Shown: piece by piece, positions 1 to 64,000 of the stretch | How positions within the stretch are numbered: position 1 is the stretch's first letter | Layout of the letters: every line of letters starts with the position of its first letter | Origin: Myxococcales bacterium | GTDB taxonomy: Bacteria; Myxococcota_A; UBA9042 | NCBI GenBank assembly: GCA_009692425.1 | Contig: SHZF01000016.1 | Location: 1 to 64,000, forward strand | Length of the DNA stretch: 64,000 nt | Reading direction: 5' to 3' | The notes under the pieces: generated by a model | Seen by the model: the letters and a program-made list of their open reading frames with translations, nothing else | Told to the model about the DNA's origin: nothing | Database searches by the model: none | Position numbers and translations under genes: made by a program

Positions 1-577
1 CGCGGCCCTCGCGCTGGCCGACCGCACCGCCCGCCTGCTCGGGCTTTGATGGCGCCTCGGCTGGCGCGTACCAGGCGGGCGTCGCCACGGGTCCGCGCGC
101 CTGCAACGCCTCGATGTCGACGTGGCCGCGCCGCGTCGCCGGCACACCCGCGATCAGGCTGTAGGGCGGAAAATCACTGAACTCCTTCACGACCGCCCCG
201 GCCGCGATCACGCTGTGGTGGCCGATACGTGTCCCCATCAATATCGTTGCGTTGGTGCCGACGAAGCAGTGATCGCCCAACTCCGTCGGCGCCCGGTCGA
301 CATGGGGCCACGCGCGCGCCGTCACCGTCCGCCGCATCGAACTGTGCGTCAGGATTTGCGCGCCCGACGACACCTCGCAACCCGCTCCGATGCGCAGCCC
401 GCCGGACCCGTCGAGCATCGTGAATGCGCCGACCCAGCAACCGGGCCCCACGTCGGGAGAGCCAACGACCCAGCACAGCGCGTTCCACGGGTTGGGCGGC
501 AGGGGCCCCGCCGGTGATGCCGGAGTCGGCGCGGGGGTCGGTTTTCCGGGCGTTGGCATGGCTCCCTCGCGGGCCAT
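1..577 (-). CDS. Hexapeptide-repeat (left-handed beta-helix) acyltransferase, partial
   Basis: Reading the minus strand from 577 gives an open frame that runs off the left edge of the window, so the C-terminus is missing (about 192 codons visible). The stretch from roughly residue 35 has the imperfect hexapeptide pattern of left-handed beta-helix O-acetyl/acyltransferases, including VGPGCWVGAFTML, LRIGAGCEVSSGAQIL and a C-terminal coil GTRIGHHSVIAAGAVV followed by the typical VPA exit. Such enzymes transfer acetyl or acyl groups to sugars or sugar nucleotides. The Pro-rich first 30 residues are unusual and the start is uncertain: ATGs at 577 and 559 are both possible. Only 19 bp separate 577 from the divergent phosphatase start at 597, so either promoters lie inside coding sequence or the real start is further in. 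The nearby glycosyltransferase suggests polysaccharide work (inference). Confidence 0.8.
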   Translation of the reverse strand, partial: MAREGAMPTPGKPTPAPTPASPAGPLPPNPWNALCWVVGSPDVGPGCWVGAFTMLDGSGGLRIGAGCEVSSGAQILTHSSMRRTVTARAWPHVDRAPTELGDHCFVGTNATILMGTRIGHHSVIAAGAVVKEFSDFPPYSLIAGVPATRRGHVDIEALQARGPVATPAWYAPAEAPSKPEQAGGAVGQREGR

Positions 578-596
578 ATGGTAGCGTCCGCATCCC

Positions 597-1244
597 ATGC
601 GCGTCACCTTCATTCGTCACGGCGCCAGCGAGTGGACAGGCGGCTCCCGGCTGTGTGGCGTCACCGATGTTCCGCTGTCCGCGCTCGGAACCGAGCAGGC
701 CGTCCGCCTGGCCCACCGTCTGGCCGGGCGCACGTTTGCCGCCCTGTGGTCGAGCCCGCTGGTGCGTGCCCGCGCCACGGCAGCGGCCATCGGCATTGCC
801 ATCGGCCAGACCCCCGTCACCGACGCGCGTCTCGAAGAGATGGACCTGGGCCGGCTCGAGGGCGCGTCCTTTGCCGACCTGCCGCGCGGCCCCGGTACAT
901 TTCGCGACCGCTGGCAGAAAAACCCCGGGCGCGTGCGTTTTCCGGGCGGCGAGTCCGTCGATGACGTGGTGCGCCGTACGTGGCCCTTGCTCAACGAACT
1001 CTACGGCGTGCACCCGGACGGGCATGTCGTCGTCGTCAGCCACATGTTCGCGATCTCAGCGATGTTGTGTCGGATTTTCCAGATTCGGGTGGCTCGGTTC
1101 CGCACGTTCCAGGTCGATGTCGCTTCGCTCACGACCGTCCAATTGGAGCGCGGCGGCTTCCGCTTGCTGGGCCTGAACGACACAGCGCACCTCGAGGGTC
1201 TCGCCGGTGCCGACTCCTTGCGTGCCGCGATCCTGCCGAAATGA
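597..1244 (+). CDS. Histidine phosphatase (phosphoglycerate-mutase-like) family protein
   Basis: A 215-residue protein that starts MRVTFIRHGASEW. RHG is the phospho-acceptor motif of the histidine phosphatase superfamily; the second catalytic histidine appears as VVVSH near residue 147, and the SxLxRAxxTA helix (SPLVRARATAAAI) follows the first strand. Length and motif order match the cofactor-independent phosphatase branch (CobC, GpmB, alpha-ribazole phosphatase) rather than glycolytic phosphoglycerate mutase. No cobalamin gene lies nearby, so the substrate cannot be set from context. The ATG at 597 sits directly before the conserved first beta strand, which supports this start. It is divergent from the acyltransferase and convergent with the glycosyltransferase, 15 bp away. 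Confidence 0.88.
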   Translation: MRVTFIRHGASEWTGGSRLCGVTDVPLSALGTEQAVRLAHRLAGRTFAALWSSPLVRARATAAAIGIAIGQTPVTDARLEEMDLGRLEGASFADLPRGPGTFRDRWQKNPGRVRFPGGESVDDVVRRTWPLLNELYGVHPDGHVVVVSHMFAISAMLCRIFQIRVARFRTFQVDVASLTTVQLERGGFRLLGLNDTAHLEGLAGADSLRAAILPK

Positions 1245-1259
1245 GCCTGGTGTCACCTG

Positions 1260-2312
1260 CTACAGGCGGCGTCGCAGGGAACTGAACAGCGCGCGCGCAG
1301 CCATTCCCGGCAGTTTTGCCGTCGCCCGATAGGGGCGCGCACCCAGGTTTTCGCACGCATCGCGTACCACCCGCAGCGTCGGCTCCACGAACTCTGTCTG
1401 TGCGTCGTAGTTGCGCTGACTCTCCACGCCCGCGAGGTTGGGCTCCGTGGCGTTCGCGATGCGCGCCAGGGCCGCGTTGGCTTCATCGAATGTATGGGCC
1501 TCGATGCAGTGGGGAAATGGTCGGTTGTAGATGACGTAGAGCCCGTGTGCGTGTGCCTCCAGGATCATGCGCGGCATGCCATCGTGCTGGGTGACGCGCA
1601 GCAGGCAACCGCTGCGCGCGTACAGGGCCTCCATCTCTTCGATCAAGCCGTAGCAGGTGACGTTCGGTAGGTATGCCAACAGGTTGTGGTCGTCGCACAA
1701 GATGTGGAAGTGGGTGTCGCGGTTGGCCGCGGCCAGAGGCTCCACAATACCGCGGCCGTAAAACGCTGCGGCGTTCGACGGCATGTAGACGACGACGCTG
1801 CGGGCGATGGTCGTGTCCCAGCGCACCGGTTGGTGCGCCTTGCGGTGTGACGGGATGCCGATAACGCTGGCCGTCACTCCCACGGCCGCCAACTCAGCCT
1901 GCAGGTGGGGCGCCACGGCAATGTTCGCCGACACGACCGAGTCGAGTTGGCGCGCCGCCTCGGCATCGCCGGGATTCGTCGTGACCGCATGGACATCGCT
2001 GCCGACCCACCACCGAATCACGGGTCGGTGCGCAGCGGCCGCAACTTCGAGGCGCCAGATCAAGTCCGGCGTCAACCGGTAGGCCACGAAGATGATCGCG
2101 TCCACATCGCGCGCACGCCGCAGCCACAGGTCGGGGCGCTTCGTGGCGTGCATGACCGAGGCATGGACACCGCGATCCGTGAACACGCGGCTCAGCGTTT
2201 GCACCGGCGAGGCGCCCGGCGACGGTTCACCGACGAGCAAGAGTCGCGGTGCCGCAGGCGCAACGGACGGCCGCGGCGGCACGAGGGGAACGTGGGAGTC
2301 CAACCGGAGCAC
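1260..2312 (-). CDS. Glycosyltransferase, GT4-like
   Basis: About 350 residues if translation starts at the GTG at 2312; the frame stays open upstream to 2492, but that extension is Arg-rich and runs into the promoter and start of the divergent lipoprotein gene. The N-domain begins PRLLLVGEPSP, a Rossmann strand. A C-terminal HDGMPRMILEAHAHGLYVIY block matches the E(G)xP...EAxAxG donor-binding signature of GT-B family 4 enzymes. It probably transfers a sugar from a nucleotide donor to an envelope glycan; the acceptor is unknown. There is no signal peptide or membrane helix, so it should be cytoplasmic. A TTG at 2303 is an alternative start; no strong ribosome-binding site decides between them. 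Confidence 0.75.
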   Translation of the reverse strand: MLRLDSHVPLVPPRPSVAPAAPRLLLVGEPSPGASPVQTLSRVFTDRGVHASVMHATKRPDLWLRRARDVDAIIFVAYRLTPDLIWRLEVAAAAHRPVIRWWVGSDVHAVTTNPGDAEAARQLDSVVSANIAVAPHLQAELAAVGVTASVIGIPSHRKAHQPVRWDTTIARSVVVYMPSNAAAFYGRGIVEPLAAANRDTHFHILCDDHNLLAYLPNVTCYGLIEEMEALYARSGCLLRVTQHDGMPRMILEAHAHGLYVIYNRPFPHCIEAHTFDEANAALARIANATEPNLAGVESQRNYDAQTEFVEPTLRVVRDACENLGARPYRATAKLPGMAARALFSSLRRRL

Positions 2313-2423
2313 GGCGACCTGAGGCGCATAGCGCGGCAGATGCCGGTGGCCTTGCCCGACAGGATAACGGTACCGCCGCCAGCCGTCGAGGCGCGACCGC
2401 CCTCGGAGGCGGTCAGAGCCCCC

Positions 2424-2451
2424 TTGACTTCGCGACCTGCACGCGTACCTT
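2424..2451 (+). promoter_or_regulatory. Candidate sigma-70-type promoter for the Cys-rich lipoprotein
   Basis: TTGACT at 2424-2429 and TACCTT at 2446-2451 are separated by 16 bp. A transcript from here would have a leader of about 20 nt with the GAGGAG ribosome-binding site at 2471-2476. The -35 is strong and the -10 weak. Prediction only. Confidence 0.45.
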
Positions 2452-2479
2452 CCCGCCGCTGTTTTTGCTGGAGGAGCCC

Positions 2480-3652
2480 ATGACCCGCCCATCGTCCCTC
2501 GCCACCCTCACCGCCCTGACCCTGCTCGCTGCCGCTTGCGGAGAAGATGCGAAGCCCGCCCCGACCGCCGATGCGACGGCCGGCACAGGCGACTTGGCTG
2601 CGACCCCCAAGGACGGCGCCGGCGATGCCGCGACCGCCGTTGCTGACAGCGCGACCGCCGATGTACTGGTCAAGCCCAAGGAAGTCGCGGCACCGAGCAA
2701 GGCCTGCCCCGAAGTGCTGGCGTGTGCGGGCGCGTGCGCAGACGGGGATGCGAAGTGCACGGCGGCATGCGCCGCGGACGGCGCCGACGCGGCCAAGGCG
2801 GACTTCAAGGCGTACACGGACTGCGCGGTCCAGTTGTGCGCGGACGCAACGGACACCACGAGCCGGCGCGCATGCATCTGGACGAAGTGCTTCGACAAGC
2901 TGGCCAAGTGCGGCGAGTTGGGCCAGGGCGAGCTGAATTGCGCCGCGACTGCCGGGTGCGCCGCACGCTGCACGCTTGGCGATGTCGGCTGTGCCTTGAA
3001 GTGTGGGCGCTTGGCCGCCAAGGATGGTGTCACGGCGTGGAAGGACCTGGCAGCCTGCGGCGAAGGCAAGTGCGGCAAGGAACTCGACGGAGCCAAGCGC
3101 GCAGCCTGCATGGCGGCCAACTGCAAGACGGAACTCGACGTCTGCAAGGGCGCGGGATGGGACTGCGTCGGCACTTCTGCATGCTTGGCCCGCTGCCCGA
3201 CGCCGCTCCCGACCAAGCCGAATGCGTGCGCGCCAATCTGTGCGCTTTTCGCGACGCCGGCCGGCCTGACCGTGCAAGAAGGCTACGCGAAGTGCAAGAC
3301 ACAGTGCGCAGGCTCCCGCGACTTGAACTGCCCCAAGCAGAAGTGCGGCGCGCAGCAGGCGGCGTGCTTTCCCGACAGCGGCAACGACTTGTGTCCGGCC
3401 GTATACAACTGCATCAAGAAGGACTGCCAGGGTCTCGGCGGCAAGGCGTCGTGCATCGTCAACTGCTGGAAGGCCGCGACGGGCGCCGCCAAGGACGCGT
3501 TCCTGCACTTCGAGGGCTGCATGACGTCCGCGCTCGAATCGACCATTGCCGCGAACCAGGGCTGCGAGTTTCCTTACGATGAGCAGACATGCATCAGCCA
3601 GGTCAAGGGCTTGTGCAACTCCGAGGCCGCTTTCTGCTTCAAGGCGCAGTAG
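2480..3652 (+). CDS. Cysteine-rich lipoprotein with four internal repeats
   Basis: A 390-residue protein starting at the ATG at 2480, four bases after a GAGGAG ribosome-binding site; longer in-frame ATGs upstream lack one. The N-terminus is a lipoprotein signal peptide ending LLAAAC, with Cys20 as the lipidated residue, followed by an Ala/Asp/Lys/Pro-rich linker to about residue 74. The rest is four divergent repeats of about 80 residues, starting near CPEVLAC, NCAATAGC, WDCVGTSAC and LCPAVYNC. Each has the order C-x5-C-x3-C, a second C-x3-C pair, a helix, then more paired cysteines, suggesting a disulfide-braced helical fold outside the cytoplasm. I do not recognise a named family. It is followed after 8 bp by moeA, probably by chance of packing rather than shared function. 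Confidence 0.85.
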   Translation: MTRPSSLATLTALTLLAAACGEDAKPAPTADATAGTGDLAATPKDGAGDAATAVADSATADVLVKPKEVAAPSKACPEVLACAGACADGDAKCTAACAADGADAAKADFKAYTDCAVQLCADATDTTSRRACIWTKCFDKLAKCGELGQGELNCAATAGCAARCTLGDVGCALKCGRLAAKDGVTAWKDLAACGEGKCGKELDGAKRAACMAANCKTELDVCKGAGWDCVGTSACLARCPTPLPTKPNACAPICALFATPAGLTVQEGYAKCKTQCAGSRDLNCPKQKCGAQQAACFPDSGNDLCPAVYNCIKKDCQGLGGKASCIVNCWKAATGAAKDAFLHFEGCMTSALESTIAANQGCEFPYDEQTCISQVKGLCNSEAAFCFKAQ

Positions 3653-3660
3653 CAGGCACG

Positions 3661-4926
3661 ATGGACCCCTCCCTGCTGCCGCTCGACGTCGCGCTGGCTG
3701 CGGTGTTGGCGCGCACGCCGCCCCTCGCCGTCCAGGGCATTGCATTGGAAGATGCGCTGGGCCGCGTGCTGGCCCGGTCGGTGCTTGCCGACGTCGATCA
3801 GCCCGCGTTTGATCGCGCGATGATGGATGGGCTCGCGGTCCGCGCCGCCGACTGCACGGGACACGATGCCGTTCTGCGCCAGGTGGGCGAGGCCCCGGCA
3901 GGAGCCCCGTGGCCCGGTACACTCGGACCCGGCGAATGCGTGCGCATCATGACCGGTGCCGTCGTGCCCCGCGGTGCAGACGCCGTGGTGATGGTCGAGC
4001 GTATCGAGGCGGCCGCGCAGGCCCTAGGCGCGGACGGCCCGCCGACCTGGCGGATTCTCGATGCGGTCGGGCCTGAACAGCACATTGCACGGCGCGGTGC
4101 GGAAGTGCGTGCCGGCGCTGTGGTGGTCGCCGCCGGCACCTGGTTGACACCTGCCCGCCTCGGCGTGCTGGCCGCGTTTGGGGCCGCGCGCCTCGACGTC
4201 TTCCGCCGCCCGCGCGTCGTCGTGCTGCCCACGGGCGATGAGATCGTTGCCGTCGATGCAGTGCCAGGGCCCGGCCAGGTGCGCGACTCCAATCGCCACG
4301 CGATCACAGCCGTGCTGCGCGGAGCCGGGTGCGAGGTCGTCCAGGCTGCCCGCGTCGACGACCGGCTCGAGTCGGTGGCCGACGCCATCGAGGCCGCGTG
4401 GCGCGATGCCGATGTCGTGGTGCTGTCGGGCGGCGTATCGGCCGGCGACTACGACTGGGTCGCACGCGCGCTCGCCAGGGTCGGCGCGACCGTGCACGTG
4501 CACCGCATTGCCATCAAACCGGGCAAGCCGTTCCTGTTTGCGACGCGGCCACGGCCTGACGCCGATGAGGTGCAAGTCGCATTTGGACTGCCCGGCAATC
4601 CGATCAGTTCCCTGGTGTGCGCGACGCTGCTCGCCGTGCCCGCGCTGTGGCGCATGCAGGGCCGTAGCGACGCCGCGTGGCAGACGGTGGCCGTGCCGAC
4701 GGCACACGCGTTGGGACCCGCAGGACCGCGCAGCGAGGTGATTGCAGCGCGCTGGTCGGGCGCGGGCCCAGGCGCACACGTCGCGCGCGTCGGAACCAAG
4801 GGCTCCGCCGACATGGCCCACTTTGCGCTCGGCGACGTCTGGATACTGCGCGCTGCCGGCGCTGCCGCCGTGCCGGAGGGGGCACCCGTCGATGTCGTGT
4901 GGTGGCCGGGTCCGACCGGCGCTTGA
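3661..4926 (+). CDS. moeA: Molybdopterin molybdenumtransferase MoeA
   Basis: A 421-residue protein starting at the ATG at 3661, 8 bp after the previous stop; the frame is open further upstream but that overlaps the lipoprotein gene. Domain order is that of MoeA: an N-terminal region with ALGRVLA and DRAMMDGLAV, an MPT-binding domain with TGDEIV and the SGGVSAGDYDW loop, the conserved GLPGNPISSLV stretch, and a C-terminal domain. MoeA inserts molybdate into adenylylated molybdopterin, the last step of Mo-cofactor synthesis, in the cytoplasm. No other moa/moe/mob gene is in the window. The nearest possible consumer, the reductase at 10.2 kb, uses siroheme, not Moco. Confidence 0.95.
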   Translation: MDPSLLPLDVALAAVLARTPPLAVQGIALEDALGRVLARSVLADVDQPAFDRAMMDGLAVRAADCTGHDAVLRQVGEAPAGAPWPGTLGPGECVRIMTGAVVPRGADAVVMVERIEAAAQALGADGPPTWRILDAVGPEQHIARRGAEVRAGAVVVAAGTWLTPARLGVLAAFGAARLDVFRRPRVVVLPTGDEIVAVDAVPGPGQVRDSNRHAITAVLRGAGCEVVQAARVDDRLESVADAIEAAWRDADVVVLSGGVSAGDYDWVARALARVGATVHVHRIAIKPGKPFLFATRPRPDADEVQVAFGLPGNPISSLVCATLLAVPALWRMQGRSDAAWQTVAVPTAHALGPAGPRSEVIAARWSGAGPGAHVARVGTKGSADMAHFALGDVWILRAAGAAAVPEGAPVDVVWWPGPTGA

Positions 4927-4940
4927 CGTTGCGTCCGCGC

Positions 4941-5186
4941 TCAGTACGGCGAACGCAACATCACGGCCTTGAGGTCTCCAAAGGTTGCGTACGCCGTGTC
5001 GCGAAAGATGACTTCGTCGCCATCGGTGTAGCCGAGTTGGCCGGCACCCGACAGCACCTTGTCGATCGCGACCTGCAGCGTCGGCAGGTCTTTGGCAACC
5101 GGGACGTCGCCCTTCTCCGTGGCGCGCCAGACGTGTGCCGCGAACTTACCGTATTGCTTCTTGATTTCACACTTGAACGTCGCCAT
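4941..5186 (-). CDS. Small hypothetical protein, 81 residues
   Basis: Start chosen at the ATG at 5186 (MATFKCEIKK), which has a clean GAGGAG ribosome-binding site about 7 bases upstream; the longer frame to 5285 has none and is Arg-rich like a shadow frame. The protein is soluble, with no signal peptide, and alternates basic and hydrophobic residues (a KKQYGKFAAHVW strand, an acidic middle, and a C-terminal RDTAYATFGDLKAVML). No family recognised. It is convergent with moeA (14 bp) and could be the last gene of the minus-strand run starting at 9910, although a 187-bp gap separates it from the binding-protein gene. Confidence 0.7.
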   Translation of the reverse strand: MATFKCEIKKQYGKFAAHVWRATEKGDVPVAKDLPTLQVAIDKVLSGAGQLGYTDGDEVIFRDTAYATFGDLKAVMLRSPY

Positions 5187-5373
5187 GAAACTCCTCGTCG
5201 CCCGACCCTTGCGCACGCGGTTCGCGCGGGGTCGCGGGATGCGGTTGGGGCAGAGCCGTGCCGACGCCGCACTCAGCGGCATCACGGCTGCGCCACCGAA
5301 GGTACGGTGCTTCGCGGGTGCGCGTCAACGCTTCGGCGCAGCGCGCGGGGTCGCACCATACCGGCGCTCACCG

Positions 5374-6753
5374 TCACGTACCGGTGACGCTGACCGGCAA
5401 GACGACGTGGGTGCCCTTGCCGTCGTCGTACACATCGAACCATCGCCGCGACACAAGGTCTCCCTTGGTGCCGAGCGTCCACTCCTCGAAGCCCGACGGC
5501 GCCTCGCCAGTCTTTGGGTTGAAGTCCAGGGCGCCCGATGCACCCACGACGTTGACGTCTTCGCCGCGGCCGAGTGCGGCAGCCAGTTGCGTGATGTCAC
5601 CGGGTTTGAGCGGCTGGCTGGCGCCCGGGCCCGCAAGGTGTCGCAGGCCCTCGGCCAGCGCCGCCCCATCGACCTTGGCCGCGCCCTGCTTGCCGACCGC
5701 CCACGCATGAGCCAAAGCGACACAGTACAACGCGTCGTAGGCATGTTGCGTGTACGCCGACTGCACTGGATCCACCGAGAAGCGCTTCTTGAACCGCTCC
5801 CGGAACGCCTCGTAGGTCGGCGTCGGCGGCTCGCCCGGCCGAGTGCAGTGCACGCCTGCGAACGATACGCCATCGGCCAACGGTTGGCTGGCAACCGAGT
5901 CGTCGCACGCCCCATCGGCGAACCACAGCGCCGCACCTGCGAGCGCTGCCTGCTGCGAGCGCAGGCGGGCGGCGCCGACCGCCAGTTTCGGTGTCGCAAT
6001 GACGATCAAGGACTTGGGCGCGTCACCGTTGGCGGCCTCCACAGCCTTCTGCAACCCCCCGCCGTCGCTGCCGAACGTATGCACGGTCAGGCGCGTGCCG
6101 AGATTCTTGCCGAGGGCATCCACGAGCCCGTCGCCATACGGGTTCTGCACCGCCAGCACCGTGATGCGGCCCGCGCTGCCGGCGGCTGCGGACGCCAGGT
6201 GCGCGAGCACGGCGCCCTGGTACACATCGCTGGGCGCCACGCGCCAGACGAGCCCCTTGTCGTCGAGGTGGGTCAATTCCGCCGAGGTGGCCGAAATGGC
6301 CATCACCAGCACGCCGCGCGGTACGGTGACCGCCTGCATCGTTTGCGTGTCCGAACTCGCGTCTGCCAAGACGGCCTGGACGCCGGCATGCAGCGTCAGC
6401 CAGGTCGCCAGATCGCGGGTCGCCTGGCCGCCGCCCACCGACCAGTCGGCGCGGGTGTCGCACACGCGGACCCGAAAGCGGCGCCCGCCGACATAGCGGT
6501 TGTTGTTCCATTCGGCCAACGCCAGGCGCATCGCGCTCAGGTAGAAGGCGCCCGTGGGCTCGGCCGTGCCGTCGGGGCGCGTGAGTTGCAAGATGGCACC
6601 GAGGTCGAACGTCGGTGCGCCATCGACGCCATCGTCGAGCAGCGTCGTGCAGCGCCCGGCGGCAAACTCGATGTCCGGCGGGACCACCACTGCACACGCA
6701 ATCGCTCCCGCGCAGGCAGCGGAGACGAGGGCGCGGAGCAATGGCGCTGTCAT
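5374..6753 (-). CDS. Periplasmic substrate-binding lipoprotein, branched-chain amino-acid type
   Basis: 459 residues from the ATG at 6753, with a GAGG about 10 bases upstream; a TTG at 6759 is a weaker alternative. The signal peptide ends GAIAC, making Cys20 a lipidation site. The body is a two-lobe type I periplasmic binding fold (LivK/Peripla_BP_6): AMRLALAEWNNNRYVGGRRF resembles the N-lobe helix, ATSAELT the hinge loop, and SAYTQHAYDALYCVALA the C-lobe signature. Such proteins bind amino acids or small organic ligands outside the inner membrane. No permease or ATPase gene is adjacent, so it may serve a distant transporter or act as a sensor. It follows the DUF2520 gene by 12 bp on the same strand. 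Confidence 0.85.
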   Translation of the reverse strand: MTAPLLRALVSAACAGAIACAVVVPPDIEFAAGRCTTLLDDGVDGAPTFDLGAILQLTRPDGTAEPTGAFYLSAMRLALAEWNNNRYVGGRRFRVRVCDTRADWSVGGGQATRDLATWLTLHAGVQAVLADASSDTQTMQAVTVPRGVLVMAISATSAELTHLDDKGLVWRVAPSDVYQGAVLAHLASAAAGSAGRITVLAVQNPYGDGLVDALGKNLGTRLTVHTFGSDGGGLQKAVEAANGDAPKSLIVIATPKLAVGAARLRSQQAALAGAALWFADGACDDSVASQPLADGVSFAGVHCTRPGEPPTPTYEAFRERFKKRFSVDPVQSAYTQHAYDALYCVALAHAWAVGKQGAAKVDGAALAEGLRHLAGPGASQPLKPGDITQLAAALGRGEDVNVVGASGALDFNPKTGEAPSGFEEWTLGTKGDLVSRRWFDVYDDGKGTHVVLPVSVTGT

Positions 6754-6765
6754 GGACAAGGAACC

Positions 6766-7722
6766 TCAGGGCCAGCCCGCAGAATCGTCTCCGGCTCGCG
6801 TCGGGTCAAGGCGATGGTGCCGGCGGATGGCCACTTCGACAGCGCCGGCCGCCCGATCGTCGATGCGCCCGGCCGCCACAGCAAGCTGAACCAGCCGCAG
6901 GCACAATTCGCCGTGCAGGGCCGCGTCCGCCGGCGTGGGCGCCAGGGCCGCGAGGTGGCCCGCAATCGTGTCCGCATCGCCGCGCGCGACGGCTCCGGTG
7001 AGGCCGAGTCCGAGAGGCGCACCGATGGGCAGGGTTGCCACGGCCGCCAGCGCAGATGCGGCCAGGTGCAGCAGGCCGGCGCGGGCCGCCTGTGGGGTGA
7101 CGCCAGCCCGCAAGGCGGCGCGCTCGGCCGCATCGAGGAGAGCCACCCAGTCGTTGGCCGCAAGTGCCGCGGCAGCGTGGTACAGGGCGCGCCGCTCTGC
7201 CGCGATGCGCTGCACGGGTCCTGCCAGGATCGCCAGCAGAGGCGCTACGGACGCGAGCGCAGCAGGGTCGCCGTCCACCGTAAGCAGGCACCCGCGGATC
7301 GCGTGCACGGCCGCCGCCCGCCCCGCGTGGACGGGATCGACGAGCGCAGCCAGCGGGTGCAGTCCTCCCACCGCCGGCCCGCCGGCGCGGCGCAGAGCAT
7401 CGACCGGCATGGCGGCCGACAGGTGCAGCCACGGGACGGTCACGCCAGCCGCGGCCAGTTCGTCGGCCACGGCCTCGATTTCCCGGTCGGGCACCGCCAC
7501 CAGCACCGCCGTGACATCCGAACAGAGCGCTGCGACGGCATCCACGCAAGCGACGACCGCATCCAGCCGCTGGTCTGCCAGCCAGGCCGCGACTTGCTCG
7601 CGTCGCCGCGGGCGCCGGATGACCACGCGGCTCGCGATGCCCGCCTCGGCCAGCGCGACGGCGACCGACAAGCCGGCACGCCCCGCGCCGACGATTCCGT
7701 AGCCGGTGGTCGCCTGCTTCAC
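6766..7722 (-). CDS. Rossmann-like / DUF2520 oxidoreductase-type protein
   Basis: 318 residues. The N-terminus YGIVGAGRAGLSVAVAL is a dinucleotide-binding glycine motif (GxGxxG), followed by a Rossmann domain with VLVAVPDREIEAVADEL. The C-terminal helical half (about residues 130-300, with GLHPLAALVDP and YHAAAALAANDWVALLD) matches the DUF2520 domain that pairs with such Rossmann domains. By relation to F420- and NADP-linked dehydrogenases it probably oxidises or reduces a small acid, but no substrate is known for the family. Its start overlaps the nadD stop by 4 bp (ATGA), indicating translational coupling. Confidence 0.85.
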   Translation of the reverse strand: MKQATTGYGIVGAGRAGLSVAVALAEAGIASRVVIRRPRRREQVAAWLADQRLDAVVACVDAVAALCSDVTAVLVAVPDREIEAVADELAAAGVTVPWLHLSAAMPVDALRRAGGPAVGGLHPLAALVDPVHAGRAAAVHAIRGCLLTVDGDPAALASVAPLLAILAGPVQRIAAERRALYHAAAALAANDWVALLDAAERAALRAGVTPQAARAGLLHLAASALAAVATLPIGAPLGLGLTGAVARGDADTIAGHLAALAPTPADAALHGELCLRLVQLAVAAGRIDDRAAGAVEVAIRRHHRLDPTRAGDDSAGWP

Positions 7723-8294
7723 GACGTGTACAGCCCGCGCGCCGCGATGGCGGTCCTGACGGCGTCTGGCACTACGCCGCCGACACCGTCGCCGCGCGCC
7801 AACGCGGCCCGCACCTGGCTGGAACTGACCGCCGGCAACTCGATCGGCGCGATAGCAAACGGCATGCCGGGCGGCACCGGCCAGCCCGCGCGCGGCATTA
7901 CGATCAGGGGGGCTGCCACGGCGACGTCGTCGAAGCGATGCCAGCGCGCGCGCTCGTGCAAGATGTCGCTCCCGACGACGAACCGGAAGCGCACGTCGGG
8001 GTACGCGATGCCCAGGCCCCGCACCAGATCGAGCGTGCGCCCGGTCGCGCCAGTCTGGGCTTCGTCTTCACGCACGACGACGGCGCGCCCGAACAGCTCG
8101 AACGCCGCCCGACACAACGAGACGCGGTCCTCGAACGGCGTGCGCACGGCCTTGTCCAGTGCATGGCGCCACACCGGGAGCACCCACACTTCGTCGACGC
8201 CACCAGCCGACAGCGTCCAGGCCACGGTCAGTACATGCGCCACATGCGGGGGATCGAAGCTGCCCCCGTAGAGCGCGATCGTGCGGCGGCCCAT
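7719..8294 (-). CDS. nadD: Nicotinate-nucleotide adenylyltransferase NadD
   Basis: 191 residues from the ATG at 8294. The N-terminal YGGSFDPPHVAHVL is the nucleotidyltransferase (T/H)xGH-class signature with its GGSFDPxH lead, and SSSQVRAALARG near the C-terminus is the ISSTxIR ATP-binding motif. NadD adenylates nicotinate mononucleotide to deamido-NAD in NAD synthesis. The frame remains open to 8888 upstream, but that is a shadow of the muramidase gene. Usual neighbours such as obgE, proB or rsfS are absent; instead it sits between a NamZ-like enzyme (5 bp upstream) and the DUF2520 protein (4-bp overlap). Confidence 0.95.
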   Translation of the reverse strand: MGRRTIALYGGSFDPPHVAHVLTVAWTLSAGGVDEVWVLPVWRHALDKAVRTPFEDRVSLCRAAFELFGRAVVVREDEAQTGATGRTLDLVRGLGIAYPDVRFRFVVGSDILHERARWHRFDDVAVAAPLIVMPRAGWPVPPGMPFAIAPIELPAVSSSQVRAALARGDGVGGVVPDAVRTAIAARGLYTS

Positions 8295-8299
8295 TCGCG

Positions 8300-9562
8300 C
8301 TACACGGTGGCGTCGAGCGGCATCGGTGCCCGACTCGACGCCAAGGGGCCGGCCGCGCGCGCGTACAGCAAATTGGGCCGCGCGCGTCTGGCAAACGCCA
8401 ACTCCGCGTCGGCGAAGTCGGCACACACCACGTCGAGAGGGGCATCCTGCTCGAGAGCAAGGCGCGCGCGCGTGCCCCCCATCAGCAGGTCGATGGCCAG
8501 TCGGTCCGACACGAACTCGTATGTTTCCGTGCGCCAGGCGAAGTGGTCGGGAGCCAGGCGACGCGCCGCCCGAAGCACGGCGAGCCCGGCGCGCACGGAC
8601 GGGAAGCGGGCGCGGTCCGTCACGTCGAGCGCGACCCCGCCACAGACGGTGCCCGCGAACTTCTGGAACGCCGGCTCGAACCGCATCGGGCGCGCGTGCA
8701 GGCCCGGGATTCCCTCGGCTTCGATGGCGTCGGCAAACGCGCGGGCATCGAGCCAGGGCGCGCCCACGAGTTCGAACGGCCGCGTCGTGCCGCGCCCCTC
8801 CGACAAGCGGGTGCCCTCGACCAGGCAGAGGCCCGGATAGACGACCGCCGTGGCAACCGTCGGCATGTTGGGCGACGGCGCATACCACGGCGAGCCAGCC
8901 GGCCCCCAGTCCTGCTCATCCATCGGTGCGCCCGGGTCCCAGCCGTCGCACGGCACGACGCGCAGGGCGTGCTTCAGGCCGTGCTCGTGGGCGTACAGCC
9001 ACGCCACCTCGCCCAGCGTCAGGCCGTGGCGCTGCGGCAGGTCGAAGAAGCCGACGAAGCTGCGATAGCCCGGCTCGACGTGGTTGCCTTCAACGACCTC
9101 GCCGCCGAGCGGGTTCGGCCGATCCAGCACGATCAACTCGACGCCGCGGGCCGCCGCGGCATGCAGCGCGAAACACAGCGTCGCCGCGTACGTGTAGTAG
9201 CGGGCGCCGACGTCTTGCAAGTCTACGACCAGCCCGTCCAAGCCCTCAAGCGCGGCCGGCGTCGGGTGCAGCGAACCCTCGCTGCGGCCGTACAAGGTGG
9301 CGACGTCGAGCGAGAACACCGGGTCGAGCCCGCCATCGACCGCGATCAGGTCCTGGGCCGTCGCCCACAGTCCGTGCTCGGGACCGAACAGCCGCGCCGG
9401 CGCAATCCCGGCGGCTCGCAGGGCATCGACGAGGTGCAGCCGCTGGCATCCTTGGCGTCCCCCGCGTACGAGCGACGACGGATTGGCCAGCACGCCGACT
9501 CGACGGCCGCGCAGCAGGGCGAAACCGGTGGAGGCAGCGACTTCAGCCCCGGTGCGCACCAT
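8300..9562 (-). CDS. DUF1343 / NamZ-like exo-beta-N-acetylmuramidase
   Basis: 420 residues from the ATG at 9562. Family features are the strand GRRVGVLANPSSL, the catalytic-region motif LFGPEHGLW, LVVDLQDVGARYYTYAATL, the LDRPNPLGGEVVEG loop and YPGLCLVEGTRLSEGRGT, all characteristic of DUF1343, whose characterised member NamZ releases N-acetylmuramic acid from peptidoglycan fragments. No convincing signal peptide was found, so cell-wall recycling or a secreted role cannot be separated. Two in-frame GTGs at 9598 and 9580 are each preceded by the same GGGGGAAG as the ATG because of an 18-bp tandem repeat; longer forms with extra APGEVV units are therefore possible. It lies upstream of nadD in the same operon. 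Confidence 0.9.
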   Translation of the reverse strand: MVRTGAEVAASTGFALLRGRRVGVLANPSSLVRGGRQGCQRLHLVDALRAAGIAPARLFGPEHGLWATAQDLIAVDGGLDPVFSLDVATLYGRSEGSLHPTPAALEGLDGLVVDLQDVGARYYTYAATLCFALHAAAARGVELIVLDRPNPLGGEVVEGNHVEPGYRSFVGFFDLPQRHGLTLGEVAWLYAHEHGLKHALRVVPCDGWDPGAPMDEQDWGPAGSPWYAPSPNMPTVATAVVYPGLCLVEGTRLSEGRGTTRPFELVGAPWLDARAFADAIEAEGIPGLHARPMRFEPAFQKFAGTVCGGVALDVTDRARFPSVRAGLAVLRAARRLAPDHFAWRTETYEFVSDRLAIDLLMGGTRARLALEQDAPLDVVCADFADAELAFARRARPNLLYARAAGPLASSRAPMPLDATV

Positions 9563-9610
9563 GACTTCCCCCGGCGCCACGACTTCCCCCGGCGCCACGA
9601 CTTCCCCCGG
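9560..9610 (-). repeat. 18-bp tandem repeat carrying ribosome-binding site and start codon
   Basis: Read on the minus strand, the unit is GGGGGAAGTC followed by a start codon and GCGCC. Three copies occur: two with GTG (9598, 9580) and the last with ATG (9562). All starts are in frame, 18 nt apart, so each extra copy adds APGEVV to the muramidase. Confidence 0.85.
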
Positions 9611-9670
9611 CGCCGCACGCTACGCAGGCGATGAATCGGTCCGCGTTCCTGCGGCATGGACCCGCAGCGC

Positions 9671-9910
9671 TCACGTCGAGCGGTCCTGGCTCTCGGGAAA
9701 GCGCAGCAGGCGAAGTTCCCCTTCATTTTCAGTACGATACAGCTCGATTTCCTTGACGTTCGTGAGGTTCACGTACAGAGAGGGCTCCTTCTCGCGCTCA
9801 TTGCGCAATGCAACGAAACCATCGGCGATCGCATCCACGATGCCGATGACGCTCGTGTCTTCGTCGTCGAACTGGATCACCCAGACCTTCTGACCAACCA
9901 ATCGTTTCAT
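9671..9910 (-). CDS. Small hypothetical protein, 79 residues
   Basis: Start at the ATG at 9910 (MKRLVGQKVWVIQFDD). The predicted strand-rich pattern (VWVIQF, SVIGIVDAIADGFVALRN, SLYVNLTNVKEIELY) with a turn-forming DDED suggests a small beta-barrel (Sm- or SH3-like) protein, but I do not recognise a family. It is acidic, cytoplasmic, and has no cysteines. It precedes the muramidase-nadD-DUF2520-binding-protein run on the same strand and is divergent from the nitrite/sulfite reductase, sharing the 251-bp region 9911-10161. No clear ribosome-binding site precedes the ATG; the sequence before it is G/C only. The longer frame to 10066 is Arg-rich and unlikely. Confidence 0.7.
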   Translation of the reverse strand: MKRLVGQKVWVIQFDDEDTSVIGIVDAIADGFVALRNEREKEPSLYVNLTNVKEIELYRTENEGELRLLRFPESQDRST

Positions 9911-10011
9911 GCTGGGGCCCCGACGCGTGGCAAAAAACCGGCGATGCCGTGCATACCACGATGCCCGGCCGCGCTCAACTGCCCGTGGCGAATGCGGCCT
10001 GCGCGCATCGT

Positions 10012-10074
10012 TTGACACGTCCCGGACCGCGGAGCATCCTGCAAAGGGGGGCAGAAGCAGGACCACATTGGTCC
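10012..10074 (+). promoter_or_regulatory. Candidate promoter and operator-like dyad of the reductase gene
   Basis: TTGACA at 10012-10017 and CATCCT at 10035-10040 (17-bp spacing) could form a promoter with a start near 10047. Just downstream, 10060-10074 is a perfect inverted repeat GGACCA-CAT-TGGTCC, well placed to be a repressor operator or a small leader hairpin. The regulator is unknown. Prediction from sequence only. Confidence 0.45.
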
Positions 10075-10088
10075 GATTCGGGCGCCGG

Positions 10089-10160
10089 CACGAGAGCCGC
10101 CACGAGAGCCGCCACGAGAGCCGCCACGAGAGCCGCCAGGGGAGCCGCCAGGGGAGCCGC
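10089..10160 (+). repeat. 12-bp tandem repeat abutting the reductase start codon
   Basis: Six head-to-tail 12-bp units: four CACGAGAGCCGC followed by two CAGGGGAGCCGC. The last unit supplies the ribosome-binding site (AGGGGAG) of the ATG at 10162. Changes in copy number would leave the final site intact but alter the leader. Confidence 0.85.
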
Positions 10161-10161
10161 C

Positions 10162-11958
10162 ATGGAACTCGACCTCGACCACGATCGCGAAGCCGATCTC
10201 GAACTCGACGCCGGCGCAGCGCTCGCTGCGGAGCGCGACCGCGCGACCGCCCACGCCGCCGACTATGCCCGCATGTCCGACGTCGATGAATTCGTGGCGC
10301 GCACGCTCGACTACGTGGCGGGCAAGGTCACGTCGGACGAGTACCGCGCCTACCGCCTGACGCGCGGCGTGTACGGGCAGCGGCAAGACAACGTGTTCAT
10401 GATGCGCGTCAAGATTCCGGGCGGCATGTTGAAGGCGGACCAGGCCCGCGCGCTCGCTGAGGTCGTCGAACAGGCCCCCGAGAAGGTCGGGCACATCACG
10501 ACGCGCGAAAATCTGCAGATTCACCACTTTGCGCTGAACGATGTCGAAAGCTGGATGCGCAAGCTTGCCGCCGTCGGCCTGACGATGCGCGAGGCGTGCG
10601 GCAACGCGGTGCGCAACGTGACGCAGGACCCGTTGGCGGGCCTGGCACCCGACGAGGCGTTCGACACCACCCCCTACCTGGACGCCATCGTCCGGTTTTT
10701 CCTGCGCAATCCTCGTGCGGCCGGCCTGCCGCGCAAGTTCAAGATCGCGCTCTCGACCAGCCGTGCGGATCGCGCCTATGCCGCCATCCACGACGTCGGC
10801 CTGATCGCGGTGCGGGGGCCCGATGGTGCGCCGGCCTTCAAGTTCCTGTGCGGCGGCGGGCTCGCGTCGATGCCGCGCTCGGGGCTGTGTCTGCACGAGG
10901 CATGGCCGGCCCGAGACATCCTGACGCCGATGCTCGCGGTCATCGATTTCTTCCAGGTACACGGCAACCGCAAGGTGCGGTCGAAGGCGCGCATCAAGCA
11001 CGTGCTGCGCAAGATGGGCGACGCCACGTTCACGGCGACGTACCACGAATTCCTCGCCAAGGTGCAGCAGGACCCGCCGCCCGCCCTCGACGACATCGCC
11101 CCCACGTGGTCGGTCGCGACGCCGTGGACCTACACGCCACCTGACGACGACATCGCGCAGCGTTCCGGTCTGGCCGAGTGGGCCCGCACGAGCGTGCAAG
11201 AGACCCGACTGCCCGGCCTCGTGTTCGTGACGGTGCGACTCGACGACGGGGGCTCGGTCACGGCCGCAAACCTGCGCGATCTGGCCGAACTGTCCGAAAC
11301 ATTCGGCGACGGCATCGTGCGCGCTACGCCCCAGCAGAATGCCGTGCTGCGCCCCATCCCCGTCGCGCGCCTCGCCGACTTGTACCGCGAACTGAAGGCG
11401 CGCGGGCTTGGCAAGGCCGGCGCCGGCACGACGACCGACATCACGAGTTGCCCGGGCGGCGCGACGTGCAACCTGGCCCTGACACTTTCACGCAACCTTG
11501 CCGCCGAGTTCGTCACGCTGCTCGCCGCGCGCACCGACCGCGACCTGACAATCAAGATCAGCGGCTGCCACAACTCGTGCGGTCAGCACCACATCGGCAC
11601 GATCGGGTTCTATGGCGCCCTCAAGCGCATCGGCGGCCGGCCGGCGCCCCACTACCGCGTGATGGTCGGCGGCGGGGTCGATGCGAGCGGCGCGACGTTC
11701 GGCGACGACCTCGGCCTCGTGCCGTCGAAGCGGGTCGCCGAGGCTGTGCAGCGCTTGTTGGCCCATGCCGATGCCCAACGGGGACCGGACGAGACGACGG
11801 GCGCCTGGCTCCGCCGCACCGACAAGCTGGCCCTGCGCCCCGTAATCGCCGACCTGCTCGAATTCGACGACGGCGCCGCCCAGGAGTCTGACTTCTGGGA
11901 CATCGGCGCGACCCAGCCGTTCCTGGGGGAGACGCGCGAGGGCGAGTGCGCCGCCTAG
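10162..11958 (+). CDS. Siroheme-dependent nitrite/sulfite reductase
   Basis: 598 residues from the ATG at 10162. It has the twofold ferredoxin-like/hemoprotein architecture of assimilatory nitrite and sulfite reductases: KIPGGMLKADQ and the siroheme-contacting TTRENLQIHHF in the first half, and the coupled siroheme-[4Fe-4S] ligands Cys430-x5-Cys436 and Cys469-x3-Cys473 (SGCHNSCGQHH) in the second. It would reduce nitrite to ammonia or sulfite to sulfide in the cytoplasm with six electrons from ferredoxin; sequence alone does not separate the two substrates. The acidic N-terminal 35 residues are outside the conserved core. Neither cys nor nas genes flank it. Its stop codon TAG lies inside the left inverted repeat of the MITE-like element, which may have changed the native C-terminus (EGECAA). 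Confidence 0.92.
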   Translation: MELDLDHDREADLELDAGAALAAERDRATAHAADYARMSDVDEFVARTLDYVAGKVTSDEYRAYRLTRGVYGQRQDNVFMMRVKIPGGMLKADQARALAEVVEQAPEKVGHITTRENLQIHHFALNDVESWMRKLAAVGLTMREACGNAVRNVTQDPLAGLAPDEAFDTTPYLDAIVRFFLRNPRAAGLPRKFKIALSTSRADRAYAAIHDVGLIAVRGPDGAPAFKFLCGGGLASMPRSGLCLHEAWPARDILTPMLAVIDFFQVHGNRKVRSKARIKHVLRKMGDATFTATYHEFLAKVQQDPPPALDDIAPTWSVATPWTYTPPDDDIAQRSGLAEWARTSVQETRLPGLVFVTVRLDDGGSVTAANLRDLAELSETFGDGIVRATPQQNAVLRPIPVARLADLYRELKARGLGKAGAGTTTDITSCPGGATCNLALTLSRNLAAEFVTLLAARTDRDLTIKISGCHNSCGQHHIGTIGFYGALKRIGGRPAPHYRVMVGGGVDASGATFGDDLGLVPSKRVAEAVQRLLAHADAQRGPDETTGAWLRRTDKLALRPVIADLLEFDDGAAQESDFWDIGATQPFLGETREGECAA

Positions 11959-12117
11959 AGCATCAATCAATAGCCCCTCAGTCGCCCGGCTGCGGATATG
12001 CTTCGCATGCCTGCGTTGCTCCTCATCAAGGCAGTGCTACTGCGCCTTCGTCGTCGCGCCTTGGCCTGCTCGCTTCTCCTTGCCGGACTCGGTCGGGATT
12101 TCTGATTGATGCTCTAG
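11955..12117 (+). mobile_element. MITE-like element with 15-bp perfect terminal inverted repeats
   Basis: CTAGAGCATCAATCA at 11955-11969 is the exact reverse complement of TGATTGATGCTCTAG at 12103-12117, enclosing a 163-bp unit with no gene of its own. The outermost CTAG or TA on both sides could be a target duplication (TA is typical of IS630/mariner-type transposases, known from that superfamily). The inside contains smaller hairpins such as GCAGT-GCT-ACTGC. The element supplies the stop codon of the reductase and lies 12 bp before the next gene's ATG. No transposase is nearby, so it would be mobilised in trans, if at all. It could instead be a REP/intergenic repeat family; copy number is unknown from this window. 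Confidence 0.65.
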
Positions 12118-12128
12118 CCAGCGGCACG

Positions 12129-12719
12129 ATGGCGTGGGTGGCCCTGTCGTGTTCCGCGCCGCAGACCGGGCCGCGCGCCTTGCCGACCACGGGAGCGACG
12201 GTCGACGTCTCCTTGCCGGCACTGCGCCACCGCGTGCGGATCGCTCCGCCCGCGGGCTGGACGCCACTGGATAGCGCCACGTGGTCGCTGCCCTACGGCG
12301 ACAAGGGAGACAACGTAGCGCTCCTGCTCCATGTACATGGCCAGCCAGAGCCCGCGCGCGGGGCGATGGCCGAGGTCGACCGCGTGCTGGCAGATTTGCA
12401 GAAGGGCGGCGCAGCCGGCGTGCAGGCCGATCGACGGGTGACGCTCGGCGATCTCGACGGACGCTATATCCAGACCGTCGAATTGCGCGGCGATCAGCCC
12501 AAGGGCCTGTGGATGACCGTGACTGCCGCCGAAGGGGGCCAACTCGTCACGGCAACCGCGGCAGGGCTGGCGGCCGACCTCGTGGCGAATGCCCAGGCCG
12601 TCGAGGCGGCGCTGTTGTCGTTGCGGGTCGATCCGCCTGAGAGTGTGCGTGGCGAGCGAGCGGCGCCGTTGCCCGCGGAACTGGACCTGACCGACGACGC
12701 GACGCCCGTGCGCCGGTAG
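12129..12719 (+). CDS. Putative lipoprotein with truncated signal peptide
   Basis: 196 residues from the ATG at 12129 (MAWVALSCSAPQTGP). The start looks like the tail of a lipoprotein signal peptide ending in Cys8, but it is too short and lacks the positively charged n-region; the open frame continues upstream through the MITE-like element without a proper signal. The mature part has a short strand-rich domain (RVRIAPPAGWTPL, WSLPYGDKGDNVALLLHVHG, DGRYIQTVEL, QLVTATAAG) reminiscent of PsbP/Mog1-like or DUF1795 folds, followed by a disordered Pro/Asp tail. The name is tentative. It may now be mislocalised or expressed from an element-borne start. Confidence 0.6.
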   Translation: MAWVALSCSAPQTGPRALPTTGATVDVSLPALRHRVRIAPPAGWTPLDSATWSLPYGDKGDNVALLLHVHGQPEPARGAMAEVDRVLADLQKGGAAGVQADRRVTLGDLDGRYIQTVELRGDQPKGLWMTVTAAEGGQLVTATAAGLAADLVANAQAVEAALLSLRVDPPESVRGERAAPLPAELDLTDDATPVRR

Positions 12720-12748
12720 CCGTTCTCAGGACGCGTTCAAGCACACGA

Positions 12749-13396
12749 CTACAGCGTCCATCCGACGAACACGTGGCCGGCCCAGGACAGCTTGAGCGCC
12801 GCGACCTCTTTCAGGTCCGAGCAGGTGCCCGTCGGCCGCTGCTGCTTGATGATGTCGTAGTCGCCGAGAATGCCGACCTGACCGCCGCCCTCGGCCTTTA
12901 CGTAGAAGCCGACCTCGTGGGTGTACTTCCATCCCGCCGTCGCCTGGAGCGCCAGCCCGGAGCCCACGGGGTACCACTGGTTGCTGGGGGTGGCGTTGAC
13001 TTCCGCGCGCTCGATTTTCATGCCGCGCAGGCCGATCAGCAGGCCGTTCTCCATGTCGCCCATCGGGTAGATCTGCGCGCCGAGCCCGTAGGCGTAGGTC
13101 TGCACGCTGTGGACCGAGACGTCGCAGGAGTTGGCTTCGAGGTCCTTGTCCGACTCCTTGCGGTAGCCGATCGTGAACCAGCCGGTCACGCTGAGGTGAC
13201 GCTTCAGCGCGAACTCTCCCTCGAACTCGATGCCGGGTAAGTGCTTTAGATTAGGCCCCAATCCCAGCGCCATCTCGCGCGGCGGGCGCGGCGGCTTGGG
13301 GCGCGGGTCGCCGTCGTCGAACGCGTGTGCGGGCGCGCTGGCAGCCGTGCCGACGAGAACGGCGAGAACGACGCCACAGCGGGTCATGCGGGACAT
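12749..13396 (-). CDS. Outer-membrane beta-barrel-like protein with signal peptide
   Basis: 215 residues from the ATG at 13396, which has AGGAG six bases upstream; the ATG at 13402 abuts that site too closely. The signal peptide (MSRMTRCGVVLAVLVGTAAS...AHA) is a clear Sec type I. After a Pro/Arg linker come alternating amphipathic strands (LSVTGWFTIGYRKE, YAYGLGAQIYPMG, GLLIGLRGMKI, LALQATAGWKYTHEVGFYVKAEGG) and a C-terminal aromatic/hydrophobic end, LSWAGHVFVGWTL, typical of small barrels. A Cys pair (EANSC, TGTC) could form a disulfide. It follows the MFS carrier by 24 bp on the same strand and is probably co-transcribed with it. Confidence 0.75.
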   Translation of the reverse strand: MSRMTRCGVVLAVLVGTAASAPAHAFDDGDPRPKPPRPPREMALGLGPNLKHLPGIEFEGEFALKRHLSVTGWFTIGYRKESDKDLEANSCDVSVHSVQTYAYGLGAQIYPMGDMENGLLIGLRGMKIERAEVNATPSNQWYPVGSGLALQATAGWKYTHEVGFYVKAEGGGQVGILGDYDIIKQQRPTGTCSDLKEVAALKLSWAGHVFVGWTL

Positions 13397-13420
13397 GGAC
13401 ATCTCCTAAGCGCTACGCGT

Positions 13421-15238
13421 TCAGTGGCCGCCCCGGCCTTTGGGGACGGCGTGCCAGATGCGCGTGCACAGCAAGAAGCCCGCCACCGCGAACGGCAGCA
13501 GGAACAACGGCCACCAACTCCAGTCGCGCGACGTGAGGAAGCCGAGCGACACCGACTGCAGCGCCGTGCCGAGGTACACGAAGCCATCGATGACGCCGAC
13601 CGCGGTGGCCGCCCCCTTGCGCCCGCCGAAGTCCATCGTCGCGGTGCCCGACAGCAGGCCGTGGGTGCCGATCACGCAGATGCTGACGAGGAACACGAAC
13701 AAGCCGAGCCAGTACTCCGACAGCGGCAGCATGGGCTGGTCCTTGAGCAGACGACGGTCGCCGGCGCGCTGCACGGCCGCGGGATCGCGCACGGTCAGGT
13801 CGAGCGTCTGGCCGGCGCGCACGACCGTCGCCGGGATGCCGGGCACCTCGTGGGGCGAGGGGTCGTCGGTGGCCTCCTTGCCGGCGCAGATGCACGCTTC
13901 AGCCTGCCATTTCGAGCCCTTGCACGTGGGCTGCCAGCACGCCACCGCCGGTGCGACGTCGGTCCATCCCGCCACCGGCTTGCCAGCGATGCGGACCAAC
14001 GTGTCATCTGCCAGCAGCCCCGACTTCGGATCAGCGACCTTGACCTCGTTCGTCGCCGGCGCCAGCGTCGCCCACATCCCGACCGCGCACAGCGCCAGCA
14101 GGCCGTAGAGGCCGCCCGCCGCTGGCCCACGTCGCGACTGGAAGAACAGGTCCGACACCCAGCCGGCCACGTTGGCGCCGACGACGCCGGCGATGAACAG
14201 GATGCCGCCCCAGCCGCCCTGCACGAACGGCGCCAGGAACGCGAGCGCCCCGCCGACCAGCAGCCAGCCGCGCACGTGGCCCTTGGCGCGGGCGCCGAGC
14301 GCAATCGAGACCGCCGCCACGGCGAAGCAACCGCCCACCAGACCGAGGCTCGACCACTGCCCGAGGTTGAGCACGTGGGATTTCGGCAGCACCCACACCT
14401 CCTTGGCGTAGATCGGGAACCAGTGCATGACGCCGTTGCGCAACACGCCCGTGCAGAACTCGATGAGCGCGACGGTCAGGATCACCGGGTTGGTCAGGAT
14501 GCGCTTGTACAGCACCATCGACGGCACGGGCTTGTCGTCTTCGCCCGAGGACGCGTCGCCTGTGTCGAACTCCGGTTGGCCGGCCAGGCCGGGGCGGTCG
14601 CGCAGCAGCATGAATTCGATGCCCGCGAACAAAAAGAGCAGCGCCGCGGGGCCGGCGAACACGATCCATTGCGACGCCTCGCCCGGCCACCAGCCCGCCG
14701 CCAGGTCCAGCAACCAGCCGTTGACCGTGAATGCGAGGAAGATGCCCGACGAGATCATCGTGCCGAAGATGCCGGAGAAGCCGCCGCGCTCCTTGACGTG
14801 GAACCAGTGCGCGTTGACCTTGACGATGCTGACGGCGCCAAAACTCTGGAAATACATGTTGATGGCGTACAACAGGCTGAACGCCGTGACGAGCCCGCCG
14901 CGCGCTTCCGGCCCGCCTGTCAGGACGTGCTGGAGGTAGAACGCCATCGCGACGTTGGCGACTGCCGACCCCAACGCCGCGGTCAACATGCCGAAGCGGC
15001 CGCCCTTGCGATCGACGAGGGGGCCGTTCAACAGGAACGAGAAGGCGTAGACGACGGTGCCGGCGCCGAAGATGAGGCCGAACTCCTCCTTCGTCATCAG
15101 GTCGCCGAGCGAGGTCTTGGCCACGGTCAGGTTGTAGCGGCCCATGTAGAGCAGCGCGTACGTCAGGCCCATCGGAAACCAATTGAGGAACCGGCGGCGG
15201 CGAAAGGCGGTGGCGTGGAGGGGCGCGCTCGTGGTCAT
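13421..15238 (-). CDS. MFS transporter, organophosphate (GlpT/UhpT-like) type, with PDZ-like insertion
   Basis: 605 residues from the ATG at 15238 (MTTSAPLHATAFRRRRFLNW). The early segment NWFPMGLTYALLYMGRYNLTVAK and the loop GPLVDRKGGRFGM are signatures of the organophosphate:phosphate antiporter branch of the major facilitator superfamily; twelve hydrophobic segments fit. Unusually, about residues 398-493, between two late helices, form a hydrophilic insertion. It reads as a PDZ-like half (VRIAGKPVAGWTDVAPAV and ATVVRAGQTLDLTV) and carries four cysteines (CWQPTC, ACIC). The substrate is likely a phosphorylated compound, but this is family inference only. Its small downstream partner is an outer-membrane barrel. 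It is divergent from the two-TM protein gene, with 128 bp between. Confidence 0.85.
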   Translation of the reverse strand: MTTSAPLHATAFRRRRFLNWFPMGLTYALLYMGRYNLTVAKTSLGDLMTKEEFGLIFGAGTVVYAFSFLLNGPLVDRKGGRFGMLTAALGSAVANVAMAFYLQHVLTGGPEARGGLVTAFSLLYAINMYFQSFGAVSIVKVNAHWFHVKERGGFSGIFGTMISSGIFLAFTVNGWLLDLAAGWWPGEASQWIVFAGPAALLFLFAGIEFMLLRDRPGLAGQPEFDTGDASSGEDDKPVPSMVLYKRILTNPVILTVALIEFCTGVLRNGVMHWFPIYAKEVWVLPKSHVLNLGQWSSLGLVGGCFAVAAVSIALGARAKGHVRGWLLVGGALAFLAPFVQGGWGGILFIAGVVGANVAGWVSDLFFQSRRGPAAGGLYGLLALCAVGMWATLAPATNEVKVADPKSGLLADDTLVRIAGKPVAGWTDVAPAVACWQPTCKGSKWQAEACICAGKEATDDPSPHEVPGIPATVVRAGQTLDLTVRDPAAVQRAGDRRLLKDQPMLPLSEYWLGLFVFLVSICVIGTHGLLSGTATMDFGGRKGAATAVGVIDGFVYLGTALQSVSLGFLTSRDWSWWPLFLLPFAVAGFLLCTRIWHAVPKGRGGH

Positions 15239-15366
15239 TGTGGGCTCCGCTGCGCGGCGAGCATCGCGCGGGCCGATCTGGTTTGGCAAGGAGCGTCACG
15301 CCGGAGGACTTTCGCCGCCGCCGAAACCTGCTACGGTTCACGGTGGCCCTTGCCGCGACCGGAACG

Positions 15367-16920
15367 ATGCCGCAGAACCTTGCCAACGCCCCGACCGACC
15401 CCGACCTCGGCCCGCATCTGCGCGTCGATGTGCACGACCGCAGCCGCATCGAGTGGGTGGCGACCGTGCCGTTGGCGCCGGCGGGCGAGACGCACACGTG
15501 GGAGATCATGTTCGAGGCCGACATTTCGGACGCGATGTGGGTGCCGCACCAGCCGTGGGACCATTTCTGGGTGCGTTCGCGCTTGACGAGCCCCAAGTTG
15601 GCACCGGGGCACCGCATGGTCGGGCCGCCGATCGACCAGTTGCGGCGCCGTGCTTTGGGCGCCGTCCACGACCTGAAGCGGACCACCCAGGTGCTCGACG
15701 TGCAGTTGCGCAAGGTGCGGGCGCGCGACGGCGTGTTGCTGCCGGCCGAGGCCGAAGAGGCCGTGCGTGGCGTGCGCGCGGGCATTGAGCGGGCCCGCGT
15801 GGCGCGCGAAGCGTTCGACTATCTGCGCGATCCCCAGGACGTGGCGCTCGAGCGGGAGCAGGGGCTCGCCGCCGAGTACGTGTCGACCCAGATCCTGTTG
15901 CTGGTCACGAAGGTGGCGGCGGCCTTGCAAGGCACGCTGCTGCGCCGCCCGCGCCCGCTCGGAGGCGCCGTCGCCGTCCTGCAGGCCGCGTTGCACGACG
16001 AATTGGCGCGCGAGAACGACCTGCGCCAGCGCCTCGGCTTCCACGAGCACCCCGTGCGCAACGTGGCAGACGGCGAAGGGTTCGTGACGCGGGCGGCGCT
16101 GCTGAAGAAGCACTTCCAGCAGGCGCTGTTCCTCGAAGCTTCCGCGTTCATGATGGACCAGCGGATGCGCAACTGGATTGCCGCGCTCATGGCGATGGTG
16201 GCGTCGACGTTTTATTTCGTGTGGCAAATCTACGTGTTGAACGCGGCGATGTCGCCCGGCCAGACCACCATCTCGCTGGCGACGGCGGCCGTCATCGCGG
16301 CGCTCGTCTATGCGGCAAAAGATCGCATCAAGGAACTTGGACGCGACTGGCTGCAGACCCGCCTGAAGCACAGCTACGCTGACCGGGTGGCCCACCTGCG
16401 CTTGCAGGAGCGCATGGATCCGCGCCGCCACCGACTCGGACTGGCGCGCGAGACGATCTCCGTGGTGCGGCGCTGGGCGTTGGACCGGCTGAATCCCGGG
16501 CTCGGCCGCACCGTGCAGGTGCACCACCTGCGCGTGCGCGAACTGCTCAAGCACGAGGGGCTCGGCGTGCTGCACGACCAGGGGCTGACGGGTCTCAAGC
16601 ACGTATTTCGTTATGATTTGTCGCCGCTTTTCGTCAAACTCGATGACCTGCCGAAGCACGTGCCGGTCGAAGCCGAGGGCGGTGTGCGCACCGTGGCGAC
16701 CACACGGGTCTACAGCATTCCGCTCACCGTCACGCTGCAGCGGGTCGATCACAAGGCGCAGCCCCCCATCGTACAGGCGGGCGTGCTGCACGTTCGGCGC
16801 AAGGGCCTGCTGCGGTTTCGTCGGCACCATCAGGGGCCGCGGACGACGCATCCAGCGCTGGCGACGCCCGCCGCCGCCCAGCCGGTTCACGCGGCGGCGC
16901 AGCAGGAAGCGGTCGCATGA
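15367..16920 (+). CDS. Two-TM membrane protein of unknown function
   Basis: 517 residues from the ATG at 15367 (MPQNLANAPTDPDLGPHL); the frame is open from 15238 but the upstream part overlaps the divergent promoter region. The large N-terminal part (residues 1-265) is charged and helical, with a Trp-rich block (HQPWDHFWVRSRL) and an Ala/Glu/Arg coil near 120-150. Two adjacent transmembrane helices follow at about 270-291 and 301-317, then a basic C-terminal half with YSIPLTVTL strands and an Arg/Gln/Ala tail. No family recognised. The stop overlaps the next start by 4 bp, so it is coupled to the small membrane protein and probably to the helicase. Confidence 0.8.
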   Translation: MPQNLANAPTDPDLGPHLRVDVHDRSRIEWVATVPLAPAGETHTWEIMFEADISDAMWVPHQPWDHFWVRSRLTSPKLAPGHRMVGPPIDQLRRRALGAVHDLKRTTQVLDVQLRKVRARDGVLLPAEAEEAVRGVRAGIERARVAREAFDYLRDPQDVALEREQGLAAEYVSTQILLLVTKVAAALQGTLLRRPRPLGGAVAVLQAALHDELARENDLRQRLGFHEHPVRNVADGEGFVTRAALLKKHFQQALFLEASAFMMDQRMRNWIAALMAMVASTFYFVWQIYVLNAAMSPGQTTISLATAAVIAALVYAAKDRIKELGRDWLQTRLKHSYADRVAHLRLQERMDPRRHRLGLARETISVVRRWALDRLNPGLGRTVQVHHLRVRELLKHEGLGVLHDQGLTGLKHVFRYDLSPLFVKLDDLPKHVPVEAEGGVRTVATTRVYSIPLTVTLQRVDHKAQPPIVQAGVLHVRRKGLLRFRRHHQGPRTTHPALATPAAAQPVHAAAQQEAVA

Positions 16921-17240
16921 CCGGGTCGGCGCACGGCACGCACTGGTCGATGGCGCGCCTGCTGGTCGGGCTGTGCTTTCCCGGCCTCGGTGCCGCCGTG
17001 GCGGGACGCTTCGGTGCAGCCGTGCTGGCGTTGTGGGCCGTGGTGTACCTGGGGCTCACGGCGACGGCCGACTATGGAGGCTGGTTGGGCGGCGAGGGCT
17101 ACGTCGTGCAGTGGGCCACTGTGCGGCTGCAACTCCAGTTCGGGCACGTGACGCCGACCGTCCTGTTCACGGTGGGCCTCGCCGCTGCCGTACACGTGGG
17201 CTCCGCGCTCGACGCCGCCCGCGTCCACCCAGCCGGCTGA
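16917..17240 (+). CDS. Small membrane protein, 107 residues
   Basis: The ATG at 16917 overlaps the previous stop by 4 bp. The protein is mostly hydrophobic: LLVGLCFPGLGAAVAG, FGAAVLALWAVVYLGLTATA and VLFTVGLAAAVHVGSAL are three predicted transmembrane helices, with a short Gly-rich loop (GGWLGGEGYVVQW) between the second and third. No family recognised. Coupling to the two-TM protein suggests a shared membrane complex (inference). The helicase gene starts 9 bp downstream. Confidence 0.65.
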   Translation: MTGSAHGTHWSMARLLVGLCFPGLGAAVAGRFGAAVLALWAVVYLGLTATADYGGWLGGEGYVVQWATVRLQLQFGHVTPTVLFTVGLAAAVHVGSALDAARVHPAG

Positions 17241-17249
17241 GCGACCGTC

Positions 17250-18668
17250 GTGCCTGCGCCGATGTTGCGGCTGCGCATCGCCGAACGATTGCGTGTGGTC
17301 AGCGCCGACTCCGACCCGGCGACATTTGCCACGGTGGTTGCCTGGGCTGCAGAGCGCCTCGTGTTCGACAATCCCGCGTATTGGCAAGCGCGCGAGCACC
17401 GCCGCCGCTGTGCCCACCTCGCGCGCCGCATCGACCTGGTCGCGCGCGCCGACGACGACCTGCTGCTGCCGCGCGGCATCAACGTCGAACTGAAGCGCCT
17501 GCTCGCCCGCACTCACCCGGACGTCGCCGTGGCGATCGACGACGCCCGGGTCGCCCCGCCGGCCCACGGCCTCCGACTCCAGGTCGAGCTGCGGCCGTAT
17601 CAGCAGGAAGCGGTGGCGGCTGCTGTCGCCCGCCGGGAAGGCGTGCTGGTGGCGCCGACCGGGTCGGGCAAGACTGTGATCGCGATGGGCCTGATCGCGG
17701 CGTTGGGCGTGCGCACGCTGATCCTCGTACACACGCGCACCCTGCTCGACCAGACGTGTGCCGTCGTGCAGCGTTGCCTCGGCGTGCGGCCCGGGCGCAT
17801 CGGCGGCGGCGATGACTCGACCGGAGAGGTGACCGTGGCGACCATGCAGACGCTCGTGCGCCGCGACCCCGCAGCCGTGCGCGAGCGTTTCGGCCTGGTG
17901 CTGCTCGACGAGGCCCACCATGCGCCGGCGGCGACCTTTACCGATGTGCTGCAGCGCTTTGCGGCCCGCCATCGCTTCGGGCTGACGGCGACGCCGGAGC
18001 GCGCCGACCAATTGCATCCGCTGATGTACGCGACGCTCGGGCCCGAATTGTGGCGGGCCGAGCCGTCGGAGATGGTGCGCATCGGCTCCCTGTGTGCGGC
18101 GCGCGTCGTGCCGGTCGAGACGACGTTTCGCGGCGGGCGCATGGTCGACCGCGGCAGAATGATCGAACGCCTGTGCGACAGCCGGCAGCGCAACCTCGAA
18201 ATCCTGCGCACGATCCTGGCGACGCGCGGCGAGCGGGCGCTCGTGCTGTCGGAACGCGTGCAGCACTGCGAGACCCTCGTTGAGTTGCTGGAGTCGCGCG
18301 GCGTGCGGGCGCGGTTGCTCGTCGGCGCGCTCGACGTGACCACGCGGGCTGCGGCGGTCGATGCGGTGGTGCGCGACGGCGGCGTGCTCGTGGCGACGGG
18401 TTCACTGGTGGGCGAAGGGTTCGACTGTCCGGAACTCGACACGTTGTACCTGGTCGTGCCGTCGGGCAATGCGACGCGAACCACGCAGGCCCTCGGCCGC
18501 GTGTTGCGCCCCAAACCGGGCAAACCGGCGCCGTTCGTGTTCGATTTCATCGATGTCGAGACGCCAGCATTGGCTCGCAGTTGGCGCCGACGTGTGCAGG
18601 TCTACCGCGGCCATGACGCCGAGGTGGCGCCGGCCCGGCACGTGCGCGAGTTCGCGCCGACTCCTTGA
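17250..18668 (+). CDS. SF2 DEAH-box helicase, XPB/ResIII-like
   Basis: 472 residues from the GTG at 17250; an ATG at 17262 is possible. An N-terminal domain (about 1-110) with RLVFDNPAYWQAREHRRR and LLPRGINVELKRLL resembles the leader of bacterial XPB-like helicases. The motor follows: the Q-motif-like RPYQQEAVAAAV, Walker A APTGSGKT at 135-142, DEAH at 220-223, LTATPE at 245-250, then the second RecA lobe with LVATGSLVGEGFDCPEL and the arginine-finger motif TQALGRVLRPKPG. It is an ATP-driven nucleic-acid translocase; no nuclease or methylase domain or neighbour is present, so a restriction role is not supported. The two membrane-protein genes just upstream in the same run make an odd operon. 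Confidence 0.88.
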   Translation: MPAPMLRLRIAERLRVVSADSDPATFATVVAWAAERLVFDNPAYWQAREHRRRCAHLARRIDLVARADDDLLLPRGINVELKRLLARTHPDVAVAIDDARVAPPAHGLRLQVELRPYQQEAVAAAVARREGVLVAPTGSGKTVIAMGLIAALGVRTLILVHTRTLLDQTCAVVQRCLGVRPGRIGGGDDSTGEVTVATMQTLVRRDPAAVRERFGLVLLDEAHHAPAATFTDVLQRFAARHRFGLTATPERADQLHPLMYATLGPELWRAEPSEMVRIGSLCAARVVPVETTFRGGRMVDRGRMIERLCDSRQRNLEILRTILATRGERALVLSERVQHCETLVELLESRGVRARLLVGALDVTTRAAAVDAVVRDGGVLVATGSLVGEGFDCPELDTLYLVVPSGNATRTTQALGRVLRPKPGKPAPFVFDFIDVETPALARSWRRRVQVYRGHDAEVAPARHVREFAPTP

Positions 18669-18758
18669 TCGAGGACCGACTGCACGCTTTGCACCGCAGG
18701 GAAAAGTCGGCACACTCGCACGTCGGCGCTACAGACGCCGCCTGCAATGAGGCTCTGC

Positions 18759-19100
18759 ATGCGCATCGTGCAAAAACCTTGGGGTTACGAGGAAATCTGG
18801 GCTGAGACAGACCGCTACGCCGGCAAATTCCTGATCATCCATCAGGGTGGCAAATTGTCGCGGCAGTATCACGAACGCAAGGACGAATCGATCTGCGTGC
18901 TTGAAGGTGTCTTGACGCTTGAACTGGGGCGCGGGCCCGATGAGGTGCGGTTGCTGGCTCCCGGCGAGACGTATCACATTCTGGCGGGGACCGTGCACCG
19001 GTTCTGTGCCGAGTCGGGGCCTGTGCGCCTGGCCGAGGTCAGCACGCCCGAACTCCACGACATCGTCCGCCTGGAGGACATCTACGCCCGCGTCCCCTGA
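18759..19100 (+). CDS. Cupin-domain protein, mannose-6-phosphate isomerase type II-like
   Basis: 113 residues; the ATG at 18759 is preferred because GAGG lies 7 bases upstream, over the ATG at 18747. The single beta-barrel cupin shows KPWGYEEIWAET at the start, metal-ligand motif QYHERKDE, GxVTLELG, and the second motif APGETYHILAGTVHRF. Length and motifs resemble the C-terminal isomerase part of ManC/type II phosphomannose isomerases as a free-standing protein, so it may isomerise or bind a sugar phosphate. No GDP-mannose gene is adjacent. The giant TPR gene begins 96 bp downstream. Confidence 0.8.
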   Translation: MRIVQKPWGYEEIWAETDRYAGKFLIIHQGGKLSRQYHERKDESICVLEGVLTLELGRGPDEVRLLAPGETYHILAGTVHRFCAESGPVRLAEVSTPELHDIVRLEDIYARVP

Positions 19101-19127
19101 CCTCCGCGCTGCACGATCGCGCTGGAA

Positions 19128-19156
19128 TCGCCAACGTTCTCGATTGGGGCTAGACT
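19128..19156 (+). promoter_or_regulatory. Weak candidate promoter upstream of the giant TPR gene
   Basis: TCGCCA at 19128-19133 and TAGACT at 19151-19156, 17 bp apart, each match four of six consensus bases for a housekeeping promoter. A start near 19163 would leave a leader of about 34 nt. This is the best candidate in the 96-bp gap; not strong. Confidence 0.3.
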
Positions 19157-19196
19157 CCGCGCGCCGCGGACGCCCGATGCTTCTGGAGCCGCCCGA

Positions 19197-22100
19197 ATGC
19201 AGCCTTCGCCCGGTCATCCGTTGCTGCCGAGCGCCAACGACATCCACAAGCTCGTTGCCCAGTTGCGCGACGATCTGACGCACGAGGTGCGTTCTGAGGT
19301 CGCGGACAGGCTCCTCCAACTTGTCGCCACGGAACCGCACCCAGCGGTGCGCGCGGCCCTGCTCGAACGGGCGGGTCGGCTCGTCGGCAGCCGGGACCCG
19401 GATCGTGCGCTCGGCCTGTTGCGGGAGTCTTTCCGGCAGCATCCCGTGGAGTCGACCGGTGCGCGCCTGCGCGACCTCGCCCAAGGCGACCTCTCGTTTG
19501 GCCGGCTGAATCGCCTCGGAAACCTCGCGGACGCAGTCGCAGAGGTGGCATTGCCTGACCGCAAGGTCGCCGCCTTGCTCGATGCCGCGCGGTCGCATGT
19601 CGGCCAAGGGCATGGACGCGCCGCGCTCGGTGCGCTCGATCGGCTGGACACGTTGGCACCGCAGGGTGCGCCCGAACGTGACGAAGCAGGAGACCTGCGC
19701 GCCGCCGCGAGCGCCCAGGTCGCCGCGCGCACAGAAGCGCTGCAAGAATTGCAGTTGCGCCTGGCGGAGTGTGCAGACGCGGAACGACCCGCTGCGCTCC
19801 TTGCGTATGCACAGACCTTGCTCGAGGGTGACGAGTCGCTGGCCGAAGCAGCCGCCGTGCTGGCCGACGCCGCTGCGACCAGCGCGCCCGCCGATCAGGT
19901 TGCGCCCCTGTGGGTCGAAGTCGCGCGTGCCATGGGCGACCCGGCGGAGCTCACCAAGGCGCTGTGGCGCGGCCTGCAGGCGCTCGAGGCGCTGCCGAAC
20001 CGACTCTTGCTGGCCGACGAATTGGCCAACCAGCCGGGAATCGAACATTCGAACGCCGAAGCGGCGGTGACGGCACTGGCCATCCTCGTCGATGCGCTGC
20101 CCGACGATCCCGCGCTGCCCGCCCGCCTCGAGGTGGCGCGTGCCTTGACATTGGGCGATGAGGCCGACCGCGCGCTCGACGAGTATCGTCTGCGCTGCCT
20201 GCGCGAACGCGATCGGGCCGGCGAGTCGTTGGCTTGTCTGGCCCTGGCGCAGCGGGCGCAGCGCGCGGCAGACATGGAAGGGGCGGAACGCCATTTCCGG
20301 CGCGTGCGGACGCTCATGCCCACCAGCGTGGAAGCTTTGGATTTCTTCGAGGGGTACTACCGGTCCGCCGAAGACTTCAAACGCCTGTTCGTCGCGCTGA
20401 CCCAGCGCCTGCCGGGAGCCGAAGGGCGCGCGTCGATTCGCATTGCACTGGAGATCGCGCAGTTGGCGGAAGGTCCGCTGGCGACACCCGACCGCGCGAT
20501 CGAGGCCTATCACCGTGTGCTCCAAGTGCAGCCGGACCATCCGGTTGCGACCGCCGCCTTGGAGCGCTTGTACAACTCGCAGGGACGCTGGCACGCCGTA
20601 CGCGACCTCCTCGATCGGTGTGCGCGATCGCTTGCGGCCCGCGCCACGGTCCTGCCCGCAATGGCCGCAGACGCCGTTGCCGTATGCGAGCGTTTGGCCG
20701 CCCTGCACGAGGAGTCGGGGCCGTTGCCGAGCGCCGAGCAAGCGTTGCAGGCGTGGCGCACGATCGCCTCGCTACAGCCCGACCACCCGCACGCGCTCGA
20801 AGCGGTCGTCACGGCTGCCCACAGCGCCGGCGACCCGGAGGGCGCCATCGCGGCGACCGAAGCGGCGGCCCGGGCAGCGGGCGCGACGCGGGCCGGCGCA
20901 CAACATTGGTACCGCGTGGGGTCGCTGCGCGCCGACAGCGGCGACGCCGAAGGGGCACTCGCCGCATGGCAGGCGGCGTTGGCGGCCGATCCGACGCACG
21001 CCGACGCTGCACATCGTCTACAGGATGGCGCACGCACGAGGGGAGACGACGCCGCGCTGCTTGCGGCGTTGCACGCGGAACTGGCCGCAGTTTGGGGGGG
21101 TTCGCCGGCCACGCTGGAGCCAGGCGCTGCGGCGGGGCGGACACCAGCCGAGGCGAAAGCCCGCACCGTCGCCGTCCTGGAAGAAGTCGCCGCGCTGACG
21201 GAAACCATGGATGGGTCCCAGCCCGACACGGCCACGGCACTGCGCATGTTGTTGGCGCTGCAGCCCGGTCACGCGGGTGCGCTGGCGGGTCTGGACCGGG
21301 TGTGGACGGCGGTGGGCCTGCACGAAGAGCTTGCGACGCTGCTCGCGGCCGAGGCGGCGCGGCCCGATGTGCGTGGCGATTTGCGCGTGGCGATTCTCGA
21401 GCAGCTTGCCAACTTGCTGGGCGGACCGATCGGCGACATCGAGCGTGCGGACGCGGTCGCCGCGCAGTTGCTCGAAGCGGCGGCGGATTCCGAAGTCGGC
21501 CGTTCGATCCGGTCGCGTGCGGTCCTTGCCCGGGGTGATGTCCAAGGTCTGCGGGCGCTGTTCGCCGCAACGCCCGCGGGTGCGCAGGAATTCGCCGATG
21601 CTGCGCTGGCCGATGCCGCGGGTCGCGCGACGTTGGCCGCGATCCGCATGCACCAGGCCGCCGCCGGAGCGTTGGCGCGCGAGGCGGGCGACCCGGATCG
21701 TGCCGCCATGGTGCTGGCCGATGCGCTCAGCCTGTGCGAGGCCCTGCCCAAGGGCGCGGAACGGACGGCGGTGCTCGTCGAGGTCGGCCAGGACCTGTTG
21801 GCGCGTGCCCGGGAAGCACGTCTCGTCGGCCTGCAACGCGTCGCCGTGGATGCCCTTGCCGACCAGGCACCGCCGGACCTGCAGCCGCGCTATCGCCAGA
21901 TGCGCATCGACCTGTGCGAAGACGCAGGCTTGCTGGGTGACGCCGCCAACGCCGCTGCGGACCTCGTCGAAGACCTGCTCGGACTTGGCGATTTGGCCGC
22001 CGTGTGGCAGGTGGCGCGGCGCTGCGATGACCTTGCGACGCGGTCCGGTGAAGAGTTTGGCCTGGCCGGCCGCATGGTCGCGTGGGCAGATCTGCTGGCA

Positions 22101-25100
22101 GAAGGGGCACCGGCATCAGGAAGCAACGCCGAAAATGCCGCCCACGCCGACAGCGCCGCCCACGCCGATTCCGGCGCCGTGGCCAACCTGTATCGTCGCG
22201 GCGCGGAGCGGGCCCTGCACGAGGACGACCTCGACCTGGCCCGACGCGCTGCCGACGCCGCAGTGCGGTGGCTGCCGCGTGACCGGGAGATACTGGAACT
22301 GCTGGAGTCCGTCTGCGCCGAACAGCGCGACTGGAGTGCGGCCGTCGACGCCATGGAAGCCCAGGTCGCCCTCGCTGCCGCCGAAGCCCAGACGGATCTG
22401 TTGCTGCGCGCCGCCGAAACATGCGACGTATCGATCGGCGACCCTGCGCGCGCCGGACGGCTCTACCAGCGCGCGCTCGACCAGAATCCCGGGCTGTCAG
22501 AGGCGTGGACCGGCCTGCACGCCGCGCTGCGCCAGCAAGGCGACGAGGCGGGCCTGCGCGGGGCGCTCGACGGCTTCCTGGCGCGCTCCGAAGGGACGCG
22601 CGAGGCCCGATCGCGCGCTGCCCTCGAGCGCGTACAGGCGGCGCTGCCCAGTGAAGACGTCGAGCCGATCGTCTTGTCCGTTGTGCGGCACCTGGCGACG
22701 ACGCCCGACGTGCTGGACGCCGAGGAAGCGCTGCTCGGCATCGCCGTCGCACGGCTGGAACTTGACGACAGAGCGCGCACGGTTGCCGAGACGCTGCTGC
22801 CGGCAGTGCAACAGCACGGACGCATCGACGAGACGGCGCGCTGCCTCGAAGTGTTGGCGGCAACCGAAACGCAAGCGGCGACGGCTGCCGAATGGCACCT
22901 GCTGCTCGCCGATGTGATCGCCGGCATCGACCCGGTGCGGGCCTACGACGCCGTGCGTGCAGCGACGGCGGCGCTCGGCGGTCGCGCCGATCTGGTCGAA
23001 CGCTTGGGGCAGCACGCGGTCGCAGCCGGACGAGAGGCCGACTTCGATGCGCTGTTGCTCGGTCTGCTCGGCGAAGGGCACGAGCCCGGCGTGGCGCAGG
23101 TGACGGACCCTGCCGCACGCCAGAGACTGGCGGCACTGCGCGCCGGCCGCGCGATGAGCAGCGGCGACTTCGACACGGCGGCCCGCCTCTACTCCGCACT
23201 GCATGCAGCCGACCCCAAGGATCTTGTGCCGTTGGACGCGCTGGAGGCCGTCTGGCGCGAGCGCGCCGACTTCGACGCGCTGGGCCTGATACTCGAGGAG
23301 CGCCTCGACGCAGACGTCGAAGCCGACGACCGAGCCTCGACCTGGCTGCGGCTGGCCGCGCTGCACGCCAACGACCGCGCTGCTCCCGCCGAGGCCATCG
23401 ACGTGTTGACCCGCGCGGTGGCAGACCTGCCGAATCGCCGCGAACTCGTCGCGGCGTGGCTCGACGCCTTGCGCACGCATGGCGCACTGGAGCGCCTGGC
23501 TCAAGCGCTCACCGAGCGCATCGAGCAGTTGGAAACCGCGACCGACGACGACGCGGTCGCCGAACGGTTGGCACTGCGCCGCGAAACTGCCCAGGCTCTC
23601 GACGCCGTCGGCACTGAGCCGGCGCGGGCTGGCGAGTTGTGGCTGCGCGTCGCCGAGACTGACCCCGCTGACGCAGACGCAATCGAGTCCGCGGCGGCGG
23701 CCTGGTTGGGTATGGCCTCTGGGGGGATGACCGACGTCCTCGTGGCCCGCGCGGCTCGGCTGGAAACCTTGCTCGAAGTGACCGGACGATTCCCGCTGCT
23801 CGATGCGGTGCTCGGCACGCGGCTCGAAGCGGTGACCGGGCTCGCGCGCGTCGATTTGCTGGCCCGCCAGGCCACCTTGCGCGAGCGCGCCATGCAGGCG
23901 CCCGCTGCCGCGTTCGAGGCATGGGCGGATGCGCTGTGCAGCGACCCGGGGCGGTCCGATGTGCTCGGCGAAGTGCTGCGTCTGGCGCGTGGCGGCACGG
24001 ACGACCATCCCAGTGCACTTGCGGTCGCCCAGGCCTTGGCCGCTGCGGCGAAGGCAGCGGCCGATCCCATGCTGCGGCGCTCGCTGCGTTTGCACGCGCT
24101 CGAGATGGCGGCGGATTACACCGACACGCTCGACGTCCGCCGCATGCTCTACGAGGCGATGTGCACGGACGACCCCGCCGATGGACTCGCGTTGGAAGGG
24201 CTGGATCGGCTCGCGCGCGAGTCGGGCGACGATCGGGCCCGCCTGTCGGTGCTGGCGGCGCGGGCGAATGCCGAGAGCGACCCGTTGGCGGCGACGGAAC
24301 TTCGGCTCGAGCGCGCCCGTCTTGCCGATGCAGTCGGCGATGACGCGCTGGCGGCCGAGGCGTGGACCGTCCTGCTGGAACACACCGATGTCGAGGTCCG
24401 GCGCGAAGCGGCCGCCGCGTTGGCAGCCGTGCACGAGCGGCGGGGCGACGACAAGGCCTTGGCCGGAGCGCTGCTCGCCCTGCGCGCCACGATCGACGAT
24501 GCCGACGGCCAGCGAGAGTTGGCGCTGCGGGCGGCCGCGCTGCTGATGCACGCCGACCACGGTGTGCGGGCCCGCACCCTGCTCGAACAGGAAGCGGCAA
24601 CGACTCCGGATCATCCGGACGTCTACCGCGCGCTCGAAGAGGTACTGCGACACTTGCGCGACCTGCCTGCGCTCGCCGGCCACCTGGAGCGAGGGTGGCA
24701 AGTCGTCCTGCGCGACGACCCCGGAGCCCGCCTGCTTGCGGCGGTCGACCAGGTCGCGACAGTGCGGGAAATCGGCCACGGCGCCGCGGAATTGTGGGCG
24801 GCCGTAGAGCAGGTCCTCGACGCCGGGCTGCGCGGTCCTGACCTCGAAGACTACGTGCTCGAGGTGGCCCTCGACGCGGACCGTGTCCTCGCGTTGGCGG
24901 CAGCACGCCGTCGCATTGCGCTCCTGCACGAGCGCGGCGCCGCGGACGAGGAGATCGTCGCGCGCCTCGAACTCATCGATGGCTTCAGCGACGCTGTAGA
25001 TGTTGCAGCGGAGCGGGTGGCCGTCGCGCGCGCAGCGGAGGCCAGCGGCGACGCGGCCAGCGCCCTCGAACACTGGCTGGCCGTCGTCGGGCTCGCGGGC

Positions 25101-28100
25101 GGTGCCGGCGTGGCGCCGGACGTCGTCGACACCGCATTGCGCCTGGCCGTGGCCTTGGAGCGCGAGGTCGAGGTCGAAGACGCCATCCTGGCCACTGCAG
25201 TCCACTTCGAACGCGCGGCGGACCGGACGGCCCTGCGCATGGCGATGGTCGAGCGAGCCTACGGGCGGGGCGACTGGCACGTGCTGGCCCGGCGCCTGGA
25301 TGCCGTGCTGGCCGATGAACCGGCCCACGCCGAGGCCTACGCGCTGCGTGGCGCGGTGCTGGGAGAGTTGCCCGTACCGGCGACGCACGAGCGCATCGCC
25401 GCCCACCTGCGTCACGGGATCGAGCACGCGCCCGAAGCCGACGACCGCCGCCGCGCGCGACTCGAACTCGCTGCACTGCTGCACGACCATCTGGGGCGAC
25501 CCGACGAGGCGTTCGCCTGTGTCTCCCAGGTCATCGTGCCGGGCCAGGACGATGCGGCGGAGTTGTGGACCATCGCTTCCCGCCTTGGCGACGCGGCGCA
25601 CCAGCGCGATGCCGTTTTCGCCCTCGGAGAAGCCGTGGCTGCTGCGCTGCCGCCAGGCCCGGCGCTCGGCGACGTGGCACAGGCATTGGCCCAGCGCGCC
25701 TGGTCAGACAAGAAAGCCAAGTTGGCCCGCCGGTGGGCCGACGCGGCGACCGACGCGGTCGGAGCCGAAGCGGCGGGCGCGTGCGAGGTCCTGACGGCCC
25801 TGGCCGACAGCGCGCTGGCTGTCGACAAGGCATTGGCCCTGCGCCTTGCCAACGTGCTCGCGGCGACGCACCCCGACCGCGCAGTCAAGTACTTGCAACG
25901 GGCGATTGCGGGCTCCGAGGAGCCGATCGATCGGACGGAACTGTTGCGGCGCGTGCTGGATCTGGCGGATGCCGCGCGCGCCGCGGGCGGCGTCGTCGAT
26001 GCGGTCCTGGTGCAGCGCGATCTCGCCCTGTGCACGCCCGAAGACGGTGCGCAATGGGACGCGCTGGCGGCCGTTGCCGGAGCCGAGCATTCGCAAGTCG
26101 CCGTAGAGGCGCTGCTCACCGCCGCCGACGCCGTCGCAGCACCTGTAGCGCGCAGCGGGCTGCTAGAACGTGCTGCGCGCCATGCCGAAACGCACGGCGA
26201 TCTTGACACGGCGGCCACATGCTACCGGCTCGCACTCGAAGCCGATGCTCGTCCTGCGCTCCACGCCGCCCTCGACGCCCTGCTGGCGCGCCAAGGGCTG
26301 CACGAAGAGCTCGCGTTGCAACTCGAGGCGCAGGCCGACGCCGACCCGGAGCACGCACGGGACTTGCTGGGCCGCGCCGCAGACTTGTGGCTGGGTCCGC
26401 TGGCGGACGGGCCGCGCGGTGTCGCACTGCTGGAGCGAGCTGCCCTGGCCGGGCCTGCGGACCCGTTGCTCGGCGATCGACTGTTGGTGGCCCAACAGGC
26501 CCACGATGTCCCTTCGTTTGCGCGCGCGCTTGGCTCCGCGTTGGCGGCGATGCGCGCGGCCGGCGAAACGGACCGGTTGCGCCGCTGGCTGCCCGCCCAC
26601 TTCGCCAGCTTGCGTGAAGCAGCCAGCAGCGGCCCGCTGCCCGCCGGGGCGGAGCATGGCGAGGTGGCTGTTGCCGCAGGACAAGCGGGCGATTCTGAGT
26701 TGCGAGCAGGCATCTCACAGTGGCAGGCAGGCATCTCCGAGTGGCTGCGGGTTGGCGGCGACCTCGATGAGGTCGCAGACGACATCGACGCCCTGGAAGC
26801 TCGCTGCGACGAACTGGAGCCCGCCGCTGCCCGAGCCGTGCTTGGCTGGAAGCGCCAGTGGGCCGACGCGCACGCCAACGCGGCGGCGGGCTATGCCGCA
26901 CGCGTGGCGGACCTGGAGCGCTGCCAGGACCCGCGCGACATCCATGCTGCGGCGGTCGACCTCGGCCGCCACGCGCTCGAGCGCATGGCCGAGCCGACGC
27001 TTGCGCTCGAGTGGTGGCTGCGCGCCCTGGAGGCCGATCCGACCGACCGCGCACGCCTGGCCGCCATCTGCGCGCTGGTTTCCGACGCAGACACCGCCCG
27101 ACAACTGCTGGCGGGCATCGACGCCCTCGTCTCGGCAGCGGGTGCCGCCACGGCACGACCGGCGCCCGATGCGGTGGCCGTGGCCAGTGCGGCGTTTGGT
27201 GCGGCACTGCCCCACGTCGATGGCGACGAACTGGACCTGCTTGCCGACGTCGCTGCGGCCGGCCACCACGTCGATGCCGCACTGTGGCGCGAAACCCGAC
27301 TGGCAGATCGCGGCGACAGTGCCCGCCTTGCCGATGCACTCCAGGCGCGCGCCGCATGGACGGACGAGCCTGGCGAGCGCTTTGACCTTCTGCTGCGTGT
27401 CGCAGCGCTCTGCATCGACGACCTCGCGGCCGCCCCGCGTGCCGCCGAACTCCTCGACGCGGCGCTGGAACTGCAGTCCGCCGCCGAGCCCGCGCTGCGC
27501 TTGCGCATTCGTGCCGCCGAGTTCGCCAACGACGACGCCACGGTCGCCGCGATTGCGGAACGCCTGGCCCGGTTGGCCCCCGATGACGAAGCGGAACTCT
27601 GGTTGCGCAAGGCGGCCGCGGAGCGTGGCGCAGGGCAGTGGGAGCGCGCGCTCGAAGCCTGCGAACTCGCGATTGCGGGCGGCGCCGAACCGGTGCGGGC
27701 ACACGGGCTCCGGGCCGACATCCTGGCCGGGCTGGGTCGCGACGAGGAAGCGCGGGCGGCGCTGGCAGAAGCAGCCGCGGCGGCCACGGGACCTGACGCC
27801 GTTGCGCTGTGGCTCAAGCTGGCAGGTCAGGCTGCGACCGCCGGTCTGGCGGATGCCGAAGTCCGCGCCGTCGGCCAGGCGGTGGGCGCCGCACCCAGGG
27901 ACTCGCGCGTCATCACTGCGCTCAAGGCCTTTGCTGCGACCCCCGAGCGGGCCGCCCGCGTAGTGGGCGCGTTGGAGGAGGCGCTGCGTGCGGCAGGCCT
28001 GGGTGGCCTGCTCGCGGATCTGCAACAGCGCGCGCTCGATCTGCTCCAGTCGGTCGAACGCGAGGCAGGCGTCCTGGCGCTCGCTTCGACGCTGGCCCGC

Positions 28101-30881
28101 GATGTCGGCGACCTGCCGCGGGCCCTGGAACTGCTGGCTTCGGCTGCGCGTCGTGCTGAAGACCCGCTCAGACTGCTCGCCCACGGTGCCGAACTCGCCC
28201 GCGAAGTGGACGGACTCGGTGATTGGATCGAGTCCGTCGCGGACCTTGTGAGCAGCGACGAACTGCCCGCTGCGGCTGTCGTGCCAGCGATCGCCCTGGC
28301 CGCCGCTGCCGCCGTCGAGACGCGGGACCCCGAGCGGGCTGCCGACTTGTGGGAAATCGCCTGGAACCAGGACCCGGAAGGCATCGACGCCCGCGATGCG
28401 ATGCTGGCCCTGCGTCGCGACGCCGGCAATCCGCAGCGACTCGCTGAAGCGCTGGAGCGCGCGTTGGTCCTCGCCGGCGGCAATGAAGCGGATTCGCTGC
28501 GGCTCGAACTCGCCGACCTCCGCCTCAAGCAGTTGAACCGGCCACGGGAGGCCTTGCGGTTGACGTTGGACGTCCTGTCCGCCCAGCCCACCGAACCGCG
28601 TGCCCTCGAGTTGGCGGAGGCGTTGGCCGAGCACCCGGCTTGTGCAGACGAGGCCCTGGCCTGCCTGGAGCCCGTCTATCGCGGTACCCAGAACTGGCCG
28701 GCCTTGGCGACCGTGCTGCAACGGCGCATCAACCGGACCAAGGGTGCCCAGCGTGCCGACTTTGCCCGCGAGCTTGCGACCTTGCAGTCGGAGCGCCTGA
28801 CGAGTCCGGTCGATGCGGCGCGCTCGCTGCTGGCGGCTCTGGAGGCCGACCCGCGCCCCGCCGTGCTCGACATGATCGAACGGCACGCGGCGAGCCACCC
28901 GGATGCCATGGCAGCGGCCGGCGGAGACGACGCGCTGAGTACCTGCTATGCCCGGGTGTTGCAGGGCAAGCTTGCGGCCGACGCCCGGGCGAGCATCCTC
29001 GCGCGGGCGGCAGATTTCGAGTTGGGCAGGGGCGGTACGGAGCACGCGGAGGCGTACTTGCGCGCGCTCGTCGAGTTGCGGCCTGAGGCGCCGGACCCGT
29101 TCGACCAGTTGGAGGGCCTGCTCGACTCCGCCGGCCGCTTCGACGAGTTGCTGGCCCTGTGGCAACAGCGGCTGCCACGCCTGCAGGATCCGAGTTTCAA
29201 GCGCGTCGGGTTGCACCGGCTGGCCGGATTGGCCCGCGGCATGGACCGGCTCGACGTCGCGCTCGACACGTACCGCGAGCTTGCTGGACTGGATCCGAGC
29301 GACCCCGACCCGCACGAGGCTCTGGTCGACCTGTTGCGCGACACGGACGACCGGCGGGCGCTGGCCGAAGCGCTGGAGGCCTTTGCCGGCACCACCCGCG
29401 ATTCCACACGCAAGGGGTCGCTTTTCTGCGAGGCTGGCCGCATCTGGACTGGCCGCACACTGCACGACGAAAATCGGGCTGGACTGGCCTATGCCGAGGC
29501 GTTCGCGGCCGACCCGGGCAGCGACGAAGCGTATGTGTATCTGGAGCGCAAGGCCGGCCACGACCCGAAGGTGTTGCGCGCGCTCTACGCAGAGCGAGCC
29601 GATGCGCTGCCGCCGGGCCCGAGTCGCACGCTGCAGTTGCGGCGACTGGCCAACGTATGCGCCGAAGTCGGCGATGGGCCGGCGGCCGTCGACGCCCTGC
29701 AGCGTGCGATTGCGGACGACGCCGCGAACGTGGCGGTGCAGGACGAACTGTTGCGCATCGCAGAGCAGCACCGGCTGTGGGCGGCATGGTTGGCGGCGGC
29801 CGATGGCAAGCTTGCTGGCGACCTGCTGCGCATCGAAAAGACGACGCTGCTCGCCCAGTTGGCACGCGTCCGGATCACGGAGGTTCCGGACCTGGATGCG
29901 GCAGCGCGCCACATCCACGAGCTTCAGGCGCTGGCGCCGACCGACCCGGTAACGCGGCACATGCAGGCACTCTTGCAGGCCCACAGCGGCGACGCCGCGC
30001 AGGCGGCCGATGGCCTGGAGCAACTCGCGCGCGAGACGGACGACCCGGCCACCTTGGTCGCCCTGCACCAACGGCTTGCTGACTTGTACGCAGGAGAACT
30101 GCAGGTGCCGGCCAAGGCCAAGCGCGAACTGCAGCGGCTGATTGCGCTGGATCCGCGGCGGTGGTCCGCACGGCGTCGCCTCGTCGACTTGTACAAGGCG
30201 ACCAACGCGTCGGAGGCGTGTGCAGAAACGCTGCGCCAGTGGCTCGCCGCGTTGGGCGACGTCATGGAGAAGCAGACGCTGCAATTGGGCCAGGGCGAGT
30301 CGCTGGCCGACTTGCTCTGCGAACTGGGCGAGACGCTCGTCGGGCTCGGGCAGGTCACTGAGGCGGCGGACATCCTGCGCAAGGCGGCCGTGTTCGGCGC
30401 GCCGAACCAGCGTTTGCAACAGTTGCTGACCGATGTCTTGGAGGCCACGGGCGACCCGCGCGGTGCGGCTGAGGCCGTCGAATGGTTGCTGCAGAACTGC
30501 AAGCCCACGGACAAGCTGGCGATTGCCCGCCACGCCGCGCACCTCGGCCACCTGCTCGAGGACGTCGATGAGCAGGCGAGGGCGCGCGACGCGTTCAAGC
30601 GAGTTCTCGACGCCAGCCCCCAGGACGACGACGCCAGCCTGGGTGCCGCGCGCACGTCTTTGAATCTGGGCGACATCGACCGCGCCATGCGGCTGTTTGA
30701 CTCGGTCGCGCGCCGGCCCGGCAAGGCGACGACCGACCACCAGCGCGCCGATGCCCACGTCGGCATGGGCCGGTGTCGCGTGCTGCGGTTGCAGGTCGAT
30801 CAGGCCCGCGGCTGCTATGAGCGCGCGCTGGCGTTGGAGCCTGGCTACAGACCCGCGCTCGAGGGCCTCAAGGAACTGTAG
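19197..30881 (+). CDS. Giant tetratricopeptide-repeat protein, 3,894 residues
   Basis: One uninterrupted frame of 11.7 kb from the ATG at 19197 (GGAG about nine bases upstream). Nearly the whole length is helical repeats of about 34 residues with TPR spacing: pairs such as DPDRALGLLRESFRQHP, TPDRAIEAYHRVLQVQPDHP, DPARAGRLYQRALDQNPG and, at the end, ARGCYERALALEPGYRPALEGL. No signal peptide, membrane helix, catalytic motif or coiled-coil domain was seen, so a cytoplasmic scaffold is the simplest reading. The composition is rich in Ala, Leu, Asp, Glu and Arg. Short in-frame duplications occur: AAHADS twice near 22.14-22.17 kb, and a 21-bp unit around 26.71-26.75 kb. Long reverse-strand frames across it are GC-skew shadows. 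argC starts 22 bp downstream. Confidence 0.92.
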   Translation: MQPSPGHPLLPSANDIHKLVAQLRDDLTHEVRSEVADRLLQLVATEPHPAVRAALLERAGRLVGSRDPDRALGLLRESFRQHPVESTGARLRDLAQGDLSFGRLNRLGNLADAVAEVALPDRKVAALLDAARSHVGQGHGRAALGALDRLDTLAPQGAPERDEAGDLRAAASAQVAARTEALQELQLRLAECADAERPAALLAYAQTLLEGDESLAEAAAVLADAAATSAPADQVAPLWVEVARAMGDPAELTKALWRGLQALEALPNRLLLADELANQPGIEHSNAEAAVTALAILVDALPDDPALPARLEVARALTLGDEADRALDEYRLRCLRERDRAGESLACLALAQRAQRAADMEGAERHFRRVRTLMPTSVEALDFFEGYYRSAEDFKRLFVALTQRLPGAEGRASIRIALEIAQLAEGPLATPDRAIEAYHRVLQVQPDHPVATAALERLYNSQGRWHAVRDLLDRCARSLAARATVLPAMAADAVAVCERLAALHEESGPLPSAEQALQAWRTIASLQPDHPHALEAVVTAAHSAGDPEGAIAATEAAARAAGATRAGAQHWYRVGSLRADSGDAEGALAAWQAALAADPTHADAAHRLQDGARTRGDDAALLAALHAELAAVWGGSPATLEPGAAAGRTPAEAKARTVAVLEEVAALTETMDGSQPDTATALRMLLALQPGHAGALAGLDRVWTAVGLHEELATLLAAEAARPDVRGDLRVAILEQLANLLGGPIGDIERADAVAAQLLEAAADSEVGRSIRSRAVLARGDVQGLRALFAATPAGAQEFADAALADAAGRATLAAIRMHQAAAGALAREAGDPDRAAMVLADALSLCEALPKGAERTAVLVEVGQDLLARAREARLVGLQRVAVDALADQAPPDLQPRYRQMRIDLCEDAGLLGDAANAAADLVEDLLGLGDLAAVWQVARRCDDLATRSGEEFGLAGRMVAWADLLAEGAPASGSNAENAAHADSAAHADSGAVANLYRRGAERALHEDDLDLARRAADAAVRWLPRDREILELLESVCAEQRDWSAAVDAMEAQVALAAAEAQTDLLLRAAETCDVSIGDPARAGRLYQRALDQNPGLSEAWTGLHAALRQQGDEAGLRGALDGFLARSEGTREARSRAALERVQAALPSEDVEPIVLSVVRHLATTPDVLDAEEALLGIAVARLELDDRARTVAETLLPAVQQHGRIDETARCLEVLAATETQAATAAEWHLLLADVIAGIDPVRAYDAVRAATAALGGRADLVERLGQHAVAAGREADFDALLLGLLGEGHEPGVAQVTDPAARQRLAALRAGRAMSSGDFDTAARLYSALHAADPKDLVPLDALEAVWRERADFDALGLILEERLDADVEADDRASTWLRLAALHANDRAAPAEAIDVLTRAVADLPNRRELVAAWLDALRTHGALERLAQALTERIEQLETATDDDAVAERLALRRETAQALDAVGTEPARAGELWLRVAETDPADADAIESAAAAWLGMASGGMTDVLVARAARLETLLEVTGRFPLLDAVLGTRLEAVTGLARVDLLARQATLRERAMQAPAAAFEAWADALCSDPGRSDVLGEVLRLARGGTDDHPSALAVAQALAAAAKAAADPMLRRSLRLHALEMAADYTDTLDVRRMLYEAMCTDDPADGLALEGLDRLARESGDDRARLSVLAARANAESDPLAATELRLERARLADAVGDDALAAEAWTVLLEHTDVEVRREAAAALAAVHERRGDDKALAGALLALRATIDDADGQRELALRAAALLMHADHGVRARTLLEQEAATTPDHPDVYRALEEVLRHLRDLPALAGHLERGWQVVLRDDPGARLLAAVDQVATVREIGHGAAELWAAVEQVLDAGLRGPDLEDYVLEVALDADRVLALAAARRRIALLHERGAADEEIVARLELIDGFSDAVDVAAERVAVARAAEASGDAASALEHWLAVVGLAGGAGVAPDVVDTALRLAVALEREVEVEDAILATAVHFERAADRTALRMAMVERAYGRGDWHVLARRLDAVLADEPAHAEAYALRGAVLGELPVPATHERIAAHLRHGIEHAPEADDRRRARLELAALLHDHLGRPDEAFACVSQVIVPGQDDAAELWTIASRLGDAAHQRDAVFALGEAVAAALPPGPALGDVAQALAQRAWSDKKAKLARRWADAATDAVGAEAAGACEVLTALADSALAVDKALALRLANVLAATHPDRAVKYLQRAIAGSEEPIDRTELLRRVLDLADAARAAGGVVDAVLVQRDLALCTPEDGAQWDALAAVAGAEHSQVAVEALLTAADAVAAPVARSGLLERAARHAETHGDLDTAATCYRLALEADARPALHAALDALLARQGLHEELALQLEAQADADPEHARDLLGRAADLWLGPLADGPRGVALLERAALAGPADPLLGDRLLVAQQAHDVPSFARALGSALAAMRAAGETDRLRRWLPAHFASLREAASSGPLPAGAEHGEVAVAAGQAGDSELRAGISQWQAGISEWLRVGGDLDEVADDIDALEARCDELEPAAARAVLGWKRQWADAHANAAAGYAARVADLERCQDPRDIHAAAVDLGRHALERMAEPTLALEWWLRALEADPTDRARLAAICALVSDADTARQLLAGIDALVSAAGAATARPAPDAVAVASAAFGAALPHVDGDELDLLADVAAAGHHVDAALWRETRLADRGDSARLADALQARAAWTDEPGERFDLLLRVAALCIDDLAAAPRAAELLDAALELQSAAEPALRLRIRAAEFANDDATVAAIAERLARLAPDDEAELWLRKAAAERGAGQWERALEACELAIAGGAEPVRAHGLRADILAGLGRDEEARAALAEAAAAATGPDAVALWLKLAGQAATAGLADAEVRAVGQAVGAAPRDSRVITALKAFAATPERAARVVGALEEALRAAGLGGLLADLQQRALDLLQSVEREAGVLALASTLARDVGDLPRALELLASAARRAEDPLRLLAHGAELAREVDGLGDWIESVADLVSSDELPAAAVVPAIALAAAAAVETRDPERAADLWEIAWNQDPEGIDARDAMLALRRDAGNPQRLAEALERALVLAGGNEADSLRLELADLRLKQLNRPREALRLTLDVLSAQPTEPRALELAEALAEHPACADEALACLEPVYRGTQNWPALATVLQRRINRTKGAQRADFARELATLQSERLTSPVDAARSLLAALEADPRPAVLDMIERHAASHPDAMAAAGGDDALSTCYARVLQGKLAADARASILARAADFELGRGGTEHAEAYLRALVELRPEAPDPFDQLEGLLDSAGRFDELLALWQQRLPRLQDPSFKRVGLHRLAGLARGMDRLDVALDTYRELAGLDPSDPDPHEALVDLLRDTDDRRALAEALEAFAGTTRDSTRKGSLFCEAGRIWTGRTLHDENRAGLAYAEAFAADPGSDEAYVYLERKAGHDPKVLRALYAERADALPPGPSRTLQLRRLANVCAEVGDGPAAVDALQRAIADDAANVAVQDELLRIAEQHRLWAAWLAAADGKLAGDLLRIEKTTLLAQLARVRITEVPDLDAAARHIHELQALAPTDPVTRHMQALLQAHSGDAAQAADGLEQLARETDDPATLVALHQRLADLYAGELQVPAKAKRELQRLIALDPRRWSARRRLVDLYKATNASEACAETLRQWLAALGDVMEKQTLQLGQGESLADLLCELGETLVGLGQVTEAADILRKAAVFGAPNQRLQQLLTDVLEATGDPRGAAEAVEWLLQNCKPTDKLAIARHAAHLGHLLEDVDEQARARDAFKRVLDASPQDDDASLGAARTSLNLGDIDRAMRLFDSVARRPGKATTDHQRADAHVGMGRCRVLRLQVDQARGCYERALALEPGYRPALEGLKEL

Positions 30882-30903
30882 GCTGCTGCGGAGATCGCCC
30901 CGG

Positions 30904-31980
30904 ATGACTGCTTCGCTCGCGTCCCTGTCGCGCCCCGTGCGCGTGGCCGTCGTCGGCGCGACGGGCTACGGTGGGGCTGAACTGCTGCGGCACCTCTTCG
31001 TGCATCCGAGCGTGCGCGTGACGCGGCTCGTGGCGAAGGACAACCTCGGCAAGCGCGTCGGCGACGTCCACCTGTCGTTGGCCCCGCTGTCGGACCTGCG
31101 CATCGAGGATGCTGACCCGGCCTCCGTCGCGGAAGACGCCGACATGGTCTGTGTCGGCCTGCCCCACCGCGTGTCGGCCGCCGTCGTCGATGCCTACTGC
31201 CAACTCGGCGTGGCCGTCATCGACTTGAGCGGCGACTACCGCTTGCGTGACCAGGCCGCGTACGAGCGCTGGTACGAAGCCGAGCACCCCCATCCGGAGC
31301 GGCTCGGTACGTTTGCATACGGGCTGCCGGAATTCCAACGCGAGGCCATCGCTGCGGCGCGCCACGTGTCGAGCCCGGGATGTTTCGCCACGTGCATCGC
31401 CATGGCGCTGGCTCCGTTGGCCAAGGCCGGGCTGCTGGCAGGACCCGTACACGTCGCGGCAATGACCGGTTCGTCGGGCTCTGGCGCCAACCCCGCCGCG
31501 GGCACGCATCATCCGCTGCGGGCACAGACCTTGCGGCCGTACAAGCCGCTCGGCCACCAGCACGTGCCCGAGATCGAGCAGACGCTGGCCGATCTCGGAG
31601 CCCACGACGTGCGACTCGACTTCGTGCCCATTTCTGCACCGCTGGTGCGCGGCATCCTTGCCACCTGCTTTGCCGAGGTCGATGCGGGGCTGACGGCCGA
31701 AGCATTGCAGGCACTGCTCGAATCGACCTGGCGCGGCGAGCGATTGGTGCGCGTGCTGCGGGGGCGGCTGCCAGAAGTGAACGCAGTGGCGGGCTCGATG
31801 TACGTCGAGGTCGCCGCCACTTGGGGCGAGGCGGTGCGCGACGGGCGGCGGACGGTCGTGTTGCACGCGGCGCTCGACAACCTGATCAAGGGCGGTGCGG
31901 GTCAGGCCATCCAGGCGCTGAACCTCATGCTCGGCGTCGACGAGTGCCTCGGCCTGCTGGCGCCGGCACAATGGCCGTGA
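30904..31980 (+). CDS. argC: N-acetyl-gamma-glutamyl-phosphate reductase ArgC
   Basis: 358 residues from the ATG at 30904. The N-terminal VAVVGATGYGGAELLRHL is the NADP-binding motif of ArgC, and SPGCFAT places the catalytic cysteine at residue 160. HHPLRAQTLRPYKPLGHQHVPEIEQ and the GGAGQAIQALNLMLG end are also family features. It reduces N-acetylglutamyl phosphate to the semialdehyde, the third step of arginine synthesis. The end overlaps the argB start by 10 bp if argB begins at its ATG. LysY of the amino-carrier lysine pathway is the nearest alternative, but the active-site context fits ArgC. Confidence 0.95.
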   Translation: MTASLASLSRPVRVAVVGATGYGGAELLRHLFVHPSVRVTRLVAKDNLGKRVGDVHLSLAPLSDLRIEDADPASVAEDADMVCVGLPHRVSAAVVDAYCQLGVAVIDLSGDYRLRDQAAYERWYEAEHPHPERLGTFAYGLPEFQREAIAAARHVSSPGCFATCIAMALAPLAKAGLLAGPVHVAAMTGSSGSGANPAAGTHHPLRAQTLRPYKPLGHQHVPEIEQTLADLGAHDVRLDFVPISAPLVRGILATCFAEVDAGLTAEALQALLESTWRGERLVRVLRGRLPEVNAVAGSMYVEVAATWGEAVRDGRRTVVLHAALDNLIKGGAGQAIQALNLMLGVDECLGLLAPAQWP

Positions 31981-32798
31981 GCGGACCGCGTCGCATCCTC
32001 GTCAAGGTCGGCGGCGAGACGCTGCGGGCCGGCCCTGACCGCGTGCGGTTGGCCGGCGATCTGGCCATCGTCGTGGCGTCGGGCGCGCTTGTGGGCGTCG
32101 TGCACGGCGCGGGGCCCCAGATCACGGCGCTGGCCGCGCGACTCGGCATTGCCAGCGTGATGCAGGGAGGGCGGCGCGTGACCGATCCCGTCATGCTCGA
32201 GGCCGTGGGGATGGCCATGTGCGGGCAGGTCGGCCCCTTGCTGCTCGCAGCATGCCTCGGTGCCGGCCTGCGGGCTGTGCCGATACCCGCTTGTGCCGGC
32301 GCGCTCGTCACGGGACGGCGGCGCCCCCCGCGCCGTGTGGCTGGTCTGGCGGAACCGGTCGATTTCGGCCAGGTGGCCGACGTCGACCGTGTGGACTTCG
32401 CCTTGCTCGACGCCCTGTGGGCAGGCGGCTTTCTGCCTCTGATCAGCTCGCTCGTCGCCGACGCGAACGGCAACCTACTGAACTTGAACGCTGACACGCT
32501 GGTCACCGCGCTGTGTCGGGCGGGCCGCTTCGACGACGTCGTCCTGGTCACCGGCGTGCCGGGGGTGTTTCGCAACGTGGACGATGCGACTTCGCATCTG
32601 CCGTCGCTTGCCGCCGCGGACCTGCCCGCGCTGCTCGCGTCTGGCGCCATCTTTGGCGGCATGGTGGCCAAGCTCGAAGAAGTGCAAGCCATTGTGGCCA
32701 GCGGTGTCGATCGGGTGTGGATCGTCGGCGCCGCGGACCGCGCCATCTGCGACGCGTTGGACGGCACGCCCGGCACCCGCACGGTCGTTCACCGGTGA
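31971..32798 (+). CDS. argB: Acetylglutamate kinase ArgB
   Basis: 275 residues from the ATG at 31971; a GTG at 31977 giving a classic 4-bp GTGA overlap with argC is equally plausible. Amino-acid kinase fold: ILVKVGGE at the start, VVHGAGPQI (phosphate-binding loop), GGRRVTDPVMLEAV (glutamate site), SLVADANGNLLNLNADT, and the C-terminal GGMVAKLEEVQAIVASGVDRVWI. It phosphorylates N-acetylglutamate. The loop is HGAGPQI where many ArgB proteins have HGGGP, a common variant. It is coupled to argC; the remaining arginine genes except argG are outside the window. Confidence 0.92.
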   Translation: MAVSGPRRILVKVGGETLRAGPDRVRLAGDLAIVVASGALVGVVHGAGPQITALAARLGIASVMQGGRRVTDPVMLEAVGMAMCGQVGPLLLAACLGAGLRAVPIPACAGALVTGRRRPPRRVAGLAEPVDFGQVADVDRVDFALLDALWAGGFLPLISSLVADANGNLLNLNADTLVTALCRAGRFDDVVLVTGVPGVFRNVDDATSHLPSLAAADLPALLASGAIFGGMVAKLEEVQAIVASGVDRVWIVGAADRAICDALDGTPGTRTVVHR

Positions 32799-32827
32799 AC
32801 AGGTTGCCGGCGCACGCCAATCACGCT

Positions 32828-33562
32828 ATGCCCCCGATGGCACCGCTGCCGTGCGGAGATCCCTCCTTGGCCTGCAACTTGTCCTCCTGCACCTGGGTCC
32901 GCCGCGTCTGCCGCGCGGTTCCGCACCGCGTCGCACGCGCCGTTGCCGTGCTCGCCTGCGGCAGTGTGGCGCTGCCGGCCCCGGCGTCCGCGCACAATGT
33001 CGATGGCAAGATCGGCATCGGCTTCGAAGAAACGCTGACGGGCCTCGAATCGCGCCTCGGCACGCTTGCGCCACTCGCCGTGCCCGCGATCGGCGCCTCT
33101 GGCCTCGCCGTGCGCGGCTTCGTCGGCAACGTGGGCATCGAGGGAGTCTTCGGCGCCAACTTCCACCTGCCTGACCGCATCGTCGATGCCCAGGGCGAAA
33201 CGCTCAACGACGACCCGGCGCTGGAACTCGGCGCGTTTCTCTCGGCGGGCGTGTTCTACAACCTGTTTCGCGCGCCACAAGTCAACCTCGCCATCGGCGG
33301 CCGCGCGCTGGTCGGGGTCGCCCGGATCAACCGCGACGACGGTGCCTGGGCGCCGTGGACGGTCGGCGTGGCCTTTGAGGCACCTTTGCGGGTGGAGTGG
33401 TTCTTCAACCCCGCATTCGCCATCGGCGGGGCGGTCGGGGCCGTGTTGACCGTCGCGACCACCCGGGCCCATCCGCTGACCGGCCGCCGCGAGTCGAGCG
33501 AGTTCTCGCTGACGCGGGGCGATTTTTCGGGCGGCGTCGGTTTCATGTACTACTTCAACTGA
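32828..33562 (+). CDS. Outer-membrane beta-barrel-like protein, 244 residues
   Basis: The ATG at 32828 gives a long, partly basic leader (RVCRAVPHRVARAVAVLACGSVALPAPASA) that ends in a good signal-peptidase site before HNVDGK; a start closer to the hydrophobic stretch is possible. The mature part is amphipathic strands (KIGIGFEETLTG, LAVRGFVGNVGIEGVFGANFH, ELGAFLSAGVFYNLF, VNLAIGGRALVGVARI, FAIGGAVGAVLTVAT) ending GGVGFMYYFN, with the terminal aromatic typical of barrels. No named family. It sits between argB (29 bp) and leuB (9 bp), an unexpected place for an envelope protein. Confidence 0.75.
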   Translation: MPPMAPLPCGDPSLACNLSSCTWVRRVCRAVPHRVARAVAVLACGSVALPAPASAHNVDGKIGIGFEETLTGLESRLGTLAPLAVPAIGASGLAVRGFVGNVGIEGVFGANFHLPDRIVDAQGETLNDDPALELGAFLSAGVFYNLFRAPQVNLAIGGRALVGVARINRDDGAWAPWTVGVAFEAPLRVEWFFNPAFAIGGAVGAVLTVATTRAHPLTGRRESSEFSLTRGDFSGGVGFMYYFN

Positions 33563-33571
33563 CGGAACCCC

Positions 33572-34666
33572 ATGATCCGCATTGCACTCCTGCCGGGAGA
33601 CGGCATCGGCCCCGAAGTCGTCGCAGCTGCCGTCGAAGTCCTCGGCGCGGTCTGTCGCTCGCACGGATTCGACGTCGCGACCCACACTCTCGACCTCGGC
33701 GCCGAGCGCTACCTGCGCACAGGCGAAACGCTGCCCGAGGGCGACTTCGTGCGGTTGCGCGACGATTTCGACGCCATCTTGTTCGGCGCCCTTGGCGACC
33801 CGCGCGTGCCGACGAACGTGCACGCCCGCGACATCTTGCTCGGCCTGCGTCAGCGCCTCGACCTCTACGTCAACCTGCGCCCGGTCGCGCTGTGGCATGA
33901 GTCCTTGTGCCCGCTGAAGGGGCGCGTGGCCGGCAGCATTGACATGGCGGTCGTCCGTGAGAACACCGAGAGCCTGTACGTCGGCATCGGCGGCACGTTC
34001 AAGCCCGGCACGCCCGACGAAATCGCGCAGAACGTCATGATCTCGACCCGCAAGGGCGCTGAGCGGTTGCTGCGCTTCGCGTTCGGGCTCGCCCGCCAGC
34101 GGCGCGGCCACCTCGTGCTGTGCGACAAGGCCAACGCCATCGAGGCAGCGCACGGGTTGTGGCGGCGGGTGCTGCGAGAACTGGCGCCCGAGTTCCCCGA
34201 TGTGCGCGCGACGACCCTGTATGCAGACGTGGCGTGCATGCGCATGGTCACGCACCCCCACGAATTCGATGTCGTGGTGGGAGACAATTTCGTCGGCGAC
34301 ATCCTCAGCGACCTCGCGGCAGCGTTGGTCGGTGGGCTCGGTCTGGCGCCGTCCGCATCCACGCATCCGGGGCGGGTGGGGCTGTACGAACCCGTGCACG
34401 GCTCGGCGCCGGACATCGCCGGCACCGGGCGCGCCAACCCCTTGGCGGCAATCTTGAGTCTCGCCATGCTGTTGCGCGACTGTGGTCAGCCCGGTGCAGC
34501 GACCGATATCGAGACCGCGTGTGCCGATACGGTGCGTGCGGGGCTTACGACCCCGGACCTCGGCGGCACGCTCGGCACGCGCGACGTGACCGCTAGTGTC
34601 CTGGCACGAATCCGACCGCGACCGGCAACTCCCGAAGCGGCCGCGGTTCCTGCTCCAAACGGTTGA
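33572..34666 (+). CDS. leuB: 3-isopropylmalate dehydrogenase LeuB (isocitrate/isopropylmalate family)
   Basis: 364 residues from the ATG at 33572. MIRIALLPGDGIGPEV opens the family; LRQRLDLYVNLRPV carries the substrate-binding arginines, RENTESLYVGIGG the specificity loop, HEFDVVVGDNFVGDILSDLAAALVGGLG the metal aspartates, and LYEPVHGSAPDIAGTGRANP the NAD site. The GTP/D-E loop after GIGG resembles the actinobacterial-type LeuB. It oxidises and decarboxylates 3-isopropylmalate in leucine synthesis. Homoisocitrate or isocitrate activity cannot be excluded from sequence, but the adjacent isopropylmalate-isomerase-like gene supports leucine. Confidence 0.85.
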   Translation: MIRIALLPGDGIGPEVVAAAVEVLGAVCRSHGFDVATHTLDLGAERYLRTGETLPEGDFVRLRDDFDAILFGALGDPRVPTNVHARDILLGLRQRLDLYVNLRPVALWHESLCPLKGRVAGSIDMAVVRENTESLYVGIGGTFKPGTPDEIAQNVMISTRKGAERLLRFAFGLARQRRGHLVLCDKANAIEAAHGLWRRVLRELAPEFPDVRATTLYADVACMRMVTHPHEFDVVVGDNFVGDILSDLAAALVGGLGLAPSASTHPGRVGLYEPVHGSAPDIAGTGRANPLAAILSLAMLLRDCGQPGAATDIETACADTVRAGLTTPDLGGTLGTRDVTASVLARIRPRPATPEAAAVPAPNG

Positions 34667-34714
34667 CAGCCGCCCGTCGTGCAGGCGACAACCTTCGCCC
34701 TTTCGTGAGGTCGA

Positions 34715-36772
34715 ATGCTGCCTGCCGCCGCCCCCGCCGTTCCGGTCCGCCCGCCCTCCCGTGCTTCGTCGCCAGCCGCTGCGCCGGCTGCTGCGGTCCA
34801 ATTCGAGGGTCGCATCCTGTTCCTGTACGACGACCCGGACCTCATCCGGCGCCAGTTGGCCGGCGAAGACCTCGCGTGGGACCCGGCCTTGCCGCTCGTC
34901 GACAACATCTCGACGGACGAAATCACGCCCGGCTGGGTCTGCTTTCACTTTGACGCAACGCTGGGCGACTACAGCTTGGTCGGCTTGCGCGGCGGCGCCA
35001 TCTTGGCGGGCGACCTCAAGCGGGGCGGCTTCGCCGTCATCGTCAGCGGCAAGTCGAAGGGCTGCGGTTCTTCGCGCGAGACGGCACCGTTTTCGGAGCA
35101 GGCTGCCGGCATCCAGTTGGTCCTCGCCCGCAACATCGAAAAGATCTACGGCCAGAATTGCCAAAACATCGGCCTGCTGACCTCGACCGACTTCGGCCTG
35201 ATCGACCGCATCCGGCGCGGCGAGGCGATCGCACTCGAGGAATTCACGGCGGCCCTCGACCCTGTTGCGGCCGACATCGTGCGCAAGGGTGGACTTTTCG
35301 CCTACAACCGGGCGCGTCTGGCCGGCGACGTGCAGCCGCCGCTGCTGACGACGCCACCGCGGCCGATGACGCTCGTCGAGAAGATCGTGGCGCGCAACGT
35401 CATCGCCGATGCCCGCAGCGGTCGTCTGGGCGCCGTCGCGGTCCAACCGGGCGACGCGGTGTTCGTGCGTACCGACGTCCGCTTCAGCCACGATTATACG
35501 ACTGCGATGGCGCAGGCGGCCTTTCACGGCGCGCTCGGGGCCACAGCGCGGGTCAACGACGTGGCTTCGGTGTTTGCTTTTCGCGACCACCTCACGTTCC
35601 TCTCGCTCGTCATGCCGGAAAAGCACCGCCAGATGGGCCTCGACGGCAAGGCAGCGCTGCTCGCCGACATCCAGCGCGAGTTCTGCCGGGTCCAGGGCAT
35701 CCGCCTGTACGATGAGACCGCCGATGGGCGCGGGTCCGAGGCCATCTGCCACAACGCCGTGCTCGAAGACCTCGCGGTGCCCGGCGACATCGTGGTCGGC
35801 ACCGACAGCCACACTTGTACGGCCGGTGCGCTCGGCACGTTCGCGTTCGGTGTCGGCTCGACCGATATGGCGAACACATGGTACACCAAGGACATTCGTG
35901 TCCAGGTGCCGGAGTCGGTGCGCTTCGTCGTTACGGGCAAGCGGCGGGCAGGCATAGCGGCCAAGGACATCATGCTGCGCATCATGGCCACGCCGTTCAT
36001 CAAGGACGGCAAGGCCATCGGCAAGGTCCTGGAGTTCACCGGGCCGGGTGTCGGGGCGCTGTCGATGGACGAGCGCGCGACCCTGACGAACATGGCCGTG
36101 GAAGCGGGGGCGACGACCGGGATCATCGAGGCCGACGAGGTCGTGCTCAAGTGGCTGGCCCAGATGCGGCCGGGGCTCGACGTCGATGCGCTGCGGCCGC
36201 GCATGCTGCGGTCGGACTCCGACGCCCGGTACCTCGCGACGTTCGAGATCGACCTCGACGACCTTGCGCTGATGGTGGCGACGCCCGGCGACCCGCGCAA
36301 TGGCATCCCGCTCGCGGACCTGCCGGGCCCCGTGAAGATCGACATCGCTTACGGCGGCTCCTGCACCGGCGGCAAGATGGCCGACATGGACATGTACGCG
36401 TCCGTGTTGCGGGCCGCCGTCGACCAGGGCCGCCGCGTCGCGCCCGGCGTCGAACTCTACATCCAGTTCGGCAGCCAGAAGATCAAGCAATACGCAGTCG
36501 AGCGGGGCTACCTCGCCCTGTTCGCGGCGGCCGGCGCCAAGGTGATCGATCCGTCCTGCGGCGCGTGCATCAACGCCGGACCCGGCGTGTCGAAGACGGC
36601 GGACACGGTGACGATTTCGGCCATCAACCGCAACTTCCCCGGCCGGTCGGGCCCCGGCAAGGTGTACCTGGCGAGCCCGCTGGTGGTGGCGGCCTCGGCG
36701 GTAGCGGGCTACATTGTCGGCCCCGACGAGATTGTCGGCGCTCACGCAAACGCGGGCCCCGATGACGTGTAG
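34715..36772 (+). CDS. Fused LeuD-LeuC type aconitase-family dehydratase, swivel domain first
   Basis: 685 residues from the ATG at 34715 with GAGG just upstream. After a low-complexity Ala/Pro leader (1-28), residues about 30-215 are a LeuD-like swivel domain: VDNISTDEITPG, KSKGCGSSRETAPFSEQAAG and ARNIEKIYGQNCQNIGLL. Residues about 225-685 are the LeuC-like catalytic part: FSHDYTTAMAQ, GTDSHTCTAGALGTFAFGVGS, the first cluster Cys in YGGSCTGGK, the Cys pair in DPSCGACINAG, and INRNFPGRSGPGKVYLASP. It should hydrate/dehydrate isopropylmalate with a [4Fe-4S] cluster. The order (small then large) is the reverse of aconitase A and like AcnB without its HEAT-like domain. Its neighbour leuB supports leucine synthesis. 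Confidence 0.88.
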   Translation: MLPAAAPAVPVRPPSRASSPAAAPAAAVQFEGRILFLYDDPDLIRRQLAGEDLAWDPALPLVDNISTDEITPGWVCFHFDATLGDYSLVGLRGGAILAGDLKRGGFAVIVSGKSKGCGSSRETAPFSEQAAGIQLVLARNIEKIYGQNCQNIGLLTSTDFGLIDRIRRGEAIALEEFTAALDPVAADIVRKGGLFAYNRARLAGDVQPPLLTTPPRPMTLVEKIVARNVIADARSGRLGAVAVQPGDAVFVRTDVRFSHDYTTAMAQAAFHGALGATARVNDVASVFAFRDHLTFLSLVMPEKHRQMGLDGKAALLADIQREFCRVQGIRLYDETADGRGSEAICHNAVLEDLAVPGDIVVGTDSHTCTAGALGTFAFGVGSTDMANTWYTKDIRVQVPESVRFVVTGKRRAGIAAKDIMLRIMATPFIKDGKAIGKVLEFTGPGVGALSMDERATLTNMAVEAGATTGIIEADEVVLKWLAQMRPGLDVDALRPRMLRSDSDARYLATFEIDLDDLALMVATPGDPRNGIPLADLPGPVKIDIAYGGSCTGGKMADMDMYASVLRAAVDQGRRVAPGVELYIQFGSQKIKQYAVERGYLALFAAAGAKVIDPSCGACINAGPGVSKTADTVTISAINRNFPGRSGPGKVYLASPLVVAASAVAGYIVGPDEIVGAHANAGPDDV

Positions 36773-38231
36773 GCGAGCCAGCGCGTGGGTCGCAATGCTG
36801 ACGGCGGGCTTGGTGACCGCATCTGCCAGCGCCCAGCCGCCCCCGCCAGCCCGCGATTGGGCACGGGTCGCCGCGCTGCGCAGCCAGGGCAAGCTCGTCG
36901 AAGTATTCCAACTCCTACAGGGGTGGCTCGCGGAGAACCCCAACGATGCAAGGGTGTTGCACGAAATGGGCGTGCTGTATGCCCTGGACCACCAACCGGA
37001 TGCGGCAGTGCTCCAGTTCCAGCGTGCGCTCGCCGCCAATCCGGACGCTGTGGAAACACGGCGCAATCTTTCGGAACTGCTGCGGTCGCGTGGCCGCTGC
37101 CCCGACGCGATCGAGCACTATCGCGAGTTGTTGATGGTCGACCTCGGCGACGGCGTCGCGCTGCGCGGGATTGCCGTCTGCTACGAATCCAGCGGCCAGC
37201 GGGACCGCGCCTTGGGTGCGCTCGCCGAATTGGAGAAGCGCTTCCAAGGCAAGGACCTCGGCCTCTGGGCGGCGGAGCGGCGCGCCAAACTGGAGGCCCC
37301 CAAGGCCGCGCCAGCAGTCGCAACTGCAGCGGCGCCAGCGGCCGCGACGGTCCCGCCACAGCCTGTACCCCAGCCGACCTCGGTCGACCCCGGCGGGGAG
37401 CCATCGGCCCTCGAATGCGACCGCGAAGGGGAGGCCCTGTTCCGCGAGCGCCGCTACGACGCAGCCGCACACTGGCTCGGCGAGGCCCTGCGCCTGGAGG
37501 CGACCGCGGAGCGCGCTTACCGCCTGGCGTTAGCATTCGCCGGTCACGGAGACGCGCTCGCCGCGCTCGGTACGCTGCAGCGCGCGCTCCGTCTCGATCC
37601 CCACCACCTGCCGAGCCTGAGTGCGTGGCCCACCGTCGCCCGCGCCGCCCGCGCGCGCGGCAAGGGAGGGCTCGACGTGGCGTTCGCGCGGCCAGACGCG
37701 GCCCCGGCGGCACTGATCGGGCAGGCGCTCGTCGAGGGCGACCTGATGTTGGCCCGGCAACTGCTTGCGGCCACCCGGGGCGGACCGTGGCAGGGCGCCG
37801 TGCTGGCGACGCTGGAGGGCGAAGTGCTGTTGCGCGACGGCCGCTGGGATGGCGCGTTGAAGGCCTTCCAGTCTGCGTTGGCGCAGCAGCCGCGCTACCC
37901 GCCGGCGCAAAAAGGCCTCGCCGAAGTCTACGTGCAGATGGGGCGCTATTCGGGCGCCCGCGAACTGGTCGGTCTGCCCGTGCCCATCGTGGCCGCCGGC
38001 GACGACCCCAACGCCGACCTGCGCCGCATGGTCAAGCTGCGGCGCGCCGAGTTTGAGCACCAGTTGCGCCTCGCCGCGGACCCCGGCCTCAAGGTGCTGC
38101 CGGCACTCGTCGATCAGGTCCTCGACTCCTCGACTCCGCCGCCCCCGGCACCGGTCGTCGCGATGCCCCAGGAGTCCGTGCCGGTCCACGCCCCGCCCAC
38201 CAAGGGGCGCGCCGCCAAGGCTAGGAAATGA
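36762..38231 (+). CDS. Secreted TPR-repeat protein
   Basis: 489 residues from the ATG at 36762, overlapping the previous stop by 11 bp. A Sec signal peptide (MTCRRASAWVAMLTAGLVTASASA) is followed by TPR units: NPNDARVLHEMGVLYALDHQPDAAVLQFQRAL, RCPDAIEHYRELLMVDLG and, after an Ala/Pro/Val-rich linker at about 195-225, REGEALFRERRYDAAAHWLGEALRLE and RDGRWDGALKAFQSALAQQPRY. The tail is Pro/Ala/Lys-rich. It is probably a periplasmic adaptor; no enzymatic motif. Its stop overlaps the guanine-deaminase start by 4 bp. Confidence 0.82.
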   Translation: MTCRRASAWVAMLTAGLVTASASAQPPPPARDWARVAALRSQGKLVEVFQLLQGWLAENPNDARVLHEMGVLYALDHQPDAAVLQFQRALAANPDAVETRRNLSELLRSRGRCPDAIEHYRELLMVDLGDGVALRGIAVCYESSGQRDRALGALAELEKRFQGKDLGLWAAERRAKLEAPKAAPAVATAAAPAAATVPPQPVPQPTSVDPGGEPSALECDREGEALFRERRYDAAAHWLGEALRLEATAERAYRLALAFAGHGDALAALGTLQRALRLDPHHLPSLSAWPTVARAARARGKGGLDVAFARPDAAPAALIGQALVEGDLMLARQLLAATRGGPWQGAVLATLEGEVLLRDGRWDGALKAFQSALAQQPRYPPAQKGLAEVYVQMGRYSGARELVGLPVPIVAAGDDPNADLRRMVKLRRAEFEHQLRLAADPGLKVLPALVDQVLDSSTPPPPAPVVAMPQESVPVHAPPTKGRAAKARK

Positions 38232-39457
38232 CAGCCGACCAAAGCAGCCTTGCCGGCGCCGACGGGTTCTGCGAGGGCTCGATCCTGCTTCCTGCGGCGT
38301 CGGGCGCGCTGGGTTGGCTGCCGCACGGCCGCGTGCAATGGCAGGGTGGGCGTGTGCGTGCGGTCCACGCGCTGCCGGCGGGGCCCGTGCCGCCGAGCGT
38401 GTTCGTGCCGGGCTTCGTCGACCTGCACTGCCATTGGCCGCAGTCCCACGTGCGCGGCCAGTTTGGCGGAACCTTGCTCGATTGGCTGCGCGACGCCATC
38501 TGGCCCGCCGAAGAAGCCTTTGCCGATAGCAGCGTTGCGTGCGCGCGTGTCGACGCCTTCGTGGCAGAGGTGACCGCGGCCGGCACCTGCGCGGGGCTGT
38601 TCTTCGGGCCGCCCCAGGTCGCGGCCAGCGTTGCCTTTGCAAACGTCGCACCGCACGGGTTTTTCGCAGGCCCGGCGCTGATGGAGGTGAACGCTCCGCC
38701 CGCGCTGTTGCAGCCCGTGGCCGAATCGCTGGCGCAGCTGCAACGCGAGCCCGAACTCCGCAAATGCATGGCTGTGTCGCCGCGCTTTGCGCCGAACCTG
38801 ACCGAGGCGGGCCTGCGCCGGGCGGGCGACGTGGCACGCGCGACGGGCTGGCCGGTGCAGAGCCACGTGGCCGAGACGCGCGAAGAGGTGGCGTGGGTGC
38901 GCGAACTGTTTCCCGCTGCGCGCAGTTACGTCGATGTGTACAGGCGCGCCGGGCTGCTCGGACCGCGCACGGTGCTGGCCCATGCCGTGCACGTCAGCGA
39001 CCGCGAACTGGAGCAGCTTGCTGCCACCGGGACCGTCATCGCACATTGCCCGACTTCGAACGAAGCGCTCCGTTCCGGCCGGATGCCGCTCGAACGCGTG
39101 CGTGCCCGCGGCGTGCGCTGGGTGCTGGCCACCGATGTCGGCGCCGGGCCAAAACTGAGCCTGCTCGACGTGATTCGGGTGGCGCTCGTGGCGCACATCG
39201 GCGCCGCCGCCATCACGCCGGGCGAGGCGCTGTGCCGAGCAACGGCCATCCCCGGCGCATTCCTGGCGGCGCTCGACCCCGACCTCAAGGGCCTCGGCAC
39301 GTTCGAGATCGGCGCGCCCGCCCATGTCGTGGAGTTCACACGGCCCGTCGGTGCCCACGCGGACGACGTCGTGCGCGGCCTTGCAGGGTCCGCCGGCGAT
39401 CTGGACCGCCTGCCTCGGCGCGTGGTGCGCTGGGGCCTCGCCTGCTCGCCCAGTTGA
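38228..39457 (+). CDS. guaD: Guanine deaminase-like amidohydrolase
   Basis: 409 residues; the ATG at 38228 overlaps the upstream stop (ATGA). Amidohydrolase metal ligands appear in order: PGFVDLHCHWPQ (HxH), QSHVAETREEV (His), LAHAVHVSDREL (His) and LATDVGAGPKLS (Asp). The AHCPTSNEALRSGRMPL stretch is the signature that separates guanine deaminases from other ATZ/TRZ enzymes. It would convert guanine to xanthine in the cytoplasm. No signal peptide. With prs nearby it may belong to purine salvage, though the argG gene separates them. Confidence 0.85.
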   Translation: MTADQSSLAGADGFCEGSILLPAASGALGWLPHGRVQWQGGRVRAVHALPAGPVPPSVFVPGFVDLHCHWPQSHVRGQFGGTLLDWLRDAIWPAEEAFADSSVACARVDAFVAEVTAAGTCAGLFFGPPQVAASVAFANVAPHGFFAGPALMEVNAPPALLQPVAESLAQLQREPELRKCMAVSPRFAPNLTEAGLRRAGDVARATGWPVQSHVAETREEVAWVRELFPAARSYVDVYRRAGLLGPRTVLAHAVHVSDRELEQLAATGTVIAHCPTSNEALRSGRMPLERVRARGVRWVLATDVGAGPKLSLLDVIRVALVAHIGAAAITPGEALCRATAIPGAFLAALDPDLKGLGTFEIGAPAHVVEFTRPVGAHADDVVRGLAGSAGDLDRLPRRVVRWGLACSPS

Positions 39458-39555
39458 TCCATTGACCAACGCGGGCCTGCCGCCCGACACTCCGCGCCCC
39501 GCCGGCTGGCCGCTGGTGCGCAACGCCGCCATCGGGCGGGCAGGAGTCAGCCGAC

Positions 39556-40824
39556 ATGAGCGCGCGCAAGAAAGTGGTGCTGGCCTATTCAGGCGGCCTC
39601 GACACCTCGGTAATGTTGCATTGGCTGCAGGCCACCCAGGATTGCGACGTCGTCTGCATGACCGCCGACCTCGGGCAGGGCGAGGAACTCGACGGGCTGC
39701 GCGAAAAGGCACTCGGCTCGGGTGCGGTGGCCATCCACATCCTCGACCTGCGTGACACGTTCGTGCGCGACTATGTGTTCCCGTCGATCATGGCGAACGC
39801 GGTCTACGAGGGCTATTACCTGCTCGGCACGTCGCTGGCGCGGCCCCCGATCGCCAAGGCCCTCGTCGAAGTCGCCGTCGCCGAAGACGCCCAGGCCATC
39901 AGCCACGGCGCGACCGGCAAGGGCAACGATCAGGTGCGCTTCGAACTGGGCGCATATTGCCTCAAGCCCGACATCCAGGTCATCGCCCCGTGGCGCACCT
40001 GGCCGTATCGCAGCCGCTCGGACCTCATCCAGTATTGCCGCGACCACGCCATCCCCGTCACCGCGACGGCGGCCAAGCCCTACAGCATCGATCGCAACCT
40101 GCTGCACAGCAGCTACGAGGGCGGCATCCTCGAAGACCCGTGGGCCGCGCCGCCCGACGACATGTTCAAGCTGACGGTCGATCCGCGCCTGGCGCCCGAC
40201 GCTGCCGAAGATGTCGAGATTGAGTTCGAAGATGGCGTGCCCGTCACCGTCAACGGCCAGCGCCTCGGGCCGGTCGAGATGTTGACGCGCTGCAATGACC
40301 TCGGCGGCAAGCACGGCGTCGGCCGTGTCGACCTCGTCGAAAACCGCTACGTCGGCATCAAGTCGCGCGGGGTCTACGAGACACCGGGCGGCACGCTGCT
40401 CTACCACGCCCACCGCGCCGTCGAGTCGCTCGTCCTCGACCGCGAGGTGATGGCGCTGCGCGACGGCCTCGTGCCGAACTTCACGCGGCTGATCTACAAC
40501 GGCTACTGGTTCAGCCCCGAGATGCAATTGATGCTCGGGTTCATGCGATCGGTGCAGAAGGGTGTGTCCGGCGTGGCGCGGTTGCGACTGTACAAGGGCA
40601 ACGCGTGGGTCACGGGGCGCAAGGCTAGGAACTCACTGTACAATCCAGAGTATTCGACGTTCGAGGCCGACAAAGTCTACAACCAGGCCGATGCCGACGG
40701 CTTCATCAAGCTCAACGCGCTGCGGCTCAAGCTGAACACGTACCGCGACCGCGCCATGCTCGACAATCCGACCGATGCGGTGGCGAGCGCGATGACTGAG
40801 ATGCGCAAGGATTTCATCGAATAG
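39556..40824 (+). CDS. argG: Argininosuccinate synthase ArgG
   Basis: 422 residues from the ATG at 39556 with AGGAG ahead. [17 protein letters not shown] is the N-type ATP pyrophosphatase P-loop; [16 protein letters not shown], the citrulline site [21 protein letters not shown], and YNPEYSTFE are all ArgG signatures. It joins citrulline and aspartate in arginine synthesis. A possible promoter (TTGACC at 39462) lies in the 98-bp gap behind guaD. argH is not in the window. Confidence 0.97.
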
Positions 40825-40848
40825 CCGGCATTTCGGGGAGCAATCAAC

Positions 40849-41784
40849 ATGGACCCTCGCATCAAGATTTTCGCCGGCTCCAGCCATCCGGAACTGGCCC
40901 GCGCGATCTGCGCCGAACTCGACATGCCGTTGGCGAAGTCGGAGACCGTCAAGTTCTCTAACGAAAACCTGATGGTAAAAATCCAGGAGAACGTGCGCGG
41001 CTGCGACGTCTACTTCATCCAGACTTCGGCGCCACCGGTCAACGAGAACATCGTCGAGATGCTGATCGCGATCGATGCGCTCAAGGGCGCTTCGGCTGCA
41101 CGCGTGACGGCCGTGATGCCGTATTACTTCTACGCCCGCAGCGACAAGAAGGACCGGCCGCGCATCAGCATCGCCGCGCGCCTGATGGCGGATCTCCTGC
41201 AGACCGCCGGCGCGGACCGCGTGCTGTGCATGGACCTGCACAGTCCGCAAATCCAAGGTTTTTTTCGCATTCCGGTGGACCAGCTCGTCGGCGCACCCAT
41301 CTTGGCCACGCACATGAAGACGTGGGACATCCAAAATGGCGTGCTGGTCGCCGGAGACGTCGGCGAAGCCAAGGAACTTGGGCGCTTTGCCAACCTCATG
41401 GGCCTGCCGGTGGCCATCGTCGACAAGCGCCGCTATGGCGACGACGACCGTGCGGTGGCGACGAACCTCATCGGCGACGTCGAGGGCAAGCACGCGATCA
41501 TCGTCGATGACGAGATTGCGACGGGCGGCACCATCATCGAGGCGGCCAACTTCCTGTTCGCACGCGGCGCCTTGTCGGTGAAGGTGGCGGCCACCCACGG
41601 CGTGCTGTCGGGCCCGGCGATTGCGCGCATCCACGACAGCCGCATCGATACGGTGCTGGTGACCGACACGATTCCGTTGCGCGACAAGCTGTCCGACAAG
41701 GTGCGCGTGCTCAGCGTAGCGCCCGTGTTCGCCAAGGCGATCCGGCGCATTCACGACGGCGACTCGGTGAGCGATCTGTTTTGA
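40849..41784 (+). CDS. prs: Ribose-phosphate pyrophosphokinase Prs
   Basis: 311 residues from the ATG at 40849, 24 bp after argG. IKIFAGSSHPELARAICAEL opens the family. YARSDKKDRPRISI is the ATP/flexible loop, DLHSPQIQGFF the conserved middle, and IVDDEIATGGTI the PRPP-binding loop. It makes PRPP from ribose 5-phosphate and ATP, used for nucleotides, histidine and NAD. The loop variants (SDKKDRPR, DDEIATGG) deviate slightly from the most common forms but retain the key residues. Confidence 0.95.
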   Translation: MDPRIKIFAGSSHPELARAICAELDMPLAKSETVKFSNENLMVKIQENVRGCDVYFIQTSAPPVNENIVEMLIAIDALKGASAARVTAVMPYYFYARSDKKDRPRISIAARLMADLLQTAGADRVLCMDLHSPQIQGFFRIPVDQLVGAPILATHMKTWDIQNGVLVAGDVGEAKELGRFANLMGLPVAIVDKRRYGDDDRAVATNLIGDVEGKHAIIVDDEIATGGTIIEAANFLFARGALSVKVAATHGVLSGPAIARIHDSRIDTVLVTDTIPLRDKLSDKVRVLSVAPVFAKAIRRIHDGDSVSDLF

Positions 41785-41875
41785 GAGGCCAGGCCAGAAT
41801 CGGCAGGTGGACGAGCCTTGCGCAACCCTGAGTGGGCGATTCGCTTTCGGGGGCTGCGACCCGGACTGGCCGCCG

Positions 41876-42196
41876 CTACCCCTCGCCCTTGCTGCGGAAG
41901 TCCGCCATCTCCGCCCCCTTGGGCCCGAACGTGCCTTCAGCCAACTTCACGACCCGCAGCCGCTTGGCCCGCGCCGCCCGCAGCCGGGCCTGGATGGTCG
42001 CGGTCTTGGCCTTGAGCTGACCCTTGAGCTGCTCCTGCTCGACGTTGAGCGCCTGCAGTTCGGCTTGCAGCGCGCTGACGTCCTTGCTGAGTTGCGCGGC
42101 CGCGGGCGGCAGGGCCTTGGCGTGCTTCTTGGCGCCGGCAATGATGAAACTGAGGTCTTGGATCAAGAACGCCGTGGATTTATTGGCGGGAGGCAT
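41876..42196 (-). CDS. Small coiled-coil protein, 106 residues
   Basis: The ATG at 42196 (MPPANKSTAFLIQDL) has AGGAG 7 bases upstream, fixing the start; the frame continues upstream only as a shadow. The middle, from about 35 to 75 (AAAQLSKDVSALQAELQALNVEQEQLKGQLKAKTATIQARL), has a clear leucine heptad pattern, followed by a basic segment (RAARAKRLRVV) and a conserved-looking end (GTFGPKGAEMADFRSKGEG). No family recognised. It is preceded by an array of seven 20-22-bp repeats that may control it. Convergent with prs; 91 bp between them hold no clear terminator. Confidence 0.75.
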   Translation of the reverse strand: MPPANKSTAFLIQDLSFIIAGAKKHAKALPPAAAQLSKDVSALQAELQALNVEQEQLKGQLKAKTATIQARLRAARAKRLRVVKLAEGTFGPKGAEMADFRSKGEG

Positions 42197-42210
42197 GGAT
42201 GTGCTCCTGA

Positions 42211-42347
42211 GACGTGCGGATTTGGTGAGAGTCGCACGGATGGGAAAATGCGCCGTGCGGAGTCTGGCTGTCAATGGTGCGGAGTTGGGCAAAGACGTGC
42301 AGATGGGACCGAGGAAGTGCGGATGGCGTCGCGCGCCGTGCGGATTG
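42211..42347 (-). promoter_or_regulatory. Iteron-like operator array: seven GTGCGGA-type sites on one helical face
   Basis: On the plus strand, the heptamer GTGCGGA (usually followed by T or G) starts at 42214, 42255, 42277, 42317 and 42338, with variants GCACGGA at 42234 and GTGCAGA at 42297. Spacings of 20-22 bp average two helical turns, so all seven lie on one DNA face. The array begins 18 bp upstream of the coiled-coil gene's ATG, so it spans its likely promoter. The non-uniform spacing argues against a protein-coding repeat. The binding factor is unknown. Confidence 0.6.
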
Positions 42348-42575
42348 TCGGCGGTGATCAGTTGATCGGCGCGATCTGGGTGGGTTTGTGCGTCCAGCCG
42401 GTGCCGTCGCCGGGTTGGCCGGCGGAATTGTCGCCCCCAGCAGCCGAGCTGGGCCGCGGCGGTGAGGATGCAGGCGGCGCCGCCGGCCATGGCGAGGGCG
42501 ATGGCGGGCGGGAGGCCCGCGACGGGTTGACGCTTTTCGCCACGCTCGCCTGGCCACACCCTCTGACCGACGCAG
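42348..42575. other. Non-coding gap downstream of mnmE
   Basis: No convincing gene. A minus-strand GTG frame 42358-42543 would encode 61 Pro/Ala/Ser-rich residues (MAKSVNPSRAS...), and another frame has a short hydrophobic stretch, but neither has a ribosome-binding site or a recognisable domain. With the array at 42211-42347 it makes up the 379-bp space between the coiled-coil gene and mnmE. Confidence 0.5.
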
Positions 42576-43943
42576 CTATTTGCCCACACAGAAGCGGCCG
42601 AATACCTCACCCAACACATCCTCGACGTCCACACTGCCGATGACCTCGCCCAGCCCGGCCAGCGCGGCGCGCAGGTCGTCGGCCACACACTCCGGTGGCC
42701 ACCCTGCCGCACACGCCGTGCCCGCCTGCACCAGCGCCGCCTGGGTGCGCTGCAGGCTGTCGCGGTGCCGCTCCCGTGTGATGGCGACGCCGTGCACCTG
42801 CGCCGTGTCGCCGAGCGCCCGCACTGCCCCCGCCACCATCGCCCGCAACGCTTCGAGGCCGCTGCCGGTGACACTCGACACGGCAACGTGCGGTCCCGCG
42901 TCCGCGAGCCAGGCAGCGTGCAGCGGCAGGTCGGCCTTGGTGCGTACTGTCACCTGCACGGCGCCCGGTTCGCCGCTGGCGCGCACGGCGGGCATGGCGG
43001 GCACGGCAGGCGGCGGCTGCGTGCCATCGACGACCCACAGCGCGACGTCGGCCTGCGCCAATGCTGCGAGCGCGCGCTCCGTGCCGAGTCGCTCGACCGG
43101 ATCGGCAGTGGCGCGCAGCCCCGCCGTGTCGACCCAGGTGACGAATTGCCCGTCTGGCGCCGTCAAGGCTTCCAGCACGTCGCGGGTCGTGCCGGGTTCG
43201 GCGTGGACGAGGGCGCGGTCCTGCCCGCACAGCACATTGAAAAGTGAGGATTTGCCTGCATTCGGTGCTCCAAACAGCACCACGCGCGCGCCATTCAGCC
43301 GGACCCGCCCGGCTTGCGCGGTGGCCAGCAAGCCTTCCACATCGGCGCGCACGGTCGCCACGGCGGCGGCGACGGCCTCAAGGTCCAGTGTGCCGATGCC
43401 AGGTTCGTGGGCGAAATCTAGCCGCGCCTCGACATCGGCAACGAGGCCCAGCAGCGGTTGGCGCAGGGCTTCGATGCGGCGCGACAGGACGCCGTCGTGC
43501 AGGTCCAGCGCCAGGCGCCGCGCCGGTTCGGTGCGCGCCGACACGAGGTCGAGCAGTCCTTCGCACTGGGCGAGGTCGAGTTTGCCGGCACGCCACGCCC
43601 GCCACGTGAACTCGCCAGGTCCCGCCCGCCGGGCACCCAGCCCGACACACGCCGCCAGCACGCACTCGACGACCGCGGGGCTGCCGTGCACGTGGAACTC
43701 GGCCGTGTCCTCTCCCGTGAACGAGCGCGGCGCCGCGAAGCGCACGACGTAGCCGCTGTCCAACGTCGCGCCGGTGGCGGGGTCGCACAGCCGCCCAAAG
43801 CACAGCGTCGCGTGGGGCAACGTGGCACGGCCCGAGATGGCGTGGGCAATCAGCGGTGCCAGGGCGCCTGACACGCGCACCACGGCCACACCGCCGGGCC
43901 CCGGAGGTGTCGCGAGGGCGGCGATCGTTCCGCTCGGGTCCAC
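42576..43943 (-). CDS. mnmE: tRNA uridine-5-carboxymethylaminomethyl modification GTPase MnmE
   Basis: 455 residues from the ATG at 43943 (MDPSGTIAALATPPGPGGVAVVRVSG, the folate-binding N-domain). The inserted G domain shows GAPNAGKSS (G1), GTTRD (G2), DTAGL (G3) and TKAD (G4), and the protein ends in the invariant FCVGK with the catalytic cysteine. With MnmG it modifies wobble uridine of certain tRNAs. mnmG, yidC and rpmH, frequent neighbours elsewhere, are absent; the upstream gene is etfA, 6 bp away. Confidence 0.97.
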   Translation of the reverse strand: MDPSGTIAALATPPGPGGVAVVRVSGALAPLIAHAISGRATLPHATLCFGRLCDPATGATLDSGYVVRFAAPRSFTGEDTAEFHVHGSPAVVECVLAACVGLGARRAGPGEFTWRAWRAGKLDLAQCEGLLDLVSARTEPARRLALDLHDGVLSRRIEALRQPLLGLVADVEARLDFAHEPGIGTLDLEAVAAAVATVRADVEGLLATAQAGRVRLNGARVVLFGAPNAGKSSLFNVLCGQDRALVHAEPGTTRDVLEALTAPDGQFVTWVDTAGLRATADPVERLGTERALAALAQADVALWVVDGTQPPPAVPAMPAVRASGEPGAVQVTVRTKADLPLHAAWLADAGPHVAVSSVTGSGLEALRAMVAGAVRALGDTAQVHGVAITRERHRDSLQRTQAALVQAGTACAAGWPPECVADDLRAALAGLGEVIGSVDVEDVLGEVFGRFCVGK

Positions 43944-43949
43944 GCGACG

Positions 43950-44930
43950 CTAGCTGCGCAACGCCTTGAGCTTCTGGACGAGTTCGGGCACGACGACGAA
44001 CGCGTCGCCCTGCAGCCCGTAGTCTGCCACCTTGAAGATCGGCTCGTCGTCGCGGGTGTTGATGGCGACGATGACCTTGGAGTTCTTCATGCCGGCGAGG
44101 TGTTGCACCGCGCCCGAAATCGCGATCGCCAAGTACAGTTGCGGCGCGACCACCTTGCCGGTCTGGCCGATCTGGTAGTCGTTGGGCGCATAGCCATCGT
44201 CGACGGCGGCCCGGCTCGCCCCGATCGCGGCGCCCAGCACGTCGGCGAGCGGCTCGATGACCTTGAACCCGCCGCGCTCCGGCTTGAGCCCGCGCCCCCC
44301 TGACACGACGATGGTGGCCTCGTTCAGGTCGGGTCGCGACGATGCCGTGCCTTCGAACGACACGAAGCGCGCCGCAGCCCGCCCCGCGTCCACGCTGGCG
44401 GCGAATGCCTGCACCGGGCTGGCGCCTCCTGTCGGCGCCGCGACGTCGAACGCCGAAGCGCGCACGCTGATCACCTGTACCGGTGTGTCGATTACGACGT
44501 CGCCGAGCAAGTTGCCCGCCCACATCGGGCGGCGGAACGCGATGCCGGCCTTTGTATCGACCAGGGCGACCACGTCCGACGCCATCCCCGCGGCGAGGCG
44601 CACGGCCACCCGCGGCAGCCCGTCCTTGCCCAGCGATGTCGCTGCGGCCGCTACGGCGGTGGCGCCGATCGCCTTGGCCAAGTCGCTGACAACCTTGGCC
44701 CAGACGGCCGCCACCGGGTGGGCCAGCGCAGCGTTATCGGCGACGTGCACCGCCGTGGCGCCGTACCCGGTCAGCGCCTCGGCCACGCCCGCGCAGCCCG
44801 AGCCCAGCACCGCAAACTCAATCGAATCGCCCCGCCTGGCCGCAACCTGGCGCGCGAACGACACCGTGGCGAGCGCCACCTTCTTCGGTTGGCCGTGGTC
44901 GTGCTCGATGACGACAAGAATCTTGCCCAT
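43950..44930 (-). CDS. etfA: Electron transfer flavoprotein alpha subunit EtfA
   Basis: 326 residues from the ATG at 44930 ([14 protein letters not shown]). The C-terminal FAD domain carries [54 protein letters not shown] and the [21 protein letters not shown] block. It forms a heterodimer with EtfB and shuttles electrons from acyl-CoA and other dehydrogenases to the quinone pool via ETF:quinone oxidoreductase. It lies 21 bp after etfB on the same strand. No dehydrogenase is adjacent. Confidence 0.96.
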
Positions 44931-44951
44931 GGGGAACCTCCACAGTGTCGA

Positions 44952-45707
44952 TCAGATGGCGCGCGCTTCCGTTCGCAGCTTCAATATCAACTCGTCGACA
45001 TCCTTGACCATCACGCCCGCCACGCGACCCGGCGGCGTGCTCATGGCGACCACGCGGACCTTGGGCGTTGCCGCGCCAAGCCCGAGATCGTCGAGTTCGA
45101 GTTCATCGAGCGGCTTCTTCTTCGCCTTCATGATGCCGGTCAGGCTGGCATAGCGCGGCTCGTTCAGGCGCAGGTCCGCGCTGATGACGCACGGCAGCGT
45201 CAGCCCGAGGACCTCGAGGCCGCCGTCCACCTCGCGCGTCACCCGGACTTCCGACCCCACCACCTCGATCTTGGAGGCAAACGTCGCCTGGGGCCAGCCG
45301 AGGTACTCCGCCAGCAGTTGGGCGACCTGGTTCGAATCGCAGTCGACCGCCTGCTTGCCCAGCAGCACGATGTCGGGCTCCTCCTTGGCGACCACGGCCG
45401 CGTAGATGCGCGCGATGAGGTCGGAGTCGATTGCGGCCTCGTCGGCGTTGACCAGGAGGGCCCGGTCGATGCCGCGGGCCAGCGCGCCCTGGCGCAGGAA
45501 TCGGGCCGTGTCTTCGTCGCCGATGCCGACCACCACCGTCTCCGTTCCCTCGTGGGCTTCGGCGAGCTGTAGCGCGCCCTCGATGGCGTTCTCGCAGAAA
45601 GGATTGAGAATGTACTCAACGTCGCCCTCGACCCAGCGCCCGTCGGCCGCGACGTGCAGCCGGGCGTTGGGGTCACTGACGCGCTTGGCCGAAACGAGAA
45701 TCTTCAT
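44952..45707 (-). CDS. etfB: Electron transfer flavoprotein beta subunit EtfB
   Basis: 251 residues from the ATG at 45707 (MKILVSAKRVSDPNARL); the frame is open to 45836 but the upstream part is a Pro/Arg leader without conservation. ILNPFCENAIEGALQLAE, LLGKQAVDCDSNQVAQLLAEYLGWPQATF and the LPCVISADLRLNEPRYASLTGIMKAKKKP recognition-loop region are classical EtfB. It binds AMP and docks partner dehydrogenases. It is first in an etfB-etfA pair, with a promoter candidate about 130 bp upstream. Confidence 0.96.
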   Translation of the reverse strand: MKILVSAKRVSDPNARLHVAADGRWVEGDVEYILNPFCENAIEGALQLAEAHEGTETVVVGIGDEDTARFLRQGALARGIDRALLVNADEAAIDSDLIARIYAAVVAKEEPDIVLLGKQAVDCDSNQVAQLLAEYLGWPQATFASKIEVVGSEVRVTREVDGGLEVLGLTLPCVISADLRLNEPRYASLTGIMKAKKKPLDELELDDLGLGAATPKVRVVAMSTPPGRVAGVMVKDVDELILKLRTEARAI

Positions 45708-45837
45708 GAGAAGAAGTCCTTGGGGATGGCGCTCTGGATACCGCAGGCGACCCTGTAGCAGCAACATCCGGGGCGGTGGGGGGCGCGGCAGGCGTGGTCG
45801 GGTCCGGCTCGGCAGATTCGCCCGACGCGACGGCAAA

Positions 45838-45867
45838 ACCCTACCCGCCCGCCTACGCCGTTGTCAA
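45838..45867 (-). promoter_or_regulatory. Candidate sigma-70 promoter for etfB-etfA
   Basis: On the minus strand, a perfect TTGACA (45867-45862) is followed after 18 bp by TAGGGT (45843-45838). Transcription would start near 45831, leaving a leader of about 124 nt before etfB. The -10 matches only three of six bases. Confidence 0.5.
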
Positions 45868-45882
45868 TCCGACGAGGCCCGT

Positions 45883-48477
45883 TCAACGCTCCAGATGAGG
45901 TTCGGCTTCGTCCGTCGCGCTTGCGTCGCCGTGCAACGCCACCGGTCGCGTTTCCGCCTCGATCTCGGCCCACAGCCGCTTGACCTCGGCATTGTCGGGG
46001 AAATGCGCCCGCAACGGGTCGAGCAGGTCGCGGGCCTCGCCATGGTTGCCTGTGCGTGTCAGGCAAGCCACCAAGGTGAGGGTCGTGGTGACATCGTCGC
46101 GGCGGAGTCCATGCGACACGCGCGCCGACTCGAGCGCATCATCGAAGCGGTCGAGCTGATACTGCACCTGCGCCATCCACTGCCAGTACAGCGACGCTGT
46201 GGCCGGCTGGTCCCGCAGCTTGGGCCAGAGCGACCGCACGAAGGCAAGCGCCTCGCGCGGTCGCTTGGCCCCCACGATGCACATCGACGCGCTGGTGCAC
46301 GCCTCGTAGTTGCCGGTCCGCTCGCACAATTCCTTGAACAGGTGAAAGGCTTCGTAGAGGCGGCCCACTTGGCCCAGCACGTGCCCTTCCAACATCCAGC
46401 CGTAGTCGGCTGTCGCCGGATTCGCCAGCAACTCCGCAGAAATGCGCCGCGCCGGCTCGAAAAGCCCACGCTTGGCGTAGAGCAGCCCGCGCAGGCCCTC
46501 CACGGCGAAGCGCCGGTCCGGATACTTCGCGCGCAAGGTCACGGCGATGCGCTCCACCAGGTCCGGCCGGGTTTCGAAGTAATGGCGGGCGACCGTCTCG
46601 CTCGTGGTCGGGTCGGCCACGATGGCGTCCAGCAGCACCGGCTCGCACAGGCGCGACCGCCCACAGACATCGAACACGCGGTTGCCCTCGCCTTCGCCGT
46701 GGCGCAGCAGCCACTTCAGGTCCTGGAGTGCACGCGCGCGGTCGCCCACCTCCAGCCGCGTGGCGAAGCGAAACAGGCGCGCATGGATGCTGTCGGGCCG
46801 CAGGGCGACGGCACGGTCGAATCGCAGCAGGGCCGTCGGCCGATCCCCCGCCTCGAGCGACTGGCGGCCGAGCAGGTAGAATGCGTGGTGGTCGTACGCA
46901 AAGGCATCTGCCACCAACGCCACCGCCTCGGTGCCAGCCAGAGCGCCGACCGCGACCGACACGTCGCGCGACTGGCGTTGGTGGGCGCCGGCCAGGAGCG
47001 CGCCCGCCAGCGCCAGCGCCGCACCGGAACCCCACAGGATGCGCCGCGTGATCCGCAAGTCCGTCGAGCGGTCCACATCGGTCGCCCGCGCCAGCGCCGA
47101 CGGCGGCGGCAGAATGCGCTCGAGCGCGCCGCCCAGCACGAGAAAGGGCACGAGGCAGCCAGCCAACTCCAGCGAGAAATCCACCAGGTTGTGCGCCAGC
47201 ATCACCGTCAGGCCGATGAAAAGCGGAGCGGCCGACGTCATGCCACGGCCGCGGCGGCGCAGGCCGTAGAACACCCAGAGCAGCCCGGCGAAGAACACGA
47301 TCGAAGCCGGCAGGCCGGCGCCGACCAGGCGCTCCAGCACGAAGTTCTCGGCGAAGTCGGTCCGCTTGGGAAAGGCCCCTTCGCCCATCCCGACCACCAC
47401 GGCGATGCCGCCTTCGCCGCGCCCGACCAACCAGGCGCCCCCGAGCAGGTCCGCAAGTCGGCGCCACACGGCCACCTTGGGGTCGCCGGCGAGATCACCG
47501 TTGGTAAACTGTTCTTCGAGGATCGGCAGCGCGAGCAGCGCGCCGGCCAGGCCGATGCCGAACGCGATCGAAAGCACGCGGCGCCGGGCGTCACGCGTTT
47601 CGGCCGCGACATCGGCACGCGAGGATTTGGCCGGGCGCGGAATGCTCAATATCGTCAGCGCCACCGTCAGGCCGAGCGCCAGCGCTCCACCCCTCGACGT
47701 GCTGGCAAGGACCGCGACGGCCAGCAAGGTGGCGCAGACACCGTACGCGAACCGCAATCCCGACGTCGGCGCCGCGACGACGCGCCCGATGGCGAGCGCG
47801 ATGCCGAGGTTGATAAAGCCCGCGATATGGTTCGGGTTTACGAACGTGGTCCGCCGCGCCAACGCGGCCAGGCCTGGCGACGTGACACTTTCGAGTTCCG
47901 GCACGTGCGCCAACAGCCACAGCAGGGCGGTTGCCACCGTTGCGCCGAGCAGCAGGTTGACGAACCGGTGGACAGCACTGCGACCGCCAGACCCCATCAG
48001 GACCAACGCGGTCAGCGCAGACGCCGCCCCGGCGATCAGGTAGACCGCAGCCTGGAACGCAGCGTCGCCCGGCGTCAACGCAATCGGCAACCACGCCCGC
48101 GGTGCCAGTGCCAAGGCTCGCGTCGCGGCATCGGCGAGATCGACGGCCGCCGGGTGCAGCAATGCGACGAGGCCGCGCGGCAGCGGCAGCACCTGCAGCG
48201 CGCTGTAGGCACCCAACCCGAGCCACAGCCACGCGATGCGCGTGCGCGGCGGCTTGTGGGGCACGGCGGGCCACGCGAACAGCCATGCGACGCCGACGCA
48301 GCCGGCCGCCACGGCCACCGCGAGCCACGACGCGCCGCCCTGCCAGAACGGCAGCCCCACGGCCAGACCCGCCAGCGTGAGGCGCGCCACCCAACGACTG
48401 GAGCGGCGTACGCGGCCGCTCGTCGATTGGCTCGCACGTGGCGGCGCGTCTTCCTCGTCGCGATCCAACTGCAGCAA
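45883..48477 (-). CDS. O-antigen ligase-like polytopic membrane protein with C-terminal TPR domain
   Basis: 864 residues; the TTG at 48477 directly follows the transaldolase stop, and a TTG at 48468 is an alternative; neither has a strong ribosome-binding site. The N-terminal half has about 11-12 hydrophobic helices, with the Wzy_C/O-antigen-ligase hallmark loop FVNPNHIAGFINLGIALAIG and ASTSRGGALALG. From about residue 480 the protein is soluble TPR-like helices (TALLRFDRAVALRPDSIHARLFRFATRLE, EARDLLDPLRAHFPDNAEVKRLW). Such proteins ligate or polymerise surface glycans, or glycosylate proteins. No polysaccharide genes are adjacent, so the glycan is unknown. Confidence 0.85.
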   Translation of the reverse strand: MLQLDRDEEDAPPRASQSTSGRVRRSSRWVARLTLAGLAVGLPFWQGGASWLAVAVAAGCVGVAWLFAWPAVPHKPPRTRIAWLWLGLGAYSALQVLPLPRGLVALLHPAAVDLADAATRALALAPRAWLPIALTPGDAAFQAAVYLIAGAASALTALVLMGSGGRSAVHRFVNLLLGATVATALLWLLAHVPELESVTSPGLAALARRTTFVNPNHIAGFINLGIALAIGRVVAAPTSGLRFAYGVCATLLAVAVLASTSRGGALALGLTVALTILSIPRPAKSSRADVAAETRDARRRVLSIAFGIGLAGALLALPILEEQFTNGDLAGDPKVAVWRRLADLLGGAWLVGRGEGGIAVVVGMGEGAFPKRTDFAENFVLERLVGAGLPASIVFFAGLLWVFYGLRRRGRGMTSAAPLFIGLTVMLAHNLVDFSLELAGCLVPFLVLGGALERILPPPSALARATDVDRSTDLRITRRILWGSGAALALAGALLAGAHQRQSRDVSVAVGALAGTEAVALVADAFAYDHHAFYLLGRQSLEAGDRPTALLRFDRAVALRPDSIHARLFRFATRLEVGDRARALQDLKWLLRHGEGEGNRVFDVCGRSRLCEPVLLDAIVADPTTSETVARHYFETRPDLVERIAVTLRAKYPDRRFAVEGLRGLLYAKRGLFEPARRISAELLANPATADYGWMLEGHVLGQVGRLYEAFHLFKELCERTGNYEACTSASMCIVGAKRPREALAFVRSLWPKLRDQPATASLYWQWMAQVQYQLDRFDDALESARVSHGLRRDDVTTTLTLVACLTRTGNHGEARDLLDPLRAHFPDNAEVKRLWAEIEAETRPVALHGDASATDEAEPHLER

Positions 48478-48478
48478 C

Positions 48479-49129
48479 TCAGGCCTGCCCTGGCACCTTG
48501 GCCCAGTCCTTGAGGAACTGCTCGTTGCCCCGGTCCGTCAGCGGGTGGTTGAACAACTGCTCCAGCACCTTGAACGGCACGGTGCAGACGTGCGCGCCCA
48601 GCTTGGCCGCCTGCAACACATGGACCGGATGCCGGATCGACGCCGCCAGCACCTGCGTCTGGAACCCGTAGTTCCGATACACCTGCAAGATGTCGCCGAT
48701 CAGCAGCATCCCGTCCTCGGAGATGTCGTCGAGGCGCCCCACGAACGGGCTGATGTAGGTGGCGCCCGCCTTGGCGGCCAGCAGCGCCTGGTTTGCGCTG
48801 AAGCACAGCGTTACGTTCGTGCGGATGCCCTCATCCGACAACGCCTTGCACGCCTGGATCCCCTCCTTCGTTAGCGGCACCTTGACCACGACCTGGGGAC
48901 CTTCCGCCGCGAGCGCGTGGGCCTGCTCCATCATGCCCGCGAAGTCCATCTTCGTGACCTCGAGCGACACCGGTCCTTTGACGAGTGCGAGGATTTCGCG
49001 CTTGACGTCTTCGAAGCGACGCCCCGTCTTGGCGACGAGCGTCGGATTCGTGGTGACGCCGTCGAGGATGCCCCACGACAGTGCGGTGCGGATTTCATCC
49101 ACCACGGCCGTATCGACAAAGAACTTCAT
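48479..49129 (-). CDS. tal: Transaldolase, short (fructose-6-phosphate aldolase-like) type
   Basis: 216 residues from the ATG at 49129 ([17 protein letters not shown]). DGVTTNPTL is the family's phosphate/substrate strand, and [14 protein letters not shown] holds the Schiff-base lysine. [31 protein letters not shown] and the [28 protein letters not shown] end are typical of the compact TalB-like/MipB class. It transfers dihydroxyacetone units in the pentose phosphate pathway. Its stop lies one base from the next gene's start, implying co-translation with the ligase-like protein by position only. Confidence 0.95.
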
Positions 49130-49208
49130 GGCTGCTTCTCCTGGCCGCGCGCGGGCGGCAGCTATGCAGCGGCACCGGCTTCGTTGCCGGGGCCCGCGGG
49201 AACGGGTG

Positions 49209-50513
49209 TCAACGGAACCAGAAAAACCACAGGCTTGCGGCACCGATGACCACTGCAGCGCCGACCATGACCGCGATGCCGACGATGCGCCTGCCCTTGC
49301 CGGCCGGAGCGGCGGGTGCGACGCGGGTGCCGCTGGCGTGCGACTTGTCGGCGTGTCTTTCGAGGCGGTCCGCGAGACTGGTGCCGTGCGCGGCCGTCTC
49401 CGCGATGTCGTCGAGCGGGACGTCTTGCAGGCGGTCCAGTAGCGCCGAGGCCCCGAGCTTCGACACGCTGCGCGCCTTGAGGTCATCCGGCCGCAACGGC
49501 ACCTGGCCCACCGTGAGGTCGAGGCGCCCGACGCGCCCGAGTTCCACCATTTCCGCGCGCAGCACGCTGGCCACGTCGACCAGTTGCACGTCCTGCCCTT
49601 CGGCGACGAGGCCGCGCATGAACGTGGCGAGGTCCGAACCGGTGACGCGCTTGTTGTGCTTGAACAGGTAGGCGGCGAGTTCCTGCTCGAGTTCGCGGGC
49701 CGATTGGTAGCGCCGCTTGATGTTCTTGGCAAGCGCACGTAGCACGATCTTGTCGAGCTCGCTGTCGACGTCGAGCCGCAGCGTCGAAGGCTTGGGCACC
49801 GCGCCGGCCCGCACCAGTTCGATGGTGTCGAGGTCGTTCTTGCCGACGAACAAGCGCCGCGCACACAGCAGTTCCCACAGCATGATGCCGACCGAGTAGA
49901 TGTCGGCGCGCGCATCGATGCTCTTGCCGCCGACTGCCTCCGGGCTCAGGTAGGCGAACTTGCCCTTGACCACGCCGGCATCGGTGATGGCGAGGTTGGA
50001 CGCCGCCCGCGCCAGACCGAAGTCGGTCAGCTTCACCTCGCCGTTGTGCGAGATCAGCACGTTCGGCGGGCTGACATCGCGGTGCACGATGCCGAGCGGC
50101 TGGTTGTTGGCGTCGGACTTTTCGTGGGCGTACGCGAGCGCCTTGGCGACCTCCATCGCCAGGTAGCACGCGATCTCAATCGGAAAAGGCTGCCCACGGT
50201 CGATGCTGCGCTGCATGATGCGCCGCAAGTTGCTGCCATCGACCATCTCCATCGCGACGAAGTACGTGTCGTCGGCACGACCGATATCGAAAATCTGCAC
50301 GATGTTCACGTGGTTGAGCTGCATCGACAGCCGCGCCTCGTCGAGGAACATCGTGACGAACTTCTGGTTCTGGCACAGCGACGGCAGCACGCGCTTGATC
50401 GCGACGGGCTTCTCGAAGCCCTCGATCGAAACGGCCACGCCCTTGTAGATCTCCGCCATGCCGCCGGCGTCGATCTTCTCGATAATGCGGTAGCGCTGGT
50501 GGACGCTGGCCAT
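49209..50513 (-). CDS. Membrane-tethered Ser/Thr protein kinase (PknB type)
   Basis: 434 residues from the ATG at 50513 ([25 protein letters not shown]). Kinase motifs: glycine loop DAGGMAEIY, catalytic VAIKR (Lys40), HRDVSPPN (144-151), DFGLA (164-168), SPEA, and [13 protein letters not shown]. The catalytic loop HRDVSPPN rather than HRDLKPxN is a common myxobacterial variant. After the domain (to about 290) come a helical spacer and a basic linker, then one C-terminal transmembrane helix ([21 protein letters not shown]), so it is tail-anchored with the kinase in the cytoplasm. It is divergent from the giant lipoprotein operon and shares its regulatory region. Confidence 0.93.
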
Positions 50514-50732
50514 GGGTGCGAATCGGCAAAGCTTCGAGGCGGTCGGAGCCCGCGGGAGTGTGCATGACACACCGGGGATTGGCTAGCCCGCGCTGCGCGC
50601 ACACGGTCGCCGTCGCGAGTGTGCGGGACTCCTATGCGGTGTGCGGTGCACATGTGCGGGCACGGGTGCGACCGCGGCCCTGGCGCTGCACCGCAACCCT
50701 GCCTGCGGCGTTCGGTCAGATTGCTTGCCATT
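50514..50732. promoter_or_regulatory. Intergenic region with clustered GTGTG/TGTGCGG dyads
   Basis: Between the kinase and the lipoprotein operon lie several related sites: GTGTG-N5-CACAC at 50558-50572, CGCACAC-N14-GTGTGCG at 50598-50625, direct TGTGCGG copies at 50620, 50640 and 50653, and the palindrome GCACATGTGC at 50648-50657. Their distance (about 75-175 bp) upstream of the sigma-54 element is where enhancer-binding proteins normally bind. Binding factor unknown; prediction only. Confidence 0.5.
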
Positions 50733-50748
50733 TGGCATGAACATTGCA
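50733..50748 (+). promoter_or_regulatory. Sigma-54 (-24/-12) promoter for the giant lipoprotein operon
   Basis: TGGCATGAACATTGCA fits the sigma-54 consensus TGGCACG-N4-TTGCA with a single mismatch, and keeps the invariant GG (50734-50735) and GC (50746-50747) exactly 10 bp apart. Initiation near 50759 would give a 66-nt leader before the ATG at 50825. Such promoters need an ATP-dependent enhancer-binding activator; none is encoded in the window. Confidence 0.65.
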
Positions 50749-50824
50749 TGACTGGCCACGACTCCGGCGCGTCCCGCGCAGGGGAGCGGATGTCCGCGGA
50801 GTGCGTGACAGGAGTGACGTCGAA

Positions 50825-53800
50825 ATGTTCGAGACAAACAAGCTGGCGGGGATTCTGGGGGCGACGCTGCTGGCGTCCGTCGCGTGTTCTGCGGAGCACA
50901 GCAACGGCGAAGTGGAGGAGCCCGAGGAGTGCGACGATGGCAACGCGGTCGACACCGACGCCTGCCGCAACGACGGCACCAAGGCGCGTTGCGGGGACGG
51001 CGTGCAGCGCAAGGACAAGGACTCGCTCGAAGAGTGCGACCTCGCCAGCAAGAACGACGACCATGGCGAGTGCACGAAGACCTGCAAGCTGAAGCGCTGC
51101 GGCGATGGGTTCGCGCAGCCTGGCGAGGAGTGCGAAGACGGCAACCTCGACAGCAACGACCTGTGCCTGCCGAACTGCAAGCTCGCAAAGTGCGGGGACG
51201 GCCAGTTCCGCGTCGGCGTCGAGGCCTGCGACGACGGCAACGCGGCGAACGACGACGGCTGTACGACGACGTGCAAGCTCGCCACCTGCGGCGACGCCTT
51301 CACCCAGCCGGGCGAGGCGTGCGACGACGGCAACACGTCAAACGGCGACACCTGCCTCACGACGTGCGTCAAGGCCTCGTGCGGCGACGGCGCGGTCAAC
51401 GTGCCCAACGGGGTCACCGACGCGTGCGACGACGGCAACAAGAATCCTTACGACGCCTGCACGAACGTGTGCGAGGTGGCCGTGTGCGGCGACAAGCTGG
51501 TGCGGCAGGGCGTCGAAGCGTGCGATGACGGCAACAAGGACGACACCGACGCGTGTACGACGGCGTGCAAGCTGCCGACCTGCGGCGACGGCTTCGTGCA
51601 AAAAGGGGAAGCGTGCGACGACGCCAACCAGGACACGCACGACAGCTGCCTGCCGACCTGCATCGTCGCGACTTGCGGCGACGCGGTCGTGCAACTTGCC
51701 GGAAACGCGTCAGAACAGTGCGACGACGGCAACCAGACGGGCAACGACGACTGCACGCCGGTGTGCAAGGCGAACGTGTGCGGCGACGGCTTCCTCTACG
51801 TGGGCGTCGAGGCCTGCGACGACGGCAACAAGGACGATGCCGACGGCTGCACGACGAAGTGCAAGGCCGCGACCTGCGGCGACGGCTTCGTGCAGAGCCC
51901 CGCGGGCGCCGGAGGGGCGTCAGAGGAGTGTGATGACGGCAACAAGTCGAACCAGGACGCGTGCCTGAACACGTGCCTCAAGGCGAAGTGCGGCGACGGC
52001 CAGAAGGGCCCGGGCGAAGGCTGCGACGACGGCAACGCCAACCAGAACGACGCGTGCACGAACGAGTGCAAGCTCGCGAAGTGCGGCGACGGCCTCGTGC
52101 AGCAGGGCGTCGAACTGTGCGACGACGGCAACGAGAAAGACGGCGACGGCTGCACGGCACAGTGCAAGCCGGCCAGTTGCGGCGACGCGCAGGTTCAGCC
52201 GGGCGAGCAGTGCGACGACGGCAACAAGTCGAACAACGACGAGTGCCTGAACACGTGCGTCAAGGCCGGGTGCGGCGACGGCTTCAAGGGCGCCGCCGAG
52301 CAGTGCGACGACGGCAACTCCAACAATCAGGACGCGTGCCTGAACGCGTGCCTGCTGGCGATATGCGGCGACGGCTTCGCGCGGACCGGTGTCGAACAGT
52401 GCGACGACGGCAACAAGAGCAACAACGACGCCTGCACGCTCGGCTGCAAGCTTGCGGCATGCGGCGACGGCTTCGTGCAGCCCGGCGAGCAGTGCGACGA
52501 CACGAACGCGAGCCCCTACGACGGCTGCCTGCCGACGTGCGTGCTGGCGACGTGCGGCGACGGCCTCGTGAACGCGCCGAAGGGCGTCACCGAGTCGTGC
52601 GACGACGGCAACCAGGACGACACCGACGCCTGCCTGAAGTCCTGCGTGCCCGCGAAGTGCGGCGACGGCGTGACGTGGAAGGGCAAGGAAGGCTGCGACG
52701 ACGCCGACAAGGACGACACCAACGGCTGCACTGGCGCCTGCGAGGTGGCCAAGTGCGGTGACGGCATCAAGCAGAAAGGCGAAGCCTGCGACGACGGCAA
52801 CAAGGACGAGACGGATGGCTGCCTCGGCTCGTGTGTCGGGGCGAGCTGCGGCGACGGGTTTGCCCAGAAAGGCAAGGAAGCCTGCGACGATGGCAACGCC
52901 GACGATACGGACGCCTGCCTGAAGACGTGCGAGTTGGCGAAGTGCGGCGACAGCGTCCTGCACATCGGTGTCGAGGCCTGCGACGACGGCAACCCCGACG
53001 ACACCGACGGCTGCACGAAGACGTGCAAGCTGGGCACGTGCGGCGACGGGATCGTGCAAAAGGGCGAGGACTGCGACGACGGCAATAACACGAACACCGA
53101 CAAGTGCCTGAACACGTGTATCAAGGCGTCGTGTGGCGACGGCTACCTGCTGGGCTCCGGCGGCGGGGCGACGCCGGAAGCGTGCGACGATGGCAACTTC
53201 TCCAACAGCGACGGCTGCCTCGATACGTGCGTCAAGGCGAAGTGCGGCGACGGCGTGGTGCAGGTCGGCGTCGAAGGCTGCGACGATGCCAATCCGACGC
53301 AGACCGACGGCTGCCTCAACACGTGCGTGGTGGCCAAGTGCGGCGACGGCGTCGTGAAAGCGGGCGTCGAGGGGTGCGACGATGGCAACACGGCGAACAC
53401 GGATGCCTGCCTCAACACGTGCGTCAAGGCGGCGTGCGGCGACGGCTTCGTCGAACCGACGGCCGAGAAGTGCGACGACGCCAACGCGTCGAATGGTGAC
53501 GCGTGCGTGGCGGACTGCCAACTCGCCAAGTGCGGCGATGGTTTCGTGCAGGCCGGCGCCGAGCCGTGCGACGACGGCAACCCCGACGACACCGACGCGT
53601 GCCTGAAGACGTGCAAGGTCGCCGTGTGCGGCGACGGCTTCGCCCAGGCTGGCGTCGAAGCGTGCGACGACGGCAACCAGGACACCGGAGACGCCTGCCT
53701 GCCGGGTTGCGTCGCAGCGTCGTGCAGCGACGGCTTCGTGTTTGCCGGCGCCGAGCAGTGCGACGACGGCAATCAGGTGTCGGGCGACTTCTGCGGGCCG

Positions 53801-54205
53801 AAGTGCGCCTTCGAGTGCAGCCTAGGCGACGCCCAGAAGCAGCTGGGCAAATCATGCTACGTCGGCTTCACGACGGCGCTGTCGTGGAGCCAGGCATCGG
53901 CAGCGTGCACGGTGCTCGGCGCGCACCTGGTCGCGGTGCAGTCCAAGGAAGAGAACGACGCGGTCAAGACACTGCTGGGCGCCCTCGGCTCGGCGTGGAT
54001 CGGCCTGACGGACCAGTTCTCCGAAGGCACGTTCGTGTGGCAGGTGGCCCCTTCGAAGTTCCTCGCCGCCCTGTTCACCGCGTGGGCCCAAACCCAGCCG
54101 GACAACGACCCGGACGGCGAAGCGGACTGCGCCGGCATCAGCGCGTCGGGCTGGAGCGACCACAAGTGCTCCGACAAGAAGGCCTATGTTTGCGAACATG
54201 ATTGA
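50825..54205 (+). CDS. Giant DUF4215 Cys-rich repeat lipoprotein with C-type lectin domain
   Basis: 1,126 residues from the ATG at 50825 (AGGAG about 11 bases upstream). A signal peptide ends LLASVAC, so Cys21 is the probable lipid site. From about residue 34 to 990 there are about 30 copies of the roughly 30-residue DUF4215/'Myxococcus cysteine-rich' repeat, with core CGDG...GVEACDDGN...DACxxxCxxAxC; this forms a rigid, disulfide-rich, probably Ca-binding rod. The last 130 residues are a C-type lectin fold: [32 protein letters not shown], then QPDN with a following Glu, and GWSDHKC...YVC. QPD is the galactose-type Ca/sugar motif. It overlaps the next gene by 8 bp. Confidence 0.9.
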
Positions 54206-57200
54206 ACGCGCGCGCTTCGGATGCTTCGCGGTGACGGTTCTAACGCTGGCGGCGTGCAGCGAGCCGGACAAGGCCGTCGTCATCGGGTGCGGGACCGGGG
54301 TGATCGACCCTGGCGAGGCCTGCGACGACGGCAACCCCGACGACCACGACCTCTGCACCAACGCGTGCACGGTGGCCGCGTGCGGTGACGGTGTCGTCCG
54401 GTTGTTCGAGGGCGTCACGCCGCCTGCTGCCAAGGGCGCGCCGGCGTCGGCACCGTTCATCCCCGAGGGCTGCGACGACGCCGACCTCGACGACACCGAC
54501 GGGTGCACGGCAGCGTGCAATCCGGCGCGGTGCGGCGACGGCAAGGTCTGGAAGGACCACGAAGCCTGTGACGACGGCAACGCCAACGCTGCGGACGGGT
54601 GCAGCACGGCCTGCAAGCTGCCGACGTGCGGCGATGGCATCGTGCAAGCGGGCGAGGCCTGCGACGACGCCAACGCAGTCAACACCGACGCCTGCCGCTC
54701 GAACTGCCTCGTGGCCACGTGCGGCGATGCCGAAGTGCACGTGGGCACGGAAGCCTGCGACGACGGCAATCCCGAGCCCGGCGATGCCTGCACGAACGGT
54801 TGCCAACTGGCGGCGTGCGGCGACGGCATCGTGCGGCTCGGCGTCGAGGCGTGCGACGACAAGAACCTGATCGACAACGACGGCTGCACGAACACGTGCA
54901 AGCTGCCGACTTGCGGCGACGGCCTGGTGCAGAAGGGCGAGGCGTGCGACGACGCCAACGCGAACCCGAACGACGCCTGTCTGCCCGCGTGCGTGGTGCC
55001 ACGCTGCGGCGATGGCGTGGTCCAGACGGGTGTCGAAGCGTGCGACGACGGCAACCTCGTCGATACTGACGCGTGCCGGGCCTCGTGCCAGAAGGCAACG
55101 TGTGGCGACGGCGTTGTGCTGGCCGGCGTCGAAGCCTGCGACGATGGCGACAAGGACGACACGGACGGGTGCACGGCCCAGTGCAAAGAACCGTCGTGCG
55201 GCGACGGCGCGGTGCAGAAGGGCGAGGCATGCGACGACGGCAACGTGTCCGACGCCGACGGTTGCCTGTCGACGTGCTTGGCCGCCTCGTGCGGCGACGG
55301 TGTGTTGAACGTGCCCAGCGGGGCCAAGGAGACGTGCGACGACGGCAATGCGAGCGCGAACGACGCCTGCAAGCCGAATTGCACGGCGAACACGTGCGGC
55401 GACGGCATCGTGCTTGTCGGAGTTGAAGCGTGCGACGACGGCAACAAGGACGACGGCGACGGCTGCACGCATGAGTGCAAGCTGGCGACCTGCGGTGACG
55501 GCCTCGTGCAGCAGGGCGAAGCGTGCGACGACGGCAATGCCAACGACGGCGACGCGTGCCTCTCGACGTGCGTGAGTTCGAACTGCGGCGACGGCGTCGT
55601 GAACGCATCGAACGGCACGCCCCCGGTCGGACCGGCGGAAGCGTGCGATGACGCGAATGCCGACGATTCCGACGCGTGCCTTTCGATCTGCCAGCCGGCC
55701 AAGTGTGGCGACGGCATTCTGTGGGCCGGCGTCGAGGCATGCGACGACGGCAACGGCAACGACAACGACGCCTGCTCGAACTCGTGCAAGCCGGCTGGCT
55801 GCGGCGACGCCAAGCTTCAGCCCGGCGAGCAGTGTGACGACGGCAACCTCGACGCCGGCGACGCCTGCACGAACAGTTGCCTGACCGCGCTGTGCGGCGA
55901 CGGCGTGGTCGGCGCGCCTAACGGTGCCACGGAGCAGTGCGACGATGGCAACGCCGAACCCAGCGACGCGTGCACCGCAGGCTGCAAGATTGCGGTGTGC
56001 GGCGACAAGGTCCTCTACGTCGGCGTCGAGGCCTGCGACGACGGCAATGGCGACGACACCGACGGCTGCACGAAGGGCTGCAAGCTCGCCACATGCGGCG
56101 ACAATGTCGTGCAGAAGGCGGGTGCAGCCGGCGGCGCGTCCGAGGCGTGCGACGACGGCAACCTATCAGACGCCGACGCGTGCCTGTCAACCTGCGTGCT
56201 GGCCAGTTGCGGCGACGGCAAGGTGCTCGCGGGCGGCGAGACGTGCGACGACGGCAACGGCAACCCCAACGACGCGTGCAAGAACGATTGCAGCGCGGCG
56301 CAATGTGGCGACGGCGTCCTCTGGGCCGGCAAGGAAGCGTGCGACGACGGGAACACGAAGGGCGGCGACGCCTGCAGCGCGACATGTACGCTGCCCGCGT
56401 GCGGCAACGGCAAGCTCGACATTGGCGAGGGCTGCGATGACGGCAACAAGTCGAACGCCGATGCGTGCCTGACCACCTGCCAGAAGGCGAGCTGCGGCGA
56501 TGGCTTCGTGCAACTCCAGGGCGGAGCGACCGAGGCGTGCGACGATGGCAACACGAACGCCACCGACGCCTGCCGCTCGGACTGCAAGGCCGCAACGTGC
56601 GGCGACGGCGTCGTGTGGCTGGGCCAGGAGGCGTGTGACGACGGCAACGGCAAGGAAGGCGACGGCTGCTCCGCGCAATGCACGCTGCCTGCGTGCGGTG
56701 ACGGGCTCGTGCAGGCGGGCGAGGGCTGCGACGACGGCAACGCGTCCAACGCCGACGCGTGCCTCAAGACGTGTCAGGTGGCGCAGTGCGGCGATGGGTT
56801 CCTGTGGCAAGGCAAGGAGAACTGTGACGACGCGAACCTCGTGCCAGGCGACGGCTGCTCGCCCCTGTGCCAAGGCGGCGTGTGCGGCGACGGCGTGCTC
56901 GACCCCGGCGAGACCTGCGACGACGCCAACGTCGCGAATACGGACGGCTGCCTGTCGACGTGCACACCTGCCAGTTGCGGCGACAGCTTCGTCCAGGCCG
57001 GCAAGGAGTCGTGCGACGACGGCAACCTGTCGAACCAGGACGCGTGCCTCGTCGGCTGCAAGGCTGCCACGTGCGGCGATGGCGTCGTGCACGTCGGCGT
57101 CGAGCCGTGCGACGACGGCAACGCGGTGCAGACCGACGCCTGCCTGACCGGCTGCAAGAAGGCGTTCTGCGGCGACGGCGTCAAGTGGGCCGGCGTCGAG

Positions 57201-57240
57201 GCGTGCGACGACGCAAACTCCGACAACACCGACGGCTGCC
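50915..57240 (+). repeat. About 60 tandem DUF4215-coding repeats across two genes
   Basis: A degenerate 85-110-bp unit recurs through both lipoprotein genes, anchored by TGCGACGACGGCAAC (Cys-Asp-Asp-Gly-Asn) and a TGCGGCGACGG core (Cys-Gly-Asp-Gly). Roughly 30 copies occur in each gene. Copies differ at the codon and residue level, so the array looks old, not freshly amplified. It also produces long open frames in other phases. Confidence 0.85.
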
Positions 57241-60128
57241 TGATCGACTGCAGCGTGTTCGACCCGTGCCAGACGTTGGCGGTGAATGCCGTCGTGCCCG
57301 CCGCTGCGTGCTTTGGGGCCGTGCCCGCGCAGATCAAGCTGCTGGGTTCCGGCTTCCTGCTCCTGGGCGGCAAGAAGCCCAAGGTCGAGATCGACGGCGC
57401 CAAGGTCGATGTGACGGTCGGCGGCTCATGCGAAGTCGTCGCGTTCGGCGCGGCCCAGCGTTGCAGCGAGCTGACGCTTTCGCCTGCGCCGACGAGCCTG
57501 GGCAACCACAAGATCGTCATCGAGAATCCGAGCGACAAGGGTTGCCCGGCCCAAGCGACGTTCTCCGTCGGGCCGCCGCCGACTGTCACCACGGTCCAGC
57601 CCGCCGCGACCTGTGAAGGCACGGTGTCGCTGACCCTTGGCGGCGCCAACTTCCTCACCGGCACTACGGTCACGCTCGGCACGGCAAAGGCGGCCTCGAC
57701 GAGCGTGACGTCGGCCACCCAGCTCGAAGCGACGTGGAACGGCGTCGCGCCTGGGACCTACAGCGTGTCGGTCTCCAACGGCCCCGGTTGCGGCACCACC
57801 AAGTTCAATGCCGCGACCATCAAGGCCAAGCCCTTGGTGTTTTTCGCGGACCCGCCGGTCGTGTTCCAGCCGCTCGCTCTGCCGCTCACGGTGTGGGGCT
57901 CCGGCTTCGGCGACGGTTCGGCGAAGGGCAAGCCCGTGGCCGCTGCGGTGCGCAACCAGGGCACTGGCGTGACGACGAGCGTCGCCTTCAGCTACAACCC
58001 GGCCAAGCCCCAGACGCTCACGGTCCAACTGCCGGCCGCGCCGAAGCTGTTGGCCGCGGGCACGTACGAAATCCTCATCGACGACAACTACACGTGCGCC
58101 GTGACGCTGGCCGGCGCGTTCGTGATCAGCGCGACACAGACGGTTCAGCTCGGGCTCGTCGATCCGCCGTTCGGCAAGCAGGGCACGGCCACCGCGCTGA
58201 CCCTGCGCACGGCGGCGAGCCCGCCGGTCGGCTCCAAGTCGCTGCAAAATGGGATGCGGGTGTGGCTGCGCAGCGCCGACGGCAATACGATCGTCGCAGC
58301 GAGCAGCGTCGGCTTCGTCAGCGGCCAGTTGGCGACGCTGCTGGCACCGGCCAGCCTCGCAGTCGGCGCGTGGGACGTCATCGTCGCCAACCCCGACGGC
58401 TCGATTGGCGTGCTGCTGGCCGGGTTCACGGTGACGGCGGCGGGGCCACCGGTCATCGAGACGATTGCGCCCGGCTCGGTGCCGAGCGGCGCTGCGTCGG
58501 TCACGGTGCTGGGCAGCGGCTTCTCCGCGCAGGCCACCGTGACCCTGGCGTGCACCGATGCGGCCGGTGTGACATCGAGCGTGACGCCCGCGCTCGTCGG
58601 CGCGCCGACCGCGCAGGCCATCAAATTCAACACACCCGGAACGCTGGCGGCGGGGACATCGTGCGTCGTGCGCGTCAACCACCCGGACGCCACGTGGGCT
58701 GAATTTGCCGCACTCGGCGTGACGGCACCGTCGGAGAACCTGGCGGCGTTCACGAGCACCGGCGTGGCATTCCAGCAGGGGCGCCGCGCGCTCCAGTTGG
58801 TGTCGCTGCGGGCGACGACGGCCGCGCGCTTCCTGTACGCCATCGGTGGCGACACCGGCACGGAGTCCGGCGCGCTGGCGAGCCTCGAGGTGGCCCAGGT
58901 CGACAACGTCGGCAAGCTCTCGGCGTGGCGCACGCTGCCGACGCCGCTGCCGGTCGCCCGCACGCTGCACGCCGCGGTGGCTGTCGGCCGCTCGCTCTAC
59001 GTCATCGGTGGCAATGGTGGTGCGGGGGCGGTCGCGACCACGCTGCGCGCCCACGTGCTCGACCCGGGCGACGCCCCGCAGTTCACGGGCGCCGACGTCG
59101 CGGTGGGCAGCGGCGTGACTGCGGGCCTGTGGACGTACCGGGTGGCTGCGCGCATGGCCGCTTCGAACGCTGCCAATCCCAACGGCCTGACGCTGCCGTC
59201 CGAGCCCTTCTCGCTGCGCGTGCCGGCCGGCTTGCAACTGAGCCCGACGCTGCAGTGGGCCCCGGTGACGGGCGCGGCCAAGTACGCCATCTATCGCACT
59301 GCGACCGCCGACCAGACTGCAGCAGACTGCAAGCTCGTCTTCGAAGTCGATGGCACAGACTCCAGTTGGACCGACACGAACGTGCCCGCGTCCGGTGCCG
59401 CCCCACGCCAGCTCGGTGACCTGTCGTCGTGGACGTCGCTCGACAGCCTGCCCGAGGCCCGCGAAGGGCTGGCCGCCGTCAGTGCGCGCGACCCGGCCGC
59501 CGGCGCTACGTGGCATGTGTTCGTAGGCGGTGGCCGATCGACGGGCAACGCCCTGCCGGTCAAGCTCGTACGCCTGACCGTGACCGTGGGCAGCGGCGGC
59601 AAGACCACCGAAGGCACGTGGACCACGTCCGGCCTGCCGTCGTTGGTCTCTGGCCGTTGGCAACTCGGCGCCATGCGCGTCGACAGTACGGTGACGACGC
59701 GCGTGACGTCGGCAAACGAGCAATGGGTCTACTTCACGCCGGGCCTCGCGGGCAACGGCCCCGATGCCAACCTCGAAGCGGGCTCCGTCGGTGCCGGCGG
59801 CACGCTGGGCACACTGGCGAAGCTCGACTCCTCGTGGTCAGGCAAGGCGGGCGCGGGCGTCGTCGCGGCGGCAAACCAGCTGTTCGTGTTCGGCGGCGAT
59901 GCGGCGGCCCCGTCCAAGGGCGGCGTCTCCGGCCAACTATGCGGTCCCGGCCAGACCTGTGCGAAAAGCGCCGGGCTGCCGCAGGTCCAGAACTTCAACG
60001 GCGGCATCACGCTCGCGACCGACCGCTACCTGTTCGGGATGTGTGTCGAGGCGGGCCGCATCTTCGCTGGCGGCGGCAAGGGCACGGCGTCGGGCGTCCT
60101 GGCCACGGTGGAGTCGACGCTGTGGTAG
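54198..60128 (+). CDS. Giant DUF4215 lipoprotein with IPT/TIG and Kelch-like domains
   Basis: 1,976 residues from the ATG at 54198 (overlapping the previous stop, ATGATTGA); an ATG at 54186 is an alternative. The signal peptide [20 protein letters not shown] has a textbook lipobox. About 30 DUF4215 repeats fill residues ~35-1020. Then come several IPT/TIG-like immunoglobulin folds (for example VKLLGSGF-type turns as [51 protein letters not shown]) to about 1510. The rest contains Kelch-like blades ([48 protein letters not shown]) with an inserted fibronectin-III-like segment ending [11 protein letters not shown]. It is probably a long cell-surface rod ending in an adhesive propeller, acting with the lectin protein. 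Confidence 0.9.
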
Positions 60129-60176
60129 CCCGCCGCGGTCGGGCGTCCTGATCTGCGTCGCTCGCGCGGCTGCCTG

Positions 60177-61784
60177 CTACTTGCGGTGGGCCAACCGCGC
60201 CTGCGCCTGATTCGCCACATGCAGCGTCGCGGCCCGGGTGCGCACGCTGGCGGCCGACCGCGTCGCGACCCCGATGGCCCGTTCCGGCAGGGCGCCCAGC
60301 ACCAGGATGGCCGCCGCCGTCGCCCCCATCGCCCACGTCAAGCCGGTCTCGCGTATGTAGACGTGCTCCCCATTCTTGCCGTCTGTGCGCTTGCCTTCGG
60401 GCCGCATGTAGATGTGCACGGTGATGCGCAGGTAGTAGTAGGCGCTCACCACCGAGTTCAGCACCAGGATCACGATGTGAGGTAGGTACGCGCCGCCATC
60501 GACCGCCAGCACCTCACGAATCAGCACGAGCTTGCCGAAGAAGCCGAGCGTCGGCGGCACGCCGGCCAGGCTGATCATTGACAGCGCCAGCACCGCGCCA
60601 GCGAGCGGGTGGCGGCGGCCGAGACCGAGCAGTTGGGTCGGCCCCGTCAGTTCTTCGCCAGCGTGGCCGAGTGCGGTCAGCGCCGCAAAGGCCGCCAGCG
60701 ACGCCAGCGCGTAGCCGAGGAGGTAGAACGGCACGGCGGCGCCCGGGGTCAGGAAGCCGCTCAACGTCGCATCGGGGCTCGCCGCCACCATGCCGAGCAG
60801 CAGGTAGCCGGCGTGCGCCACGGCCGAATACGCCAACATCCGCTTGGCGCTCAGTTGGGTCAGCGCGAACAGGTTGCCGACCGTCATCGTGATGACGGCC
60901 GTCGTCGCGAGCACCTTGGGCAGCGGCACGTGGAGCAGTGCCGCGCCGGGGCCTTGCAGCGCGCCGTACACGACCTTCAGGAACGCGGCGAACGCGACGG
61001 CCTTGACGCCCGCCGACATGAAGCCCGTGATCGGCGTCGGCGCGCCCTCGTACGCGTCCGGCGCCCACATGTGGAACGGCACGGCCGCGACCTTGACCAG
61101 GAACGCGGCTGCCACGAGCGTGACCCCCAGGCTCAGCCACAGGTCGTCGCCGGGCCGCGGGTTTTGCAACGCGCGCTGGATTTCGACGAACGTGGTGCCA
61201 CCCGACAGGCCGAACAGGAACGCCGCGCCGTACAGGAACACCGCAGACGCCACCGAGCCGACGATGAAGTACTTCATGCCCGCTTCGACAGACGCCGCGC
61301 TCGACCGCTTGAACGCGACCAGCACGTAGACCGAGAGCGACATGATTTCGAGCGAAAGGAACATCGTCAGCAAGCTCTCGGCCGACACCATCGCGCCCAT
61401 GCCGAACACCGCGAACGACACGAGTGCATAGTATTCGCCGTACGCCATGCCCTGCTCTTCGAGATAGCGCGGGCTCGTCAAGTGGGCCACCGCGCCGCAC
61501 AGGCACACGAGCGCGACGAAGAACAGCGACAGCTTCGAGGCTGAGATGTGCAGCGCAAACGCGACGGTGCGCATCTCGTGCGGCCCGGTTTTCCACAGCA
61601 GCGCGGCGACGGCCAGGGCGCCCAGACATGCCGCTGCATTGAAGGGACCCCAGAACCGCCGCGATGTGCTGAGGGCTGGCAGGGATGTGCCGTGGGCCGG
61701 CAGGAACGGGTCGGCGACGAGCGTGAAAAGCGCCGCCAGCAGCACGACGAACAGGGGCGTCAACAGCGCAAGGTCATGAAGCAT
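60177..61784 (-). CDS. nuoN: NADH-quinone oxidoreductase subunit N (NuoN)
   Basis: 535 residues from the ATG at 61784 (MLHDLALLTPLFVVLLA), with an AAGGAA site upstream. It is a polytopic antiporter-like subunit: the conserved SLEIMSLSVYVLVAF (quinone/proton path Glu), FKVAAVPFHMWAPDAYEGAPTPITGFMS-type loop (here VKVAAVPFHMW), FALTQLSAKRMLAYSAVAHAGYLLLG, and SLAGVPPTLGFFGKL are NuoN hallmarks. It pumps protons in complex I in the inner membrane. Last gene of the L-M-N order on this strand; an Ala/Arg-rich tail follows the last helix. Confidence 0.96.
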   Translation of the reverse strand: MLHDLALLTPLFVVLLAALFTLVADPFLPAHGTSLPALSTSRRFWGPFNAAACLGALAVAALLWKTGPHEMRTVAFALHISASKLSLFFVALVCLCGAVAHLTSPRYLEEQGMAYGEYYALVSFAVFGMGAMVSAESLLTMFLSLEIMSLSVYVLVAFKRSSAASVEAGMKYFIVGSVASAVFLYGAAFLFGLSGGTTFVEIQRALQNPRPGDDLWLSLGVTLVAAAFLVKVAAVPFHMWAPDAYEGAPTPITGFMSAGVKAVAFAAFLKVVYGALQGPGAALLHVPLPKVLATTAVITMTVGNLFALTQLSAKRMLAYSAVAHAGYLLLGMVAASPDATLSGFLTPGAAVPFYLLGYALASLAAFAALTALGHAGEELTGPTQLLGLGRRHPLAGAVLALSMISLAGVPPTLGFFGKLVLIREVLAVDGGAYLPHIVILVLNSVVSAYYYLRITVHIYMRPEGKRTDGKNGEHVYIRETGLTWAMGATAAAILVLGALPERAIGVATRSAASVRTRAATLHVANQAQARLAHRK

Positions 61785-61815
61785 CGCGGCTTTCCTTCGT
61801 CGGTCGCAGCGGCCG

Positions 61816-63450
61816 CTACTCGGCGCGCGCGTCGGCGTTGAGCAGTTGCTCACGCCGGAAATCGGCCGGTGCCCGCACCTGCAGGATCGCGGGACGCAGC
61901 GGTTGCACCATCGCGTGGACCGTGGCCTCCGACATGCCCAGCCAGCGGCCGGGCGCGACGCCGATCCAAACGATGAACACGCACAGCGCGCCCATCAGCA
62001 GGCGTTCGCGGCCGGTCAGGTCGTGCAACCCCTCGTTGTCGGGATTCGTCATGGGGCCGAAAAACACGCGGCGCACCACCGACAGCATGTAGACCGCGCC
62101 CAGCACGATGCCCGAGGTCGCGATGCCGGTGCCCACAAGCATCATCGTGCGCCAGCTCGTGCCCTCGCCCGCGGCCATCGACGAGCGCACTCCTTCCTTG
62201 AACGCGCCCGCGAAAATCAGGAACTCACCGACGAAGCCGTTCGTGAGCGGCAACGCGATCGAAGACATCGTCACGAACACGAAGAACGCCGCAAACACCG
62301 GCATCCGCTTGGCGATGCCGCCAAAGTCCGCAATCTCGCGGGTGTGGCGCCGTTCATACAGGAAGCCGACGAGGAGGAAGAGCGCTCCGGTCGAAAGGCC
62401 GTGGTTGACGCCTTGCAGGATGGCGCCCTGCAGCGCTTCTTCGTTGAACGCGACGATGCCGAGCATGACGAAGCCGAGGTGGCTCACCGACGAGTACGCG
62501 ACGAGCCGTTTCACGTCGGTCTGCACGTACGCCATCATCGCGCCGTAGACGATGCCGATGACCGCGAGAGCCAGCAGCACGGGGCTCGCCCAGCCGAGCG
62601 CGGCCGGGAAAAGCGGGATGGCAAACCGCAGCAGCCCGTACGTGCCGAGTTTCAGCAGCACGCCGGCCAGGATGACCGAGCCGGGCGTCGGCGCTTCGGT
62701 GTGGGCGTCCGGCAGCCAGGTGTGAAACGGGAACACCGGCACCTTGATGAGGAATGCCAGGGCGAACGCGGCAAACAGCCAATGCTGCTGCGTTTCCGTC
62801 AGGTCGAGCTGGGTCCACGCGCCGAGTTGGAAGGTGTTGCCGGCGTGCAGGTACATCCAGACGATCGCGACCAGCATGAGCAGCGAACCGAACATCGTGT
62901 ACAGGAAGAACTTCAGCGTCGCGTAGACCTTGTCGCGCCCGCCCCAGATGCCGATGATCAGGTACATCGGGACAAGCATCACCTCCCAGAATACATAGAA
63001 CGCGAGCAGGTCGACCGCCACCAGCGAGCCCAGCATGCCGGTCTCGAGCACGAGCAGCGCGATCGCAAACTCCTTCCACTTCTTGTCGATTGCCGACCAC
63101 GCGCCGACGAAGACAAGCGGCGTCAGGAACACGGTGAGCAGCACGTACGGCAGGCTGAGGCCGTCGATGGCCAGGGTCCAGCGCGCGCCGATGCTCGGAA
63201 TCCAGGAAGAATCGTCGGTCAGCTGCAGTCCGGCCCGCGCGGTGTCGGTCAGCGCCCACACGACCATGCCGAGCCCGAACGTAACGAGCGAACCGACCAG
63301 CGAGAGCGCCTTGTGCGCCCACTGCAGCGAGCCCGGGATCGTGACGCCGATCAGCGCAAAAAGCGTAGGCATCAGCACCAGTGCCGTCAGCAGCGGAAAG
63401 CCGTGCGACGGGTCCAGTTGCAGCCAAGCTTGAGTGAGCGCGGTGTCCAT
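61816..63450 (-). CDS. nuoM: NADH-quinone oxidoreductase subunit M (NuoM)
   Basis: 544 residues from the ATG at 63450. DGLSLPYVLLTVFLTPLVFV, FWEVMLVPMYLIIGIWGG (key glutamate), FLIKVPVFPFHTWLPDAHTEAPTPGSVILAGVLLKLGTYGLLRF, KRLVAYSSVSHLGFVMLG and GFVGEFLIF are signature NuoM segments. About 14 membrane helices; proton-pumping antiporter-like subunit of complex I. It lies 27 bp after nuoL and 31 bp before nuoN, consistent with one operon. Confidence 0.97.
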   Translation of the reverse strand: MDTALTQAWLQLDPSHGFPLLTALVLMPTLFALIGVTIPGSLQWAHKALSLVGSLVTFGLGMVVWALTDTARAGLQLTDDSSWIPSIGARWTLAIDGLSLPYVLLTVFLTPLVFVGAWSAIDKKWKEFAIALLVLETGMLGSLVAVDLLAFYVFWEVMLVPMYLIIGIWGGRDKVYATLKFFLYTMFGSLLMLVAIVWMYLHAGNTFQLGAWTQLDLTETQQHWLFAAFALAFLIKVPVFPFHTWLPDAHTEAPTPGSVILAGVLLKLGTYGLLRFAIPLFPAALGWASPVLLALAVIGIVYGAMMAYVQTDVKRLVAYSSVSHLGFVMLGIVAFNEEALQGAILQGVNHGLSTGALFLLVGFLYERRHTREIADFGGIAKRMPVFAAFFVFVTMSSIALPLTNGFVGEFLIFAGAFKEGVRSSMAAGEGTSWRTMMLVGTGIATSGIVLGAVYMLSVVRRVFFGPMTNPDNEGLHDLTGRERLLMGALCVFIVWIGVAPGRWLGMSEATVHAMVQPLRPAILQVRAPADFRREQLLNADARAE

Positions 63451-63477
63451 CTCGGCGACCCTTCCCTGCGTGCTCGG

Positions 63478-64000
63478 TTAGAGCGAGTACATCACCAGCA
63501 CGGTCAGGCCCGCGACGATGCCGACCAGGTACACCTGCACCTCGCCGGTCTGCACGAACCGCACGAGGTACGACAGGCCCGACAAGGTCCAGCCCGGCAG
63601 CGACACCAGCATCGTGTCGATGACGACGCGATCCACCACCTGGAACAGCGCCATCGACACCGAACGCAGCGGCTTGATCAGGATCGCGTCGTACAGTTCG
63701 TCGACGTACCACTTGTTGAGCAGCGCCGCGTGCAGCCCGCGTGCCGACGCTGCGATGGCAGCCGCCTGCTTTGAAGGCCCGTCCTTGTAGAACGACCACG
63801 CGACGCCGGCACCGATCGCGAAGGCCGTCACCGACGCGCCCATCAGGCCGTACTCGAGCGCCGCCGACAGGTGGCCACCGACGAATTCATGGCCGCGCGC
63901 GAACACGGGGTCGAGCCAGTGCCAGAACCAGTTGAGCTTCCCGTGCGCAAAGGGCATTCCAAGCCACCCGCCCGCGATCGACAGCACCGCGAGGATTTGC
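63478..64000 (-). CDS. nuoL: NADH-quinone oxidoreductase subunit L (NuoL), C-terminal part
   Basis: About 173 C-terminal residues; the frame continues past the right edge of the window, so the GTG at 63987 is internal. Visible features fit the end of NuoL: an amphipathic lateral-helix region (VAWSFYKDG..., LLNKWYVDELYDAILIKPLRSVSMALFQVVDRVVID) and a last transmembrane helix (VQVYLVGIVAGLTVLVMYSL). The KWYxDELYDxxxxxP motif is diagnostic. It should begin the L-M-N part of the complex I operon. Confidence 0.93.
   Translation of the reverse strand, partial: QILAVLSIAGGWLGMPFAHGKLNWFWHWLDPVFARGHEFVGGHLSAALEYGLMGASVTAFAIGAGVAWSFYKDGPSKQAAAIAASARGLHAALLNKWYVDELYDAILIKPLRSVSMALFQVVDRVVIDTMLVSLPGWTLSGLSYLVRFVQTGEVQVYLVGIVAGLTVLVMYSL

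Follow-up and report, generated by a model that had tools for sequence, protein, structure and literature searches.

What protein reads a row of regularly phased heptamers that lies immediately upstream of a small gene in a Myxococcota genome, and does the row belong to that gene? We addressed this question for the window (i.e., the whole 64-kb stretch of DNA that was analyzed) and for the relatives of the neighboring gene in other genomes.

A Phased Array Upstream of a Coiled-Coil Gene

An earlier note on this DNA had described seven GTGCGGA-type sites spaced by 20–22 bp (about 20.7 bp on average) directly upstream of a coiled-coil gene, and this description proved accurate. Exact copies occur on the plus strand at five sites (42214, 42255, 42277, 42317, and 42338), and the two others are degenerate variants (42234, GCACGGA; 42297, GTGCAGA). 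The heptamers occupy positions 42214–42344 with successive spacings of 20, 21, 22, 20, 20, and 21 bp (mean 20.7), and 17 bp separate the end of the last core from the ATG. Read on the strand of the gene (minus), the motif corresponds to the octamer [A/C]TCCGCAC, and the spacers are unrelated to each other. The features of the locus are as follows:

42338..42345, minus strand: gene-distal site of the array (site 1), ATCCGCAC in gene orientation
42317..42324, minus strand: array site 2, ATCCGCAC
42297..42304, minus strand: array site 3, degenerate, ATCTGCAC
42277..42284, minus strand: array site 4, CTCCGCAC
42255..42262, minus strand: array site 5, CTCCGCAC
42245..42274, minus strand: weak putative promoter within the array, read by eye (TTGACA at 42269–42274, 18 bp, CATTTT at 42245–42250)
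42234..42241, minus strand: array site 6, degenerate, ATCCGTGC
42214..42221, minus strand: gene-proximal site of the array (site 7), ATCCGCAC
42204..42208, minus strand: ribosome-binding-site-like AGGAG, seen in the sequence after the last core
41876..42196, minus strand: gene encoding a basic 106-aa coiled-coil protein (supported by homologues, purifying selection, and a structure model), which is the candidate array reader

The core columns of the array contain approximately 0.9–2.7 bits of information, while most spacer columns are near the sampling null (0.33 ± 0.24), which a few bases directly following the core exceed slightly. Taken singly, GTGCGGA is not enriched in the 64-kb window (17 occurrences observed and 22.9 expected). 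The phased-chain score at position 42214 was the highest of the whole 64 kb (19.2) and was reached by none of 150 shuffles of the window (shuffle maxima of 11.2 ± 1.1). A motif-chain search of the gene's upstream 240 bp gave z = 7.5 relative to shuffles, and the excess of the array (21.5) was higher than in all 120 random 240-bp control pieces drawn from the window's own genome and related genomes (control maximum of 17.4). Across the 4.94-Mb assembly, the pair GTGCGGA-N12-16-GTGCGGA was found inside this array only, and the reversed control pattern gave 0 matches. The idea that such arrays arise at equal frequency in shuffled sequences fails, since neither the shuffles, nor the random pieces, nor the genome scan gave a comparable array. 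The special feature of the window array is its phasing and not the abundance of the heptamer. A coding-heptad reading, in which 21 bp would correspond to seven codons of a coiled coil, was rejected for this array because the spacing varies by 1 bp.

The genes on the minus strand are ordered etfB-etfA-mnmE-array-coiled-coil gene, facing prs, and the neighbors checked on both sides encode MnmE, PRPP synthase, argininosuccinate synthase (ArgG), EtfA, EtfB, and a deaminase. A consensus promoter scan found no strong promoter in this region and did not pick up the TTGACA-N18-CATTTT pair. TTGACA is conserved beside the arrays of paralogues, and in one clade the array sits just upstream of a conserved TTGACA promoter. 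The etfA-mnmE synteny is maintained in 15 relatives from the same bacterial family. At this position, the cassette seems to be accessory, because prs and the coiled-coil gene trail mnmE in this genome only, as compared over up to 1.5 kb past mnmE and with the mnmE of some relatives close to contig ends.

The Coiled-Coil Protein and Its Family

The window protein (MPPANKSTAFLIQ...FRSKGEG; 106 residues) has a pI of 10.3 and is predicted to be all-helical. Its structure model (pLDDT 87) consists of a helix (residues 8–24), an LP turn, and a single 60-residue helix (residues 31–90), whose C-terminal half is rich in Arg and Lys and precedes a conserved AExxFG...FR motif. We found no helix-turn-helix (HTH), no RHH, and no other known DNA-binding fold in this model, and its comparison with the PDB returned no similar solved structure. 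PDB profile and fold matches to the protein were dismissed as coiled-coil noise. Scans against Pfam, NCBIfam, and PHROGs yielded sub-threshold coiled-coil matches only, with no curated family and no DNA-binding domain. All the array-bearing members of the family are basic (pI of 8.9–10.3), and G002, a divergent member without an array, has a pI of 6.7. Related gene pairs of the family are under purifying selection (dN/dS of 0.13–0.18).

Homology searches indicate that the protein belongs to a small, patchy, and multi-copy family found mainly in one Myxococcota family. Relatives were detected in 7 of the 22 genomes of the same family as the window genome, and a single genome can contain as many as five full copies. 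Further relatives are present in two other Myxococcota, in Riemerella, and on a Treponema plasmid. A profile search of contigs with a subset alignment returned four loci, all in two uncultured Myxococcales MAGs, and the phages and viral contigs searched contained no relatives of the window protein. These are freshwater bacteria, whose assignment to Myxococcota follows the naming of such MAGs as uncultured Myxococcales.

The family also appears remotely related in sequence to NCBIfam NF052641 ("PQLLE family protein"), which seems to be a doubled form of a unit of about 105 aa. One relative (G251) scored 28 bits against this model (E = 1e-6), which is below the 80-bit cut-off. Like the window family, PQLLE-like genes can adjoin exact 21-bp arrays: four of them do so, with 7–12 copies on the 3′ side of the gene. 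However, the homology of these genes to the window protein is weak and based on low-scoring profile matches, and the NF052641 model matched neither the window protein nor any sequence of its genome. The family name carries no function, and our literature search returned nothing on "PQLLE".

Arrays beside Other Family Members

Most copies of the family have their own array adjoining the gene, with a period maintained at about 21 bp and a different core. When pooled over 12 upstream regions, shared 6-mers presented sharp peaks at lags of 21, 42, and 63 (z of 15–17 relative to shuffles). Five arrays were individually strong (z of 6.0–7.5), each exceeding 120 of 120 random controls, and they carry five different cores that vary by clade: ATCCGCAC in the window, CGATT in a paralogue of the same genome, GCCGGCCG in L004, TCACTACT in L012, and CTCACTTG in L014. 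Other arrays were weak alone in the chain test (G005, G016a, G016d/e, and G009b). Within each of two groups with a weaker chain test, G005/G009a and G016d/G016e/G009b, the cores are common and match the relatedness of the proteins. Clear tandem arrays were also found beside distant members, in G251 (L053, 42-bp units) and in G045 (L054, 21-bp units directly 3′ of the stop codon). No array was detected beside the G002, G021c, and Riemerella members, and G021b is cut by the end of a contig.

On the plasmid pTS2 of Treponema saccharophilum, about 10 units of TTTAGGAA-N4-TCCTAA, one per 21 bp, precede the homologue. These units are palindromic (L076:1597-1790; NZ_AP025290.1), and the cassette is flanked by two near-identical gene starts (ATGGGAGACGCATTGG), which gives the impression of an insertion into an ankyrin-repeat gene array. 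In the relatives, arrays were found on either side of the gene, including downstream, which argues against a purely promoter-bound role. Altogether, these sequence comparisons extend the earlier note: the array travels with the adjacent gene, and the arrays that recur in the gene family share a period but differ in sequence. Our literature search found no description of arrays of 21-bp repeats associated with coiled-coil proteins or present in myxobacteria.

Co-inheritance and Background Arrays

Two pairs of cassettes located at different genomic places are homologous over the gene and the array only (L042/L043, 475 bp at 86% identity; L048/L049, 473 bp at 82%). In both pairs, the homology starts at the stop codon of the gene and spans the array, and the flanks are unrelated. 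A comparison of the neighborhoods revealed no third gene common to the loci besides the gene and the array, with the exception of ordinary synteny between L044 and L048 and of one broad cluster of proteins that are large, repetitive, or made of common domains. We also identified array-only copies. One of them (L048:4081-4300), which carries the GGGCG core of the G016d/e cassettes, lies between convergent genes 4 kb from G016e. Another (G016:C176:9000-9150; L167, L177) presents the 21-bp unit of the G016b cassette on a different contig and is flanked by convergent genes with no coiled-coil gene.

We then estimated how frequently ~21-bp arrays occur. The gene-centered loci (355 kb) were picked for holding the gene, such that the rest of each locus served as a ranking control, and tiles covering 1.07 Mb of G000, G016, and G058 were used as an independent control with the same peak threshold. 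Among the 18 strongest distinct peaks of the gene-centered loci, approximately 15 adjoin a family or PQLLE-like gene. The tiles contained about ten peaks above the threshold besides one known array, which amounts to one background peak per 107 kb or so. Some of these peaks are coding, and five correspond to non-coding arrays with periods of about 21, 22, or 42 bp that have no recognized family gene alongside (L113, L108, L116, L120, and L137). Two of the five (L113:40-170 in G000:C10 and L108:5660-5755 in G000:C5) are tandem arrays of ~21–22 bp located right after stop codons in the window's own genome. The association of array and gene is thus a strong enrichment and is not exclusive, since a few non-coding arrays exist without a family gene.

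A Candidate Protein/Array Module

The coiled-coil gene is the only gene that we found inherited with the array, and we therefore consider it probable that the two form a self-contained, two-part module whose product binds its own array. The small basic protein would be the reader and the array its cognate cis-acting site. The conserved cores, random spacers, and 1-bp jitter around two helical turns point to a sequence-reading protein lined up on one face of the DNA, and the different cores within one genome imply different readers. With cores of 6–8 bp every two turns, protomers or dimers would sit side by side on one face, and bound neighbors might touch through the coiled coil to form a cooperative nucleoprotein row. 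The product would then autoregulate or build a local nucleoprotein structure. Negative autoregulation would be the most likely immediate effect in the window, since the sites extend over the probable promoter and as far as the ribosome-binding site. The downstream arrays, together with the array-only copies found between convergent genes, suggest that simple repression is complemented by a structural role, which could consist of coating, bridging, or anchoring DNA locally. Among the interpretations raised by the earlier note, a same-face cooperative array of the regulator type remains the best reading, whereas a replication-origin iteron and a general nucleoid-protein site were not borne out, the latter because copies of the same genome differ in core.

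More tentatively, these cassettes may represent "self-addressed" nucleoprotein modules of a class not described before, in which a small basic coiled coil without a classical DNA-binding fold reads its own 21-bp-phased array and the protein–array pairs diversify into orthogonal sets that coexist on one chromosome, with modules in at least two phyla and the protein family in three. If the neighboring protein does read its array, each locus would be a natural and compact protein–DNA pair with its own address. Relatives with different cores would offer a ready set to study how a bare coiled coil recognizes DNA and how its specificity shifts. This would likewise contribute a minimal system that coats or organizes chromosome segments, and it would give a function to an uncharacterized group of proteins that may include NCBI's PQLLE family.

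An alternative is that the array is the operator of another transcription factor or nucleoid protein, such that the coiled-coil gene is merely regulated and has an unrelated function (e.g., as a scaffold). This would be consistent with a protein without recognizable DNA-binding domain, with further ~21-bp arrays existing without the gene, and with the clade whose array precedes a conserved TTGACA promoter, as activator sites would. We nevertheless judge this explanation unlikely: the different cores of same-genome copies would call for a separate factor each, yet no regulator gene is common to the loci, the gene and the array move together with nothing else, and arrays can be downstream of the gene.

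A still less probable scenario is that of 21-bp minisatellites, selfish or neutral, which occupy intergenic gaps and became associated with the gene by hitch-hiking rather than recognition. Several arrays are indeed near-perfect tandem repeats (10.8 copies in L069 and 8.2 in L063), and the array-only copies between convergent genes (L048:4081, L167) also fit this scenario. However, the arrays of the window, L004, L010, and L014 have conserved cores with largely random spacers whose lengths vary by 1–2 bp, and slippage alone is insufficient to keep the core while randomizing the spacers and varying their length. In addition, the period of about 21 bp recurs in unrelated sequences and in another phylum, and arrays adjoin the family far above the background frequency.

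Very little probability remains for an array that is transcribed and acts as RNA, either as a TIGR/CRISPR-like guide array or as a structured leader. Although the combination of conserved cores, variable spacers, and an adjacent small helical protein is reminiscent of TIGR-Tas (PMC12045711), no Nop domain was found among the Pfam matches of the family, and the inconstant units of about 21 bp differ from those that give 36-nt tigRNAs (PMC12045711). The window array presents no fold signal (z = 0.15). The Treponema array folds strongly (z = −6.65) owing to its palindromic units, and neither the window array nor that of L046 has such a fold. The only Rfam match was sub-threshold and inside the gene, with none in the array, and the array of one clade lies upstream of a conserved promoter. 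Finally, a replication-origin iteron or a plasmid-type partition centromere left in the chromosome is the most improbable explanation of all: the architecture is similar to single-protein partition modules such as StbA/stbDRs (PMC3098194) and one family member is on a Treponema plasmid, but the window copy adjoins housekeeping genes (MnmE, PRPP synthase, argininosuccinate synthase, and ETF) with no Rep initiator gene among the neighbors checked, the neighborhoods compared have no recurrent Rep, ParA, ParM, or TubZ partner, and a search of 72,556 plasmids found no member beyond Treponema and Riemerella.

Comparison with Known Systems

The proposed module resembles StbA-stbDR and pSK1 Par without a recognizable DNA-binding domain or partition partner. 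In plasmid R388, StbA is associated with a direct-repeat array around its own promoter, and the StbB motor is unnecessary for stability (PMC3098194). The Par protein of pSK1, a "type IV" single-protein partition system, contains a winged HTH (PMC5016525, PMC11500499). As in these systems, the cassette combines one protein gene with an adjacent repeat array, to which its product would bind as a cis-acting site. However, the stbDRs are 9-bp repeats with 2-bp gaps, i.e., an 11-bp period (PMC3098194), in contrast to about 21 bp in the cassette arrays, and the winged HTH of pSK1 Par has no counterpart in the model of the window protein. The cassettes also differ in being mostly chromosomal-looking and multi-copy, with a core of their own in each copy. 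We do not assign the family to StbA or pSK1 Par because the window protein presents no recognizable DNA-binding fold.

The type Ib omega/parS system likewise has rows of iterons at promoters, where the centromere-binding protein is also a repressor, and one protein belonging to a multi-gene partition system reads several iteron blocks per plasmid (PMC5016525). Unlike omega/parS, the cassette arrays have variable gaps of about 13 bp and no shared partner gene. TIGR-Tas arrays, as those of the cassettes, are located upstream or downstream of one gene and their repeats differ between loci, with dual-repeat units whose spacers keep one length at a given locus (PMC12045711), but the cassettes have a single core spaced by 20–22 bp with no constant dual-repeat unit, no Nop domain, and, for the window array, no RNA structure.

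Other Repeats and Remnants

Several additional elements were observed near the cassettes. A decayed C-terminal fragment of a cassette gene (L052:7675-7745; G016:C100:18675) lies 13 kb from the intact G016b copy. The peak at L045:7521 corresponds to a REP-like 31-bp repeat and not to the GTACCC array. REP-like palindromic repeats (GCGCTTCGCGC) with a period of 31–69 bp were found near two cassettes (L045:7548-7710 and L042:7675-7894). In the window itself, positions 51176–57213 consist of repeated tandem units of 93–96 bp encoding Cys-rich repeats of the CDDGN type, which we take to be the Myxococcus cysteine-rich repeat.

Follow-up and report, generated by a model that had tools for sequence, protein, structure and literature searches.

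The 64,000-nucleotide stretch of Myxococcales DNA analysed here (the window; contig SHZF01000016.1 of assembly GCA_009692425.1, positions 1 to 64,000) contains two neighbouring genes, A and B, each encoding a very large protein with a long Cys-rich repeat rod and a tip of its own. The locus raises the question of whether the two proteins work as partners, and whether a divergent Ser/Thr kinase and a putative sigma-54 promoter belong to the same system, as an initial annotation made from the sequence had suggested.

Two overlapping lipoprotein genes with similar rods and different tips

The two overlapping lipoprotein genes proposed in the initial annotation were recovered (Table 1), the start of B overlapping the stop of A by 20 nt. 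Both products look like lipoproteins with an N-terminal anchor, judging from a lipobox that reads SVAC in A and LAAC in B. The lipobox pattern is present in 21 of the 24 proteins of the pair loci described below, including both proteins of the window, and the looser versions ending in HGC or CGC found in L093 B, L101 B and L124 A were accepted by eye. Exposure of A and B at the outer surface is assumed from their rods and binding-type tips.

Table 1. Features of the A-B locus and its upstream neighbour (positions in the window)
Feature	Position	Strand	Description
Ser/Thr kinase	49209..50513	-	Divergent neighbour; Pkinase E 1.8e-38; hydrophobic C-terminal stretch by eye
Candidate -24/-12 element	50733..50748	+	TGGCATGAACATTGCA; one mismatch in 12 specified bases
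Gene A	50825..54205	+	Putative lipoprotein of 1126 aa: 30 Cys-rich repeats as rod, C-type lectin tip
A rod	50885..53803	+	Lipid Cys to last repeat end; 30 TIGR02232/DUF4215 repeats of ~32 aa each, three-unit period
A tip	53804..54202	+	C-type lectin domain (Pfam 1018-1124), QPD...WSD motif
Gene B	54186..60128	+	Putative lipoprotein of 1980 aa: 30-repeat rod, Ig/IPT-like domains, kelch propeller
B rod	54255..57245	+	Lipid Cys to last repeat end; 30 repeats
B head, part one	57273..58736	+	About five Ig/IPT-like beta-sandwich domains; number by eye from strand list
B head, part two	58740..60125	+	Kelch beta-propeller (model 685-1146); insert Fn3-like by eye

Both rods match the PF13948/DUF4215 profile (A: E 4.8e-115, 376 bits; B: E 2.3e-112, 368 bits; cut-off 27 bits) and the NCBIfam model TIGR02232 ('myxo_disulf_rpt'), with 28 passing stretches in A and 29 in B and scores of 520.9 and 565.9 bits, respectively (curated cut-off 20.8). 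Counting by Cys anchors gives 30 repeats in each protein, as the initial estimate of about 30 DUF4215 repeats per gene had it, and the rods span 958 aa in A and 983 aa in B from the lipid Cys to the last anchor, in line with the 960-985 residues first proposed. All A and B counts given here rest on Cys anchors plus reading by eye, and looser or stricter patterns shift them slightly (e.g., 13/13 in L096, 14/16 in L100 and 32 for B of L122). TIGR02232/DUF4215 repeat matches occur in 35 of 36 genomes, that of the window included. The CDDGNxxDTDGC units of the rods are strongly acidic and the pair rods are strongly negative, with net charges from -41 to -147. In AlphaFold models that included the final 10 repeats of A and six of B, pLDDT is under 50 over most of the rod, and we therefore claim no helical rod model.

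The C-type lectin expected at the end of A is borne out by a Lectin_C match (PF00059, E 5.5e-19, 69.3 bits, cut-off 22.6). The Ca2+/sugar motif of C-type lectins consists of QPD or EPN, plus WND. QPD is present in nine of the 12 A tips (it is absent from L096, L100 and L124), whereas WND occurs in that of L117 and W-x-D in nine others, neither being found in L100 and L124. Structure prediction of both tips, recommended as a check in the initial annotation, gave a lectin modelled mostly at pLDDT 80-94 (two blocks at 59 and 65) and, for B, Ig/IPT sandwiches followed by a propeller. The kelch part of the annotation of B thus stands, with a weak Pfam match (Kelch_1, 21.4 bits versus a cut-off of 20.1) and a strong similarity of the modelled propeller to the kelch domain of human LZTR1 (Z 33.8, rmsd 2.3, 287 aligned residues). 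For the IPT/TIG part, residues 196-683 of the AlphaFold model of the B head form Ig/IPT-like sandwiches with plexin IPT domains among their fold matches; Pfam detects no TIG domain in window B at E 0.01, and a TIG match is present in the relative L094 (E 7.4e-11).

Recurrence of the gene pair and its repeat counts

The same gene pair was found, on searching related genomes as had been advised, at 12 loci in 11 genomes, and A and B are adjacent and co-directional at all of them. These genomes are labelled Myxococcales, Polyangiaceae, Deltaproteobacteria or Proteobacteria and probably all belong to the Myxococcota. The A/B repeat counts are 30/30 (window), 27/27, 10/11, 12/13, 12/13, 15/16, 16/17, 17/18, 11/12, 18/19, 30/31 and 18/19, so that over a threefold range (10 to 31 repeats) B has one repeat more than A in ten pairs and the same number in two. 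Rod lengths in residues are correlated at r = 0.9985 across the 12 pairs on which the length rule rests (L092, whose B is cut by a contig end, and L094, which has no A, were excluded), and none of 300,000 permutations was as close; phylogenetic contrasts gave r values of 0.998-0.999 with three tip trees. One MAG, NP119, carries two pairs (L093 and L101) with 10/11 and 16/17 repeats, each internally matched. The earlier proposal of paired, matched rods is thus more strongly supported than before. What is new here is that the pair recurs and that its rods, as far as the gene sequences tell, are length-locked; our searches of the literature on the repeat family and on matched repeat numbers turned up no account of a pair like this.

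An A-type lectin gene adjoins 11 of the 12 rod-bearing B genes with flank, versus none of 42 other B loci (Fisher 1.3e-10, relatedness ignored), this last set including loci open at the 5' end (L099, L105, L115 and L138) or with one (L123) or three (L139) motif hits, whose rods are doubtful, as well as some short flanks. In the named-genome scan, A adjoins B solely where B bears a rod. Flanks are short on one side at five pair loci (L091, L096, L104, L117 and L124), a weak lectin match in L113 (E 7e-14), located ~5 kb off on the other strand, was counted as non-adjacent, and the A-tip match G517 (a 329-aa frame) lies outside the pair set. Unpaired members also exist: L094, in genome G037, has a rod-bearing B of 21 repeats with no A alongside, five A-like rods (L089 and L166-L169) have no B alongside, and G030 contains a lone lectin rod of 12 repeats in addition to an 18/19 pair. 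The trees of A tips and B tips branch differently, which may reflect partner exchange or weak trees. Two adjacent compact rods were absent from 20 other repeat-rich regions detected with a stricter pattern, most of which are interrupted or differently spaced, and these regions consequently offer no unrelated pair as a control for length matching.

Repeat likeness within the rods peaks at a lag of three (A, P 0.0005; B, P 0.009) and A and B repeats resemble each other more when they share a triad phase (P 0.0005), all these P values being approximate because of single misplaced units in window A, L093 B and L096 A; an in-register P of 0.04 was set aside for the same reason. L093 B and L095 B lack this lag-3 peak, and the lone rod L166 also shows three-unit spacing, which is thus not specific for pairs. 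Inserts occur in six of the 12 pairs, mainly in one phase (18/25 in A and 11/14 in B). Among the three loci examined for duplications, L119 and L104 exhibit gene-private three-repeat duplications, with 85-87% identity over 285 nt within a gene versus 74-78% between genes, and in L095 the two kinds of identity are alike (74-78% within genes, 78% between A and B).

The kinase neighbour and the candidate promoter

The divergent, tail-anchored kinase of the initial annotation is a genuine Pkinase gene (Table 1), whose start lies 311 bp upstream of A. All 36 genomes, its own among them, contain a match to it with E 1e-60 or better. We compared its surroundings within the family, at 20 loci of the 21 other members (all but G002). 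The kinase adjoins the same 864-aa ORF at all 20 loci and a transaldolase-like ORF at 19, and the pair is beside it at none, within an upstream flank of 2.3-9.9 kb. G017, a genome of the same family, possesses the pair as well as the kinase, on separate contigs. Kinase frames are present in the available flanks of two of the 11 other pair loci; they are 28-30% identical to the window kinase and hence hardly its orthologs. The suggestion that the kinase governs the pair was rejected on this synteny: the kinase block occurs without the pair, among other neighbours, at all 20 family loci compared, an arrangement named in advance as counting against the kinase, which we consequently place outside the pair. 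As possible conserved neighbours of the pair, we obtained MopE-motif-linked frames at five of the 12 loci and two distant kinases.

The near-consensus -24/-12 element is present upstream of A as annotated, with its single mismatch, but it is not conserved: within 500 bp, 10 of the 12 pair loci lack any site that deviates from the pattern at no more than two positions, and a site with at most one mismatch is found at two, that of L095 being upstream of A at a similar distance. Shuffled windows average 0.96 such one-mismatch matches. The genome encodes an RpoN-type protein and contains 24 perfect sites and 74 one-mismatch sites, the latter versus 69 for a reversed-pattern control (up to one mismatch); the one-mismatch class is near background in this genome. 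Sigma-54 control of the pair is unproven and the case for it weak.

Possible origin and meaning of the length match

We lean, by a modest degree, towards A and B being two halves of one cell-surface device with rods side by side in cis. After lipidation, the two rods would be packed side by side, in register, on a single cell and probably stiffened or bridged by Ca2+, given their strongly acidic units; the negative charge of both rods argues against close packing without cations. The lectin of A and the Ig/IPT-kelch head of B would then be held at a fixed relative height, where they could bind one target together (prey, kin or matrix, for instance, by way of a glycan and a protein). Any gain or loss of repeats in one rod would have to be matched by the partner, otherwise the heads would fail to meet, and such a need to meet would explain the locked repeat counts. 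Contact between the rods, ligand and function are what we infer for A and B. A more tentative proposal, plausible yet held with less confidence, is a two-protein stalk in which the rods wind or pack in cis with three repeats per turn, and each species sets the height by independent additions of repeat blocks to the two genes, selection keeping them equal (B = A or A+1).

Matched lengths could also be obtained without any interaction, if each rod merely had to clear the same surface coat and its length reflected the coat thickness of the species. Such a coat predicts matched lengths varying by species, but several rod lengths coexist in NP119 (10/11 and 16/17) and in G030 (18/19 and the lone rod of 12), so that one coat does not set one length, and the match holds within one repeat in 12/12 pairs, with B one repeat longer in 10/12; we regard this explanation as unlikely. 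Slightly less likely again is that gene conversion or block copying between neighbours evens out the rods, so that their match is incidental and length is not under selection. The A and B rods are indeed adjacent, repetitive and similar, their in-register likeness (mean 0.526) is about that at lags of three and six within genes (A 0.543, B 0.501), and an in-register excess is seen in L095, L096 and L119. Furthermore, in six of the 12 pairs (window, L091, L093, L095, L096 and L117) the longest exact A-B match equals or exceeds its counterpart within A, within B or within both, and insert places coincide in five cases versus 2.75 expected, three of the five being in L096. However, exact matches between A and B have a maximum of 20-32 nt, depending on the pair, whereas in L119 within-gene matches extend to 59 and 78 nt with a lag of three units; recent duplications are private to one gene in L119 and L104, and insert places coincide in two cases only in the window, L091, L100, L122 and L124.

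An arrangement in trans, in which A contacts the B of a different cell for adhesion or kin recognition, would suit the different tips, the apparent surface anchoring of both proteins and the social life of myxobacteria. It is nevertheless improbable, as contact in trans constrains the sum of the two lengths rather than their equality, and the genes lie side by side in the same direction at 12/12 loci. Least credible by far is a recognition pair under sigma-54 control with the divergent kinase as its regulator: the proximity of the kinase start, the one-mismatch sites of the window and L095 and the RpoN-type protein speak for it, but the kinase synteny, the low identity of the two flank kinases and the near-background frequency and rarity of the promoter sites at pair loci all speak against it.

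The repeat number of surface proteins is usually regarded as free to drift. Here, two separate genes remain equal within one repeat over 10 to 31 repeats, despite some private duplications. A cis device of A and B, if real, would amount to a two-legged bacterial receptor whose length rule can be read from the genes, and length matching might allow interacting rods to be recognised purely by sequence. What was a vague guess, namely two adhesins encoded in one operon, becomes a testable claim of physical partnership, for an apparently undescribed recognition device of uncultured myxobacteria-like organisms.

Among known systems, TraA/TraB, the receptor for outer-membrane exchange in Myxococcus xanthus, is likewise a two-gene myxobacterial surface system. 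It combines a lectin-like recognition domain with a Cys-rich repeat region, suggested by the authors to be a rigid stalk; TraA carries PA14, TIGR04201 repeats and a C-terminal MYXO-CTERM, and TraB has an OmpA-like domain (PMC3325183, PMC6626042). In contrast, A and B look like N-terminal lipoproteins with matched-length TIGR02232 rods: an NCBIfam scan at E 0.01 gives TIGR02232 only, with no match to TIGR04201 or MYXO-CTERM (the C-termini being the lectin in A and the propeller in B), and PA14 is absent from the Pfam matches at E 0.01. Other TIGR02232/PF13948 proteins share the repeat family, but not, in the 20 regions mentioned above, the adjacent compact rods. The large surface protein GhpA, the grappling-hook protein of Aureispira, resembles B in its chain of Ig-like domains, with a weak global match in a comparison of fold alone (TM-score at most 0.32). 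The B head shares its fold with LZTR1, Keap1 and plexin IPT domains at ~19% identity, B being a bacterial lipoprotein, and a shared kelch/IPT fold shows no shared function. The A tip matches mannose receptor 2 and DC-SIGN by sequence (best E 8.9e-19) but, unlike these proteins, presents its lectin on a bacterial Cys-rich rod.

Two rod genes and their tips

Genes A and B, located in a genome of 4.94 Mb (137 contigs; G000), overlap by 20 nt and each encode a lipobox just ahead of the first repeat, as expected from the initial annotation of two overlapping lipoprotein genes. Their repeats fall in PF13948 and, more specifically, in the NCBIfam family TIGR02232 (profile matches). About 30 DUF4215 repeats and rods of 960-985 residues had been proposed for each protein; counting by Cys anchors gives 30 repeats in each rod, spanning 958 residues in A and 983 in B. 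The distinct tips are also recovered. Protein A ends in a C-type lectin (Pfam, E 5.5e-19; AlphaFold pLDDT mostly 80-94), and the C-terminal part of B, with a weak Pfam signal, is predicted from its model to combine Ig/IPT-like domains with a kelch propeller (Z 33.8 against human kelch domains, with plexin IPT domains among the Foldseek matches). In a PDB sequence search with A, the top stretch starts at residue 960 or later, within the final repeat or the lectin domain, for all of the best 60 of 153 chains.

Features of the window and of related loci (L, loci; G, genomes)
Feature	Coordinates	Strand
Conserved family block (kinase, transaldolase-like ORF, 864-aa ORF, further ORFs)	window 42576-50513	
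864-aa ORF	window 45883-48477	
Ser/Thr kinase P0003	window 49209-50513	-
Candidate -24/-12 site (one mismatch)	window 50733-50748	
Gene A	window 50825-54205	+
Gene B	window 54186-60128	+
nuoN/nuoM-like genes (named by eye)	window 60177-63450	
Pair-adjacent frame linked by BLAST	L095:12878-17394	
Pair-adjacent frame linked by BLAST	L122:12938-18325	
Pair-adjacent frame linked by BLAST	L101:13462-17610	
Pair-adjacent frame linked by BLAST	L117:4450-6717	
Pair-adjacent frame linked by BLAST	L100:1-3560	
Lone lectin rod and preceding genes	L089:21-7916	
Region of the lone rod-bearing B	L094:5163-12904	
Dictyostelium-type Cys repeat protein (PF00526)	L100:12036-16025	
Two giant Cys-rich frames (G016)	L146:721-19129	

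Searching 52 genomes of the class with the B head (960 aa) retrieved it in 10, own genome included, and lectins resembling the A tip were found in 25 at a loose threshold. A and B are adjacent in six (G000, G017, G029, G030, G034 and G038); among the remaining four B-head genomes, G037 carries a rod without A, and G002, G021 and G024 a B without visible rod. A scan of named genomes yielded 55 B-head loci, 42 without visible rod and 13 with one. A adjoins B in 11 of these 13: L091 (Myxococcales bacterium Baikal-deep-G136), L093 and L101 (both from the single MAG NP119), L095, L096 (order reversed, B then A), L100, L104, L117, L119, L122 and L124. In L092, B is cut by the contig end, and the 21-repeat B of L094 (G037) has no A beside it. 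The gene pair sought in related genomes is thus present, window included, in 12 loci from 11 genomes. A lectin gene adjoins 11 of the 12 rod-bearing B genes with flank versus none of the 42 other B loci (of which six have an N-terminus that is doubtful or truncated); presence of the lectin gene follows that of the rod.

The B head was detected in 52 of 377 genomes from a broader draw of the phylum (E 1e-40). This TIG and kelch head, often carried by a rodless lipoprotein, is common in the phylum (loci L091-L145 and the 377-genome draw). A-like lectin rods without B, of 8 to 13 repeats, occur in L089 and L166 to L169. In another class, the A tip was found in 9 of 317 genomes (E 1e-33): four match L096, L104, L117 and L124 in frame length, four belong to the lone rods just listed, and the ninth is G517.

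The components of the pair are already known. According to PMC3325183, TraA of Myxococcus likewise joins a lectin-like domain to Cys-rich repeats and has a partner, TraB, but its repeats are of the TIGR04201 family and are accompanied by PA14 and MYXO-CTERM; Pfam and NCBIfam scans found none of these three in A or B. A full-text search of open-licence papers on the repeat family retrieved no description of such a pair and, as far as these searches reach, a length-locked two-protein rod is undescribed.

Matched rod lengths and their origin

Matched rods, proposed for the window, turn out to be a property of all 12 loci, with A/B repeat counts of 30/30, 27/27, 10/11, 12/13, 12/13, 15/16, 16/17, 17/18, 11/12, 18/19, 30/31 and 18/19. 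Rod lengths in residues correlate at 0.9985 (slope 0.97), B exceeding A by 23 residues on average (range 0 to 46), and none of 300,000 partner permutations was equally close. For these 12 loci the match is statistically strong, and independent contrasts on the tip trees give 0.998 to 0.999. As the A-tip and B-tip trees branch differently, partners may have been exchanged at times, or the trees may be weak. L095 (12/13) and L119 (18/19), from the same genus, differ in length and keep the match, and NP119 alone holds a 10/11 and a 16/17 pair.

Likeness is highest between repeats three apart in both rods, except in B of L093 and L095. Both genes of L119 and both of L104 carry a private duplication of three repeats, its copies 85-87% identical across 285 nt, whereas the best A-B stretch reaches 74-78%; in L095, the third locus examined, the two identities are similar. 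Exact A-B matches reach 32 nt at most, against up to 78 nt within a gene, three units apart, in L119. The longest match is within-gene rather than A-B for both genes in six pairs, and not so in the remaining six. Six pairs have inserts, most of them in a single phase out of three (18 of 25 in A, 11 of 14 in B), common to both genes if B is taken as one repeat longer; exact insert places coincide in five cases versus 2.75 expected, three of the five in L096. Judging from these private duplications, short A-B matches and few shared insert places, equal length is not simply copied between the genes, at least not recently. Where growth is visible, each gene changed by itself with the match kept, and we infer that selection acts on the equality of rod length.

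What selection would maintain can be proposed as a physical model. A and B would be lipid-anchored on one cell, and both heads would have to meet at one height, which would require equal rods. Meeting in trans would not require two equal rods, and a common coat thickness setting both lengths does not account for two pair lengths in one cell; neither is favoured, and a cis twin rod carrying a bipartite head is the preferred reading. The three-repeat period and single insert-tolerant face of the rods would be compatible with a pair of rods packing through the remaining faces, an arrangement that we can only infer, since the AlphaFold rod models have pLDDT under 50 and are single-chain predictions. 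Both rods are very acidic, so bridging by Ca2+ is a natural idea, put forward as a proposal; the motif CDDGNxxDTDGC in the rods presumably resembles known Ca2+-binding loops.

Promoter element and neighbouring genes

The initial annotation placed the pair under sigma-54 control and suggested that the divergent kinase could govern it. The -24/-12 site is present, with one mismatch; a shuffled window contains on average 0.96 matches of this class. Genome-wide, G000, which encodes an RpoN-type protein, has 24 perfect and 74 one-mismatch sites, versus 69 at up to one mismatch for a reversed-pattern control. By this comparison, the perfect sites are likely real and the one-mismatch class is near background. 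Within 500 bp upstream of the pair, a site with two or fewer mismatches exists in just two of the 12 loci, the window and L095 (one mismatch each, at -152 and -161 from the lipid Cys codon, respectively), and upstream regions of four pair loci align poorly. Sigma-54 control of the pair is possible. The 24 perfect matches suggest an active sigma-54 regulon in G000.

Coupling to the kinase is not supported. All 36 genomes searched, own included, contain a match to P0003 at E 1e-60 or better. Gene order around the kinase was read in 20 of the 21 other family members (all but G002), one locus each, with 2.3 to 9.9 kb of upstream flank: the same 864-aa ORF adjoins the kinase in all 20 and a transaldolase-like ORF (named by eye) in 19, and the A-B pair lies next to it in none within that flank. 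A 532-aa repeat frame lies about 6.6 kb from the kinase in L044, and in G017 the pair and the kinase are both present and lie on separate contigs. At the 11 other pair loci, the flanks read contain a kinase frame in two cases, 4-5 kb from the pair and with only 28-30% identity to P0003; kinase candidates are numerous across these genomes. The kinase appears to be a long-standing neighbour of other genes, and the pair appears to be a newcomer next to it in G000. The nuoN/nuoM-like genes flanking the pair on its other side have no match in the stretches read from the 20 relatives' kinase loci.

Other neighbours vary. Five of the 12 loci have frames linked by BLAST that adjoin the pair; the four scanned (L095, L122, L101 and L117) all contain putative metal-binding motifs of MopE type (PF11617). 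In L100, the Dictyostelium-type protein is directly downstream of B. The two adjoining frames of L146 (2891 and 3122 aa) are not compact rods. The B gene of L094, the only lone rod-bearing one seen, has a uniform 31-residue repeat spacing and is closely preceded by two permease genes of the MacB/FtsX type. Finally, the lone lectin rod of L089 (12 repeats) follows genes for an eCIS core domain (PF13699) protein and a ceramidase-like protein, and is possibly linked with an extracellular injection system locus.
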